This document shows positions 1 through 42,077 of a stretch of 42,077 bases of DNA, piece after piece. The stretch comes from Lachnospiraceae bacterium (lineage in GTDB: Bacteria > Bacillota > Clostridia > Lachnospirales > Lachnospiraceae), in NCBI GenBank assembly GCA_029062895.1, contig JAIDPF010000039.1, forward strand, positions 1 to 42,077, given 5' to 3'. Under the pieces are notes generated by a model. That model saw nothing but the letters and a program-made list of their open reading frames with translations. It made no database searches and had not been told where the DNA came from. The stretch's first letter is position 1; each line of letters starts with the position of its first letter. Both the position numbers and the translations under genes were made by a program.

Positions 1-1
1 G

Positions 2-1015
2 GATATATTAGATCTTATTTGTAATAAGAATTATTCAGATATAAAAGAACAATTATTGGAGATGGATAGCCGTTTCAATTATCGTACACTTCTTTATTGT
101 AATGAAATATCTTTGCTGGAGGAATTTGCTATTTCTTCAAAAGGAGAAAGAGAATATTTGAAGAATGCTCACCGAATTTTAAAAACTTTAATGAAGGAAT
201 TTGATCGAGTATGTCGGAAGAACAAGTTGCATTATTATATTATATGTGGTTCATTGATTGGAGTTGTACGACATCAGGGTATGATTCCTTGGGATGATGA
301 TATTGATATTGCGATGCCAAGGGAAGATTTCAAAAAGCTAAGGAAAATTGCTAAAAAAGAATGGTCAAAAGAAAATAAAACTTTTATGTTTCTTGATTAT
401 GATAATTTGGGTGGGGGAGCGTTTCTTGACTTCATGCCAAGGCTTTTTTATATGAAAGAATATTTACCAACGAAATGTTTTGATAAAATATATGGAAAAG
501 CTAAGGCTGATGTGGAAAATAGAATGTTTATAGATATTTATGTAATGGATAATGCTCACGAAAATGAAAAGGTTCATATGTTGATTATTAACATAATGAA
601 GGGAATATATAATTTGTGTATGGGACATCGTGCTAACATTGATTATGACGAATATAAGGTAATTGTTTCAGATGGAACGATCAGATTAATGAAAATTATT
701 CATTCTATAGGGAAATTCATGCCATTAAAATTTCTGACATTTTGCTATGATTTGTTAGCCCAAAGCGCTAATCGCAATAAAAATTGCCAAAATTATATTA
801 TGGATTCATGCGCAATTCGTTGTATTGAACTCAAATATCCAAAAAAACATTTTGGTGAGGGAAAAGACATGCCGTTTTATGATATGGAAGTTAGGGTGCC
901 TTCAGATTATGATGCCCAGCTTAATGCCATGCGATATCATAATTATATGGAGTTTCCAAGAATGTCTGTAAGGAAACCATCTCATTATTTTAATTCGGAT
1001 ATAGAAGTATGGTAA
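2..1015 (+). CDS. LicD family transferase, 5'-truncated by window edge
   Basis: LicD-type proteins transfer phosphocholine or related phospho-groups onto cell-surface glycans or teichoic acids and belong to the nucleotidyltransferase fold. The diagnostic stretch is visible: GSLIGVVRHQG followed by IPWDDDIDIAMPRE, whose acidic cluster is the expected metal-binding site. The reading frame is open to the first base with no stop. The first possible start (TTG at 56, ATG at 62) has no ribosome binding site, so the true start probably lies upstream and this is a partial gene. About 60 residues precede the family's usual N-terminal helix, so the gene may be a longer or two-domain version. The DNA is visibly more AT-rich than everything downstream, suggesting a surface-glycan island ending here. 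The substrate cannot be told. Family call is firm, function is inferred. Confidence 0.85.
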   Translation, partial: DILDLICNKNYSDIKEQLLEMDSRFNYRTLLYCNEISLLEEFAISSKGEREYLKNAHRILKTLMKEFDRVCRKNKLHYYIICGSLIGVVRHQGMIPWDDDIDIAMPREDFKKLRKIAKKEWSKENKTFMFLDYDNLGGGAFLDFMPRLFYMKEYLPTKCFDKIYGKAKADVENRMFIDIYVMDNAHENEKVHMLIINIMKGIYNLCMGHRANIDYDEYKVIVSDGTIRLMKIIHSIGKFMPLKFLTFCYDLLAQSANRNKNCQNYIMDSCAIRCIELKYPKKHFGEGKDMPFYDMEVRVPSDYDAQLNAMRYHNYMEFPRMSVRKPSHYFNSDIEVW

Positions 1016-1136
1016 TGTTATAAAATGATAATTATAAATACCCAAACAGAGAAAGGTTTAATAGAGTAAATTTAACGATAGTTGCTGATATCTATTATTT
1101 TTAATGTTTAGGTTAAAGTTAAAGGAGTTATCTTCA

Positions 1137-3851
1137 ATGCATATCACATATCTTCTTCTTTTACAGACAATCCGGGAGATGCTTGGCGGTGTATTTGATG
1201 GATTTATGCAACAGATTACGGTTCTTGCGGAAGGAACGGTCACATTTTTGATAATGGCGGCCGTTTATTGGTGTATCCATAAAAGAACAGGACAGCTTAT
1301 GGCGTGTAACGTGGCGCTTGCGTGTACGTTGAATCAATTTTTAAAAGCTGTATGCAAGGTGGAACGTCCCTGGGTGAGGGATGAGAGGATCCATCCGGTT
1401 GAGGCGGCGCTTCCGGCAGCCTCCGGTTATTCCTTTCCGAGCGGCCATACGACAAGGGCGACGGCAGTTTATGGAAGCGCAGCTCTGTCAGCAAGGAAGC
1501 ATCGCGGTGTAAGCATAGTTCTTTGGGGACTGCTTGCGCTTATTATGTTTTCAAGAAACTATCTGGGCGTACACACGTCATGGGATGTAGCGGGGGCGTT
1601 TGTGATCGGCATAATCCTGCTTTTCCTTTTGGATCGTATTCTGGACTGGGTGGAAGCAGGAAAGAACAGGGATCTTATCGTATGTGTAGCCGGATGTGTG
1701 CTGTGTTTTCTGCCAATGTTAAAAGTGGGATGTCTTTCCAATGCGGGAGCAGGAATGGGATTTTTGCTGGGCTGGCTGGCGGAACGCAGATGGATATCCT
1801 TCTCCACGGACGGTAAGCCAGTTATTAAGTTTGTTCGTTTTAGCTGTGGCGCACTTTTGATCATTGCGATCCAAAAGATTCTGCCACCGTTTTTGACCCT
1901 TTTTATGAGGGCTAAATATGCGGGATTTTTTGCTAATATGGCATTGGCTTTGTTTATTATGGTTATCTGGCCAATGGTTTTTGCAAGCGTAGAACAAAAA
2001 AGCGTGATACATGAAAGAAAAAGGTTGATTGCTGTCTGGATCGTAGTCTTTGCTTTTCTTTTTGTGATAGGTTCCCTGACCGCGGCATTCCGTGTCCGTG
2101 CATTGCGGATACAGTCACAACAGGATGCGGTCGTGGATTCGGGACAGACACCGGAAATTACTGAACAGGATGCGGTCGTGGATTCGGAACAGACACCGGA
2201 AATTACTGAATCAGGAGCGGTATCGGATCCGGTGGAAGAAACTTCGGATCCGGCAATATGGCGTGCGGAAAATGCTGGCGGATTGGGAATGCCCGAACAG
2301 CCGGACTGGGAGGAACAGGGATTGACATTGATTGCCCATCGTGGATATTCTTCGGAATTTCCTGAGAATACGATGCCAGCTTTTGAGGGCGCGCTTGATA
2401 TCGGCGTCGATTATATTGAAACAGATGTTCAGATGACAAAAGACGGGCGGCTGGTTTTGTTCCATGATAATGATCTTATGCGTATTACAGGTGTAGAAGG
2501 CGTTGTTTCGGATTATACCTATGAGGAATTGACTGCGATGGATGCCGGCGGCTGGTTTGACAGTGCGTATGAAGGCGTACGGATCCCGACGCTTGAAGAA
2601 TTGTTGCTACTGCTTAGTGATTCCGATTGCAGGCTTTATTTGGAACTAAAAGATATAGGGGATGTGGATGGTTTTGTAGAAGAAGTGCTTGGGGAAGTGG
2701 AGCAGTATGGTCTGCTGGATCGGTGTGTTTTTGCCTCTTTCCGCTATGAATATTTGGAACGTTTTAAGGAGATAAATCCGGATGTTAAGATATTATTCAA
2801 TATATACAATAGTTCTTATGTGGATGCCACACTGACGGAGCAGTATCCGGCGGAGTATTATGGATTGTATACGCAGATCGCAACAAAAGAGATTATAGAG
2901 GCGATTCATGCATCCGGATCGACGGCGTATATCTGGACGGTGGACACGCCGGAAGAGCTTATCGCTGCGAAGACGGCGGGTGCTGATGGGATCGTGACCA
3001 ATTACTCCGGATTGATGAAGGTGATAAGATATCAGGCATATTCTTTTATAACGGATAATTATGCGCGATCAATCACATTGCCGGGACTTTATGAACCGGA
3101 GCTTCCGCAGGAATGTGAAGACATGGTGTGGCAGGGGCTGACATTGGCAGGTGATGGCAGTCTGGTAGTCTCGGCATACAGTAGATCAGGACAGAACAGT
3201 ATCCTTTATATTACTGACCAAAACGGGCATCTACAGAGTATCGTGGATACGGGGACAAAGGCGCATATGGGCGGCATTGCTTATGATGGCGCGCGCGATC
3301 TGCTCTGGATGACAGGAGAAGCAGGGACGGTATGGGCGGCTCCCTGGGCTGCAGTATCGGATGGGAGTCTGACAGGAGATGCCATTGTTTCCTTTGATGC
3401 AGGTCTTTTGAACCACAACGGATCTAAGGTAGCAAGTTTCCTCGGCGTCAATGGGGACAGGTTGTATGTAGGCTCTTATGTGGATGGCGCTGCCGGCTGC
3501 CTAAACTGTTATGATATTTCCGATGCGGGAAATCCGCAGCTGATATCGACGGCGGTGATTCCGGAACGTATTCAGGGCGTGACTTTTAGTACGGATGAAG
3601 CAACAGGGTTAACCTATATGTATCTTAGTCAGGGCTGGCAGATGGCAGACGCTTATTTGTTAAAATATGAATATCGTGATGAGACTGCAGTTTATGCAGA
3701 ACCATTGGAAAGACATGTGCTGCCGGAGGGTGCTGAACAGATACTGGCGGCGTCTGACGGATTCTATATATTGTTTGAATCCGCAGCAAGACCGTATCGG
3801 GCAACTTCCCGGATTGCCAATGACCAGATTTATGTGCTAAATTTGAAATAA
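1137..3851 (+). CDS. PAP2-type phosphatase / glycerophosphodiester phosphodiesterase fusion membrane protein
   Basis: Three parts can be seen in 904 residues. The N-terminal part is a multi-pass PAP2 phosphatase with all three family motifs: KAVCKVERP, SFPSGHTTRA and SRNYLGVHTSWD. After about ten hydrophobic segments in total and an acidic linker made of two near-identical 15-residue repeats comes a GDPD domain, starting IAHRGYSSEFPENT (His near residue 401) with ETDVQ and LFHDND metal and catalytic residues. The last 250 or so residues resemble a beta-propeller-like domain of unknown role. PAP2 enzymes dephosphorylate lipid phosphates and GDPD enzymes cleave glycerophosphodiesters, so one protein could trim lipid or teichoic head groups in two steps; that coupling is inference. 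The start at 1137 is chosen over 1104 because AAAGGAG lies 9 nt upstream of it. It converges with trmL, 16 nt away, with no obvious terminator between. Confidence 0.88.
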   Translation: MHITYLLLLQTIREMLGGVFDGFMQQITVLAEGTVTFLIMAAVYWCIHKRTGQLMACNVALACTLNQFLKAVCKVERPWVRDERIHPVEAALPAASGYSFPSGHTTRATAVYGSAALSARKHRGVSIVLWGLLALIMFSRNYLGVHTSWDVAGAFVIGIILLFLLDRILDWVEAGKNRDLIVCVAGCVLCFLPMLKVGCLSNAGAGMGFLLGWLAERRWISFSTDGKPVIKFVRFSCGALLIIAIQKILPPFLTLFMRAKYAGFFANMALALFIMVIWPMVFASVEQKSVIHERKRLIAVWIVVFAFLFVIGSLTAAFRVRALRIQSQQDAVVDSGQTPEITEQDAVVDSEQTPEITESGAVSDPVEETSDPAIWRAENAGGLGMPEQPDWEEQGLTLIAHRGYSSEFPENTMPAFEGALDIGVDYIETDVQMTKDGRLVLFHDNDLMRITGVEGVVSDYTYEELTAMDAGGWFDSAYEGVRIPTLEELLLLLSDSDCRLYLELKDIGDVDGFVEEVLGEVEQYGLLDRCVFASFRYEYLERFKEINPDVKILFNIYNSSYVDATLTEQYPAEYYGLYTQIATKEIIEAIHASGSTAYIWTVDTPEELIAAKTAGADGIVTNYSGLMKVIRYQAYSFITDNYARSITLPGLYEPELPQECEDMVWQGLTLAGDGSLVVSAYSRSGQNSILYITDQNGHLQSIVDTGTKAHMGGIAYDGARDLLWMTGEAGTVWAAPWAAVSDGSLTGDAIVSFDAGLLNHNGSKVASFLGVNGDRLYVGSYVDGAAGCLNCYDISDAGNPQLISTAVIPERIQGVTFSTDEATGLTYMYLSQGWQMADAYLLKYEYRDETAVYAEPLERHVLPEGAEQILAASDGFYILFESAARPYRATSRIANDQIYVLNLK
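2121..2210 (+). repeat. 45-bp tandem duplication in the PAP2-GDPD linker
   Basis: Two directly adjacent 45-bp units (2121-2165 and 2166-2210) differ at a single base by eye. Each encodes 15 residues of acidic linker (core DAVVDS followed by QTPEITE). Because 45 is a multiple of three, gain or loss of a unit would only change linker length between the membrane phosphatase and the GDPD domain. Confidence 0.9.
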
Positions 3852-3867
3852 ATATGAGATGCTTAAT

Positions 3868-4368
3868 TTATTTGAGGTGTTTCCACTGCAGCCGGTGTAG
3901 CTCCCCTTCCTTCTGGAAATCAATAAAGTGATTCTGTCGGAGGGCTTCATAAAGTACGATACTGACCGCATTGGAAAGATTCAGGGACCGTATCTCACTA
4001 AGCATCGGGATACGAATGCAGTTGTCTTCATTTTCTACAAGGATCTCTTCGGGGATACCGGCGCTTTCCTTGCCGAACATGATATAATCATCCGTGCCAA
4101 AAGAAACCTCTGCATAAGTTTTGTGTGCCTTTGTAGTTGCCATATAGATCTTTGCATGGGGATTTTTGGAAAGAAAATCCTCAAAATCAGAGTAACATTC
4201 ATAATTCAGGTGTTCCCAGTAATCCAGACCGGCACGTTTCAACTCCTTTTCTCCGATTTTAAAGCCAAGCGGTTCGATCAGGTGCAGCTTCGTTCCTGTC
4301 GCAACGCAGGTTCGTCCGATATTTCCTGTATTTGCCGGAATCTCCGGCTCGTGAAGTACAATATTCAT
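3868..4368 (-). CDS. trmL: tRNA (cytidine(34)-2'-O)-methyltransferase, TrmL/YibK-like
   Basis: This SPOUT-family enzyme 2'-O-methylates the wobble nucleotide of tRNA-Leu isoacceptors, using S-adenosylmethionine. The 166-residue protein has the standard short length and the expected N-terminus MNIVLHEPEIPANTGNIGRT. It also has FGKESAGIPEEIL and, near the C-terminus, IPMLSEIRSLNLSNAVSIVL, which form the knotted cofactor site. I place the start at 4368 rather than 4377: the AAGGA site touches the upstream ATG but is 9 nt from this one. It follows the histidine kinase gene by 28 nt on the same strand, so it is probably the last gene of the mutS2-regulator-kinase-trmL run. Identification is strong; the exact tRNA target is known only for the family. 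Confidence 0.93.
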   Translation of the reverse strand: MNIVLHEPEIPANTGNIGRTCVATGTKLHLIEPLGFKIGEKELKRAGLDYWEHLNYECYSDFEDFLSKNPHAKIYMATTKAHKTYAEVSFGTDDYIMFGKESAGIPEEILVENEDNCIRIPMLSEIRSLNLSNAVSIVLYEALRQNHFIDFQKEGELHRLQWKHLK

Positions 4369-4396
4369 AGTTATCATTCCTTTTTAAATTGTTACT

Positions 4397-5833
4397 TTAT
4401 ATTTCATTATCTTCAGTTTCTATCTCCGCCGAGATCGGCAGGGAAAAGATAAATTCTGATCCGACGCCTTCCGTACTGATAACGTTGATATTCTCCCCAT
4501 GGGCGCGGATGATCTCGCGGGTAATTGAAAGCCCCAGACCTGTCCCCTTTTTATCCTTTCCACGGGAAATATCGGTTTTATAAAAGCGGTCCCAGACAAG
4601 ATGGATACTGTCCTTTGGGATGCCGATGCCGCTGTCCTTGACGGAAACAAATATTTTATTGTGCTTTTCCGTTGTTTCTATCTTAATGAGAGATTTTCTA
4701 TGGCTGAATTTGATCGCATTGTCCAGCAGATTGTAGATTACCTGCTGTACTTTGGTCAGATCCGCATAGACAAAAAATCGTTCTCCGGTCAGAGTCAGTT
4801 CAATGCCGATATTTTTCTCGCGGCATTTTCCCTCAAAAGTAGATACGGTCCGCCGGATCACGCTATTGATATCGAAATTTGTTTTTTCCAAAATCATTCC
4901 CTGAGTATTTAAATTATTCAGCGTCAGTAAACTATTGGTCAGTTTGATCAGACGGTCGGATTCATTAATGACGATATCAATATATTTTGGATACATTTCC
5001 ACGGGGATTGTGCCGTCCTGCATGGCTTCCAGGTACCCCTTGATAGAGGTCAGGGGAGAGCGGAAATCATGGGACACATTGGCTACGATATGTTTCTGGT
5101 TATCTTCTCCTCTGGCCAGTTCGGAAGCCATATAGGACAGGGAGGCGGCAAGGTATCCGATCTCGTCTTCACTTTCCACCTGTATCTCATAATGAAGGTT
5201 GCCGCTTGCATACTGCTCTGTTGCGGTGATAATCTTACGTAGAGGGATATATACCATCTCCGAAAAAAAGATCAGGATGATCAGGGAAAGAAGGAGAATC
5301 ACGCCCAGCATCAGATAGTCAATATTTAAAAAATTGTTACTTTCGTTTTGCAACAGGGATGTTTCATAATGAATAATGATATAACCGTGTACCGTATATC
5401 CGGAAGTAATGGGGACGGATACGGTAAGCTGCTCTTGTTCAAAGCAGCCATAGAAATTGCCCAGCGAATAATAAGATCCGGACGTGGCTGTCGGATCAAA
5501 GCCTTCGATCACAGCCGGTGAATCAATATTGATGGGCGTGGAAGAATCTAAAACAATAATGCCCGAAGGATTGATGATCCAGATCGTTGTATTGTCCATC
5601 TGCGCAAGCAGATCAATTTGTTCTTTTGCCGTGACAAGTGAGGTCTGGTTCTGGTATAGATCAATGCCATAAGTTTCCGCAATGATTGCAGCGGTTTGAT
5701 AAAGCTCGCCCGCCTTACGTTTTAAACATTGATCCACCACCATTTCCTGCATAAATGTGGTAACGACCACAAAGCCAAAAAAGGCAAAGATAAGATATGC
5801 AATTATTAACTTAAAATATAAAGTTTTCCGCAT
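4397..5833 (-). CDS. Sensor histidine kinase (two membrane segments, HAMP, HisKA, HATPase)
   Basis: A 478-residue membrane sensor kinase. Transmembrane segments lie near residues 8-27 and 172-192, with an extracellular sensor loop of about 145 residues. They are followed by a HAMP linker, a HisKA helix with the phospho-acceptor His255 in NVSHDFRSPLTSIKGYLEA, and a C-terminal ATPase domain with the N box (LLDNAIKFS), DSGIGIP and GTGLGLSI motifs. Its signal is unknown. The gene starts 21 nt after the response regulator stop, so the two form a standard cognate pair. The best ribosome binding site (AAAGGA) overlaps the regulator stop codon and is 16 nt from this ATG, longer than usual, so translation may depend on coupling with the upstream gene. 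A start a few codons away cannot be excluded. Confidence 0.93.
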   Translation of the reverse strand: MRKTLYFKLIIAYLIFAFFGFVVVTTFMQEMVVDQCLKRKAGELYQTAAIIAETYGIDLYQNQTSLVTAKEQIDLLAQMDNTTIWIINPSGIIVLDSSTPINIDSPAVIEGFDPTATSGSYYSLGNFYGCFEQEQLTVSVPITSGYTVHGYIIIHYETSLLQNESNNFLNIDYLMLGVILLLSLIILIFFSEMVYIPLRKIITATEQYASGNLHYEIQVESEDEIGYLAASLSYMASELARGEDNQKHIVANVSHDFRSPLTSIKGYLEAMQDGTIPVEMYPKYIDIVINESDRLIKLTNSLLTLNNLNTQGMILEKTNFDINSVIRRTVSTFEGKCREKNIGIELTLTGERFFVYADLTKVQQVIYNLLDNAIKFSHRKSLIKIETTEKHNKIFVSVKDSGIGIPKDSIHLVWDRFYKTDISRGKDKKGTGLGLSITREIIRAHGENINVISTEGVGSEFIFSLPISAEIETEDNEI

Positions 5834-5854
5834 AGTGGCTGTCGTAGATTCCTT

Positions 5855-6562
5855 TTATGTTAGAGTTTCAAATTTATAACCGATCCCCCAGATGGTTGTG
5901 ATCTTCCAAGCGTTGTGATCCTTGATCTTTTCTCTTAACCGTTTGATATGTACATCTACCGTACGTGTATCGCCGGCATATTCATATCCCCAGATCTGGT
6001 CCAAAAGTTGTTCTCTGGTAAATACGTGGTTTGGAGAGGCAGCAAGAAAGTATAAGAGTTCCAGTTCCTTTGGCGGCATCTCGACCTTGTGGTTCATATA
6101 GACTACAGTATAATTGGTCCGGTTAATGGTAAGATCCGGGTATTGTACTTCCTGCGAATCGGATGACTGTTGTGCTGCAGGCGCGGCAGACGGTTTATAA
6201 CGCCTAAGGACTGCCTTGACTCTGGCAACCAGTTCTTTGGAATCAAAAGGTTTTTCCATATAATCATCTGCTCCCAGTTCCAGTCCGAGAACCTTGTCAA
6301 ATACCTCCCCTTTGGCGGAAAGCATGATGATGGGGGTGGAGGATTTCGCGCGGACCTCACGGCAGACCTGATATCCGTCGATGCCCGGCAGCATCAGATC
6401 CAACAAGATGATGTTAGGGTCAAAAGAAGTCACGGCTGCAAGCGCGGATTCACCGTCTCCGACGATCTTCGTTTCAAAACATTCTTTCGTCAGGTAAAGG
6501 CTGATCAGCTCCGCAATATTGGCATCATCGTCTACAATTAATATTTTTTGTTTTGTACTCAC
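5855..6562 (-). CDS. OmpR/PhoB-type response regulator
   Basis: A 235-residue DNA-binding regulator and the partner of the downstream kinase. The receiver domain has the acidic pocket VDDD (residues 10-13), the phospho-acceptor Asp55 in ILLDLMLPG and the conserved Lys104 in MEKPF. The C-terminal winged helix ends in the typical TRTVDVHIKRLREKI and IWGIGYKFE. I choose the GTG at 6562 because GGAGG stands 7 nt upstream and the receiver domain begins directly after it. The longer frame starting at 6631 would add 23 residues with no family counterpart and would overlap the end of mutS2. A Gln/Ser/Ala-rich linker joins the two domains. Target genes cannot be read from this window. Confidence 0.94.
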   Translation of the reverse strand: MSTKQKILIVDDDANIAELISLYLTKECFETKIVGDGESALAAVTSFDPNIILLDLMLPGIDGYQVCREVRAKSSTPIIMLSAKGEVFDKVLGLELGADDYMEKPFDSKELVARVKAVLRRYKPSAAPAAQQSSDSQEVQYPDLTINRTNYTVVYMNHKVEMPPKELELLYFLAASPNHVFTREQLLDQIWGYEYAGDTRTVDVHIKRLREKIKDHNAWKITTIWGIGYKFETLT

Positions 6563-6608
6563 TCGGGTTCCTCCATATTTATTGTCATTTTTTGGCAATT
6601 GCGCCCAC

Positions 6609-9035
6609 TTAAAATTCCACGACCGTAACACCCGCGTCTCCCTCGCCCGGCTGCGCGAGATGATACGTTTTGATATAAGGGCAGCCGTTTAGATAGTTAT
6701 GGATGCCTTTTCGCAAAGCTCCGGTGCCTTTGCCATGGATAATGCGGATGCTTGGCAGATGGCAGAGATAGGCATCATCAATATGTTTGTCAATTCTCGC
6801 AACTGCTTCATCTACAGTCATGCCGATGACATTGATCTCCGCTGACATATTGGAGACTTTGGATATATCCATCCTGCCATTTCCGGAAGACGGATTGGAA
6901 TGGTTTTGCGGATGATATTTGGAAGCTTTGCCGGAAGTCTTGGAGGAAGAAGTCTGTTTGACTGGTTCCTCAGGATCCGCTTTTAAAAGGTCGGATACAT
7001 GCACCTTAGAGGTGATGATTCCGCATTGAACGCTTACATATCCGCGGCTGTCCGGACGGACGGTAATGGTTCCTGTCAGGTTCATGGATTTGATCTTGAC
7101 AGGGATTCCGGGAAGAGCCTCTTTTTCGCTAAGCGGCTGTCCGGAGATCTTAGCCTGCTCTTTGACTGCCAGAGAAGCGTCCTTTTCTGCGATTTTTTGG
7201 CGGACATTCTGTCGTTTTTTCTCCATTGTCTGGATCTTCATCTGACCGCCCTGCTTCTGGAAAGCGCGAATCGTTTCATCCGCGATATCCTTTGCTTCTT
7301 TCAGGATATCTCGCGCTTCCTCCCGTGCTTCCCGTAAGATCCTGTCCCGTTGGTCTTCCAGTTTTTCCTGCTTTGCTTCTATCACGGATTTCAGATCTTC
7401 AATCTCTTTTTTATAGGAGATGATTTCTTCCTGTTCCTTTTCGATCCGGATCCGTTGTGCCTCTAAGTCTGAGATCACATTTTCAAAACTTTCTTCTTCC
7501 TTGCTGATATGCTGTTTCGCGTCCTCGATGATAAGATCCGGCAGACCTAATTTTTTGGAAATAGCAAATGCATTGCTCTTGCCGGGGATTCCGATCAACA
7601 ACCGGTAGGTAGGGCGCAGGGATTCTACATCAAATTCACAGCTGGCGTTTTCTACAAAATCTGTGGAAAGCGCATAGATCTTCAGTTCGCTATAATGAGT
7701 TGTTGCCATGGAGCGGACGCCTCTGTCATGCAGATGGTTCAGGATAGAGATCGCAAGCGCGGCGCCTTCCGTGGGATCGGTGCCGGCTCCGAGTTCATCA
7801 AAAAGACACAGACAGGAGCCGTCAGCCCGTTTCAGAATATCAACGATATTTGTCATATGGGAGGAAAAGGTACTGAGACTCTGCTCGATACTCTGTTCAT
7901 CCCCGATATCTGTGTACACTTCCTTAAATATAGACAGCATCGACCGATCCAGCGCCGGGATATGAAGTCCCGACTGCCCCATCAGGGTCAAAAGCCCTAC
8001 GGTCTTCAAAGTGACGGTCTTACCGCCGGTATTGGGCCCAGTAATGACCAGAAGGTCAAAATCCTCGCCGAGGCGTACATCGATCGGAATCGCTTTGGAA
8101 GCGTCCAGCAGAGGATGTCTTGCTTGACGGAGTTTGATGATGCGGTCATCATTAAATATGGGACGTGTGGCGTTTGTTTTCAAGGCATAGGATGCTTTGG
8201 CGAAAACAAAATCCAGCAGGGTCAAAGTTTTTTGATCTTCGGCGATCTCATCAGCATAACCGGCACACATGCCGCTGAGGGAAGCAAGGATGCGTTCGAT
8301 TTCTTCCTGTTCCCTGATCTCCAGCTCGCGCAGTTGGTTATTCAGATTCACGACTGCGGCAGGCTCTATAAATATCGTGGAGCCGGTGGAAGACTGGTCA
8401 TGGATCATGCCGGGCACTTGGTTTTTATATTCGGTTTTAACGGGCAGACAGTAACGATTATTCCGCATGGTAACCACAGCATCCTGCAGATAGGTGCGGT
8501 ACGTAGAGTTCACCATGGAATTTAACTGGGTATGAATCCGTCCGTTGATAACGCCATAGGACTTGCGGATGGAAGCAAGCTCGCTGCTGGCGTTGCTGCT
8601 GATCTCATCTTCGGAGATGATGCAGCGGAAGATCTCTTTGGAAAGCGATGGAATCGGATCCAGTTTTAAAAAGTAATCTTCCAGAACGTCGGAGGGCGTA
8701 TCAGTCCGATCCTTTGTACCATACTCCCTGATGTTGCCGCTGCACTCCAAAATCCGCGCGATATTCAGTAGTTCTGTGGCAGACAATGTTCTTCCTACCT
8801 TCAGATCTTTGATGATCCCACGGATGTCTTTGTTGGCACCAAAAGATAAACGGTCATTTACAAATAGCCGTTTCAATGCAGCTTCCGTTTCGGATTGTGC
8901 ACGTTCGATCCATTCCGGATTGGAAGAGGGACGAAGCCTGCCACACATGTTTTTGGCAGGTTCGCTTCCGGCGTATCCGGCAAGTATGTCGGTAATTTTT
9001 TCAAATTCCAGAATACGTAATACTTTTTCATTCAT
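6609..9035 (-). CDS. mutS2: Endonuclease MutS2
   Basis: MutS2 is a MutS-like ATPase with a C-terminal Smr nuclease domain. In different bacteria it suppresses homologous recombination or acts on collided ribosomes. The 808-residue protein begins MNEKVLRILEFEKITDIL, as the family does. It has a P-loop GPNTGGKT near residues 333-340, the Walker B region CLCLFDELGAGTDPTEG, and the transporter-like TTHYSELK motif. A long charged coiled coil (roughly 500-620) follows, and then a Smr domain with VIGMTVDEA and HGKGTGALR. I use the ATG at 9035; the longer reading to 9071 adds 12 residues unlike the family. No good ribosome binding site precedes 9035, only AGGA directly against the start codon, and an extended -10 element lies 6 nt upstream, which may make the message leaderless. 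Confidence 0.95.
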   Translation of the reverse strand: MNEKVLRILEFEKITDILAGYAGSEPAKNMCGRLRPSSNPEWIERAQSETEAALKRLFVNDRLSFGANKDIRGIIKDLKVGRTLSATELLNIARILECSGNIREYGTKDRTDTPSDVLEDYFLKLDPIPSLSKEIFRCIISEDEISSNASSELASIRKSYGVINGRIHTQLNSMVNSTYRTYLQDAVVTMRNNRYCLPVKTEYKNQVPGMIHDQSSTGSTIFIEPAAVVNLNNQLRELEIREQEEIERILASLSGMCAGYADEIAEDQKTLTLLDFVFAKASYALKTNATRPIFNDDRIIKLRQARHPLLDASKAIPIDVRLGEDFDLLVITGPNTGGKTVTLKTVGLLTLMGQSGLHIPALDRSMLSIFKEVYTDIGDEQSIEQSLSTFSSHMTNIVDILKRADGSCLCLFDELGAGTDPTEGAALAISILNHLHDRGVRSMATTHYSELKIYALSTDFVENASCEFDVESLRPTYRLLIGIPGKSNAFAISKKLGLPDLIIEDAKQHISKEEESFENVISDLEAQRIRIEKEQEEIISYKKEIEDLKSVIEAKQEKLEDQRDRILREAREEARDILKEAKDIADETIRAFQKQGGQMKIQTMEKKRQNVRQKIAEKDASLAVKEQAKISGQPLSEKEALPGIPVKIKSMNLTGTITVRPDSRGYVSVQCGIITSKVHVSDLLKADPEEPVKQTSSSKTSGKASKYHPQNHSNPSSGNGRMDISKVSNMSAEINVIGMTVDEAVARIDKHIDDAYLCHLPSIRIIHGKGTGALRKGIHNYLNGCPYIKTYHLAQPGEGDAGVTVVEF

Positions 9036-9041
9036 AATCCT

Positions 9042-9050
9042 ATTATAGCA
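9042..9050 (-). promoter_or_regulatory. Extended -10 promoter element of the mutS2 transcript
   Basis: Reading the minus strand, TGC followed by TATAAT matches a perfect extended -10 (TGnTATAAT). No convincing -35 hexamer stands at 16-18 nt, as is common for extended -10 promoters. The expected start of transcription, about 7 nt downstream, falls on or next to the A of the mutS2 ATG at 9035. Confidence 0.55.
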
Positions 9051-9134
9051 TACTGAATTATTAAAATACATTGAAAAATATGCTCGAAAAAAATTAACTT
9101 TTTTTAAAATAAAGTGGAATCAAAAATACACTTG

Positions 9135-9143
9135 TGATAAAAT
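9135..9143 (+). promoter_or_regulatory. Possible extended -10 for the SIS-domain gene
   Basis: TGATAAAAT on the plus strand fits an extended -10 (TGn plus a 5/6 match to TATAAT), 37 nt before the gene at 9181 and divergent from the mutS2 promoter. The -35 position (9115-9120) is only a weak match. The rest of the mutS2-SIS interval is AT-rich without other clear signals. Confidence 0.35.
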
Positions 9144-9180
9144 TATATATAGTAATTTTAAGAAAGGAATCCGAAAAGTA

Positions 9181-9765
9181 ATGGATTATCGTGAGGAGAT
9201 TAAAGATTATATCCGTGAAGAGATAGAAGTACTAGAGAAAATGGATGTAGAAGCTATCAATGACGCGTTAAATCTTCTGCATGATACGTTGCAAAAGGAA
9301 GGCAGTATCTATATTTTTGGTAATGGCGGCAGTTCCGCGACGGCATCTCATTTCCAGAATGATTTTAATAAAGGAATTTCAGAGCATACGGTGAAGAAAT
9401 TTCGGTTCCAGTGCCTGAATGACAATATAGCGACGGTTATGGCGATTGCCAATGATATCAGTTTTGACGAGGTATTCCGTTTTCAGCTTACCGGTAAGTT
9501 GAAGCCGGACGATATTGTGATCGCTATTTCAGGAAGCGGTAATTCCCGGAACGTGCTGAATGCGGTGGCATATGCCAGAGAACAGAACTGTAAGGTGATT
9601 GGACTGACAGGTTATGACGGAGGAAAACTGAAGGAGCTCTCCGATATCTCTCTGCATGTGCCGGTGAACAGCATGCAGATTACAGAGGATCTTCATATGG
9701 TTCTGGATCATTTAATGATGTCGGTCTTTTATAAGACATTATGCGGCATCCCGCATATGAAATGA
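9181..9765 (+). CDS. SIS-domain sugar-phosphate isomerase, GmhA-like
   Basis: A 194-residue cytoplasmic protein of the phosphoheptose isomerase type, which converts sedoheptulose-7-phosphate to heptose-7-phosphate. Family signatures are GNGGSSATASHFQNDF (phosphate-binding loop), ISGSGNSRNVLNA (second SIS loop), and the C-terminal helix with QITEDLHMVLDHL. Length equals the family's usual 190-200 residues. AAGGAAT stands about 10 nt before the ATG. No heptose kinase or nucleotidyltransferase lies nearby, so the real substrate could be another sugar phosphate. The only surface-glycan neighbour is the LicD-like gene 8 kb away. Related SIS proteins (GmhA and DiaA types) are hard to separate by eye; the domain is certain, the reaction less so. 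Confidence 0.82.
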   Translation: MDYREEIKDYIREEIEVLEKMDVEAINDALNLLHDTLQKEGSIYIFGNGGSSATASHFQNDFNKGISEHTVKKFRFQCLNDNIATVMAIANDISFDEVFRFQLTGKLKPDDIVIAISGSGNSRNVLNAVAYAREQNCKVIGLTGYDGGKLKELSDISLHVPVNSMQITEDLHMVLDHLMMSVFYKTLCGIPHMK

Positions 9766-9787
9766 CGGATGGTGTGGGCAGAATTTG

Positions 9788-9817
9788 TTGACATGGGGTT
9801 AGATTGAAAAATAAGAT
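9788..9817 (+). promoter_or_regulatory. Promoter of the HD-GYP gene with its -10 inside an inverted repeat
   Basis: TTGACA (9788-9793), an 18-nt spacer and TAAGAT (9812-9817, 4/6 match) form a plausible sigma-A promoter about 70 nt ahead of the HD-GYP start codon. The -10 lies inside the left arm of the inverted repeat at 9802-9837. Confidence 0.45.
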
Positions 9818-9837
9818 TGATATCTTATTTTTCAATC
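9802..9837. repeat. Perfect 16-bp inverted repeat with 4-nt loop
   Basis: Arms 9802-9817 and 9822-9837 are exact reverse complements, separated by TGAT. The stem is AT-rich and not followed by a T-run, so it is not a typical terminator of the SIS gene. Its overlap with a -10 hexamer suggests an operator or a structured leader. Confidence 0.8.
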
Positions 9838-9887
9838 AGCAATGCAATATAAACTGAGGAAAATAGAGATAGTATGGAGGTTACCAA

Positions 9888-11012
9888 ATGAAGTTTGTCC
9901 CAACAGAGAATTTAAAACCGGGGATGCGGCTTGCAAGGCCGATCTTTAACAAAAAGGGTGTCATGCTTTATGAACGCGATACCAAGTTGACGCCGCAGGG
10001 TATCAGCAGCGTCCGTAATTTTGAACTGATCGGTATCTATGTTTTAGAGCCGGCGGAGCCTCTGCCGCCAATGACAGAGGACGATCGTGAGTTTGAACGT
10101 TTTCAGACGATGTCCGTTTTTGTTTTACAGGAGATTATTGAAAATATTTTAAATGGTGAAGCGCCGCAGAAGCTAAACCAGCTCTCACAGGAGATCTTAG
10201 CGAAGTTTTCTGTGAAAGACGAGAAGTTTACCTTTATGCAGAATCTGCGGAGCAGACAGGATATGGTCTATAAACATTCCCTGAATGTCGCGATTTTAGC
10301 GGCCGCGATTGCAGGCAAAATGAATATCAGTCTTGCAAGACAGAGGTCTATTGTTATGACGGCGCTTTTACACGATATTGGGAGACTCAAACTGTCAGAA
10401 AATATTGCCCAGAAATCGGTGGCTGATTTAACGGAGGAAGAGAAAGAAACGGTATTTTTATGTCTGGAAAACGGCTATTTAATGCTAAAGGACAATGGAA
10501 ATATCAATCATGAAGTCCTTCGGAATACACAGACGTTTATCAAGACCCTGAGGGAGATTAAAACGCTGGAAGCCGGCAAGATGCTGACGAAAAACAATCT
10601 TGAGACAGAGATCTTAAAGGTGGCATATTATTTTGATGAGCTGACCGCGATGAAATATGGAGAGGAACCGCAGTCGGATATTGCTGCTTACCAGTATTTA
10701 AAGCACCCTAAGAATCAGATGAATTCACAGGTTGTCAAAGTGTTGTCGCAGGTGATCCACCTTGTGCCGCCCGGATGCAGTGTTCAATTTACGAATGGTG
10801 AGAAGGGAATTGTACTGACAGAAAATGATGATGATATCCTCCGGCCGTTTGTGCTCAATTTTAGCAGCAATCAGATTTATAATCTTGCGGATGGAAAAAC
10901 ATTTGAGCAGTTTCAGATTAAAGATGTGTTAAAAACACTGGATAATCGTTACCTTATGGTAGACGAATATCAGAAATATCTGGATTCTCTGAAAAGCGGA
11001 GAAAGCAAATGA
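9888..11012 (+). CDS. HD-domain protein, degenerate HD-GYP type
   Basis: A 374-residue cytoplasmic protein. An N-terminal segment starting MKFVPTENLKPGMRLARPIF is typical of proteins with a C-terminal HD-GYP domain. Then comes an HD core: KHSLNVAILAAAIA and LLHDIGRLKL, with the HD pair at residues 162-163. True HD-GYP enzymes degrade cyclic-di-GMP and carry HDIGK, HHE and GYP motifs. Here the Lys is replaced by Arg, and no HHExxxGxGYP sequence is seen in the region where it should lie (ENGYLML onward). Catalysis is therefore doubtful, and a nucleotide-sensing role is equally possible. GGAGG is 7 nt upstream of the ATG. Its stop overlaps the Nudix start (ATGA), so the two are translationally coupled. 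Confidence 0.8.
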   Translation: MKFVPTENLKPGMRLARPIFNKKGVMLYERDTKLTPQGISSVRNFELIGIYVLEPAEPLPPMTEDDREFERFQTMSVFVLQEIIENILNGEAPQKLNQLSQEILAKFSVKDEKFTFMQNLRSRQDMVYKHSLNVAILAAAIAGKMNISLARQRSIVMTALLHDIGRLKLSENIAQKSVADLTEEEKETVFLCLENGYLMLKDNGNINHEVLRNTQTFIKTLREIKTLEAGKMLTKNNLETEILKVAYYFDELTAMKYGEEPQSDIAAYQYLKHPKNQMNSQVVKVLSQVIHLVPPGCSVQFTNGEKGIVLTENDDDILRPFVLNFSSNQIYNLADGKTFEQFQIKDVLKTLDNRYLMVDEYQKYLDSLKSGESK

Positions 11013-11626
11013 AAAAATATAAGGATATTCAGTCGTTATTTCAGAATAAATATCTCAATTTTTATCATATGGACGCGATGACTGATTCGGGAAAAACATT
11101 TGACTATTATTTTGCGTCCAGAAATTCCAAAGATAGTATTAAGGCAGTGACAGGAAGCACAAAGGCGGAAGGTGTGGTCATTTATCCCATTTGGAAGGAG
11201 GAACCGGACAAGATCGTGCTGATCAGGCAGTATCGTTATCCGGTGGGAGATATGATATATGAATTGCCGGCGGGTCTGATTGATGTTGGAGAGGATGCGT
11301 CGCAGGCGGCCATCAGAGAGATGCAGGAGGAGACGGGGTTTTCCTTGGAAGTATATAAAGGGGGAGCAGAATATTACCGCAGACCGTTTTATATGGGGGC
11401 AGGATATACGGACGAGGCATGTCAGGTGGTATTTGGTTATGCAAGCGGAGTGTGGAATCGGCAGAAATTAGAGGATACGGAGTCGATCAGAGTTTTGCTG
11501 GCAGATAAACAGGAAGTCAGCCGGATTCTGACGGAAGAAAAAGTCTCTTTGAGGATGGCATATCTGATGATGAATTTTCTGCAGGCGGATTCGAAAGATC
11601 CGTTTGCTTTTCTTTCCGCGAAGTGA
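11009..11626 (+). CDS. Nudix hydrolase, ADP-ribose pyrophosphatase-like
   Basis: A 205-residue cytoplasmic enzyme with a complete Nudix box at residues 89-111: G-x5-E-x7-REMQEETGF, fitting GX5EX7REUXEEXGU exactly. The lead-in RQYRYPVGDMIYELPAG is typical of the ADP-ribose/ADP-sugar pyrophosphatase branch, which splits nucleoside-diphosphate sugars to a sugar phosphate and a nucleotide. The start codon overlaps the HD-domain gene stop by four bases. The beta-mannosidase begins only 43 nt downstream, so this pair may be read into the mannan genes. Hydrolysis of a sugar nucleotide linked to mannose-1-phosphate metabolism is possible, but that is speculation. Confidence 0.88.
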   Translation: MKKYKDIQSLFQNKYLNFYHMDAMTDSGKTFDYYFASRNSKDSIKAVTGSTKAEGVVIYPIWKEEPDKIVLIRQYRYPVGDMIYELPAGLIDVGEDASQAAIREMQEETGFSLEVYKGGAEYYRRPFYMGAGYTDEACQVVFGYASGVWNRQKLEDTESIRVLLADKQEVSRILTEEKVSLRMAYLMMNFLQADSKDPFAFLSAK

Positions 11627-11668
11627 TAGTAACTTTTGCAGGAAAAAGGTCATAGAGAGGAAAAACGT

Positions 11669-14600
11669 ATGATAAAGGAAAGTTTAAATGAAGCCGGTTG
11701 GAAGATGAAAGCTGCTTCCGGCAAGATTTATGATACAACGGTACCGGGATCGGTGATGTCTGTGCTGCTTGACGCGGGTGTGATGGAGGATCCGTATTAT
11801 CGGGAGAACGAAAAAGATACCCTAGCGTTATTTGAAAAGGATTATGAGTTTTTCTGCAATTTTTCTGTCAGCGGCGCGCATATGCAGGAGGATATGATCG
11901 AGTTGGTATTTTACGGACTGGATACGCTGGCGGAGATCTATCTAAACGGCAGACTTCTTGCGTCTACTTCTGATATGCACAGAACCTTCCGTTTCAGTGT
12001 AAAACAGCAGGTCCGCTTGGGAGCCAATGAACTTCGGGTGATATTACATTCACCACTGGCGTATCTTAAGAACTATAAACCTGAAAAGGGAAAAGAGATT
12101 GATTATACTGCCTGCGGCGCCATTAGGGGAAACCAGTATCTTAGAAAGGCACATTCCATGTTTGGCTGGGACTGGGGTCCACAGCTTCCTGATGCCGGGA
12201 TTTTCCGAAGTGTAGAGCTGCACAGCTATTCCAAAGCGAGGATCAAGGATATTCGTATTAGTCAGGAGCATCGGCGGGAGGGAGTCATGGTGACGATCGA
12301 TCCGGTTCTGCAGATGTTTGATAATATTCCCGTGGAGATCGAAGTTCAGATGACCGGACAGAAGCCGGTCTCGGTTCTGACAAGGATGCCGGAAGGAAAC
12401 GGCGCAATCACATCTTATGGAGAAAATAAGATACAGATTATGGTCGAGCACCCGGAGCTTTGGTGGCCGAATGGCATCGGTGAGCATCCCTTATATACGA
12501 TTACCATCCGAATCAAGAAAGCGGATTATCTTTATGATGAGAAGACGATGCGGATCGGTCTGCGTACACTGACAGTTTCTCAAAAAGAAGATGAATTCGG
12601 AGAGGAATTTGCTTTCTGTGTCAATGGAGTGAAGATCTTTGCCATGGGCGCGGATTATATCCCGGAGGATTGTATCTATTCAAGGATCACGAAAGAACGT
12701 CTTACGATGCTGGTAGACAGTGCGGCGCGCGCGAATTATAACTGCTTAAGGGTATGGGGCGGCGGTTATTATCCTTCCGATGATTTTTATGACCTTTGTG
12801 ATGAGTATGGCATCATTGTCTGGCAGGATCTGATGTATGCCTGCAATGTATATGAGCTGACACCGGAGCTGGAGGAGAATATTGTCGCGGAAGCGCGGGA
12901 TAATGTCGAGAGGCTGCGCCATCACGCCTGTCTTGGACTTTGGTGTGGTAACAATGAGATTGAATCCGGTTGGAGTCACTGGCCTGATTTTCAGAAGGAA
13001 AAGCCTGCGCTGCGGGCGGATTATATCAAGATCTTTGAATATCTCCTGCCAAAGACGGTAAAGGAAGCAGACGGAGAAACATTTTACTGGCCTTCGTCTC
13101 CGTCATCGGGCGGCTGCTTTGACGCGCCGGACGATGAAAACCGCGGAGATGCGCATTATTGGGATGTATGGCACGGTCAGAAGCCGTTTGAGGACTACAA
13201 GGAGCATTATTTCCGCTTTTTATCAGAATTTGGTTTTCAATCGATTCCCTCCATGAAGACGATCAGAACCTTCACGGAGCCGGAAGACCGTAATATTTTT
13301 TCGCCAGTTATGGAAAGTCACCAGAAAAATGGTTGGGCAAATGGAAAGATCTTATATTATCTGTCAGAAAATTTTCTTTATCCAAAGGATTTTGAAAGCC
13401 TGCTCTATGTCAGCCAGATATTGCAGGGAATGGCAATCAAGTTTGGGGTGGAACATTTCAGACAGAATCGTGGCAGATGCATGGGCACCCTGTACTGGCA
13501 GATGAATGACAACTGGCCGGTGGTGTCCTGGTCCAGTATTGATTATTTTGGACGTTGGAAGGCGCTGCATTATATGGCAAGACGTTTTTATGCGCCTATC
13601 GCCGGAAGCATCCGGAAGGAAGGTAATAAGCTGACGGCCTATGTAGATAATGGAAGTCTTACGGACGTCAACTGTAAGCTGGAACTGCTGCTGTGGGATA
13701 TGGATGGGAAGGAACTGTCCCGTCATACGGAGAGTAAACGAAGCTATCATGGCAAAGTTGCGGTATTTGAGACCTGCGATGCTACAAGGATGATAGAAAA
13801 GTACGGGGAACGTAATATATACGCGGAAGCGGTATTTATCTATGGAGATGGCATCATCCAGGTAGAGGCGGAGACGTTTGTGCCTTATAAACATCTTTCG
13901 CTGAAGCCTGCCCGGATCAGTCGGGAGATTGTAGAAGAAGAGGAACTGTTTCGGATCATTTTGACGACAGATGCGTTCGCTCCTTATGTGTTTTTGGATT
14001 TAAAGGATGCGGACGGAATCTTTAGCGACAATGCATTTCATATGACACCGGGATTTAATTATGAAGTGGTCTTGGAGAAGAAAGATATCTTTCGTGGTGA
14101 GATTGTGGATGCGGCAGCTCTGGCAAACCAGTTGACGGTTACCTGCCTGCAGGATTCCTATATGGATCTGGAGGAGTCGAAAGCGGTGCTTTCAGTGGTG
14201 AATGGGGAAGTATCTCCGGAAACTGCTTTGGAGACAGTGGAAAGTGAAGTCGCGGTATCTGCAGTAGATGGTGGCAATGATTTGACGAATAAAGAAACTG
14301 GGACGGAGCAGGTGGAAAAACCTGCAGAGGCAATACAGACCATAGAACAGCCGGAGATGCCAGTGTATATAACAGAAGAATTGACAGGGAAGGTCGTTCA
14401 AGAGACGGAAAAACCGGAATCAGTAAGGGAGGACACTCAGGGGACGAAGGAACCGGAACTGACAGAGGAGAATACCCGCGGGATAGAAGAGCCGGATGAA
14501 ATAGTACAGACAGAACCGATAGAAGAAGAATTTGACGAGGAAAAGGCGATACAGGAGGTTCTTGGACAGATCAAAAAGACGGTTCAGGAACGCAATATGG

Positions 14601-14830
14601 GAACGCTGTCAGAACAGTCTGCAGAAACTTCTATGTCGGAAACACTGCCGGAACAATCGGCTGAAGGATCCGGGCAGATGCAGCTACAGGATCAATCGGT
14701 TGAAACATCCGATTCGGAGCAGACTCAGAGTGACGATGACGAAGAAAAACTGACAGAGGCGACAGGCCATCAGGTTTCGTCGGGAGGCAGAAAGAAAGAT
14801 AGGAAGAAGAACCGGAAGGGACGGAGATAA
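11669..14830 (+). CDS. GH2 beta-mannosidase with long disordered C-terminal tail
   Basis: Family 2 beta-mannosidases release mannose from the non-reducing end of manno-oligosaccharides. The enzyme shows the N-terminal jelly-roll region (GWDWGPQLPDAGIFR) and the barrel signatures NYNCLRVWGGGYYPSDDFYD, WCGNNEIESGW (acid/base Glu430) and SEFGFQSIPS (nucleophile Glu520). There is no signal peptide, so it acts in the cytoplasm on imported sugars. The family normally ends around 830-850 residues. This protein has 1053, and residues after about 830 are a Glu/Thr/Gln/Ser-rich low-complexity tail with imperfect repeats, closing in a basic KKDRKKNRKGRR end. The start at 11669 is supported by AGAGG 8 nt upstream; the longer frame at 11636 lacks this. 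GH36 follows after 39 nt, indicating an operon. Confidence 0.93.
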   Translation: MIKESLNEAGWKMKAASGKIYDTTVPGSVMSVLLDAGVMEDPYYRENEKDTLALFEKDYEFFCNFSVSGAHMQEDMIELVFYGLDTLAEIYLNGRLLASTSDMHRTFRFSVKQQVRLGANELRVILHSPLAYLKNYKPEKGKEIDYTACGAIRGNQYLRKAHSMFGWDWGPQLPDAGIFRSVELHSYSKARIKDIRISQEHRREGVMVTIDPVLQMFDNIPVEIEVQMTGQKPVSVLTRMPEGNGAITSYGENKIQIMVEHPELWWPNGIGEHPLYTITIRIKKADYLYDEKTMRIGLRTLTVSQKEDEFGEEFAFCVNGVKIFAMGADYIPEDCIYSRITKERLTMLVDSAARANYNCLRVWGGGYYPSDDFYDLCDEYGIIVWQDLMYACNVYELTPELEENIVAEARDNVERLRHHACLGLWCGNNEIESGWSHWPDFQKEKPALRADYIKIFEYLLPKTVKEADGETFYWPSSPSSGGCFDAPDDENRGDAHYWDVWHGQKPFEDYKEHYFRFLSEFGFQSIPSMKTIRTFTEPEDRNIFSPVMESHQKNGWANGKILYYLSENFLYPKDFESLLYVSQILQGMAIKFGVEHFRQNRGRCMGTLYWQMNDNWPVVSWSSIDYFGRWKALHYMARRFYAPIAGSIRKEGNKLTAYVDNGSLTDVNCKLELLLWDMDGKELSRHTESKRSYHGKVAVFETCDATRMIEKYGERNIYAEAVFIYGDGIIQVEAETFVPYKHLSLKPARISREIVEEEELFRIILTTDAFAPYVFLDLKDADGIFSDNAFHMTPGFNYEVVLEKKDIFRGEIVDAAALANQLTVTCLQDSYMDLEESKAVLSVVNGEVSPETALETVESEVAVSAVDGGNDLTNKETGTEQVEKPAEAIQTIEQPEMPVYITEELTGKVVQETEKPESVREDTQGTKEPELTEENTRGIEEPDEIVQTEPIEEEFDEEKAIQEVLGQIKKTVQERNMGTLSEQSAETSMSETLPEQSAEGSGQMQLQDQSVETSDSEQTQSDDDEEKLTEATGHQVSSGGRKKDRKKNRKGRR

Positions 14831-14869
14831 GAACAAAAGTATATTAGCGGATAAAGGGGAACAGAAATC

Positions 14870-17170
14870 ATGGGGATTATATATCATGAAAAAGAACGGG
14901 TATTTGGCATTAATACACCGAATACTTCTTATTTGATCGGCGTCGTAGATGCGGCTGATCCGACGGATGGCAGCAGCGCTGACACGGTCGTTAGCAAAGA
15001 AGTACCTTCCCACGGAGGTTCGTCTGCCTGTGGCGGTTATGTGGGACATATGTATTATGGGAAGAGGATACGGGATGTTGAACTGCCGTATCTTCTTAGG
15101 ATTGATGAGCCGCCTTATGTTCCGTCAGTGAATAAAAGGGATAAGCTTAGTTTTTTAGATTCTTTTCCTATGGAATACCCGACGCACGGGATAGGTGATT
15201 TCAGGGAAGACTGTATGGAAGTGCGAACCAGAGCAGGGCATACAGCGTTGGAGCTTTCCTATGTCGGATATAAACTGCAAAAGGGGAAGCCAAAACTGGA
15301 AGGTCTTCCCGCAACCTTTGGAACAGAAGAGGATTGTGAGACACTCTGCCTGTTTCTGGAGGATAGGGTACTCTCTCTGAAAGTCGAATTGTATTATAGT
15401 ACATTTTCGGATAATGATGGGATTGCAAGAAGCGTCAGGGTGATCAATGAAGGCAGTGAGGAAATCTATCTGACCAAAGTGCTTTCCGCTTGTCTTGATA
15501 TGGATAATAAAGATTTTGAATTGCTGACGCTGCATGGATCGTGGGCCAGAGAGCGCCATATTCAGCGTAATCCCGTGGGGTACGGTTTTCAGGGTGTATC
15601 TTCCGTCCGCGGCGAGTCGTCTCATCAGCATCACCCGTTTTTGGGATTGCTGACCAAGGGGGCGACGCAGGAGGAAGGCGAGGTATATGGTCTTCATTTT
15701 GTCTATTCTGGCAATTTTACAGGACTGGTCTATCGAGGTCAGTTTGACAATATCCGTGCTATGATGGGAATTAACGGCAGCGATTTTTGCTGGAAACTGC
15801 TGCCGGGAGAAGCATTTACCGCGCCGGAAGTGATTCTCACTTATTCCGCCCATGGTCTTGGGGATATGACAAGATGTTATCATGACTTGTATCGTAATCA
15901 TCTGATCAGAAGCAGCTACAAGGATCGGAAGCGCCCTATCCTGATCAATAACTGGGAAGCGACGTATTTTGATTTTACAACGGAGAAGCTGCTAGACATT
16001 GCAAAGGAGGCATCAAAACAGGGGATAGAGATGCTTGTAATGGATGACGGTTGGTTTGGTAACCGCTGCGACGATAACCGTGCCTTGGGCGACTGGTTTG
16101 TGAATGAAGATAAATTAAAAGGCGGACTTTCGTATCTTGTGTCAGAAGTCAATAAACTGGGTATGAAATTTGGCATTTGGTTTGAACCGGAGATGATCTC
16201 ACCGGATTCTGATCTGTACCGCGCGCATCCTGACTGGGCGATCGCCGTTCCCGGAAGGGAGGCGGGGCTGTGCCGCTGCCAGTATGTCTTAGATCTAACC
16301 AGACAAGAAATCGTTGAGTATGTGTGGGAACGATTATGCAATATTCTGGAAAGTGCAAATATTGAATATGTAAAATGGGATATGAACCGACAGCTTGCTG
16401 ATCTTGGAAGTATTGATCTTCCGGCGGACCGGATGGGCGAGCTGTGCCATCGCTATGTACTGGCTGTTTATGAACTGCAGGAGCGTCTTGTGACGAAGTT
16501 TCCGGATCTGTTATTGGAGAATTGTTCCGGTGGCGGCGCGAGATTTGATCCGGGCATGCTGTATTACAGCCCGCAGATATGGTGTTCCGATGATACGGAT
16601 GCTATCGAGCGTCTGATGATTCAGGAAGGGACGGCGCTGATCTATCCGCTTTCCTGTATGGGGGCGCATGTCAGTGACTGCCCGAATCATGCGGTGGGCA
16701 GGACGACACCCTTTGAGACAAGAGGCTATGTGGCGCTTACAGGAACCTTTGGATATGAACTGGATATTACTAAGATACCGGAAGAAGACCGGAATATGAT
16801 TCCAAAGCAGGTGAAGATGTATCATAAGTTCCATATGCTGATCAGTCAGGGGGATTATTACCGGATCGCTTCCTATGCGGACAATCACGAGTGGGATTGT
16901 TATATGATAGTAAATAAAGAAAAGACCGAAGCGCTGCTGATTTATATTCAGGTATTGCGGCAGCCAAACTGCCATTCCAGAATTTTTTCCTGCAAAGGTC
17001 TGTCATCGGATAAAAAGTATGATATTTTCCGTTATGATATGGAAAGCGGAGAGGATACGCCGTTTGGCAGTGCTTCATTGTATGGGGAAACATTGATGAA
17101 TGCAGGGATTCGCATCAAGAGCCTCTGGGGCGATCATCAGGGGATGATGTTGCATTTTGTAGGGCAATAG
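14870..17170 (+). CDS. GH36 alpha-galactosidase
   Basis: A 766-residue cytoplasmic alpha-galactosidase that removes alpha-1,6-galactose branches from galactomanno-oligosaccharides or raffinose-type sugars. Family 36 signatures are present: the N-terminal beta-sandwich region ending YRNHLIR, NNWEATYFDF, the WFGNRCDDNRALGDW segment, YVKWDMNR with nucleophile Asp504, and ENCSGGGARFDPGML followed by CSDDTDAIERL with acid/base Asp574. The 70-residue spacing between the two catalytic aspartates equals that of characterised bacterial members. Length fits the 720-750 residue subgroup. There is no signal peptide, consistent with action after import. AAGGGG lies 10 nt upstream of the ATG. It is the second gene of the mannosidase operon. 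Confidence 0.95.
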   Translation: MGIIYHEKERVFGINTPNTSYLIGVVDAADPTDGSSADTVVSKEVPSHGGSSACGGYVGHMYYGKRIRDVELPYLLRIDEPPYVPSVNKRDKLSFLDSFPMEYPTHGIGDFREDCMEVRTRAGHTALELSYVGYKLQKGKPKLEGLPATFGTEEDCETLCLFLEDRVLSLKVELYYSTFSDNDGIARSVRVINEGSEEIYLTKVLSACLDMDNKDFELLTLHGSWARERHIQRNPVGYGFQGVSSVRGESSHQHHPFLGLLTKGATQEEGEVYGLHFVYSGNFTGLVYRGQFDNIRAMMGINGSDFCWKLLPGEAFTAPEVILTYSAHGLGDMTRCYHDLYRNHLIRSSYKDRKRPILINNWEATYFDFTTEKLLDIAKEASKQGIEMLVMDDGWFGNRCDDNRALGDWFVNEDKLKGGLSYLVSEVNKLGMKFGIWFEPEMISPDSDLYRAHPDWAIAVPGREAGLCRCQYVLDLTRQEIVEYVWERLCNILESANIEYVKWDMNRQLADLGSIDLPADRMGELCHRYVLAVYELQERLVTKFPDLLLENCSGGGARFDPGMLYYSPQIWCSDDTDAIERLMIQEGTALIYPLSCMGAHVSDCPNHAVGRTTPFETRGYVALTGTFGYELDITKIPEEDRNMIPKQVKMYHKFHMLISQGDYYRIASYADNHEWDCYMIVNKEKTEALLIYIQVLRQPNCHSRIFSCKGLSSDKKYDIFRYDMESGEDTPFGSASLYGETLMNAGIRIKSLWGDHQGMMLHFVGQ

Positions 17171-17178
17171 GGTATACT
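17150..17178 (+). promoter_or_regulatory. Possible internal promoter before the lipoprotein-epimerase genes
   Basis: TTGCAT (17150-17155), a 17-nt spacer and TATACT (17173-17178, 5/6) overlap the end of the alpha-galactosidase gene. Directly after it, at 17178-17191, TGTACGCGAAAGCA resembles a CcpA cre site (TG, central CG and terminal CA conserved, with two or three deviations). Both assignments are by eye. Confidence 0.35.
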
Positions 17179-17243
17179 GTACGCGAAAGCACTGCAGATT
17201 TTTTGTTGATTTACTAGGAGTTAAAAATGAGGAGGAGTACATT

Positions 17244-18722
17244 ATGAGAAAAAAGGTATGGTTAATGGGAATCATAGCATGTCTGTGCGTTGGACTTACA
17301 GCATGTGGCAATCCGTTAAAGAAGCTGCCGGAGGCAACGGGAGAAAATATTTACGATGCGGAAGAGGATACTACGGGAAATGATTTTACGGATGATCTTC
17401 TTGAGGATCTGATGGATGAGGCGGGGATCCCCGGAGATGTGACATCATTTGTCATCAATGACAGGGATGATAATGAGGAGTCCAAGGAGCGTACCGAACT
17501 GAAAGTCGAAGTGACAACAGAGACAGATACTTTGAAGTATGTTTATTATTATGTCGTTGACTGCAAATATTCAGATGGCAAATGGGTAATGAAAGATTTT
17601 TCCATGGATGAAGATGAAGAATCGTTGATTACGCCGTTGGCAGAAGTGACGCAGGATCAAGTGAAGGATTTCTTGGTCAATAGGGTATCTTATTATGATT
17701 ATACGCCGGATGATTGGTTTGACAATACTTATGCCGAATTTAGCGAGGACAGTATTGTGGAGATCAAGATCAACAGCCAGAAGGTTGATCCCGGAGTGAT
17801 CGGTGCAGCAACAGATCCGGTTGACAATCTGAAAATCACGGTTGTATGGACTAATGGATTCTGCAATTATACGGGAGATTTTGATCTTGTTTGTATCTAT
17901 AATCTTAATAATGGAAGCGCAGAGTGGAATTATAAATCTATGGAACATTCCTCGGATTATACGCAGGAAATGACGGCGGAGACGGAGGCAGCGCTTTCGG
18001 ATGAACAGATGACAGCCGATCTTGCAGGCTATCCGTTGATAACGGACAGTTATAATTTTAGTACCGGACTGGTGCTGACAGAAGATACGATGGAGTCCAT
18101 CACCTTTGAAGACATTGTATGGAGTGACACAAGCTGTACCCGAAAAGCGGAAATTGTTCTGGCTGATCAGAGTATCTTTAAGGTTCATGTGATTGCGAAT
18201 TTTACATATTCTTATAATGGATCTGAGTGGAATCTAAACAGCGTTAAATATTCGCCGGGATATTATGATGGAATGAATGATTGCTGGGCATCTGATAACA
18301 ATCTTGTTGGTAATTACTCGGGCATTGTAAGGAATTATGATGGAACGCAGTATGCGACGGTATATTACAGTATCCTTACAGTGAATGCGGATGGTTCGTT
18401 AAGCGGCGTATTAAAGTGGGTGCCGAATGGAAAAGATCCCGCTTCTGTGGATGCGATAGAGTTTGTCGGTTCTTATAATGAAAAAAGTATGTTTGTTGAT
18501 GTTACTTTTGATCAACTGCGTATTCAATATGGCACATCGTCTTGGGATTACACTTATATCAGTCGTGGGTATCTCAGATATAATGTGGAAACAAATACGC
18601 TGGTGTGCGATAATTATAATTGCAGGTATATCTTAGAAAAAGAAGGCGCTGCAGAAGCATCAGAAGAAGTAACACCGGAGGAAGATGCAGAAGAAACGTC
18701 GGAAGAAGATGCGGAAGAATAA
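17244..18722 (+). CDS. Lipoprotein of unknown function with acidic C-terminal tail
   Basis: A 492-residue exported lipoprotein: the signal peptide ends in the lipobox GLTAC with the lipid-bearing cysteine at residue 21. GGAGGAG stands 6 nt upstream of the ATG. The body alternates beta-rich segments and contains two similar stretches in which ETDTLKYVYYYVVDCKYSDGKW and NFTYSYNGSEWNLNSVKYSP-like blocks recur, suggesting repeated small beta domains. Aromatic residues are frequent, which would suit glycan contact. It closes in a Glu/Asp-rich repeat (EEDAEETSEEDAEE). I recognise no catalytic motif and no named family. Position between alpha-galactosidase and epimerase implies co-expression with mannan use, perhaps as a surface accessory protein; that is inference. 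Confidence 0.8.
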   Translation: MRKKVWLMGIIACLCVGLTACGNPLKKLPEATGENIYDAEEDTTGNDFTDDLLEDLMDEAGIPGDVTSFVINDRDDNEESKERTELKVEVTTETDTLKYVYYYVVDCKYSDGKWVMKDFSMDEDEESLITPLAEVTQDQVKDFLVNRVSYYDYTPDDWFDNTYAEFSEDSIVEIKINSQKVDPGVIGAATDPVDNLKITVVWTNGFCNYTGDFDLVCIYNLNNGSAEWNYKSMEHSSDYTQEMTAETEAALSDEQMTADLAGYPLITDSYNFSTGLVLTEDTMESITFEDIVWSDTSCTRKAEIVLADQSIFKVHVIANFTYSYNGSEWNLNSVKYSPGYYDGMNDCWASDNNLVGNYSGIVRNYDGTQYATVYYSILTVNADGSLSGVLKWVPNGKDPASVDAIEFVGSYNEKSMFVDVTFDQLRIQYGTSSWDYTYISRGYLRYNVETNTLVCDNYNCRYILEKEGAAEASEEVTPEEDAEETSEEDAEE

Positions 18723-18751
18723 TGTGAGAAGACTGGAAGGGAGCGGCGCAT

Positions 18752-19915
18752 ATGCTTTTGGAAATCAAAAATGAATTGACAGAACATATTATACCTTTTT
18801 GGAAAAAGCTTAGGGATGATGAATATGGCGGTTATTATGGATATCTTGGCTACGATCTGAAACTGGATCAGAAAGCAGACAAAGGCTGTATCTTAAATAA
18901 TCGAATTACATGGTTCTTTTCCAATGCTTATACTCTGTTAAAGGATCCGTCATTGTTAGATGAGGCAAAGCATGGGTATGAGTTCTTAAGGGACTACTGT
19001 ATTGACCGCGTGAACGGCGGTGTATTCTGGTCCATGACTTATGATGGCAAACCCGCTGACAGCACTAAGCATACTTACAATCAGGCATTCTGCATCTATG
19101 CGCTTGCTTCCTACTATGAAGCGAGTGGGGATCGGGAAGCGTTGCAGCTTGCGTATCAGCTTTTTGATATCATTGAAGAGAAATGCATGGATGATCTGGG
19201 ATATATGGAGGCTTTCAATGAGCGGTTTGAAGCAGTGGATAATGACAAACTGTCCGAAAACGGCGTGATGGCGGATAAGACCATGAATACGCTTCTGCAT
19301 GTGTTTGAAGCCTATACTGAGTTATATCGTGTGGATCATCAGGAGAAGGTAAAGAAAAGGCTGATGTGGATGATGGATGTATTTGCAGAGCATATGTACA
19401 ATCCCACATTGCACAGGCAGGAAGTCTTTTTTGACAGGGAGTATCGTTCGTTGATCGATCTTCATTCCTATGGGCATGATATCGAAACCGCATGGCTGAT
19501 CGACAGGGGTGTGGAGGTGATCGATGAAGCGGCATATACGGAGAAGATGACACCGATCACAATGGATTTGACGCAGAATATCTATAAGACGGCATTTAAC
19601 GGACATTCCCTTGCAAATGAATGTGAGCGGGGCAAGGTCGATACCACAAGGATCTGGTGGGTACAGGCAGAGACGGTGGTAGGATTTTTAAATGGGTATC
19701 AGAAAGATCCTTCAAAGAAAGAATATCTTGAGGCGGCTGAGAAAACGTGGGATTTTATCAAGGAGCATCAGATTGACAAACGTTCCGGCAGCGAATGGTT
19801 TTACGCGGTGACGGAGGATGGCGTGCCGGATGAGAAGAGACCGATTGTAGAGGCGTGGAAGTGTCCGTATCATAATGGACGGATGTGTATGGAAGTGATC
19901 AAACGTATAGGATAG
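18752..19915 (+). CDS. AGE-family cellobiose/mannobiose 2-epimerase
   Basis: This enzyme epimerises the reducing-end residue of beta-1,4-disaccharides, turning mannobiose into mannosylglucose, the substrate of the GH130 phosphorylase encoded downstream. The 387-residue (alpha/alpha)6-barrel protein carries the family blocks NNRITWFFSNAY, HTYNQAFCIYALASYYE, MADKTMNTLLHVFEAYTELY, LHSYGHDIETAWLI and RIWWVQAETVVGF, with the conserved histidines expected for catalysis. Length matches characterised cellobiose 2-epimerases (about 390-400). It lacks a signal peptide. A GGAAGGGAG sequence precedes the ATG by 8 nt, and the gene follows the lipoprotein by 29 nt. Pairing with two GH130 genes makes mannobiose the probable natural substrate, by analogy with the known bacterial mannan pathway. 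Confidence 0.94.
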   Translation: MLLEIKNELTEHIIPFWKKLRDDEYGGYYGYLGYDLKLDQKADKGCILNNRITWFFSNAYTLLKDPSLLDEAKHGYEFLRDYCIDRVNGGVFWSMTYDGKPADSTKHTYNQAFCIYALASYYEASGDREALQLAYQLFDIIEEKCMDDLGYMEAFNERFEAVDNDKLSENGVMADKTMNTLLHVFEAYTELYRVDHQEKVKKRLMWMMDVFAEHMYNPTLHRQEVFFDREYRSLIDLHSYGHDIETAWLIDRGVEVIDEAAYTEKMTPITMDLTQNIYKTAFNGHSLANECERGKVDTTRIWWVQAETVVGFLNGYQKDPSKKEYLEAAEKTWDFIKEHQIDKRSGSEWFYAVTEDGVPDEKRPIVEAWKCPYHNGRMCMEVIKRIG

Positions 19916-20050
19916 ATATAATTTGTCACAGGGAGATAAAAAACGAATAAATTCGTTTTGCTAATTTTGTGCTTACGGCAACATACAACAAAAAGATTAC
20001 GCTTTTTGTTGTCGAGAATTCGCAGGTTACGGAAAGGCATGGTTATTATA
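19916..20050. repeat. Intergenic mosaic repeat element A (two hairpins, ends at the lacI-type gene)
   Basis: This interval holds two perfect inverted repeats: 19940-19948 with 19951-19959 (9 bp) and 19985-19995 with 20002-20012 (11 bp). Two blocks recur in element B: TTTGTGCTTACGGC (19966-19979, 13/14 identical) and CGCAGGTTACGGAAAGGCAT (20021-20040, 17/20 identical). The second block supplies the GGAAAGG ribosome binding site of the following regulator gene. Confidence 0.65.
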
Positions 20051-21046
20051 ATGAAAAGTGCAACGATGAGCGACATTGCTAAGGAACTTGGCGTGAGTAC
20101 GGTAACGGTCTCAAAGGCATTGGGAGATAAAGAGGGCGTCAGTGATGCCGTGCGTGAAAAAATCAAAAAGAAAGCGGAGGAAATGGGCTACCGCTATCAT
20201 TCTCTTGCTGGCGGTATGAAGGAAGGCAGGAGCGGTAATGTGGGCGTGCTTGTTTCGGAAGGGTTTTATCAGGACAATGCTTTTTATGCCGGACTTTATA
20301 ACCGCAATATGATGGACCTGAAGCGTTACGGTTATTCCTGTATTTTGGAAATTTTATCAAAACTGGACGAACGGGAAGGCATCCTGCCGAATATGATAAA
20401 AAATAACAAGATTGATGCGTTGATCATCCTCGGACAACTTAAGCGCAGCTATATTGCAAAGATACGGGAGATTGATATTCCTTTTATCTTTCAGGATTTT
20501 TATGATGAGGAATATAATGTGGATTCTGTAGTCAGCGACAATGTCTATGGCGCTTATCAGCTGACCAATTATTTGATTGGGAGAGGACACAGAAAGATTG
20601 GATTTGTTGGTAATATCTATGCCACCAGCAGCATCATGGATCGTTATCTGGGATATTACAGGGCATTGCTTCAGAACAGGATAGAGATTAGAGAAGACTG
20701 GATTATTCCCGACCGTGATGAGTCGATGGGAACATATACGATGCTGGAACTTCCGAAGGAGATGCCTGAAGCATTTTTCTGTAATTGTGATGAAGTAGCG
20801 TATTCTCTGGTTAATCAGCTAAAGACTGCGGGCATCCGTGTGCCGGAGGATGTCTCTGTGATCGGATTTGACGACTCTAACTATGCGTCTTTCTGTAATC
20901 CTAGACTGACGACTTATCGTGTCGGCATTGAAGCGATGAGTGAGACGGCGGTTGACGCTGCGCTCAGGAAGATCAAGGATAGGGAGTTTTGTATCGGCAG
21001 AAGAGTCATCGGCGGCGATATCGTGATCAGGGAGTCAGTGAAGTAG
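20051..21046 (+). CDS. LacI-family transcriptional regulator
   Basis: A 331-residue repressor-type regulator. The N-terminal helix-turn-helix reads MSDIAKELGVSTVTVSKALG followed by the hinge region EKIKKKAEEMGYRY. The periplasmic-binding-like core contains VDSVVSDNVYGAYQLTNYLIGRGH, KIGFVGN and DVSVIGFDDSNYASFCNPRLTT, all hallmarks of sugar-responsive LacI members. I set the start at 20051, where the HTH begins after MKSAT; the longer frame from 19958 runs back through an intergenic repeat. The GGAAAGG site is 13 nt from this ATG, rather long; an alternative ATG at 20039 is only 1 nt away. Its position between epimerase and GH130 genes, and the LacI-type palindrome at 23343-23358, make it the probable local regulator with a manno-oligosaccharide effector. 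Confidence 0.93.
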   Translation: MKSATMSDIAKELGVSTVTVSKALGDKEGVSDAVREKIKKKAEEMGYRYHSLAGGMKEGRSGNVGVLVSEGFYQDNAFYAGLYNRNMMDLKRYGYSCILEILSKLDEREGILPNMIKNNKIDALIILGQLKRSYIAKIREIDIPFIFQDFYDEEYNVDSVVSDNVYGAYQLTNYLIGRGHRKIGFVGNIYATSSIMDRYLGYYRALLQNRIEIREDWIIPDRDESMGTYTMLELPKEMPEAFFCNCDEVAYSLVNQLKTAGIRVPEDVSVIGFDDSNYASFCNPRLTTYRVGIEAMSETAVDAALRKIKDREFCIGRRVIGGDIVIRESVK

Positions 21047-21063
21047 GAACATTATTGGATGTT

Positions 21064-21090
21064 AGCCACCTTGCGGTGGCTTTTTCTTTT
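21064..21090 (+). terminator. Rho-independent terminator after the LacI-type gene
   Basis: AGCCACC (21064-21070), loop TTGC and GGTGGCT (21075-21081) form a 7-bp stem followed by a T-rich run (TTTTTCTTTT). It stands 17 nt after the regulator stop codon. Confidence 0.9.
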
Positions 21091-21091
21091 C

Positions 21092-21120
21092 TTGTGATTT
21101 ATCTATGAAAACTTTATAAT
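21092..21120 (+). promoter_or_regulatory. Promoter for the glycosyltransferase gene
   Basis: TTGTGA (21092-21097), a 17-nt spacer and a perfect TATAAT (21115-21120). A second TATAAT occurs at 21129-21134 with only a weak -35. Transcription from here would run through the palindromic element at 21169-21310 before reaching the start codon at 21382. Confidence 0.6.
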
Positions 21121-21150
21121 AAAGAAAGTATAATAGACGTTTACGAAACT

Positions 21151-21170
21151 ACTGGTTTTTTATAACCAGT
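21151..21170. repeat. 7-bp inverted repeat downstream of the glycosyltransferase promoter
   Basis: ACTGGTT (21151-21157) and AACCAGT (21164-21170) are exact reverse complements around a 6-nt T-rich loop, about 25 nt past the first TATAAT. It could be an operator or an early leader hairpin. Confidence 0.55.
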
Positions 21171-21310
21171 TGTGCAATGCAGACAATATCATACGCCGGG
21201 TGCTTGTGCGCTCGCCGGCACTTAGGTGCCGTATTTTGGCATTTTAGTGCCGCTGCAGAGCGCGCGCAGCGGAAGCGTGCCCGGCGATGATATTGTCTGT
21301 GTTGCGCAAC
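21169..21310. repeat. 142-bp long palindromic element with internal hairpins (element D)
   Basis: The outer arms 21169-21192 and 21287-21310 pair over 24 positions with 3 mismatches. After one bulged A, CGCCGGG (21194-21200) pairs with CCCGGCG (21280-21286). Between them lie CGGCAC-TTAG-GTGCCG (21216-21231) and CCGCTGC/GCAGCGG (21250-21256 with 21266-21272). The whole resembles a multi-armed RNA or a mobile palindromic (REP or MITE-like) element. It is GC-rich in the centre, unlike the flanking sequence. No gene lies in 21047-21381. Confidence 0.75.
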
Positions 21311-21381
21311 AAAAATATCCCAAAATTGAGTTTTGCAATTACCTAAAAGAAAGTATAAAGATGGGAGGAAGTTGTTATATC

Positions 21382-23214
21382 ATGAAAGAAATATTGGATT
21401 TCCTTGAACTGGACAGGGAACAGATGGAGGATGCATTTTTAAAAAATGCTTTCATTGGCAGGACGACAGCCTCTTATTTTGGGGTGATTGATAAGACGGT
21501 CACGAACGGGCTGCAGATAAAGGAGATTCTGGAAGAAACAGAGCTGTTGTCAGAATATCAGGCAGTGCTGTTCGGTGAAAGCATAGGGGAAGGCGGAAGC
21601 ATGGACTTGGTGACGATTATGCGTCATCCGCAGATGAGGATTTATGCGCTGGTGGTAAAGAAAAGTCTTTTGGAATGGACCGGTTCCTTCCATGAGACGC
21701 TGCGGGGATTTAATATGTATGAATTCTTATGCAGGGTCGCTGCCGAGTCCCTGGTATATGGAATCCCATGCGCGGAGGATGCAGCCGAAGAGTCTGGCAA
21801 TCATACCAGCGACGGAAGTGATCGGACCTACGGTGGCGACGATGACGGCGACGGAAGTGATCAGACCGACAGAGATAGTGATGCTGTAGGGGAAGAACAG
21901 ACTTCTGTAGCCCGGACGTTTGCCTATATTGCCAGACTTCATATGGTGCGGCTGCAGGCGGAAGGCATGTTGGATAAAGTATTTTCGCGGCTGATTGATT
22001 ATATGGTGGAACTTGACTGCAGTCAGGAGTTTAGTGATGTGATGGGAGTGATGCTTGACTCCTTTGCGGAATTTGAAAAACTGGCAAGGAATACTGCGCC
22101 TTATCTGGTCCTTGTGGGAGATGATACCTGTTACAGTGTGCCGAAAAGATTTGCGGCGGCGCTTTCTGATGAGCTGGTGGATATGGGACAGGCTGTAATT
22201 ACCACAGACGGAAGACATGGGGAATGGCAAACCGGAGATGACTCCAATATTGCAATACCACCGATTCTAAAAGGTGTGGTCGGATGGCAGATGAAGATTT
22301 TGGAAAGAGATATTTTCCGGAGGATGGCATGTCCGAAATATCAGTTCTGGTTTGATAATCCAATTTATTTTAACGATATGTTTTACGATCTCCCAAAGGA
22401 GTATTACATCCTTTCTCAGGATGCAGATTATGCGGACTATATCAAAAGGTATTATGGGACAGAAAATGCAATACAGTTCCCGCCGGCAGGGGAAGATGCC
22501 GGGTATGCCGGGAATCAGGACCGCCCTTACGATGTGGTGTTTATCGGCAGTTATCGCAATCAGTGGGATGTGGATGAGTTTACGGATGAGGAGCGGGAGT
22601 TCTATGAGTATATGAAATGCCATCCGGATGTGAATTTTGAAGAAGGCTATCGGCAGTATTTAGCAGATCATACGCATATCGGCGAATCTTGCGATAGTGA
22701 TTATATAAGGAACGGTCTGGAACGTGTAAAAAATGCCTGCCGTGCGGTGACATCCTTTTATCGTGATGCCGTTATCGAGACGTTGATCGCGGCGGGAATC
22801 AATGTGCATGTCTATGGAGATACCTGGCAGAATTTTCATTCAGAGTATGAATCAGATCTGATCCGCCATCCTGAAGTATCAGTGGAGGAATCTCTGGAAG
22901 TCTTTGGCCATGCAAAGATCGGTCTGAATATTATGACATGGCATAAGGCGGGAATGACGGAGCGCATCGCCAATATCATGCTGTCCGGCGCGGTATGCCT
23001 TTCGGATGAATCCAGCTATCTGAGAGAGCATTATATCGATGGGGAAGAGATGGTTCTGTTCAGACTTTCGGAGCTTTCCGCCCTGCCGCAAAAGGTTCTT
23101 GGGCTGCTGCAGGACGAAGACCTTCGCCGTCGGATGGCGGAAAAAGCCTATGAGCGCGCAAGGAAGGAGCATACATGGAGAAAACGCGCGGAGGAGTTTC
23201 TGGCTTTAAAATGA
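21382..23214 (+). CDS. CgeB-like glycosyltransferase with acidic low-complexity insert
   Basis: A 610-residue cytoplasmic protein. The last 120 residues fit the glycosyltransferase group 1 domain found in CgeB-like spore and surface glycosylation proteins: FGHAKIGLNIMTWHKAGMTERIANIMLSGAVCLSDES, then a closing KAYERARKEHTW. The middle part has a Rossmann-like DVVFIGSYRNQW. Residues about 130-175 form an Asp/Gly/Ser-rich insert that includes a 39-nt period repeat. I start at 21382, with GGAGGAA 11 nt upstream. The open frame reaches back to 21226 but there runs through the palindromic element. It has its own promoter and a terminator before it, so it interrupts the mannan genes as a separate unit. 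Acceptor and sugar donor are unknown. Confidence 0.75.
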   Translation: MKEILDFLELDREQMEDAFLKNAFIGRTTASYFGVIDKTVTNGLQIKEILEETELLSEYQAVLFGESIGEGGSMDLVTIMRHPQMRIYALVVKKSLLEWTGSFHETLRGFNMYEFLCRVAAESLVYGIPCAEDAAEESGNHTSDGSDRTYGGDDDGDGSDQTDRDSDAVGEEQTSVARTFAYIARLHMVRLQAEGMLDKVFSRLIDYMVELDCSQEFSDVMGVMLDSFAEFEKLARNTAPYLVLVGDDTCYSVPKRFAAALSDELVDMGQAVITTDGRHGEWQTGDDSNIAIPPILKGVVGWQMKILERDIFRRMACPKYQFWFDNPIYFNDMFYDLPKEYYILSQDADYADYIKRYYGTENAIQFPPAGEDAGYAGNQDRPYDVVFIGSYRNQWDVDEFTDEEREFYEYMKCHPDVNFEEGYRQYLADHTHIGESCDSDYIRNGLERVKNACRAVTSFYRDAVIETLIAAGINVHVYGDTWQNFHSEYESDLIRHPEVSVEESLEVFGHAKIGLNIMTWHKAGMTERIANIMLSGAVCLSDESSYLREHYIDGEEMVLFRLSELSALPQKVLGLLQDEDLRRRMAEKAYERARKEHTWRKRAEEFLALK

Positions 23215-23305
23215 TCCGGATTTTATGTGAATTATCACATTGTACAAATTCAAGCAGGCCAAATTGGATTAAATTTACAAAATTTACAGAGAAATCAAAT
23301 TTTAT

Positions 23306-23334
23306 TTGACAGTGATTTGTTAAAAAACTATAAT
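23306..23334 (+). promoter_or_regulatory. Consensus promoter of the GH130 operon
   Basis: TTGACA (23306-23311) and TATAAT (23329-23334) are separated by exactly 17 nt: a full match to the sigma-A consensus. Such a strong promoter normally needs tight repression, which fits the palindrome that starts 8 nt after the -10. Confidence 0.93.
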
Positions 23335-23342
23335 TTATTTAA

Positions 23343-23358
23343 AGGTTACCGATAACCT
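23343..23358. promoter_or_regulatory. LacI-type operator on the GH130 transcription start
   Basis: AGGTTA-CCGA-TAACCT is a 16-bp palindrome with a CG near its centre, the usual form of LacI-family operators. It covers the expected transcription start (about 23341) and the first bases of the message, so a bound repressor would block the perfect promoter. The regulator encoded at 20051 is the obvious candidate, but binding is inferred. Confidence 0.8.
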
Positions 23359-23406
23359 AAAAAAGTAAAAACTTGGATAAATTATCTTTTTAAGGAGGAA
23401 TTCCCC

Positions 23407-24432
23407 ATGTCAAACGTAAAATTTGTGAATGTATCATCATTACCCAATATCCCTTGGCAGGAGAAACCGGAGGGGATCAAGGGCGCTCCTGTATGGAGAT
23501 ATACGGAGAATCCCATTATCGACAGAAATCCCGTAGAAGGCGTTGCGCGGATCTTTAACAGCGCAGTAATGCCATATGAGGACGGCTTCATCGGTGTGTT
23601 CCGTGGGGAGCAGACAAACGGCATTCCTTACATATATCTTGGAAGAAGTAAAGACGCGATCCACTGGGATTTTGATAAAGAGAAGATTCCATTTGAGGAT
23701 GAGGACGGAAAACCGTTTATGCCGGTCTATGCTTACGATCCTCGTCTGGTAAAAGTGGAGGATACTTATTATATTATCTGGTGCGGCGATTTTTATGGTG
23801 CGGCGATCGGTATGGCAAAAACCACTGATTTTAAGAAATTTGTTCGTATAGAGAATCCGTTTTTGCCGTTTAACCGCAATGCCGTACTTTTCCCTAGAAA
23901 GATAAATGGCAATTTTGTACTGTTCTCCAGACCTTCCGACAGCGGTCATACACCGTTTGGTGATGTATTTATTTCCGAAAGTCCGGATCTTGTATATTGG
24001 GGTAAGCATCGTCATGTAATGAGCCGTGGCAATGAGTGGTGGGAATCCGTAAAGATCGGTGGCGGCGCGGCTCCCATCGAGACAAGTGAAGGCTGGCTGT
24101 TGTTCTACCATGGCGTCAGCGGAACCTGTAACGGATTTGTATATTCTATCGGCGGCGCGATTCTGGATATTGACAATCCTTCTATTGTGAAATACCGCTG
24201 CACGAACTTCCTTTTAACACCGGAGCAGTGGTATGAGGAAAGAGGCTTTGTGCCTAACGTATGCTTCCCCTGTGCTACGCTTCAGGACAATGATACGGGA
24301 AGGATCGCGATCTATTATGGCGCGGCGGACAGCTATGTAGGGCTGGCGTTTACGAAATTGGATGAGATCGTAGATTATATCAAATCCAATAGCGTGCTGA
24401 GCGATACGGATACGGAGATTGGACGCAGGTAG
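23407..24432 (+). CDS. GH130 phosphorylase, manno-oligosaccharide type (GH130_2-like)
   Basis: A 341-residue cytoplasmic five-bladed-propeller enzyme that, in this family, phosphorolyses beta-1,4-manno-oligosaccharides to release mannose-1-phosphate. Signatures: NPIIDRNP, ARIFNSAVMPYEDGFIGVFRGE, YAYDPRLVKVEDTYYI with the proposed acid catalyst Asp111, NRNAVLFPRKINGNFVLFSRPSDSGH and LLFYHGVSGTCNG, which hold phosphate- and sugar-contacting residues. Length fits the manno-oligosaccharide subgroup (about 330), whereas mannosylglucose phosphorylases are nearer 390, the length of the next gene. AAGGAGG is 8 nt from the ATG. It is first in the operon under the consensus promoter and operator. The exact chain-length preference is inferred from similarity and context. 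Confidence 0.9.
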   Translation: MSNVKFVNVSSLPNIPWQEKPEGIKGAPVWRYTENPIIDRNPVEGVARIFNSAVMPYEDGFIGVFRGEQTNGIPYIYLGRSKDAIHWDFDKEKIPFEDEDGKPFMPVYAYDPRLVKVEDTYYIIWCGDFYGAAIGMAKTTDFKKFVRIENPFLPFNRNAVLFPRKINGNFVLFSRPSDSGHTPFGDVFISESPDLVYWGKHRHVMSRGNEWWESVKIGGGAAPIETSEGWLLFYHGVSGTCNGFVYSIGGAILDIDNPSIVKYRCTNFLLTPEQWYEERGFVPNVCFPCATLQDNDTGRIAIYYGAADSYVGLAFTKLDEIVDYIKSNSVLSDTDTEIGRR

Positions 24433-24442
24433 ACAAGGAACG

Positions 24443-24458
24443 GCGCGCCTTTGCGCGC
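24443..24458 (+). repeat. GC-rich hairpin between the two GH130 genes
   Basis: GCGCGC-CTTT-GCGCGC forms a tight 6-bp stem, followed only by TTAT. That is too weak a T-run for a clear terminator, so it may be an attenuator, a partial terminator or an mRNA processing or stability element between two co-transcribed genes. Confidence 0.6.
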
Positions 24459-24511
24459 TTATCTGCCGGTATTGAATGGGTAATCAAGATATATGAAAGG
24501 AAAGCATTTCT

Positions 24512-25684
24512 ATGATACATCCCGGTTATTATGAGGAACTTGATAAATATGAGAAGCTTATTGCCCGTAAGAATGAGATTGATAAGACTTATTACAATGG
24601 AATCTATGACAGATATCAATATCCGGTTCTTACGGACCGTCATATCCCGCCGATGTGGAAATATGATCTGAATCAGGAAACGAATCCGTTCTTTATGGAG
24701 CGTCTTGGGGTAAATGCCGTATTTAATTCCGGTGCGATCGAACTGGATGGTAAGTTTTATCTGGTGGCGCGCGTGGAGGGCAATGACCGTAAATCTTTTT
24801 TCGCCGTTGCGGAGAGCGATAATGGCATTGATGGTTTCCGTTTCTGGGATTATCCGATCCTTTTGGATGATACTTGCCCGGAGGAAACAAATGTTTATGA
24901 TATGCGTCTGACGAAGCATGAGGATGGCTATATTTACGGTGTTTTTTGCTCTGAAAGTAAGGATCACAGCGTTAATGATCTGTCAGCGGCAGTTGCGGCG
25001 GCAGGTATTGTGAGAACGAAGGATCTGAAAACGTGGGAACGTCTGGAAAATCTGAAAACGCTTCATTCGCCCCAGCAGAGAAATGTAGTGCTTCATCCGG
25101 AATTTGTTCAGGGAAAGTATGCTTTCTATACAAGACCAATGGATGATTTTATCGATACAGGAAGCGGCGGCGGTATCGGGTTCGGACTTTGTGATGATAT
25201 CGAGCATGCAGTGATTGACGAGGAGATCATCACCAGCAAAAGAAAATATCATACGATTACAGAGTGCAAGAACGGTGCCGGTGCAGTCCCGATCAAAACG
25301 GAAAAGGGCTGGCTTCATATTGCGCATGGTGTCAGGAATACGGCAGCAGGACTTCGTTATGTTTTATATGCGTTTGCAACGGCACTGGATGACCCGACTA
25401 AGGTGATTGCGGAACCGGGGGGAATGTTGATGGGACCGCAGGGCATTGAGCGTGTCGGTGATGTTTCCAATGTGGTATTTACCAATGGCGCGATCGCGCG
25501 GGAGAACGGAGAAGTCTATATTTACTATGCGTCATCGGATACCAGACTTCATGTTGCGACAACGACCGTTGAACGGCTTCTGGATTATGTGTTCCATACA
25601 CCGGAGGATCCCCTGCGAAGCGTGGAATGTGTGGCACAGAGGACAAAGCTGATCGAAGCGAATTTAAAGCTTCTGCAGCAATAG
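24512..25684 (+). CDS. GH130 4-O-beta-D-mannosyl-D-glucose phosphorylase (GH130_1-like)
   Basis: A 390-residue cytoplasmic enzyme that splits mannosyl-1,4-glucose with phosphate into mannose-1-phosphate and glucose, completing the route that begins with the 2-epimerase. Features: [56 protein letters not shown] with the acid catalyst Asp130 (131 in the characterised Bacteroides enzyme by family knowledge), [23 protein letters not shown] and the C-terminal extension [15 protein letters not shown]. It is longer than the preceding GH130, as expected for this subgroup. AAAGG lies 11 nt upstream of the ATG. Having both GH130 types side by side matches the intracellular mannan pathway described for Lachnospiraceae. 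Confidence 0.92.
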
Positions 25685-25766
25685 CCGTTACCCTTAACAT
25701 ACTGTTTGTCAAAAAATGGTTCTCATATTTTGTGCAATTTGTTTTGTGAATAATGCCCGATATAAC

Positions 25767-25795
25767 TTGCTAAAGAGAGCAATATATAGTAATAT
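25767..25795 (+). promoter_or_regulatory. Possible promoter of the GH26 mannanase gene
   Basis: TTGCTA (25767-25772), a 17-nt spacer and TAATAT (25790-25795, 4/6) stand about 55 nt before the GH26 start. The upstream interval 25685-25766 also contains GTTACCCTTAAC (25687-25698), which agrees at 10 of 12 positions with the core of the operator at 23343-23358. Confidence 0.4.
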
Positions 25796-25849
25796 TTTAT
25801 ATATGGGGCTTTTTTGCGCCGATGCAAAGGGTTAGATTAGGAGTTGCGC

Positions 25850-27382
25850 ATGTCAGATCATAAAAAGGTGTTGGTAAAGGGGATAGGGCTGATGTTATGT
25901 ATAACGGCACTCGGCGCATGTACATCGGCAGAAGGAACGCCGGGGACATCTGATAAGGAGACGGAAGCGGCAGTGTATTCCTGGGAGGAAGCGGATGTCT
26001 ATGAGGCAGAGGATGGCGCGCTGCTGGGCGGCGCTTCGATAGAGAGTGGTACGCAGGGCTATAAGGGTACAGGTTATGTAGCTGGGCTTGCGAATGAAGG
26101 CGACGGTGTCAGCCTGACGATTACAGTATCGGAAACAGGATTTTATGACCTGAATTTTATCAGCGCCAGTCAAGGCGGAGATTATAAAGAAAACTATGTG
26201 TTGATTGATGGGGAAAGCGCAGGGACGGTAAGCGTACAGTCGGGAACATTTACAGATTCCATTCTGCAGCGTGTGTATCTGGAAAGCGGTACGCATGAGA
26301 TCAGAATAACCAAGTACTGGGGATGGATTATGCTGGATAGGGTGTTGGTAAAGCAATCTGATGAACTGGCTGCCGATCTGTATCAGGTATCGCCGAAGCT
26401 TGTGAATCCCAATGCTACAGAAAACGCGCAGCGTTTGTTCAGTTATATGTGCGATATCTATGGAACACAGATCCTTTCGGGACAGTATTGTGATGACGGT
26501 ATGTATGGCATAGAGAATGCCGCCATCTGGAAGGCGACCGGTGGTGAATATCCGGCAGTGTTGGGACTTGACTTTATTGAGGCGTCTCCTTCCCGTGTTG
26601 CTAATGGTTCACAGAATTACGCGACACAGTATGCCATTGATTACTGGAATGAGGGCGGAATCGTTACCTTTTGCTGGCATTGGAACGCGCCGGAGAAGTA
26701 TATCACAGGTCAATGGTACAGCGCTTTCTATACGGATCATACCAATATTGACCTTGCAAAGATTATGAATGGAGAAGATCAGGAAGGATACAACCTTCTG
26801 ATGAGAGATATCGATGCTATTGCAAAAGAACTGCAGATATTGCAGGATGCAGGTGTGCCGGTGCTGTGGAGACCGCTACATGAGGCGTCCGGCGGATGGT
26901 TCTGGTGGGGAGCGTCGGGACCGGAGGCTTATAAGGAGCTTTATATTTTATTATATAATAAATTGACCAATGAATATGGTTTGAATAATCTGATCTGGAT
27001 CTGGAATGGTCAGGATGCGGAGTGGTATCCGGGGGATGAATATGTGGATATTATAGGCGAGGATATCTATCCGGGTGAACGCGTATATACCTCTCAGGCA
27101 GACACTTTCTTTAAAGCGGTGGAATGTACTGAGAGCAATAAGATGATTGTAATGTCGGAAAATGGCTGCCTTTTTGATCCGGCGCTAGCAGAGCGTGATG
27201 GCGCTATGTGGGGATTCTTCTGTACATGGCAGGGCGAGTTTGTTTTAAAGAATGACGCGTTAAATGTTCTTTCTGAGCAATATACGGAAGAGAGTATGGT
27301 GCGGCAGGTTTATGGGGATGAAAGAGTGATTACCAGATCAGAATTACCGGATCTGTTAAATTATCCTATACGCACGAATTAG
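25850..27382 (+). CDS. Surface lipoprotein endo-beta-1,4-mannanase, CBM35-like + GH26
   Basis: GH26 mannanases cut internal beta-1,4-mannosyl bonds. The 510-residue protein has a lipoprotein signal with lipobox ALGAC (Cys24). A CBM35-like beta-sandwich follows at about 45-180 (YEAEDGALLGGASIESG ... GYKGTGYV ... SETGFYDLNF). Then comes a GH26 barrel with LGLDFIEASPS, FCWHWNAP, WRPLHEASGGWFWWG (acid/base Glu345) and VMSENGC (nucleophile Glu437). It would be anchored on the outer face of the cell and make the oligosaccharides that the rest of the locus imports. I start at the ATG at 25850 with AGGAG 6 nt upstream; a TTG at 25844 immediately after that site is less likely. It lies 165 nt after the GH130 pair and has a possible own promoter. 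Confidence 0.94.
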   Translation: MSDHKKVLVKGIGLMLCITALGACTSAEGTPGTSDKETEAAVYSWEEADVYEAEDGALLGGASIESGTQGYKGTGYVAGLANEGDGVSLTITVSETGFYDLNFISASQGGDYKENYVLIDGESAGTVSVQSGTFTDSILQRVYLESGTHEIRITKYWGWIMLDRVLVKQSDELAADLYQVSPKLVNPNATENAQRLFSYMCDIYGTQILSGQYCDDGMYGIENAAIWKATGGEYPAVLGLDFIEASPSRVANGSQNYATQYAIDYWNEGGIVTFCWHWNAPEKYITGQWYSAFYTDHTNIDLAKIMNGEDQEGYNLLMRDIDAIAKELQILQDAGVPVLWRPLHEASGGWFWWGASGPEAYKELYILLYNKLTNEYGLNNLIWIWNGQDAEWYPGDEYVDIIGEDIYPGERVYTSQADTFFKAVECTESNKMIVMSENGCLFDPALAERDGAMWGFFCTWQGEFVLKNDALNVLSEQYTEESMVRQVYGDERVITRSELPDLLNYPIRTN

Positions 27383-27505
27383 TGTGAGAAGAACTTCTAG
27401 CTGCTCGTAGCAAAGGGCTACCAAATTGAAAATCAAAGATTTTCAATTGCAAATTTGTGCCTACGGCCCAAAGTTTGCGGGTTATGGAAAGGCATAGGGG
27501 ATTAT
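27383..27505. repeat. Intergenic mosaic repeat element B (hairpins, ends at the YesL-like gene)
   Basis: Contains a 21-bp block (27385-27405) identical to 33348-33368 in element C. It also holds a 5-bp hairpin GTAGC/GCTAC (27407-27421) and a perfect 11-bp inverted repeat 27424-27434 with 27438-27448. The blocks TTTGTGCCTACGGC (27454-27467) and TGCGGGTTATGGAAAGGCAT (27476-27495) are shared with element A, and AAAGTTTGCG (27470-27479) with element C. It has no coding capacity beyond a ribosome binding site. Confidence 0.7.
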
Positions 27506-28192
27506 ATGGGAGATTTTTTCTCATCAGAGGGACCGTTAATCGGATTTCTGCAAAAAATAGGCATGCTGATCGTTTTAAGCGTATTGTTTATCCTTTGCAG
27601 TCTGCCGGTAGTTACGATTGGCGCGGCGGCTTCCGCAATGTATTACGCGGTAGCGAAATCCGTCCGCAGGGAACGGGGTTATCCAACAAAAGAATTTTTC
27701 AAGGCTTTTAAGAGAAATCTCAAAAATGGTACAGTCTTGACGGTTATTTTTGGCGGGATTGCAGCATTGATATTATATAATAGGGAAGTGCTTTGGCAGG
27801 CGTCTGCAGGAGAACCGGGAACGCTCTCCCAGATCATGATGGGCAGTCCGGATGGCGGGGTGCTGACATTGTACATCATTTATGATGGGATACTGATTTT
27901 TCTGGCTATGCTGGCAGTATATCTGTTTCCGGTATTATCGCGGTTTGCGATGAAGATTTCGGATATTGTAAAACTTTCCTTTGTGATGTCTTTGCGTTTT
28001 TTCTATTTTACAATACCATTGATGGCAGGGATCGGCATATTGCTTTATCTTCAATGGAAAGTGCTTCCGATGCCGACGATACTGCTGCTGCCCGGCGGCT
28101 GGACTTACATCTCCTCTTTTCTGCTGGAAAAGGCGATGAAGAAATACATACCGGCTCCCAAAGAGGGAGAAGACGCATGGTATCTGGAGTGA
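27506..28192 (+). CDS. YesL-like (DUF624) membrane protein
   Basis: A 228-residue integral membrane protein with about five hydrophobic segments and the family N-terminus: GPLIGFLQKIGMLIVLSVLFILCSLPVVTIGAAASAMYYA. DUF624/YesL proteins are commonly encoded next to carbohydrate ABC transporters and extracellular glycosidases in Firmicutes; their biochemical role is not established. The start at 27506 has AGGGG 5 nt upstream; the GGAAAGG 13 nt upstream belongs to the repeat element. The reading frame can be extended to 27455, but that part lies in repeat element B. The gene sits 84 nt before the large solute-binding protein and probably begins the transport module. A role in assembling or regulating the transporter is only a suggestion from genomic association. 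Confidence 0.85.
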   Translation: MGDFFSSEGPLIGFLQKIGMLIVLSVLFILCSLPVVTIGAAASAMYYAVAKSVRRERGYPTKEFFKAFKRNLKNGTVLTVIFGGIAALILYNREVLWQASAGEPGTLSQIMMGSPDGGVLTLYIIYDGILIFLAMLAVYLFPVLSRFAMKISDIVKLSFVMSLRFFYFTIPLMAGIGILLYLQWKVLPMPTILLLPGGWTYISSFLLEKAMKKYIPAPKEGEDAWYLE

Positions 28193-28276
28193 ACATAGAG
28201 TAAAACGGGTAGATAACGTGATCATATGCGGAGTGCATAGTTTAAAATAATCAGCTTGCGAAGGGAGTGCGGATCA

Positions 28277-31200
28277 ATGGCAGGAAAGCATCTGAATAGA
28301 AGGTTCTACAGAAAGGTGGTTTCGATAGCGTTGTGTGTGACGATGCTATCAGGGACATTCTTTTATCATGGCATGGATGTTGATGCTAAAACGGACCTTA
28401 CTCTGGATGACTACCGTGAAGAGGCCAGTACATATTCCGTAACCGGAGACGTCCCCGGTTATACAGAGTATCTGAATGTTCATGAGCAAGTCTTTCCTGA
28501 AGATGTGATTGAGATCGATGCTGCTGATTTTTGCCATTATGAGGATCGTGACGGCGTGGCAGAACCGGATGTTTATACAGATTATGAAGGTATGGAAGGT
28601 GACAGTGTTTTAACGACAGAGTCCGCATTGATTGAATTTGATTTTGAAGTTGCAACCAGCGGTTATTATGACCTCTCTTTGCTGTACTATCCCGTAGAAG
28701 GAAAAAGTTCTGAGATCCAGCGTTCCTTTTTCATTGACGGCGCGCTGCCTTATGGGGAACTCTCCCTGATCGAATTTTCCCGTGTCTGGACCACAAGTGT
28801 ATATGATTATTATATCAATGCGGATGATATTGAGGTTGCGCGTTGGCCGAAGGATAATCAGGGCAATGATCTGAAGCCGACGGCGATTGAAATTCCGGAA
28901 TGGATAGAAAGTTATCTATTTGACAGCAACGGATATATTACGGATGAACTGAAAGTTTATCTTGAGGCAGGATCCCATACCTTATCGATCATGTCTTTAA
29001 GGGAGCCGATGCTGATAAGAAAAATTATTTTCAGCAATTCCGAGGACCCGGAACCTTATGCTGTTGTAAAAGCCAACTGGGATACTATGGGTGTAGCACA
29101 GACCACCGGACAGAATATCCGGATTGAAGCGGAGAATGCGGTAAAAACATCCTCCCAGATGTTATATCCCAAACAGGATCAGTCTTCTCCTGCAGTTTAT
29201 CCTTCCAGCGCAAAGGAACTGTTGAATAACAGTATTGGTGGCACGAACTGGCAGAGTGCAGGACAGTGGATCGAGTGGGAATTTGAAGTCCCGGAAACAG
29301 GATATTACAATATCAGCATGTATGATAAACAGAATTTCGTCCGGGGTATCTATGTTTCAAGAAAGATCATGATTGACGGAGAGATTCCCTTTGCGGAGAT
29401 GAGTGATTACGGATTTGATTACGCCCAGAACTGGCGTCTGGATGTATTGTCCGACGATGAGGGTACGCCGTATCAGTTCTATCTGGAGAAAGGTACCCAT
29501 ACGATACGTATGGAGGTGGTACTGGGAGATTTCTCTGAAATCATCAGTACGGTACAGGATTCCGTACAGGATCTGAATGCCATTTACCGGAAAATCATCC
29601 GAATTACCGGTGTATCTCCTGATAAATACCGGGATTACCAGATTGCCAGTTCACTGCCCGAACTGCAGGGAGAGCTGGAGGAAGTCCGGGCAAAACTGGA
29701 CAGCGCGATTGTGGAACTGCAGGCGATTGCAGGCAGCAATACTGATAAGACAACAGTTTTGATCACTATGAGAGATCAGTTGGATGAGTTGATTTATGAT
29801 CAGGAACGTTTTACGGAGGTTATTAACTCCTATAAGATCAATGTACGTGCCTGCGGTAACTGGATCACTCAGGTCGTTACCCAGCCGCTGCAGATTGATA
29901 GGATCTATGTTTATTCTGACAGTTCGGAACCGAAGGTTGCCGGCGCTTCATGGTTCAGCAGATTGGTCTATGAGCTCAAAAGGTTATTTTATTCCTTTAT
30001 TATTGATTATAACCAGATCGGCAATATTGCGGATAGCAACACGGAGGGAACTACGATTACCCTTTGGGTTGGTACCGGACGGGATCAGGCCAACGTCATT
30101 AAAAATCTGATTGATGAATCCTTTACAAGTACAACGAATATTAACGTAAACGTTCAGTTAGTGGATATGAGTACGCTTCTGAAGGCATCGTTGGCGGGAG
30201 AGGGGCCCGATGTGGCAATCCAGGTAGGTCCGACGCAGGTGGCTACGGCACAGGGCAACGCCACTATGGTAAGCGCCTCTAATGATACGCCGGTCAATTA
30301 CGGCATCCGTAACGCAGTACTGGATCTGACACAGTTTGAGGATTATGAAGAAGTGGTTTCAAGATTCTCGGACAGCGCCCTTGTTCCGTTTACCTACAAT
30401 GGAGCGACTTATGCCCTGCCGGATACACAGACGTTCCTGATGATGTTTTATCGTAAGGATATTTTACAGGAGATCGGTCTGGAGGTACCCAGAACATGGG
30501 ACGAAGTGAAAGTTGCCATGACGGTTCTGTCTAAGAATCAGATGGAATTTGGTATGCTGCCGGGAGAACAGGTATTTGCCATGTTTTTGTTCCAAAACGG
30601 GGGAACCTACTATTCTCATGAGGGTATGGCATCGGCGTTAGATGAAGATGTTGCTGTTAATACATTTAAAGAATATTGTGAGTATTATACGGATTACAAA
30701 CTGGATAAAGAGACCAGTGTGGAGGAACGTTTCCGTACAGGGGAATGCCCAATTATTATTGCCGACTATACCGTGTTCAATAATCTTGCGGTATCGGCGC
30801 CGGATATCGAGGGACTTTGGGACTTTACAGTGGTACCCGGTATTATGCAGGAAGATGGTACGATCAATCATACCACCGGAAGTATCGGTGTTGCTGATAT
30901 GATTATGGCGGATACGGAATATCCGGAAGAAAGCTGGGAGTTTTTAAAATGGTGGACATCAGCGGAGACCCAGACGCTTTACGGACGGGAGATGGAGAGT
31001 CTGATGGGCGCTGCAGGACGTGTGGCGACTGCCAATGTTGAGGCATTAGGTAATCTGTCATGGCAAGTAGATGCTTACGAGGCATTGATGGAACAGTTTG
31101 AACAGGTGCAGGGCATCCCTCAGGTTCCGGGTGGATATTATACCTGGCGAAATGTGAACAATGCATTTTATTCCGTTACGACAGATACCAATACAGCGAC

Positions 31201-31294
31201 ACCAAGAGAATCTCTGATGGAAAAAGTAGAGTATATCAATGCTGAGATTGATTATAAACGGGAAGAACTTGGTCTTCCGATTCTGGAAGATTGA
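28277..31294 (+). CDS. Extracellular solute-binding protein (family 1) with N-terminal carbohydrate-binding-like domains
   Basis: An unusually large binding protein of 1005 residues; most such proteins have 400-550. A signal peptide (SIALCVTMLSGTFF, cleavage likely after VDA near residue 40) has no lipobox. Two galactose-binding-like beta-sandwich domains follow, about 95-240 and 283-440. They share SGYYDLSLLYYP and TGYYNISMYDK strands, a FFIDG/IMIDG turn and a GSHTL/GTHTI motif like those in CBM35. A helical stretch (about 450-520) joins them to a type-1 binding protein at 594-1005: ITLWVGTGRDQANVIK, LKASLAGEGPDVAIQVG, YALPDTQTFLMMFYRKDIL and SWEFLKWWTSAETQ. AAGGGAG is 9 nt upstream of the ATG. 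The permease genes follow directly, so it probably delivers manno-oligosaccharides to them; how it is held at the surface is unclear. Confidence 0.9.
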   Translation: MAGKHLNRRFYRKVVSIALCVTMLSGTFFYHGMDVDAKTDLTLDDYREEASTYSVTGDVPGYTEYLNVHEQVFPEDVIEIDAADFCHYEDRDGVAEPDVYTDYEGMEGDSVLTTESALIEFDFEVATSGYYDLSLLYYPVEGKSSEIQRSFFIDGALPYGELSLIEFSRVWTTSVYDYYINADDIEVARWPKDNQGNDLKPTAIEIPEWIESYLFDSNGYITDELKVYLEAGSHTLSIMSLREPMLIRKIIFSNSEDPEPYAVVKANWDTMGVAQTTGQNIRIEAENAVKTSSQMLYPKQDQSSPAVYPSSAKELLNNSIGGTNWQSAGQWIEWEFEVPETGYYNISMYDKQNFVRGIYVSRKIMIDGEIPFAEMSDYGFDYAQNWRLDVLSDDEGTPYQFYLEKGTHTIRMEVVLGDFSEIISTVQDSVQDLNAIYRKIIRITGVSPDKYRDYQIASSLPELQGELEEVRAKLDSAIVELQAIAGSNTDKTTVLITMRDQLDELIYDQERFTEVINSYKINVRACGNWITQVVTQPLQIDRIYVYSDSSEPKVAGASWFSRLVYELKRLFYSFIIDYNQIGNIADSNTEGTTITLWVGTGRDQANVIKNLIDESFTSTTNINVNVQLVDMSTLLKASLAGEGPDVAIQVGPTQVATAQGNATMVSASNDTPVNYGIRNAVLDLTQFEDYEEVVSRFSDSALVPFTYNGATYALPDTQTFLMMFYRKDILQEIGLEVPRTWDEVKVAMTVLSKNQMEFGMLPGEQVFAMFLFQNGGTYYSHEGMASALDEDVAVNTFKEYCEYYTDYKLDKETSVEERFRTGECPIIIADYTVFNNLAVSAPDIEGLWDFTVVPGIMQEDGTINHTTGSIGVADMIMADTEYPEESWEFLKWWTSAETQTLYGREMESLMGAAGRVATANVEALGNLSWQVDAYEALMEQFEQVQGIPQVPGGYYTWRNVNNAFYSVTTDTNTATPRESLMEKVEYINAEIDYKREELGLPILED

Positions 31295-31311
31295 GAAAGG
31301 AGGAAATGGAT

Positions 31312-32337
31312 TTGGCTGAGAAAACGCAGGAGTTAAATGATATGAAGGCTGACGACAATAAGAAGGCAGCTGATGTCATGACAGAGAAGCCAGAAACAAA
31401 GGAAAATGCCATCTCAGAAGAGGCTTTGGCAGTTGCGAAGAAGCAGGCCACGCTTTCTTATCAGATCCGTCGCGCGAGATGGTCTTACGGTATGATGTCA
31501 CCGTATTTTATCCTGTTTTTCTTCTTTACGGTACTACCGGTTGCGATGTCCATAGTACTCAGCTTCACCTATTTTAATATGCTGGAAATGCCTGAATGGG
31601 TGGGATGGAAAAACTATGTCAAACTGTTTTTGGACGACGACGTGTTTTTGATTTCCTTGAAAAATACCTTGTTATTTGCAGTTGTTACCGGACCGGTCAG
31701 CTATTTCCTGTGTCTGTTGTTTGCATGGATCATCAACGAATTTAAGGGATGGCTTCGTTCCTTCCTGACATTGATCTTTTATGCTCCTTCGATTTGCGGT
31801 AATGCTTATCTGGTATGGAATCTGATTCTGACAGGTGACAGATACGGATATTTGAATGGTTTGTTATTAAAATACGATATCATTAACGAGGCGATTTTAT
31901 GGATGAAGACGGCAAAATGGATCATGCCTTGTCTGATCGTCGTACAGCTCTGGTTGTCGCTTGGTACCGGTTTTCTTTCCTTTATCGCAGGTCTTCAGAC
32001 GATCGATAAGAGTTTGTATGAAGCCGCGGCGTTGGACGGCGTCAAGAACCGCTGGCAGGAGTTATGGTATGTAACGCTTCCGGCGATGAAACCGCAGTTG
32101 ATGTTTGGCGCGGTTATGCAGATTACACAGTCTTTTGCCGTTGCGGATATCTCCGTGCAGCTGGCGGGTAATCCTTCCGTCAATTATGCTGGCGCAACTG
32201 TAGTAACGCACCTTTTGGATTATGGTAATACGCGATTTGAGATGGGTTACGCATCTGCGGTCGCAACGGTTCTGTTCCTTTTGATGGTTGGTACGAATAA
32301 GTTGGTACAGAGAATTTTAAGGAGGGTGGGCGAATAA
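31312..32337 (+). CDS. Sugar ABC transporter permease, MalF/UgpA type (pair 1)
   Basis: A 341-residue inner-membrane permease with six hydrophobic segments and the cytoplasmic EAA loop (EAAALDG at residue 237 onward, closing in TLPAMKP) that docks the ATPase. The first 45 or so residues are a charged Lys/Glu/Asp-rich cytoplasmic tail. Start choice is not simple: AAAGGAGG (31296-31303) is 8 nt from this TTG, only 2 nt from an in-frame ATG at 31306, and downstream of a TTG at 31291 that overlaps the previous stop. I prefer 31312 for spacing. The stop overlaps the next permease start by one base (TAATG). No ATP-binding gene is in the window, so a shared ATPase of MsmK type elsewhere in the genome is expected. 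Confidence 0.93.
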   Translation: MAEKTQELNDMKADDNKKAADVMTEKPETKENAISEEALAVAKKQATLSYQIRRARWSYGMMSPYFILFFFFTVLPVAMSIVLSFTYFNMLEMPEWVGWKNYVKLFLDDDVFLISLKNTLLFAVVTGPVSYFLCLLFAWIINEFKGWLRSFLTLIFYAPSICGNAYLVWNLILTGDRYGYLNGLLLKYDIINEAILWMKTAKWIMPCLIVVQLWLSLGTGFLSFIAGLQTIDKSLYEAAALDGVKNRWQELWYVTLPAMKPQLMFGAVMQITQSFAVADISVQLAGNPSVNYAGATVVTHLLDYGNTRFEMGYASAVATVLFLLMVGTNKLVQRILRRVGE

Positions 32338-33344
32338 TGTCTAAGCAAGCAAAAACTGTTGACGTAAAACCGTCTGACAATAAAATGTCCGACGCTAAAA
32401 CATCTGACGCTAAACCGTCCGACACCAAAAAGTCCGACACTAAAAAGTCCGACGGGGGGGTGTCTGCACCTGCTAAGATTAAGTTTAAGCGGCGCAGACG
32501 CGAGAAGCAGTTAAACCGTTCCATGGCGGGTAATACATTATTATTTGCACTGATGATCTTCTGCGGAGTATTTATGGCTCTGCCGCTGGTCATGATCATA
32601 AACAACTGCCTGAAGCCCTTGGATGAGTTGTTCCAATATCCTCCAAAGCTTTTTGTGAGAAATCCGACGCTGGAAAATTTTACGGACCTGTTTGTTTTGA
32701 TGAATGATACATGGGTTCCGTTTTCCAGATATATTTTAAATACGATCATTATTACAGTTGGCGGTATGGTAGGGCATGTTATATGTGCCTCTTTGGCAGC
32801 TTACCCGCTGGCAAAGCATAAATTCCCCGGAAAAGATATCCTCTTTTCCATGGTAGTGCTTTCCATGATGTTTTCATGGACGGTTACACAGATCCCTCAG
32901 TATATGATCATTTCCTGGCTGGGTATCAATAACAATTATCTTGCGTTGATCCTGCCGGCATGGAGTTTTGGTATGGGTCTTTACCTGATGAAGCAGTTTA
33001 TGGAGCAACTGCCGGATTCCCTGATGGAGTCGGCAAGGCTGGATGGGGCGAATGAGCTTACCATCTTCTGGAAGATCGTGATGCCGAATGTAAAACCGGC
33101 ATGGCTTACACTGGCTATCTTCCAGTTTCAACAGATGTGGTCCAATACAGGTGCGTTGTTCCTGCGGGATGAGCAGTTAAAACCGCTGCAGTTCTCTTTA
33201 CAGCAGATCACCGCAGGCGGTACGGCACGTGCTGGGGCGGCGGCAGCGGTTACTTTTTTGATCGCGGCAGTACCGATCATATTTTTCCTGATTTGCCAGA
33301 GAAATGTATTGGAGACGATGACGACTTCTGGTATGAAAGATTAA
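32337..33344 (+). CDS. Sugar ABC transporter permease, MalG type (pair 1), with repetitive N-terminal tail
   Basis: A 335-residue permease partner with six hydrophobic segments, the EAA-type loop ESARLDGAN near residue 231 and the usual C-terminal RNVLETMTTSGMKD. AAGGAGG precedes the ATG, which overlaps the upstream stop by one base. The N-terminal 45 residues are odd: six imperfect copies of a five-residue Lys-Ser-Asp unit (KPSDN, KMSDA, KTSDA, KPSDT, KKSDT, KKSDG) encoded by 15-bp repeats and ending in a run of seven G. A Lys/Arg-rich segment (KFKRRRREK) then leads to the first membrane helix. Homologues normally start a few residues before that helix, so the repeat is a local addition that probably lies in the cytoplasm. 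Confidence 0.93.
   Translation: MSKQAKTVDVKPSDNKMSDAKTSDAKPSDTKKSDTKKSDGGVSAPAKIKFKRRRREKQLNRSMAGNTLLFALMIFCGVFMALPLVMIINNCLKPLDELFQYPPKLFVRNPTLENFTDLFVLMNDTWVPFSRYILNTIIITVGGMVGHVICASLAAYPLAKHKFPGKDILFSMVVLSMMFSWTVTQIPQYMIISWLGINNNYLALILPAWSFGMGLYLMKQFMEQLPDSLMESARLDGANELTIFWKIVMPNVKPAWLTLAIFQFQQMWSNTGALFLRDEQLKPLQFSLQQITAGGTARAGAAAAVTFLIAAVPIIFFLICQRNVLETMTTSGMKD
32367..32459 (+). repeat. 15-bp imperfect tandem repeats ending in a G7 run, in a permease 5' end
   Basis: About six units of a TCCGAC-type 15-bp repeat, followed by seven consecutive G at 32453-32459. The unit length is in frame, but slippage in the G run would shift the frame and remove the permease. Confidence 0.85.
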
Positions 33345-33493
33345 ATATGAGAAGAACTTCTAGCTGCTTGCAGCAGAGGCTGCTTCGCAGAGAAGTTCTA
33401 AATCCCATATCGAAGAACGCAAGGACGGCGTTCTTCTACAAATGAAAAGTTTGCGATTGCCGATACAGAGTAAGTTTGGAAAGGAGTATGGCT
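33345..33493. repeat. Intergenic mosaic repeat element C (hairpins)
   Basis: Shares an identical 21-bp block (33348-33368) and AAAGTTTGCG (33446-33455) with element B. Within it, AGAACTTCT (33353-33361) pairs with AGAAGTTCT (33391-33399) around two small hairpins. GAAGAACGC (33412-33420) pairs with GCGTTCTTC (33428-33436). It separates permease pair 1 from the NHL gene and ends with the ribosome binding site GGAAAGGAG of that gene. Confidence 0.7.
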
Positions 33494-34996
33494 ATGAAGA
33501 TAAAAGCATGGAAATCTGTATTTGCCGGGATACTGGCGGCTTTGGTGCTCAGTCTCTCATTCACGGAGAGCGTTTCGGCAGAAGATCTTCCGTACAATCC
33601 ATATGCGTATGATTACTGGGATGATGTCGTACATACACCTGCAGCTTATGAACCCGCAGGTATGATCAGGGGCGGCGATCTGCTTTATAATGGAGAATCC
33701 ATAGGAGCATTTACCAATCCTCAGGATCTATGTAAATCCGAAGATGGCAATATCTATGTAGCGGACACAGGTAATCAGAGAATTGTTGTATTGAACCAGA
33801 ATATGACAGAAGTCGTAAATATTTATTCATCCTTTGACAATAACGGTACAGAGGATACGTTTAATATGCCCACTGGTGTCTGTGTTTCGTCAAAAAACTG
33901 GCTGTATATTGCAGATTCCATGAACCGCCGTGTTGTAATTTTGGATATTGCAACCGGAGAGCTGATGGGGATTGTGGAAAATCCGCAGTCTGACATCTTA
34001 GAGGCGGGATACGTGTTTACACCGTTGAAAGTATCCGTGGATTATGCGGACCGTGTTTATTGTATTGCTCAGAATATGTTTGAAGGCATTATGGTATTTG
34101 AGGCCAATGGCGAATTTACAGGATTTTTCGGAACGATAGAGGTGCAGATTTCGCTTTGGGAAAAATTCTGGAGAAGGATTGCGACAAAGGAGGAACGATC
34201 CAAATCACAGCTTTTTATTCCGACTGAATTTACGGGAATCGATGTAGATAGCGATGGTTTTGTCTATGCGACTAATATCGACTTAGAGGGACTGCAGGGT
34301 GTGCGTCGGCTGAATCCCAGAGGTGAGGACGTCATCAAGCAGGGTGAGAATGAGAACGTTGGCGGCGATCTTTGGATCGAAGGTTCTACGGATTATGCCG
34401 GTCCTTCTCAGATCACAGATGTTGTTTATCGGGATAAAGGAATCTTCTCTCTGCTTGACCGTAAGCGTGGCAGGATATTTACCTACGATCATGAGGGCAA
34501 CCTTTTATACATTTTTGGCGGACTTGGAACACAGGTAGGTACCTTTATGGCACCGGTGGCAATCGAGTCTGTGGGGAATCAGATCGTTGTTCTGGATTCC
34601 AACAGGGCAGCTATCTTCTGCTTTAATGAAACAGAATATGGCAGACTAATCAATGAGGCAGTCAGACTTCGTTATGATGGTGATGAAACTCAGGCGGTAG
34701 AAATGTGGAGACAGGTATTGATTCTGAATGAAAATTTTGAGCTTGCCAATTCTGGTATCGGTAAGGCGTATCTGACGGCAAAGGATAATGAAACTGCGAT
34801 GTATTATCTCAGGCTGGGCATGAACCGGGAATATTATTCGATTGCCTTTAAGAGATACCGCAATGATATCTTGAAAGCGAACCTGAATTATATTTTGACT
34901 GGTATGATGGTGATTATTATCGGATATCTGGTGGGGTCAAATATCGTAAAGAAGAAAAAGGGAACCCAGAAAGAGGAGGATATACTGAATGGATAA
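33494..34996 (+). CDS. NHL-repeat beta-propeller protein with TPR-like segment and C-terminal membrane anchor
   Basis: A 500-residue exported protein: signal peptide (AWKSVFAGILAALVLSLSFTESVSA). An NHL-type propeller follows, with repeated blades (NPQDLCKSEDGNIYVADTGNQRIVVLN; MPTGVCVSSKNWLYIADSMNRRVVIL; the later blades FTGIDVDSDGFVYATN and FMAPVAIESVGNQIVVLDSNRAAI). A TPR-like helical part comes next (GDETQAVEMWRQVLILNENFELANSGIGKAYL), then one membrane helix near 470-490 and a KKKK cytoplasmic tail. The topology is therefore outside-propeller, single-pass. NHL propellers usually bind proteins or ligands; no enzyme motif is seen. I start at 33494, with AAGGAG 7 nt upstream; the earlier ATG at 33488 is too close. 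It overlaps the Yip1-like gene by 8 nt. Confidence 0.85.
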   Translation: MKIKAWKSVFAGILAALVLSLSFTESVSAEDLPYNPYAYDYWDDVVHTPAAYEPAGMIRGGDLLYNGESIGAFTNPQDLCKSEDGNIYVADTGNQRIVVLNQNMTEVVNIYSSFDNNGTEDTFNMPTGVCVSSKNWLYIADSMNRRVVILDIATGELMGIVENPQSDILEAGYVFTPLKVSVDYADRVYCIAQNMFEGIMVFEANGEFTGFFGTIEVQISLWEKFWRRIATKEERSKSQLFIPTEFTGIDVDSDGFVYATNIDLEGLQGVRRLNPRGEDVIKQGENENVGGDLWIEGSTDYAGPSQITDVVYRDKGIFSLLDRKRGRIFTYDHEGNLLYIFGGLGTQVGTFMAPVAIESVGNQIVVLDSNRAAIFCFNETEYGRLINEAVRLRYDGDETQAVEMWRQVLILNENFELANSGIGKAYLTAKDNETAMYYLRLGMNREYYSIAFKRYRNDILKANLNYILTGMMVIIIGYLVGSNIVKKKKGTQKEEDILNG

Positions 34997-35654
34997 AAAT
35001 ATTTCCAAAGACAGCAGTTTTATAAAGAAGTATTTCTCCTCGGAGAAATGGAAGTATCTTTGGTATACGCTCTCACATCCGATGGACGGGTTTTATTGGA
35101 TCCGCCGTAAGGATAAGGGTAGCGTGCCCATAGCGATTTTACTGGTGATCTGTTTTTCTTTCTGTTTTTCTTTAAACAGATATCTTGCCAGTTTTGTAGT
35201 TAATGATATCAATCCGAGGTCTGTTAATTCTCTGTCGGAGCTGGGCGGCGTATTACTCTTATATGTGCTGCTCTGTGTGGGGAACTGGTCGATCACCTGC
35301 CTGATGAACGGAGAAGGAAGGATGAAGGATATTTCCATTGCGGTAGGATACGCAACGCTGCCGTTGATTCTGACTTTCATTCCGGCAACGATCATCAGCC
35401 GTGCGATTGCAGCAGATGAAGAATCGTTTTACTATATGATCCTTGCGGTTGGTATTGCTTACGCGGTAATTTTACTTCTGATCGGCATTATGCAGGTGCA
35501 TAATTATACCTTAGGCAAGACGCTGATTACACTGTTTTTAACTTTGATCGCCGTATTTATTATTATTTTCCTGCTGCTTCTGCTGCTGAATCTGATCAGT
35601 CAGGTATATACTTTCTTTTACAGTATTTATACGGAGCTGATTTTCAGGGCGTAG
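34989..35654 (+). CDS. Yip1-family integral membrane protein
   Basis: A 221-residue protein with about five or six hydrophobic segments after a cytoplasmic N-terminal part that reads WKYLWYTLSHPMDGFYWIRRKDKG, the usual lead-in of bacterial Yip1-domain proteins. Other family-like features are GNWSITCLMNGEGRMKDISIAVGYATLPLI and a polar IISRAIAADEESF loop. GAGGAGG is 9 nt upstream of the ATG, which lies inside the end of the NHL gene, so both are translated together. Bacterial Yip1 proteins have no settled function. Its place between the NHL and DUF5696-like proteins suggests a membrane scaffold of the same complex, which is inference. Confidence 0.83.
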   Translation: MDKNISKDSSFIKKYFSSEKWKYLWYTLSHPMDGFYWIRRKDKGSVPIAILLVICFSFCFSLNRYLASFVVNDINPRSVNSLSELGGVLLLYVLLCVGNWSITCLMNGEGRMKDISIAVGYATLPLILTFIPATIISRAIAADEESFYYMILAVGIAYAVILLLIGIMQVHNYTLGKTLITLFLTLIAVFIIIFLLLLLLNLISQVYTFFYSIYTELIFRA

Positions 35655-35710
35655 CCGGAGAGATGGGAATAAACAGGGTTTAAGATCTATGTAGGATAAA
35701 GGAGAAGCAT

Positions 35711-38389
35711 ATGAAATTGCCAAATCCATTTGCTAAGAAAAGCCATATTACGGAAGAAGAGGATATCTATAAGGATAGGTACGTCGAGGTTCCCAAGAAG
35801 CAGAAAAAAAAGCTGGGAAAACCCGGTAAAATTCTTCTTGGATTGCTAGGGATCGTTTTGGTTTGCGTACTGATCTGGCTGGTATATTATATTGTGCATT
35901 ACCATAATTACAATGCGTACCGACAGTTTCTTACGAGCTATGACTATGAGGAGGGAACCAGCTTTGTGCCGATCAGTGAGACTACTCCTGATGTAGAGGG
36001 TATGGTTCTGGCAGCTGAGAATGAGTATCTGAAGCTTTATACGAATGTGGAAACGGCTGAGATCGCGGTATATGATAAGCGGAGTGGTGCGACTACCTAT
36101 TCGAATCCGGTTGATCTGGAAGATGACGCAATCGCTAATGAAACAAATAAGAATTATCTGAGATCACAGTTTATTCTGGATTATTATAATAGTGCGAAAT
36201 CACCGGGAAGTTTTGACTCTTATTCTGCTTCTGTTGATCTGGGACAGGTGACCGTCAAGGCGATAGAGAATGGTATCCGTTATTCTTATAAAGTCGGGAC
36301 GGCGGCGAATGCTACGGGAATTGTTCCTAAGTATATACGGCCAAAGGTTCTGGAGGACGTGATCGATGCTCTGCCGGAAGAGGAACAGGAGACCTGTGCC
36401 GGCTATTTCAGGGAGAGTACGACGGTAGCGGGATATATGGAACTGAAATCGTCTGTGGCGAGCTCTACCGCGATACTTGCCATCATTAATGATATGTTTG
36501 AGCGTGCCGGATTTACCAGTGAGGATTATGTAGAGGAGCTTACCCAAGCAGGAATGGAGGAGCTGCTTTCTCCAAACTTTACCATTGAGATCGAATACCG
36601 CTTAAATGGTGACGGACTGGATGTGTCTGTTCCGGTATGTTCTATCATTGAAGGCGGCGGCGCGAAGATTTACCGTATCCAGCTGTTGAAATATATGGGT
36701 GCGGCAGGCGTCGATGAACAGGGATACATAGTTGTGCCTAATGGTTCTGGTTCCATTATTAATTTTAATAACGGAAAGACAAATGTAGCTGATTACTCTC
36801 AGTATATTTATGGTATGGATCCTTTGTCACAGGAATATACCATCTTGGAGAATACCGAAAAAGCAAGACTTCCACTGTTTGGGATTTCAAAGGAAAACAG
36901 CGATCTTTTGGTGACAATAGAGGATGGGGCTTCGTTGGCATTTATTACGGCTTCCGTCTCAGGGAAGGTCAACAGTTATAATTATGCGTATCCATCCTTT
37001 GTGCTCCGTGGCTTTGATACCTTATCCATGTTTGGTACGACAGGACAGTCTGCAGAGCTTCCGGTATTGGAGAAGAACTGCTATGATGTCAACATGACGG
37101 CTAGATATACCTTTTTGGATGAGGACCATACAGGTTATTGCGGCATGGCCAATTATTATAGAGAACGATTGATAGCAGAAGGCGTTTTGACAGAGCTTGT
37201 CAGTGACACAGAGCTTCCGTTCTATTATGATGTGATAGGCGGCGTAAAGCTGACGTCCCATGTTCTGGGTGTGCAGTATTTGAGCGTATTTCCGATGACG
37301 ACATTTGAGGAAGCAGAAGCCATTTCTAATGATCTTGCAGCCAATGGCGTGGCGAATCAGGTAATGAATTTTCAGGGTTGGTTCAACGGTGGTTATTATC
37401 ACGATGTTGCAGACCGGATCCGCGTTACGCTTAAGCTTGGTGGAAAATCAGGCTTAGAAAGTTTAAGCAGTACAGTTGCGGCTAATGGCGGTACTTTTTA
37501 TGGAGATGTGGCGTTCCAGAAGGCGACCTTTATCAGCAGACGGTATCAGTATATGTTGGAATCTTCCAGATATTATGGTGCCGGTTATGTGGCGAATTTT
37601 GGACAGATCAATCCGTCAACTTTGCGTCAGACGTCCGGTTTGGGATATCGGGAGACAAAATATGATCTTGTTTCTCCCAAATTCCTGCCAAGATATGTGG
37701 CTGAATTTACGGAGAGAATTGTCAATTATGATATTACAGGAATCTCCCTGCGGGATCTGGGCGATACACTGCATTCTGACAGAAGAAGAACAAATGTGAT
37801 CAACCGTGAAGAGGCACTTGATGTAGTTCTGGGGCAGTTTGACGCGCTTGAAGCCGTAGGAAAGGATATTATGGTGAATGGCGGCAACGCATATGCGTTC
37901 GCCTATGTGGATGATATCATCAATGCGCCGGTCAGAGATAATGATTATTTTATCATCGATCAGGATATACCGTTCTATGAAATGGTGATTCATGGTTATA
38001 TCAATTACTGCGGAACGCAGATTAATAACGTAAGTACGGACGATAAACAGGAAGACCTTCTGGAACTGATCGAATATGGGGCTGCGCCGCATTATATCTT
38101 TACATGGGAAAATGCAACGGAGATGAAGTACAGCGGTTTGAATATGTACTATGCAACGACTTACACAAATTGGAGCGCGGAAGCCGTTGAGACCTATCGT
38201 ATGTTAAGCGAGGCGTTGAATCCTGTTATGGGTGCGGAGATGGTTGCTCATGAGGCGTTGGAAAACGGGTTGAGAAAAGTCACCTATAGCAATGGAGTCT
38301 GCATCTATGTCAATTATACGGAGAAAGATATTACGCAGGACGGTATCGTAGTGCCGGCAAGAGATTATGAGATAGGAGGTGTGAATTAA
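35711..38389 (+). CDS. Membrane-anchored DUF5696-like protein, possible uncharacterised glycoside hydrolase
   Basis: An 892-residue protein with a basic cytoplasmic start, one membrane helix at about residues 37-57 (LLGLLGIVLVCVLIWLVYYI) and a large extracellular part, so a type II anchor. Residues about 90-500 look like a beta-sandwich domain (YLKLYTNVETAEIAVYDKRSG; GGGAKIYRIQLL; VPNGSGSIINFNNGKT). The next 350 look like a TIM barrel: VANQVMNFQGWFNGGYYHDV, GGTFYGDVAFQKATF, YDITGISLRDLGDTLHSD, GKDIMVNGGNAYAF and YFIIDQDIPFYEMVIHGYINY. This two-part design is seen in several retaining glycosidase families, and acidic residues (RDLGD, DQDIP) sit at strand ends. I recall this protein type as DUF5696, without a described activity. 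AAAGGAG is 6 nt upstream. It overlaps the next permease by one base. Confidence 0.75.
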   Translation: MKLPNPFAKKSHITEEEDIYKDRYVEVPKKQKKKLGKPGKILLGLLGIVLVCVLIWLVYYIVHYHNYNAYRQFLTSYDYEEGTSFVPISETTPDVEGMVLAAENEYLKLYTNVETAEIAVYDKRSGATTYSNPVDLEDDAIANETNKNYLRSQFILDYYNSAKSPGSFDSYSASVDLGQVTVKAIENGIRYSYKVGTAANATGIVPKYIRPKVLEDVIDALPEEEQETCAGYFRESTTVAGYMELKSSVASSTAILAIINDMFERAGFTSEDYVEELTQAGMEELLSPNFTIEIEYRLNGDGLDVSVPVCSIIEGGGAKIYRIQLLKYMGAAGVDEQGYIVVPNGSGSIINFNNGKTNVADYSQYIYGMDPLSQEYTILENTEKARLPLFGISKENSDLLVTIEDGASLAFITASVSGKVNSYNYAYPSFVLRGFDTLSMFGTTGQSAELPVLEKNCYDVNMTARYTFLDEDHTGYCGMANYYRERLIAEGVLTELVSDTELPFYYDVIGGVKLTSHVLGVQYLSVFPMTTFEEAEAISNDLAANGVANQVMNFQGWFNGGYYHDVADRIRVTLKLGGKSGLESLSSTVAANGGTFYGDVAFQKATFISRRYQYMLESSRYYGAGYVANFGQINPSTLRQTSGLGYRETKYDLVSPKFLPRYVAEFTERIVNYDITGISLRDLGDTLHSDRRRTNVINREEALDVVLGQFDALEAVGKDIMVNGGNAYAFAYVDDIINAPVRDNDYFIIDQDIPFYEMVIHGYINYCGTQINNVSTDDKQEDLLELIEYGAAPHYIFTWENATEMKYSGLNMYYATTYTNWSAEAVETYRMLSEALNPVMGAEMVAHEALENGLRKVTYSNGVCIYVNYTEKDITQDGIVVPARDYEIGGVN

Positions 38390-39522
38390 TGGCTAAAAAA
38401 CAACTATCTCAGGAACATAGTAATACAAAGGTAAAGAAGGAAGCTGCAGCACTGGGAAAAGAGCAGGAAACAGCCACAGAAGCGGTAAATACTGCTGAAG
38501 AGGCACAAAAAGAAGAATCTACCGCAGAAGCGAAAAAAGAAGAATCTGCTACAGAAAGATCCGGGAAGGAAGAAAAGCGGGATAAGGCGCCTAAGGCAGA
38601 TGGTGGATCCTCTAAGAAGAAAAGAACGATGGGTCTGACGGCAAGAAGAACGATGAATGGTTATCTTTTTATTCTGCCGTGGCTGGTGGGCTTTATCGTG
38701 TTCTACTTGAGAAGTTTAATTCTGACGATACAGTTCTCTTTGTCAGAACTTTCGGTAGGCGCTGTGGGAGGATATACGCTGGAGTGGAAAGGGCTGGAGA
38801 ATTTTATCTATGCTTTCCGTGTGCATGCGGAATTTAAGCAGATCCTGACGACTTCCATCGCCGATATGCTGATTGATGTTCCGCTGATTACATTCTTTAG
38901 TTTATTTATTGCGCTTTTATTAAACAAGAAATTTCCGGGCAGAACACTAGTGCGTGCCATCTTTTTCCTGCCGGTTATCCTGAATGCGGATGCGATAACG
39001 GCGGCGATGGATCTGGCAAGACAGATGATGGCGGGCGGTTTATCTTCCACTAGCGCGGAAGTTGCAGAGTCAGCCTCTGGCGTTAGCGTAGATTATTATA
39101 TTATGCTGTTGGGTGATCTTGCCCTGCCGGATGCCGTCTTACAATATATTGTGGAGGCAGTGAACAGGATCAGTGATATCATCACCGCTTCTGGTGTGCA
39201 GATTATTATATTTATTGCTGCTCTGCAGTCCATTCCGGGTTCTATGTATGAGGTTGCCAAGATCGAGGGTGCGACGGCATATGAAACCTTTTGGAAGGTA
39301 ACATTCCCGATGGTAATGCCACATATTATTACCAATGTGGTTTATACGGTGGTAGACAGCTTTGCAGACAGTGATGTTGTTGACCTGGCATATAAGACGG
39401 CGTTTAAACTGGGTAATTACGGGTTGAGTTCGGCATTCAGCTTGATTAGTACGGTGGTTACTTGTCTGATTCTGGTGATCGTATGCAGATTTATTCAGAA
39501 GAGGACATTCTACTACAATTAG
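38389..39522 (+). CDS. Sugar ABC transporter permease, MalF/UgpA type (pair 2), with charged N-terminal tail
   Basis: A 377-residue permease with six hydrophobic segments and an EAA-type loop EVAKIEGATAYETFW at residue 288 onward. Its first 80 residues are a Lys/Glu/Ala-rich cytoplasmic tail with imperfect repeats (AQKEESTAEAKKEESATERSGKEEK), far longer than in usual MalF-like proteins. AGGAGG is 9 nt from the ATG, which overlaps the preceding stop. The long gap between the third and fourth hydrophobic segments (AEVAESASGVSVDY) is also unlike pair 1, so the two pairs are not simple duplicates. Together with the next gene it forms a second translocation channel; whether it shares the large binding protein or uses the lipoprotein beginning at 40609 is unknown. 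Confidence 0.92.
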   Translation: MAKKQLSQEHSNTKVKKEAAALGKEQETATEAVNTAEEAQKEESTAEAKKEESATERSGKEEKRDKAPKADGGSSKKKRTMGLTARRTMNGYLFILPWLVGFIVFYLRSLILTIQFSLSELSVGAVGGYTLEWKGLENFIYAFRVHAEFKQILTTSIADMLIDVPLITFFSLFIALLLNKKFPGRTLVRAIFFLPVILNADAITAAMDLARQMMAGGLSSTSAEVAESASGVSVDYYIMLLGDLALPDAVLQYIVEAVNRISDIITASGVQIIIFIAALQSIPGSMYEVAKIEGATAYETFWKVTFPMVMPHIITNVVYTVVDSFADSDVVDLAYKTAFKLGNYGLSSAFSLISTVVTCLILVIVCRFIQKRTFYYN

Positions 39523-39536
39523 GAAGGAGAGTTCCG

Positions 39537-40541
39537 ATGGGATCAGAAAGTAAAGAAAAAAAATCTATTTTTCTGCGTTTTAAGGAATATCGACAGGGTA
39601 AGGATTTCCATAATGATAAAAAGGGTTTTATTGCTTCAGGCAAAAAACTGATTATAGATATCTTCCGTTTTTTGATCATTGTTGGGATCAGTTATGTTAT
39701 CTTGTCGCCGGTAATCGGAATTGTTGTTAATTCCTTCTTTTCGGATGCAGACGCATATAATCCGATGGTTTATATGATTCCCCAGGATCCGACGACCAGC
39801 CGCTATGATCTTGTGTTAGAACGACTAAACTACTGGACGACTTGCAGTAAGACGCTGTTATATTCGGCTTCTTTAATGTTGATACAGGTTGTGATCTGTT
39901 CCATGGTAGGGTATGGATTTGCAAGGTTTAATTTCCCCGGAAAGAATATTTTATTTGCTTGTGTGGTGGTTATGATCGTAATTCCGGCGCATACCATTAT
40001 GCTGCCTTTATATACCACCTTTAAAAATTTCGATCCTTTTGGTATAATAACATTAATTAAGGGTGCTCCGATCAATCTGATGGGAAGCAGCGCTCCAATG
40101 TATATCATGACTGCGTTGGGCTGCGGACTGCGTTCTGGTCTGTACATCTACATATTTAACCAGTTTTTCCGCGGTCTGCCAAAAGAGATCGAGGAAGCTG
40201 CATTTGTAGATGGCGCTGGGGTATGGTATACTTATTTTAGAATCATGTTGGTAAATGCGATCCCATCCGTTATTACAGTGGCTGTATTTTCGATGGTATG
40301 GCAGTATAATGACACATTTTACGCGAATCTGTTTCTGATCAGTTCGGATGTAATCATCGGTATGAAGATTTCTACCCTGCAGGCAACCATCGCCAATCTT
40401 GATAAGATTCTTGACCCGACGATTCAGGAACTTTATCTGGATGCCGGCATCGTACTGGTCATGCTGCCTGTTGTAATTATTTATGTAATACTACAAAGGC
40501 ACTTTATTGAAGGTGTTGAGAGAAGCGGTATTGTCGGTTAA
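39537..40541 (+). CDS. Sugar ABC transporter permease, MalG type (pair 2)
   Basis: A 334-residue permease with six hydrophobic segments; the EAA-type loop (EEAAFVDGAGVWYTYFRI) starts at about residue 219, and the C-terminus (QRHFIEGVERSGIVG) is the usual MalG ending. I choose the ATG at 39537, with GGAAGGAG about 6 nt upstream, lying 14 nt after the previous stop. The longer open frame from 39462 overlaps the preceding permease out of frame and has no ribosome binding site. The N-terminal charged part is short compared with the other three permeases. It is the partner of the gene before it. Confidence 0.93.
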   Translation: MGSESKEKKSIFLRFKEYRQGKDFHNDKKGFIASGKKLIIDIFRFLIIVGISYVILSPVIGIVVNSFFSDADAYNPMVYMIPQDPTTSRYDLVLERLNYWTTCSKTLLYSASLMLIQVVICSMVGYGFARFNFPGKNILFACVVVMIVIPAHTIMLPLYTTFKNFDPFGIITLIKGAPINLMGSSAPMYIMTALGCGLRSGLYIYIFNQFFRGLPKEIEEAAFVDGAGVWYTYFRIMLVNAIPSVITVAVFSMVWQYNDTFYANLFLISSDVIIGMKISTLQATIANLDKILDPTIQELYLDAGIVLVMLPVVIIYVILQRHFIEGVERSGIVG

Positions 40542-40608
40542 TACCTATTCTTTTAGCATAGATGTACAGAAATGGAAAAGTATAAAAAAGAAGGAGGATG
40601 AAAAAAGA

Positions 40609-42077
40609 TTGAAAGCAAAAATTGCAAAGAAATTACTTTCTGTATTGCTTGCAACGGTTTTGGTAACAGCGAGTCTTACTGCATGTGGTGGAGACGGTGC
40701 TGAGACGACCGGAGGCAATGAAACAGAAACAGGAACGGAAGTCGACGATACGGTTCCCGTAGATGATGCAGCAGGCGTTGATACCCCTGCGACGGCAGCA
40801 AGCGTTGATTTTGAAGACGGGGCAAGCGCTTTTGTCAAGATGAACCTGTTAAAGGGAACTCCGGATGAGTCTCTTTTATCCGTTGTAGATTTTAATGGTT
40901 CTAAGGCTCTGTATGTGGAGAACGTATCCGGAAAATCTATGTTCGTTGGTATCAATGTAAGCGCGCTGGTTGGCAATAAGATCACAGATATCAGCACGAT
41001 CACTATGGATATCGGAACATCCCGTGCGGACGGTTCTTTCGCAGCAGTATCCGGTTATCTGTATGCTTATACAGGAGAAAAAAATGAAGAAGTAAAAGGG
41101 GATAGCTGGTCGGTTTATCTGGAGACAGCAAATCCTAAGACAGCTGTATTTGACGTATCTGGTGCAGGATTTGTAGCAGGTGCGGACAATTATATTATCC
41201 TGTCCAAAGAGACGGATAATAACACAGCGTCTGCAGCAAGTTTGTATATTGATAATATTACTTTCCTGGATGCTTCCGGTAATGTAATCGAAGCGGATAC
41301 TTCCGTTGATTTTGGTTCTCCGGAAGGATTTGAGAGTGCAGGTACGGATCTTTCGAATCTGTGTGGAATTACAGATGCCGTAGTCTTTGAAGGATTTGAA
41401 ACAAGCGGAGATGGATGGTCACAGGTAGGATTTACCATGCCGCAGGATATTCTTGATGCATTGGTACCGGGTTCTGTTGTTCAGATCGAGTATGCTTCCG
41501 AGAATGGCGATATGTGGATTGTTATGAACGAAGCAGAGGCAGGCTGGTCAAGAGTTGGTGTTGGAAATATTGACGGCAGTGAATCTTCTGCAGCTTATAT
41601 CAATAATTCCAAAAATATTTGTCAAATAACATATGAGCAGATTGCAGAGAAGTGCAGTGACGATGTATCTACCTGGGGAACGACGATGCAGTGTGAGGCT
41701 TCCGGTGCATGGCAGGTATATAGTGTAAAGGTTGGACAGAGAGCGCCTCATTATGCAGTAGCAGATGCCGTAACCTTTGAAGGATTTGCAACAAAGGGAG
41801 ATGCATGGTCACAGGCAGGATATACCATGCCGCAGGAAATTCTTGATGCGCTTGTTCCTGGAGCAATCGTAGAAATCAGCTACACATCTGAGACAGGTGA
41901 TATGTGGATCGTAATGAATGAAGCAGAGGCAGGCTGGTCAAGAGTCGGCGTTGGAAATATTGACGGCAGCGGTTCTTCCCCTGCAGTATTTGATGGAAGC
42001 AAGTGTTATGTAACATATGAACAGATTGCAGAGAAGTGCGGTGATGACGTATCTACCTGGGGAACGACAATGCAGTG
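40609..42077 (+). CDS. Lipoprotein with carbohydrate-binding-like domains, 3'-truncated by window edge
   Basis: An open frame from TTG at 40609 runs to the window end without a stop. The start is supported by GGAGG at 40593-40597, 11 nt upstream; the ATG inside that stretch (40598) is out of frame and stops after four codons. The protein opens with a lipoprotein signal, lipobox SLTAC (Cys26) and an acidic Gly/Thr-rich linker. Next is a beta-sandwich of about 160 residues beginning ASVDFEDGASAF and ending SLYIDNITFLDASGN, which resembles mannan-binding CBM domains. Two copies of a 130-residue module follow, the second cut off. At least 489 residues are present. What follows, a catalytic or a solute-binding domain, cannot be seen. 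Its place after permease pair 2 and the mannanase locus suggests mannan binding. Confidence 0.85.
   Translation, partial: MKAKIAKKLLSVLLATVLVTASLTACGGDGAETTGGNETETGTEVDDTVPVDDAAGVDTPATAASVDFEDGASAFVKMNLLKGTPDESLLSVVDFNGSKALYVENVSGKSMFVGINVSALVGNKITDISTITMDIGTSRADGSFAAVSGYLYAYTGEKNEEVKGDSWSVYLETANPKTAVFDVSGAGFVAGADNYIILSKETDNNTASAASLYIDNITFLDASGNVIEADTSVDFGSPEGFESAGTDLSNLCGITDAVVFEGFETSGDGWSQVGFTMPQDILDALVPGSVVQIEYASENGDMWIVMNEAEAGWSRVGVGNIDGSESSAAYINNSKNICQITYEQIAEKCSDDVSTWGTTMQCEASGAWQVYSVKVGQRAPHYAVADAVTFEGFATKGDAWSQAGYTMPQEILDALVPGAIVEISYTSETGDMWIVMNEAEAGWSRVGVGNIDGSGSSPAVFDGSKCYVTYEQIAEKCGDDVSTWGTTMQ
41374..42077 (+). repeat. 390-bp tandem module duplication inside the terminal lipoprotein gene
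   Basis: Copy 1 spans 41374-41763 and copy 2 starts at 41764 and runs off the window. Both encode FEGFxTxGDxWSQ, TMPQ-ILDALVPG, GDMWIVMNEAEAGWSRVGVG, TYEQIAEKC and DDVSTWGTTMQC. The DNA is close to identical over long stretches, with mostly third-position changes, indicating a fairly recent duplication. The module resembles a small beta-sandwich binding domain rich in Trp. Confidence 0.9.

What the first reader, a model, noticed from the sequence alone, without database searches (positions are those of the whole stretch)
28277..40541. Transport and membrane module with two permease pairs and four accessory proteins of uncertain role
Seen: a CBM-fused binding protein, permease pair 1, a secreted single-pass NHL-propeller protein, a Yip1-like protein, a type II-anchored DUF5696-like protein and permease pair 2, all on one strand with overlaps or short gaps except where repeat element C intervenes. 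Known: ordinary mannan ABC importers need one binding protein and one permease pair. Inference: the exported and anchored proteins may form a membrane complex that captures, trims and imports long mannan oligosaccharides, with two channels of different chain-length preference. This is the best candidate in the window for an undescribed system.
Basis: partly seen in the sequence, partly recalled or inferred. Interest (0 to 1): 0.78.

Follow-up and report, generated by a model that had tools for sequence, protein, structure and literature searches.

The report
Dual-importer glycan uptake cassette with pseudoenzyme
Gut and other Firmicutes reuse one conserved, apparently undescribed set of genes (two sugar importers plus three linked membrane proteins, one of them a worn-out sugar-cutting enzyme) next to enzymes for different plant fibres, which points to a common fibre-uptake machine.

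Summary
On one strand lie SBP1, permease pair 1, NHL, Yip1, DUF5696 and permease pair 2; a second binding protein lies just past the window. Of 95 de-duplicated DUF5696 loci, 70 show this exact order by script, 16 are cut by the end of held DNA, 9 are incomplete. In one 200-genome sample, the 43 genomes with NHL all lie among the 44 with strong DUF5696. In 28 loci Yip1 is fused to NHL. The permease pairs are separate clades with intact EAA loops. Cassettes neighbour mannan, arabinan, xylan or rhamnoside enzymes. DUF5696 resembles GH129/GH101, but 7 of 95 members keep acids at both aligned catalytic positions, against 14 of 14 other relatives. Best reading: a reusable Gram-positive glycan-uptake cassette, two CUT1 importers around an anchored docking assembly. 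The complex and its function are inferred; trimming by DUF5696 and chain-length channels are unsupported. Searches of open-licence papers found no description.

The parts
28277..31294 (+). SBP1: exported ~1005-aa solute-binding protein with N-terminal beta-sandwich domains and helical insert; no lipobox
   Evidence: Pfam SBP_bac_8 3.1e-18; 73 orthologues over 850 aa, 1 lipobox-like; low-confidence model
31291..32337 (+). Permease A of pair 1 (MalF-like)
   Evidence: BPD_transp_1 4.6e-13; EAA loop conserved in 78 slot members
32337..33344 (+). Permease B of pair 1 (MalG-like)
   Evidence: BPD_transp_1 4.4e-15; EAA loop in 80 slot members
33345..33475 (+). Intergenic hairpins with a dispersed repeat element ('repeat C')
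   Evidence: MFE -43.2 kcal/mol, z -3.6; 15 genome places with up to 3 mismatches
33476..34996 (+). NHL beta-propeller protein, helical (TPR-like by eye) region, one C-terminal hydrophobic stretch; start codon probably 12-18 bases inside the listed ORF
   Evidence: NHL 5.7e-16; hydropathy; fused to Yip1 in 28 other loci
34989..35654 (+). Yip1-domain multi-pass membrane protein, overlaps NHL gene by 8 bases
   Evidence: Yip1 4.3e-14; alignment A5
35711..38389 (+). DUF5696 protein: N-terminal membrane helix, GH129/GH101-like extracellular domain, D682 present, N723 at the aligned acid/base place
   Evidence: PF18952 6.1e-197; AF2 pLDDT 69; Foldseek 5opq 4.9e-23, 5wzp 2.3e-17
38389..39522 (+). 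Permease A of pair 2
   Evidence: BPD_transp_1 8.6e-9; separate clade from pair 1
39462..40541 (+). Permease B of pair 2 (true start probably near 39537, by eye)
   Evidence: BPD_transp_1 6.6e-12; separate clade
40609..42077 (+). Lipoprotein (lipobox by eye) with CBM65 domains, runs past the window end (to contig 42264); followed outside the window by SBP2 (contig 42341-43819)
   Evidence: CBM65_1 9.6e-45, two stretches; ORFs; SBP2 match 6rjy 1.3e-11
25844..27382 (+). CBM35-GH26 beta-mannanase, upstream partner that indicates the glycan
   Evidence: GH26 1.4e-75, CBM_35 1.6e-20
23407..25684 (+). Two GH130 mannoside phosphorylases
   Evidence: GH130 4e-70 and 1.1e-23

Best explanation
It is a reusable glycan-uptake cassette of Bacillota. 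Two paralogous CUT1-type ABC importers, with two binding proteins (SBP1 exported and large; SBP2 a lipoprotein), are built around a membrane-anchored assembly of NHL propeller, Yip1 protein and a catalytically degenerate GH129-like protein (DUF5696). Shown: gene content, order, spread, joint inheritance, NHL-Yip1 fusion, kept EAA loops in all four permease slots, varied glycan partners, and that the aligned GH129 catalytic pair is mostly not kept. Inferred: secreted endo-enzymes (here GH26) cut the polysaccharide. The CBM65 lipoprotein, SBP1 and the DUF5696 cleft hold chains at the membrane; NHL-Yip1 is the scaffold that keeps these next to the permeases; oligosaccharides pass through the two importers, driven by a shared MsmK-type ATPase encoded elsewhere, and are taken apart inside (GH130, epimerase, GH36). 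Each paralogous cassette is tuned to one glycan, much as SusC/SusD pairs are in Bacteroidetes (recalled), though no part is known to be related to SusC/D.
For: Order kept in 70 of 95 loci, 16 more cut by the end of held DNA, including 13 of 20 loci from 19 genomes outside the family. NHL in 43 of 200 genomes, all within the 44 with DUF5696 at E<=1e-50 (hypergeometric 4e-43; cut-off chosen after seeing the list, no correction for descent). NHL-Yip1 fusion in 28 loci; 20 of 20 family fusions hit by both single window proteins. Slot-1 and slot-2 permeases split 170 of 170 and 167 of 167; EAA loops kept. Pairwise identities of seven slots correlate 0.918-0.970 over 70 loci (no unlinked gene as control). 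In 12 genomes with more than one held cassette the nearest DUF5696 is in the same genome for 7 of 33. Different CAZyme partners. SBP2-like gene beside 74 of 95 (loose rule). Two MalK-type ATPases elsewhere in the genome. GH129/GH101-like fold; acids at both aligned catalytic positions in 7 of 95 cassette members, 14 of 14 other relatives.
Against: No direct evidence of binding, transport or a physical complex. Half of the dyad is often kept (43 nucleophile only, 24 acid/base only of 95), and with one column of slack 16 of 95 show both acids, so some members could be enzymes. The DUF5696 model is of middling quality (pLDDT 69, TM-score to the best hits 0.44-0.50 by query length), and residues 682-697 and 723-752, where the catalytic positions map, are below pLDDT 50. 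The mapping therefore rests on sequence alignment alone. Of 9 loci incomplete despite room, 7 are from distant families. SBP2 was not found beside 10 of 95. L085 has a histidine-kinase-like gene where NHL should be.
Confidence: 0.5

Rival explanations
1. Sensor/regulator: NHL, Yip1 and DUF5696 form a transmembrane glycan sensor that gates the importers or signals to the operon's regulators, rather than holding substrate for transport.
For: Degenerate enzyme fold with class-fixed residues at the aligned catalytic places; kinase-like genes near some cassettes (a cluster in 3 loci; L085).
Against: No recognised signalling domain in any of the three; the genes lie inside the transport operon between the two permease pairs in 70 of 95 loci; separate LacI-like genes lie in some of the same loci (9 ORFs).
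Confidence: 0.2
2. DUF5696 is an active glycoside hydrolase of a new kind (trimming enzyme) that uses different residues from GH129.
For: Fold match; D507, D599, D682, D690 and D750 acidic in 84-100% of the 50 members with an acid at 682, and E788 in 96-100% of both groups; 7 of 95 keep both acids.
Against: In the mannan class the acid/base place is N/S in 23 of 24, in the arabinan class the nucleophile place is G in 11 of 11. Among the 45 members without an acid at 682, only E788 and the column of A823 are acidic in at least 80% (residues 480-892).
Confidence: 0.2
3. Ordinary duplicated CUT1 importer operon whose extra genes are passengers of shared regulation, with no joint mechanism.
For: Sugar ABC importers are often duplicated (recalled); operon order alone can reflect co-regulation.
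Against: NHL and strong DUF5696 occur together in 43 of 44 genomes; NHL-Yip1 fusion; SBP and further permeases recur downstream where the order differs (L115, L123, L126, L127); permease pairs are distinct clades.
Confidence: 0.1

Closest known systems
Roseburia intestinalis mannan loci MULL/MULS (Nat Commun 2019, PMC6385246; passages seen)
   Same: GH26, two GH130, epimerase, GH36, LacI-type regulator, esterases and an ABC importer for manno-oligosaccharides
   Different: One binding protein and two permeases in the passages seen, which mention no NHL, Yip1, DUF5696 or second permease pair (these words were not searched in that paper)
Gram-positive PULs (Microb Genom 2016, PMC5320581; passages seen)
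   Same: Loci joining GHs, ABC transporter and regulator in Lachnospiraceae
   Different: No such cassette in the passages seen; 'NHL' does not occur in the main text
GH129 enzymes NagBb (5wzn) and the Zobellia enzyme (5opq/8rzk)
   Same: Overall fold of the modelled DUF5696 ectodomain
   Different: Aligned catalytic Asp/Glu pair not complete in 88 of 95 cassette members; membrane helix; no sequence hit of the window protein in the PDB up to E = 1
Arabino-oligosaccharide-binding protein 6rjy (AbnE, name recalled)
   Same: Only solved relative found for the window's SBP2 (1.3e-11)
   Different: From a single-pair importer (recalled); no NHL/Yip1/DUF5696 partner known to me
Bacteroidetes SusC/SusD (recalled)
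   Same: Works-like comparison only: paralogous surface uptake unit reused with different CAZyme sets
   Different: No related part found; ABC importers instead of TonB-dependent channels

Membership tests
CUT1-type ABC importer (both permease pairs) | MalF/MalG-type permeases with EAA loop for the ATPase | tested here: met
   BPD_transp_1 in all four; E and G of the loop in 98-100% of slots pA1, pA2, pB1; D and G in 100% and E in 89% of pB2
CUT1-type ABC importer (both permease pairs) | Solute-binding proteins in the operon | tested here: met
   SBP1 SBP_bac_8; SBP2 matches 6rjy, though no Pfam or NCBIfam family. Which pair each serves was not tested
CUT1-type ABC importer (both permease pairs) | Shared MsmK/MalK ATPase | tested here: inconclusive
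   No ATPase among the cassette proteins scanned; two OB_MalK ATPases elsewhere (C52, C107); pairing unknown
GH129 glycoside hydrolase | GH129-like three-domain fold | tested here: met
   Foldseek 5opq 4.9e-23, 5wzp 2.3e-17; model pLDDT 69, catalytic loops below 50
GH129 glycoside hydrolase | Catalytic Asp/Glu pair (D435/E478 in NagBb, recalled) | tested here: not met
   Window D682 kept, N723 in place of Glu; both acids in 7 of 95; not filed as GH129
SusC/SusD glycan uptake system | TonB-dependent channel plus SusD lipoprotein | tested here: not met
   No such Pfam match in the operon proteins scanned; only a works-like comparison
Yip1 domain proteins | Yip1 Pfam domain over most of the protein | tested here: met
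   4.3e-14, residues 25-196 of 221

The most novel reading that the evidence does not exclude
A general Gram-positive counterpart of SusCD: one multi-protein machine in which an NHL-Yip1 scaffold and a pseudo-glycosidase dock polysaccharide chains and feed two distinct ABC channels, duplicated and re-tuned for each plant glycan across Bacillota.
Probability: 0.35. Interest if true: 0.87.

Novelty: new variant of a known kind. Interest (0 to 1): 0.72.

Why it matters
How monoderm bacteria take up long fibre fragments is less understood than the SusCD system (recalled). A cassette kept across several Bacillota families, with up to nine Yip1-marked copies in one genome (G173), would be a marker for glycan-specific uptake loci. 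It would suggest a function for DUF5696, for a bacterial Yip1 branch and for an NHL family, and make the question testable by single-gene deletions.

Tried and rejected
Mannan-only system: rejected, since related cassettes neighbour GH51-type, GH43, GH67+UxuA, GH106, GH31, GH3 and GH5 genes (one representative scanned per cluster). DUF5696 as ordinary GH129: rejected on the catalytic pair. Recent duplication of one permease pair: rejected. Repeat 'C' as a cassette part: rejected, dispersed in the genome. Class-switch columns of DUF5696 lying in the barrel (22 of 33, against 23 of 59 shared ones): left out as evidence, because glycan class is confounded with descent. RNA families: none over threshold in the window. 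Weak DUF5696 hits (79 of 200 genomes at E<=0.001, 59 over the cut-off) are not all cassettes: those looked at proved to be GH129 (12), GH101 (1), GH13/branching enzymes (4, one by eye) and 2 unnamed.

Literature: DUF5696 occurs in 0 papers and searches gave no description of the cassette. For some searches only the listed top 15, 15, 12 and 6 of 93, 18, 18 and 12,101 papers were seen, as listings; only open-licence PMC papers were searchable.

The SBP1 model is low-confidence (pLDDT 54.7), so no fold claim rests on it; its fold search was never run. No VIA-align check of the DUF5696 fold could be had.
Full report
WHAT IS THERE. The window is G000:C49:1-42077 of a 53,334-base contig. From 28277 to 40541, all on the + strand, lie SBP1, permease A1, permease B1, NHL, Yip1, DUF5696, permease A2 and permease B2. 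Pfam supports each, and neighbouring genes overlap or are close except for a 131-base gap after permease B1. That gap holds hairpins and a dispersed repeat. Upstream are GH2, GH36, a GlcNAc 2-epimerase-family protein, LacI, two GH130, GH26-CBM35 and a DUF624 protein. Downstream, partly outside the window, are a lipoprotein with CBM65 domains, SBP2 (only solved relative found: 6rjy, an arabino-oligosaccharide-binding protein), a small hydrophobic protein without a Pfam family and a GDSL esterase. Glycan context here: beta-mannan.

IS THE MODULE CONSERVED? Loci were gathered by DUF5696 only, so the neighbours were not selected. I used all 16 loci of a protein search; 60 places from a 200-genome family search (the 60 best besides the window of 71 with E<=1e-90 by my count; that search scored at most six candidates in most genomes); and 20 places from 19 of the 37 positive genomes of a 398-genome phylum search. 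Two of the 16 are the same contigs as two of the 60 and were dropped, giving 95 with the window. Four of the 95 (L003-L006) are 94-98% identical to the window and not independent of it. By script 70 of 95 are complete in exact order, 16 are incomplete near an end of the held DNA, and 9 are incomplete despite room. One of the 16 (L064) does have Yip1, seen (G134:C13:29797-30426), so 71. Of the 9, L069 shows an extra permease-A frame between DUF5696 and B2, L099 lacks B1 in place, and seven are distant loci. In L115, L123, L126 and L127 an SBP and further permeases lie downstream instead; L122 has extra frames between B1 and NHL; L116 lacks recognised SBP1 and pair 1; in L128 gene calling failed, by eye because of high G+C. 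L085, counted as cut, has a histidine-kinase-like gene directly before Yip1 and no NHL.

CO-OCCURRENCE. In the same 200-genome sample NHL (E<=1e-20) is in 43 genomes and Yip1 (E<=1e-10) in 38, all within the 44 with DUF5696 at E<=1e-50. The one DUF5696-only genome, G030, carries a different protein, L136, which keeps both catalytic acids. The 1e-50 line was drawn after seeing the list; the hypergeometric figure of 4e-43 ignores descent. The five genomes without a Yip1 hit (G012, G029, G047, G157, G181) do have one by my own profile, fused or separate.

NHL AND YIP1 ARE ONE UNIT. In 28 loci without a separate Yip1 gene the NHL protein is 672-835 residues (444 in one cut by a contig end) and carries the Yip1 domain after its hydrophobic stretch. 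The 20 of these in the family set are each hit by both single window proteins at E<=1e-5. L064 and L128 had neither in that script; L064 is explained above. NHL outside, one TM, short cytoplasmic linker, then Yip1 is a consistent topology (inferred).

TWO PERMEASE PAIRS. Trees split the first- and second-slot permeases completely (A: 170 of 170; B: 167 of 167; support 1.0). The ATPase-coupling loop is kept in all four slots, so both pairs look like working importers. No ATPase was seen in the cassette; two MalK-type ATPases lie elsewhere. SBP1 lacks a lipobox in 72 of 73. An SBP2-like gene follows the cassette in 68 of 95 and precedes it in 6; it was not found in 10, and 11 could not be judged. 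The rule (similarity to SBP2, or a lipobox with 380-620 residues) is loose. An arabinan-type example matches a solved binding protein (22hh, 1.7e-14).

ONE CASSETTE, MANY GLYCANS. Besides mannan genes, unassigned neighbours in the 76 fetched family and near loci (not the 20 distant ones) include GH51-type arabinofuranosidase (10 loci), GH43 (9 and 7 loci in two clusters), GH3 (6), GH106 (4), GH31 (3), GH5 (3), and GH67 and UxuA (2 each) (cluster sizes; one representative per cluster scanned). Only 39 of 95 loci could be put in a named class by my marker genes (24 mannan, 11 arabinan, 4 GH106/dehydrogenase). Identities of seven slots correlate at 0.918-0.970 over 70 loci; no unlinked gene was used as control. 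In genomes with several held cassettes the nearest relative of DUF5696 is usually in another genome (same genome for 7 of 33). So cassettes appear to be inherited as units along glycan lines.

DUF5696. The AlphaFold2 model (17 sequences, pLDDT 69.3) shows an N-terminal helix, a beta-sandwich, a TIM-like barrel and a C-terminal sandwich. Foldseek ranks GH129 structures first, then GH101 and GH36, with TM-scores of 0.44-0.50 by query length for the GH129 hits. Genome relatives of 626-715 residues are plain GH129 (one matches 5wzn at 2e-266; the others match it at E<=1e-238 or by 76% identity). On a joint alignment their catalytic Asp and Glu (D435/E478 of NagBb, recalled; PDB titles name D764N and E796Q mutants of GH101) fall on window D682 and N723. 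Both places lie in stretches of the model below pLDDT 50, so this rests on sequence. The next columns, G724 and G725, hold E or D in 14 and 1 of 95 (among the residues listed), so a shift of register does not restore a conserved Glu. Of 95 cassette members 7 have acids at both places, 43 only the first, 24 only the second, 21 neither; with one column of slack 16 have both. All 14 relatives counted outside the set (12 GH129-like, 2 of the L136 kind) have both. Their wider neighbourhood was not read, and 12 are true GH129, so the two L136-type proteins are the closer control. In the mannan class (24 loci) the first place is D/E in 24 and the second N/S in 23; in the arabinan class (11 loci) G in 11 and E/D in 9. 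I read this as a lost catalytic function with a retained, class-specific cleft. An active enzyme with other residues is not excluded.

HOW IT MAY WORK (inferred). Secreted endo-enzymes cut the glycan; CBM65 lipoprotein, SBP1 and the DUF5696 cleft hold chains at the membrane; NHL-Yip1 scaffolds them beside both permease pairs; fragments enter by two importers that share a MsmK-type ATPase; cytoplasmic enzymes finish. None of these steps was tested directly.

KNOWN OR NEW. The R. intestinalis mannan locus has similar catabolic genes with one binding protein and two permeases (PMC6385246, passages). The gpPUL paper does not contain 'NHL' in its main text (PMC5320581, passages). No held paper mentions DUF5696, and searches combining NHL, Yip1, permease and polysaccharide terms listed none describing the cassette; subscription papers and preprints were not searchable. 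I file it as a new variant of the ABC glycan importer, not as a SusCD or GH129 member.

Noticed in passing
window 27369-27416, 33332-33379; 15 places genome-wide: Dispersed hairpin-forming repeat element (15 places on 13 contigs with up to 3 mismatches; 0 for the reversed control), lying inside this operon twice.
   Followed up: partly
window 17244-18722: 492-aa protein with a lipobox-like start and acidic C-terminal tail (by eye) and no Pfam match, between GH36 and the epimerase.
   Followed up: no
window 41372-42077 and L019 to 2264: Repeated CBM65-type units; the window ends about where a masked (N) stretch begins in the contig, so the lipoprotein's true repeat number is unknown.
   Followed up: partly
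L085:6621-12829: A histidine-kinase-like gene sits where NHL should be, overlapping Yip1, in a genome with several cassettes; a real swap or an assembly chimera.
   Followed up: partly
L019:5739-8048 (contig 45739-48048): Single 769-aa frame that by eye reads as a GH1 enzyme joined to a mannose-6-phosphate isomerase; not checked against a library.
   Followed up: no
L129, L130, L148-L157: Intact GH129 (NagBb-like) genes recur in genomes of this family: 12 of the weaker DUF5696 hits looked at proved to be GH129.
   Followed up: yes
L136, L147: Unnamed 560- and 584-aa proteins between DUF5696 and GH129 that keep both catalytic acids; candidates for an unassigned enzyme family.
   Followed up: partly
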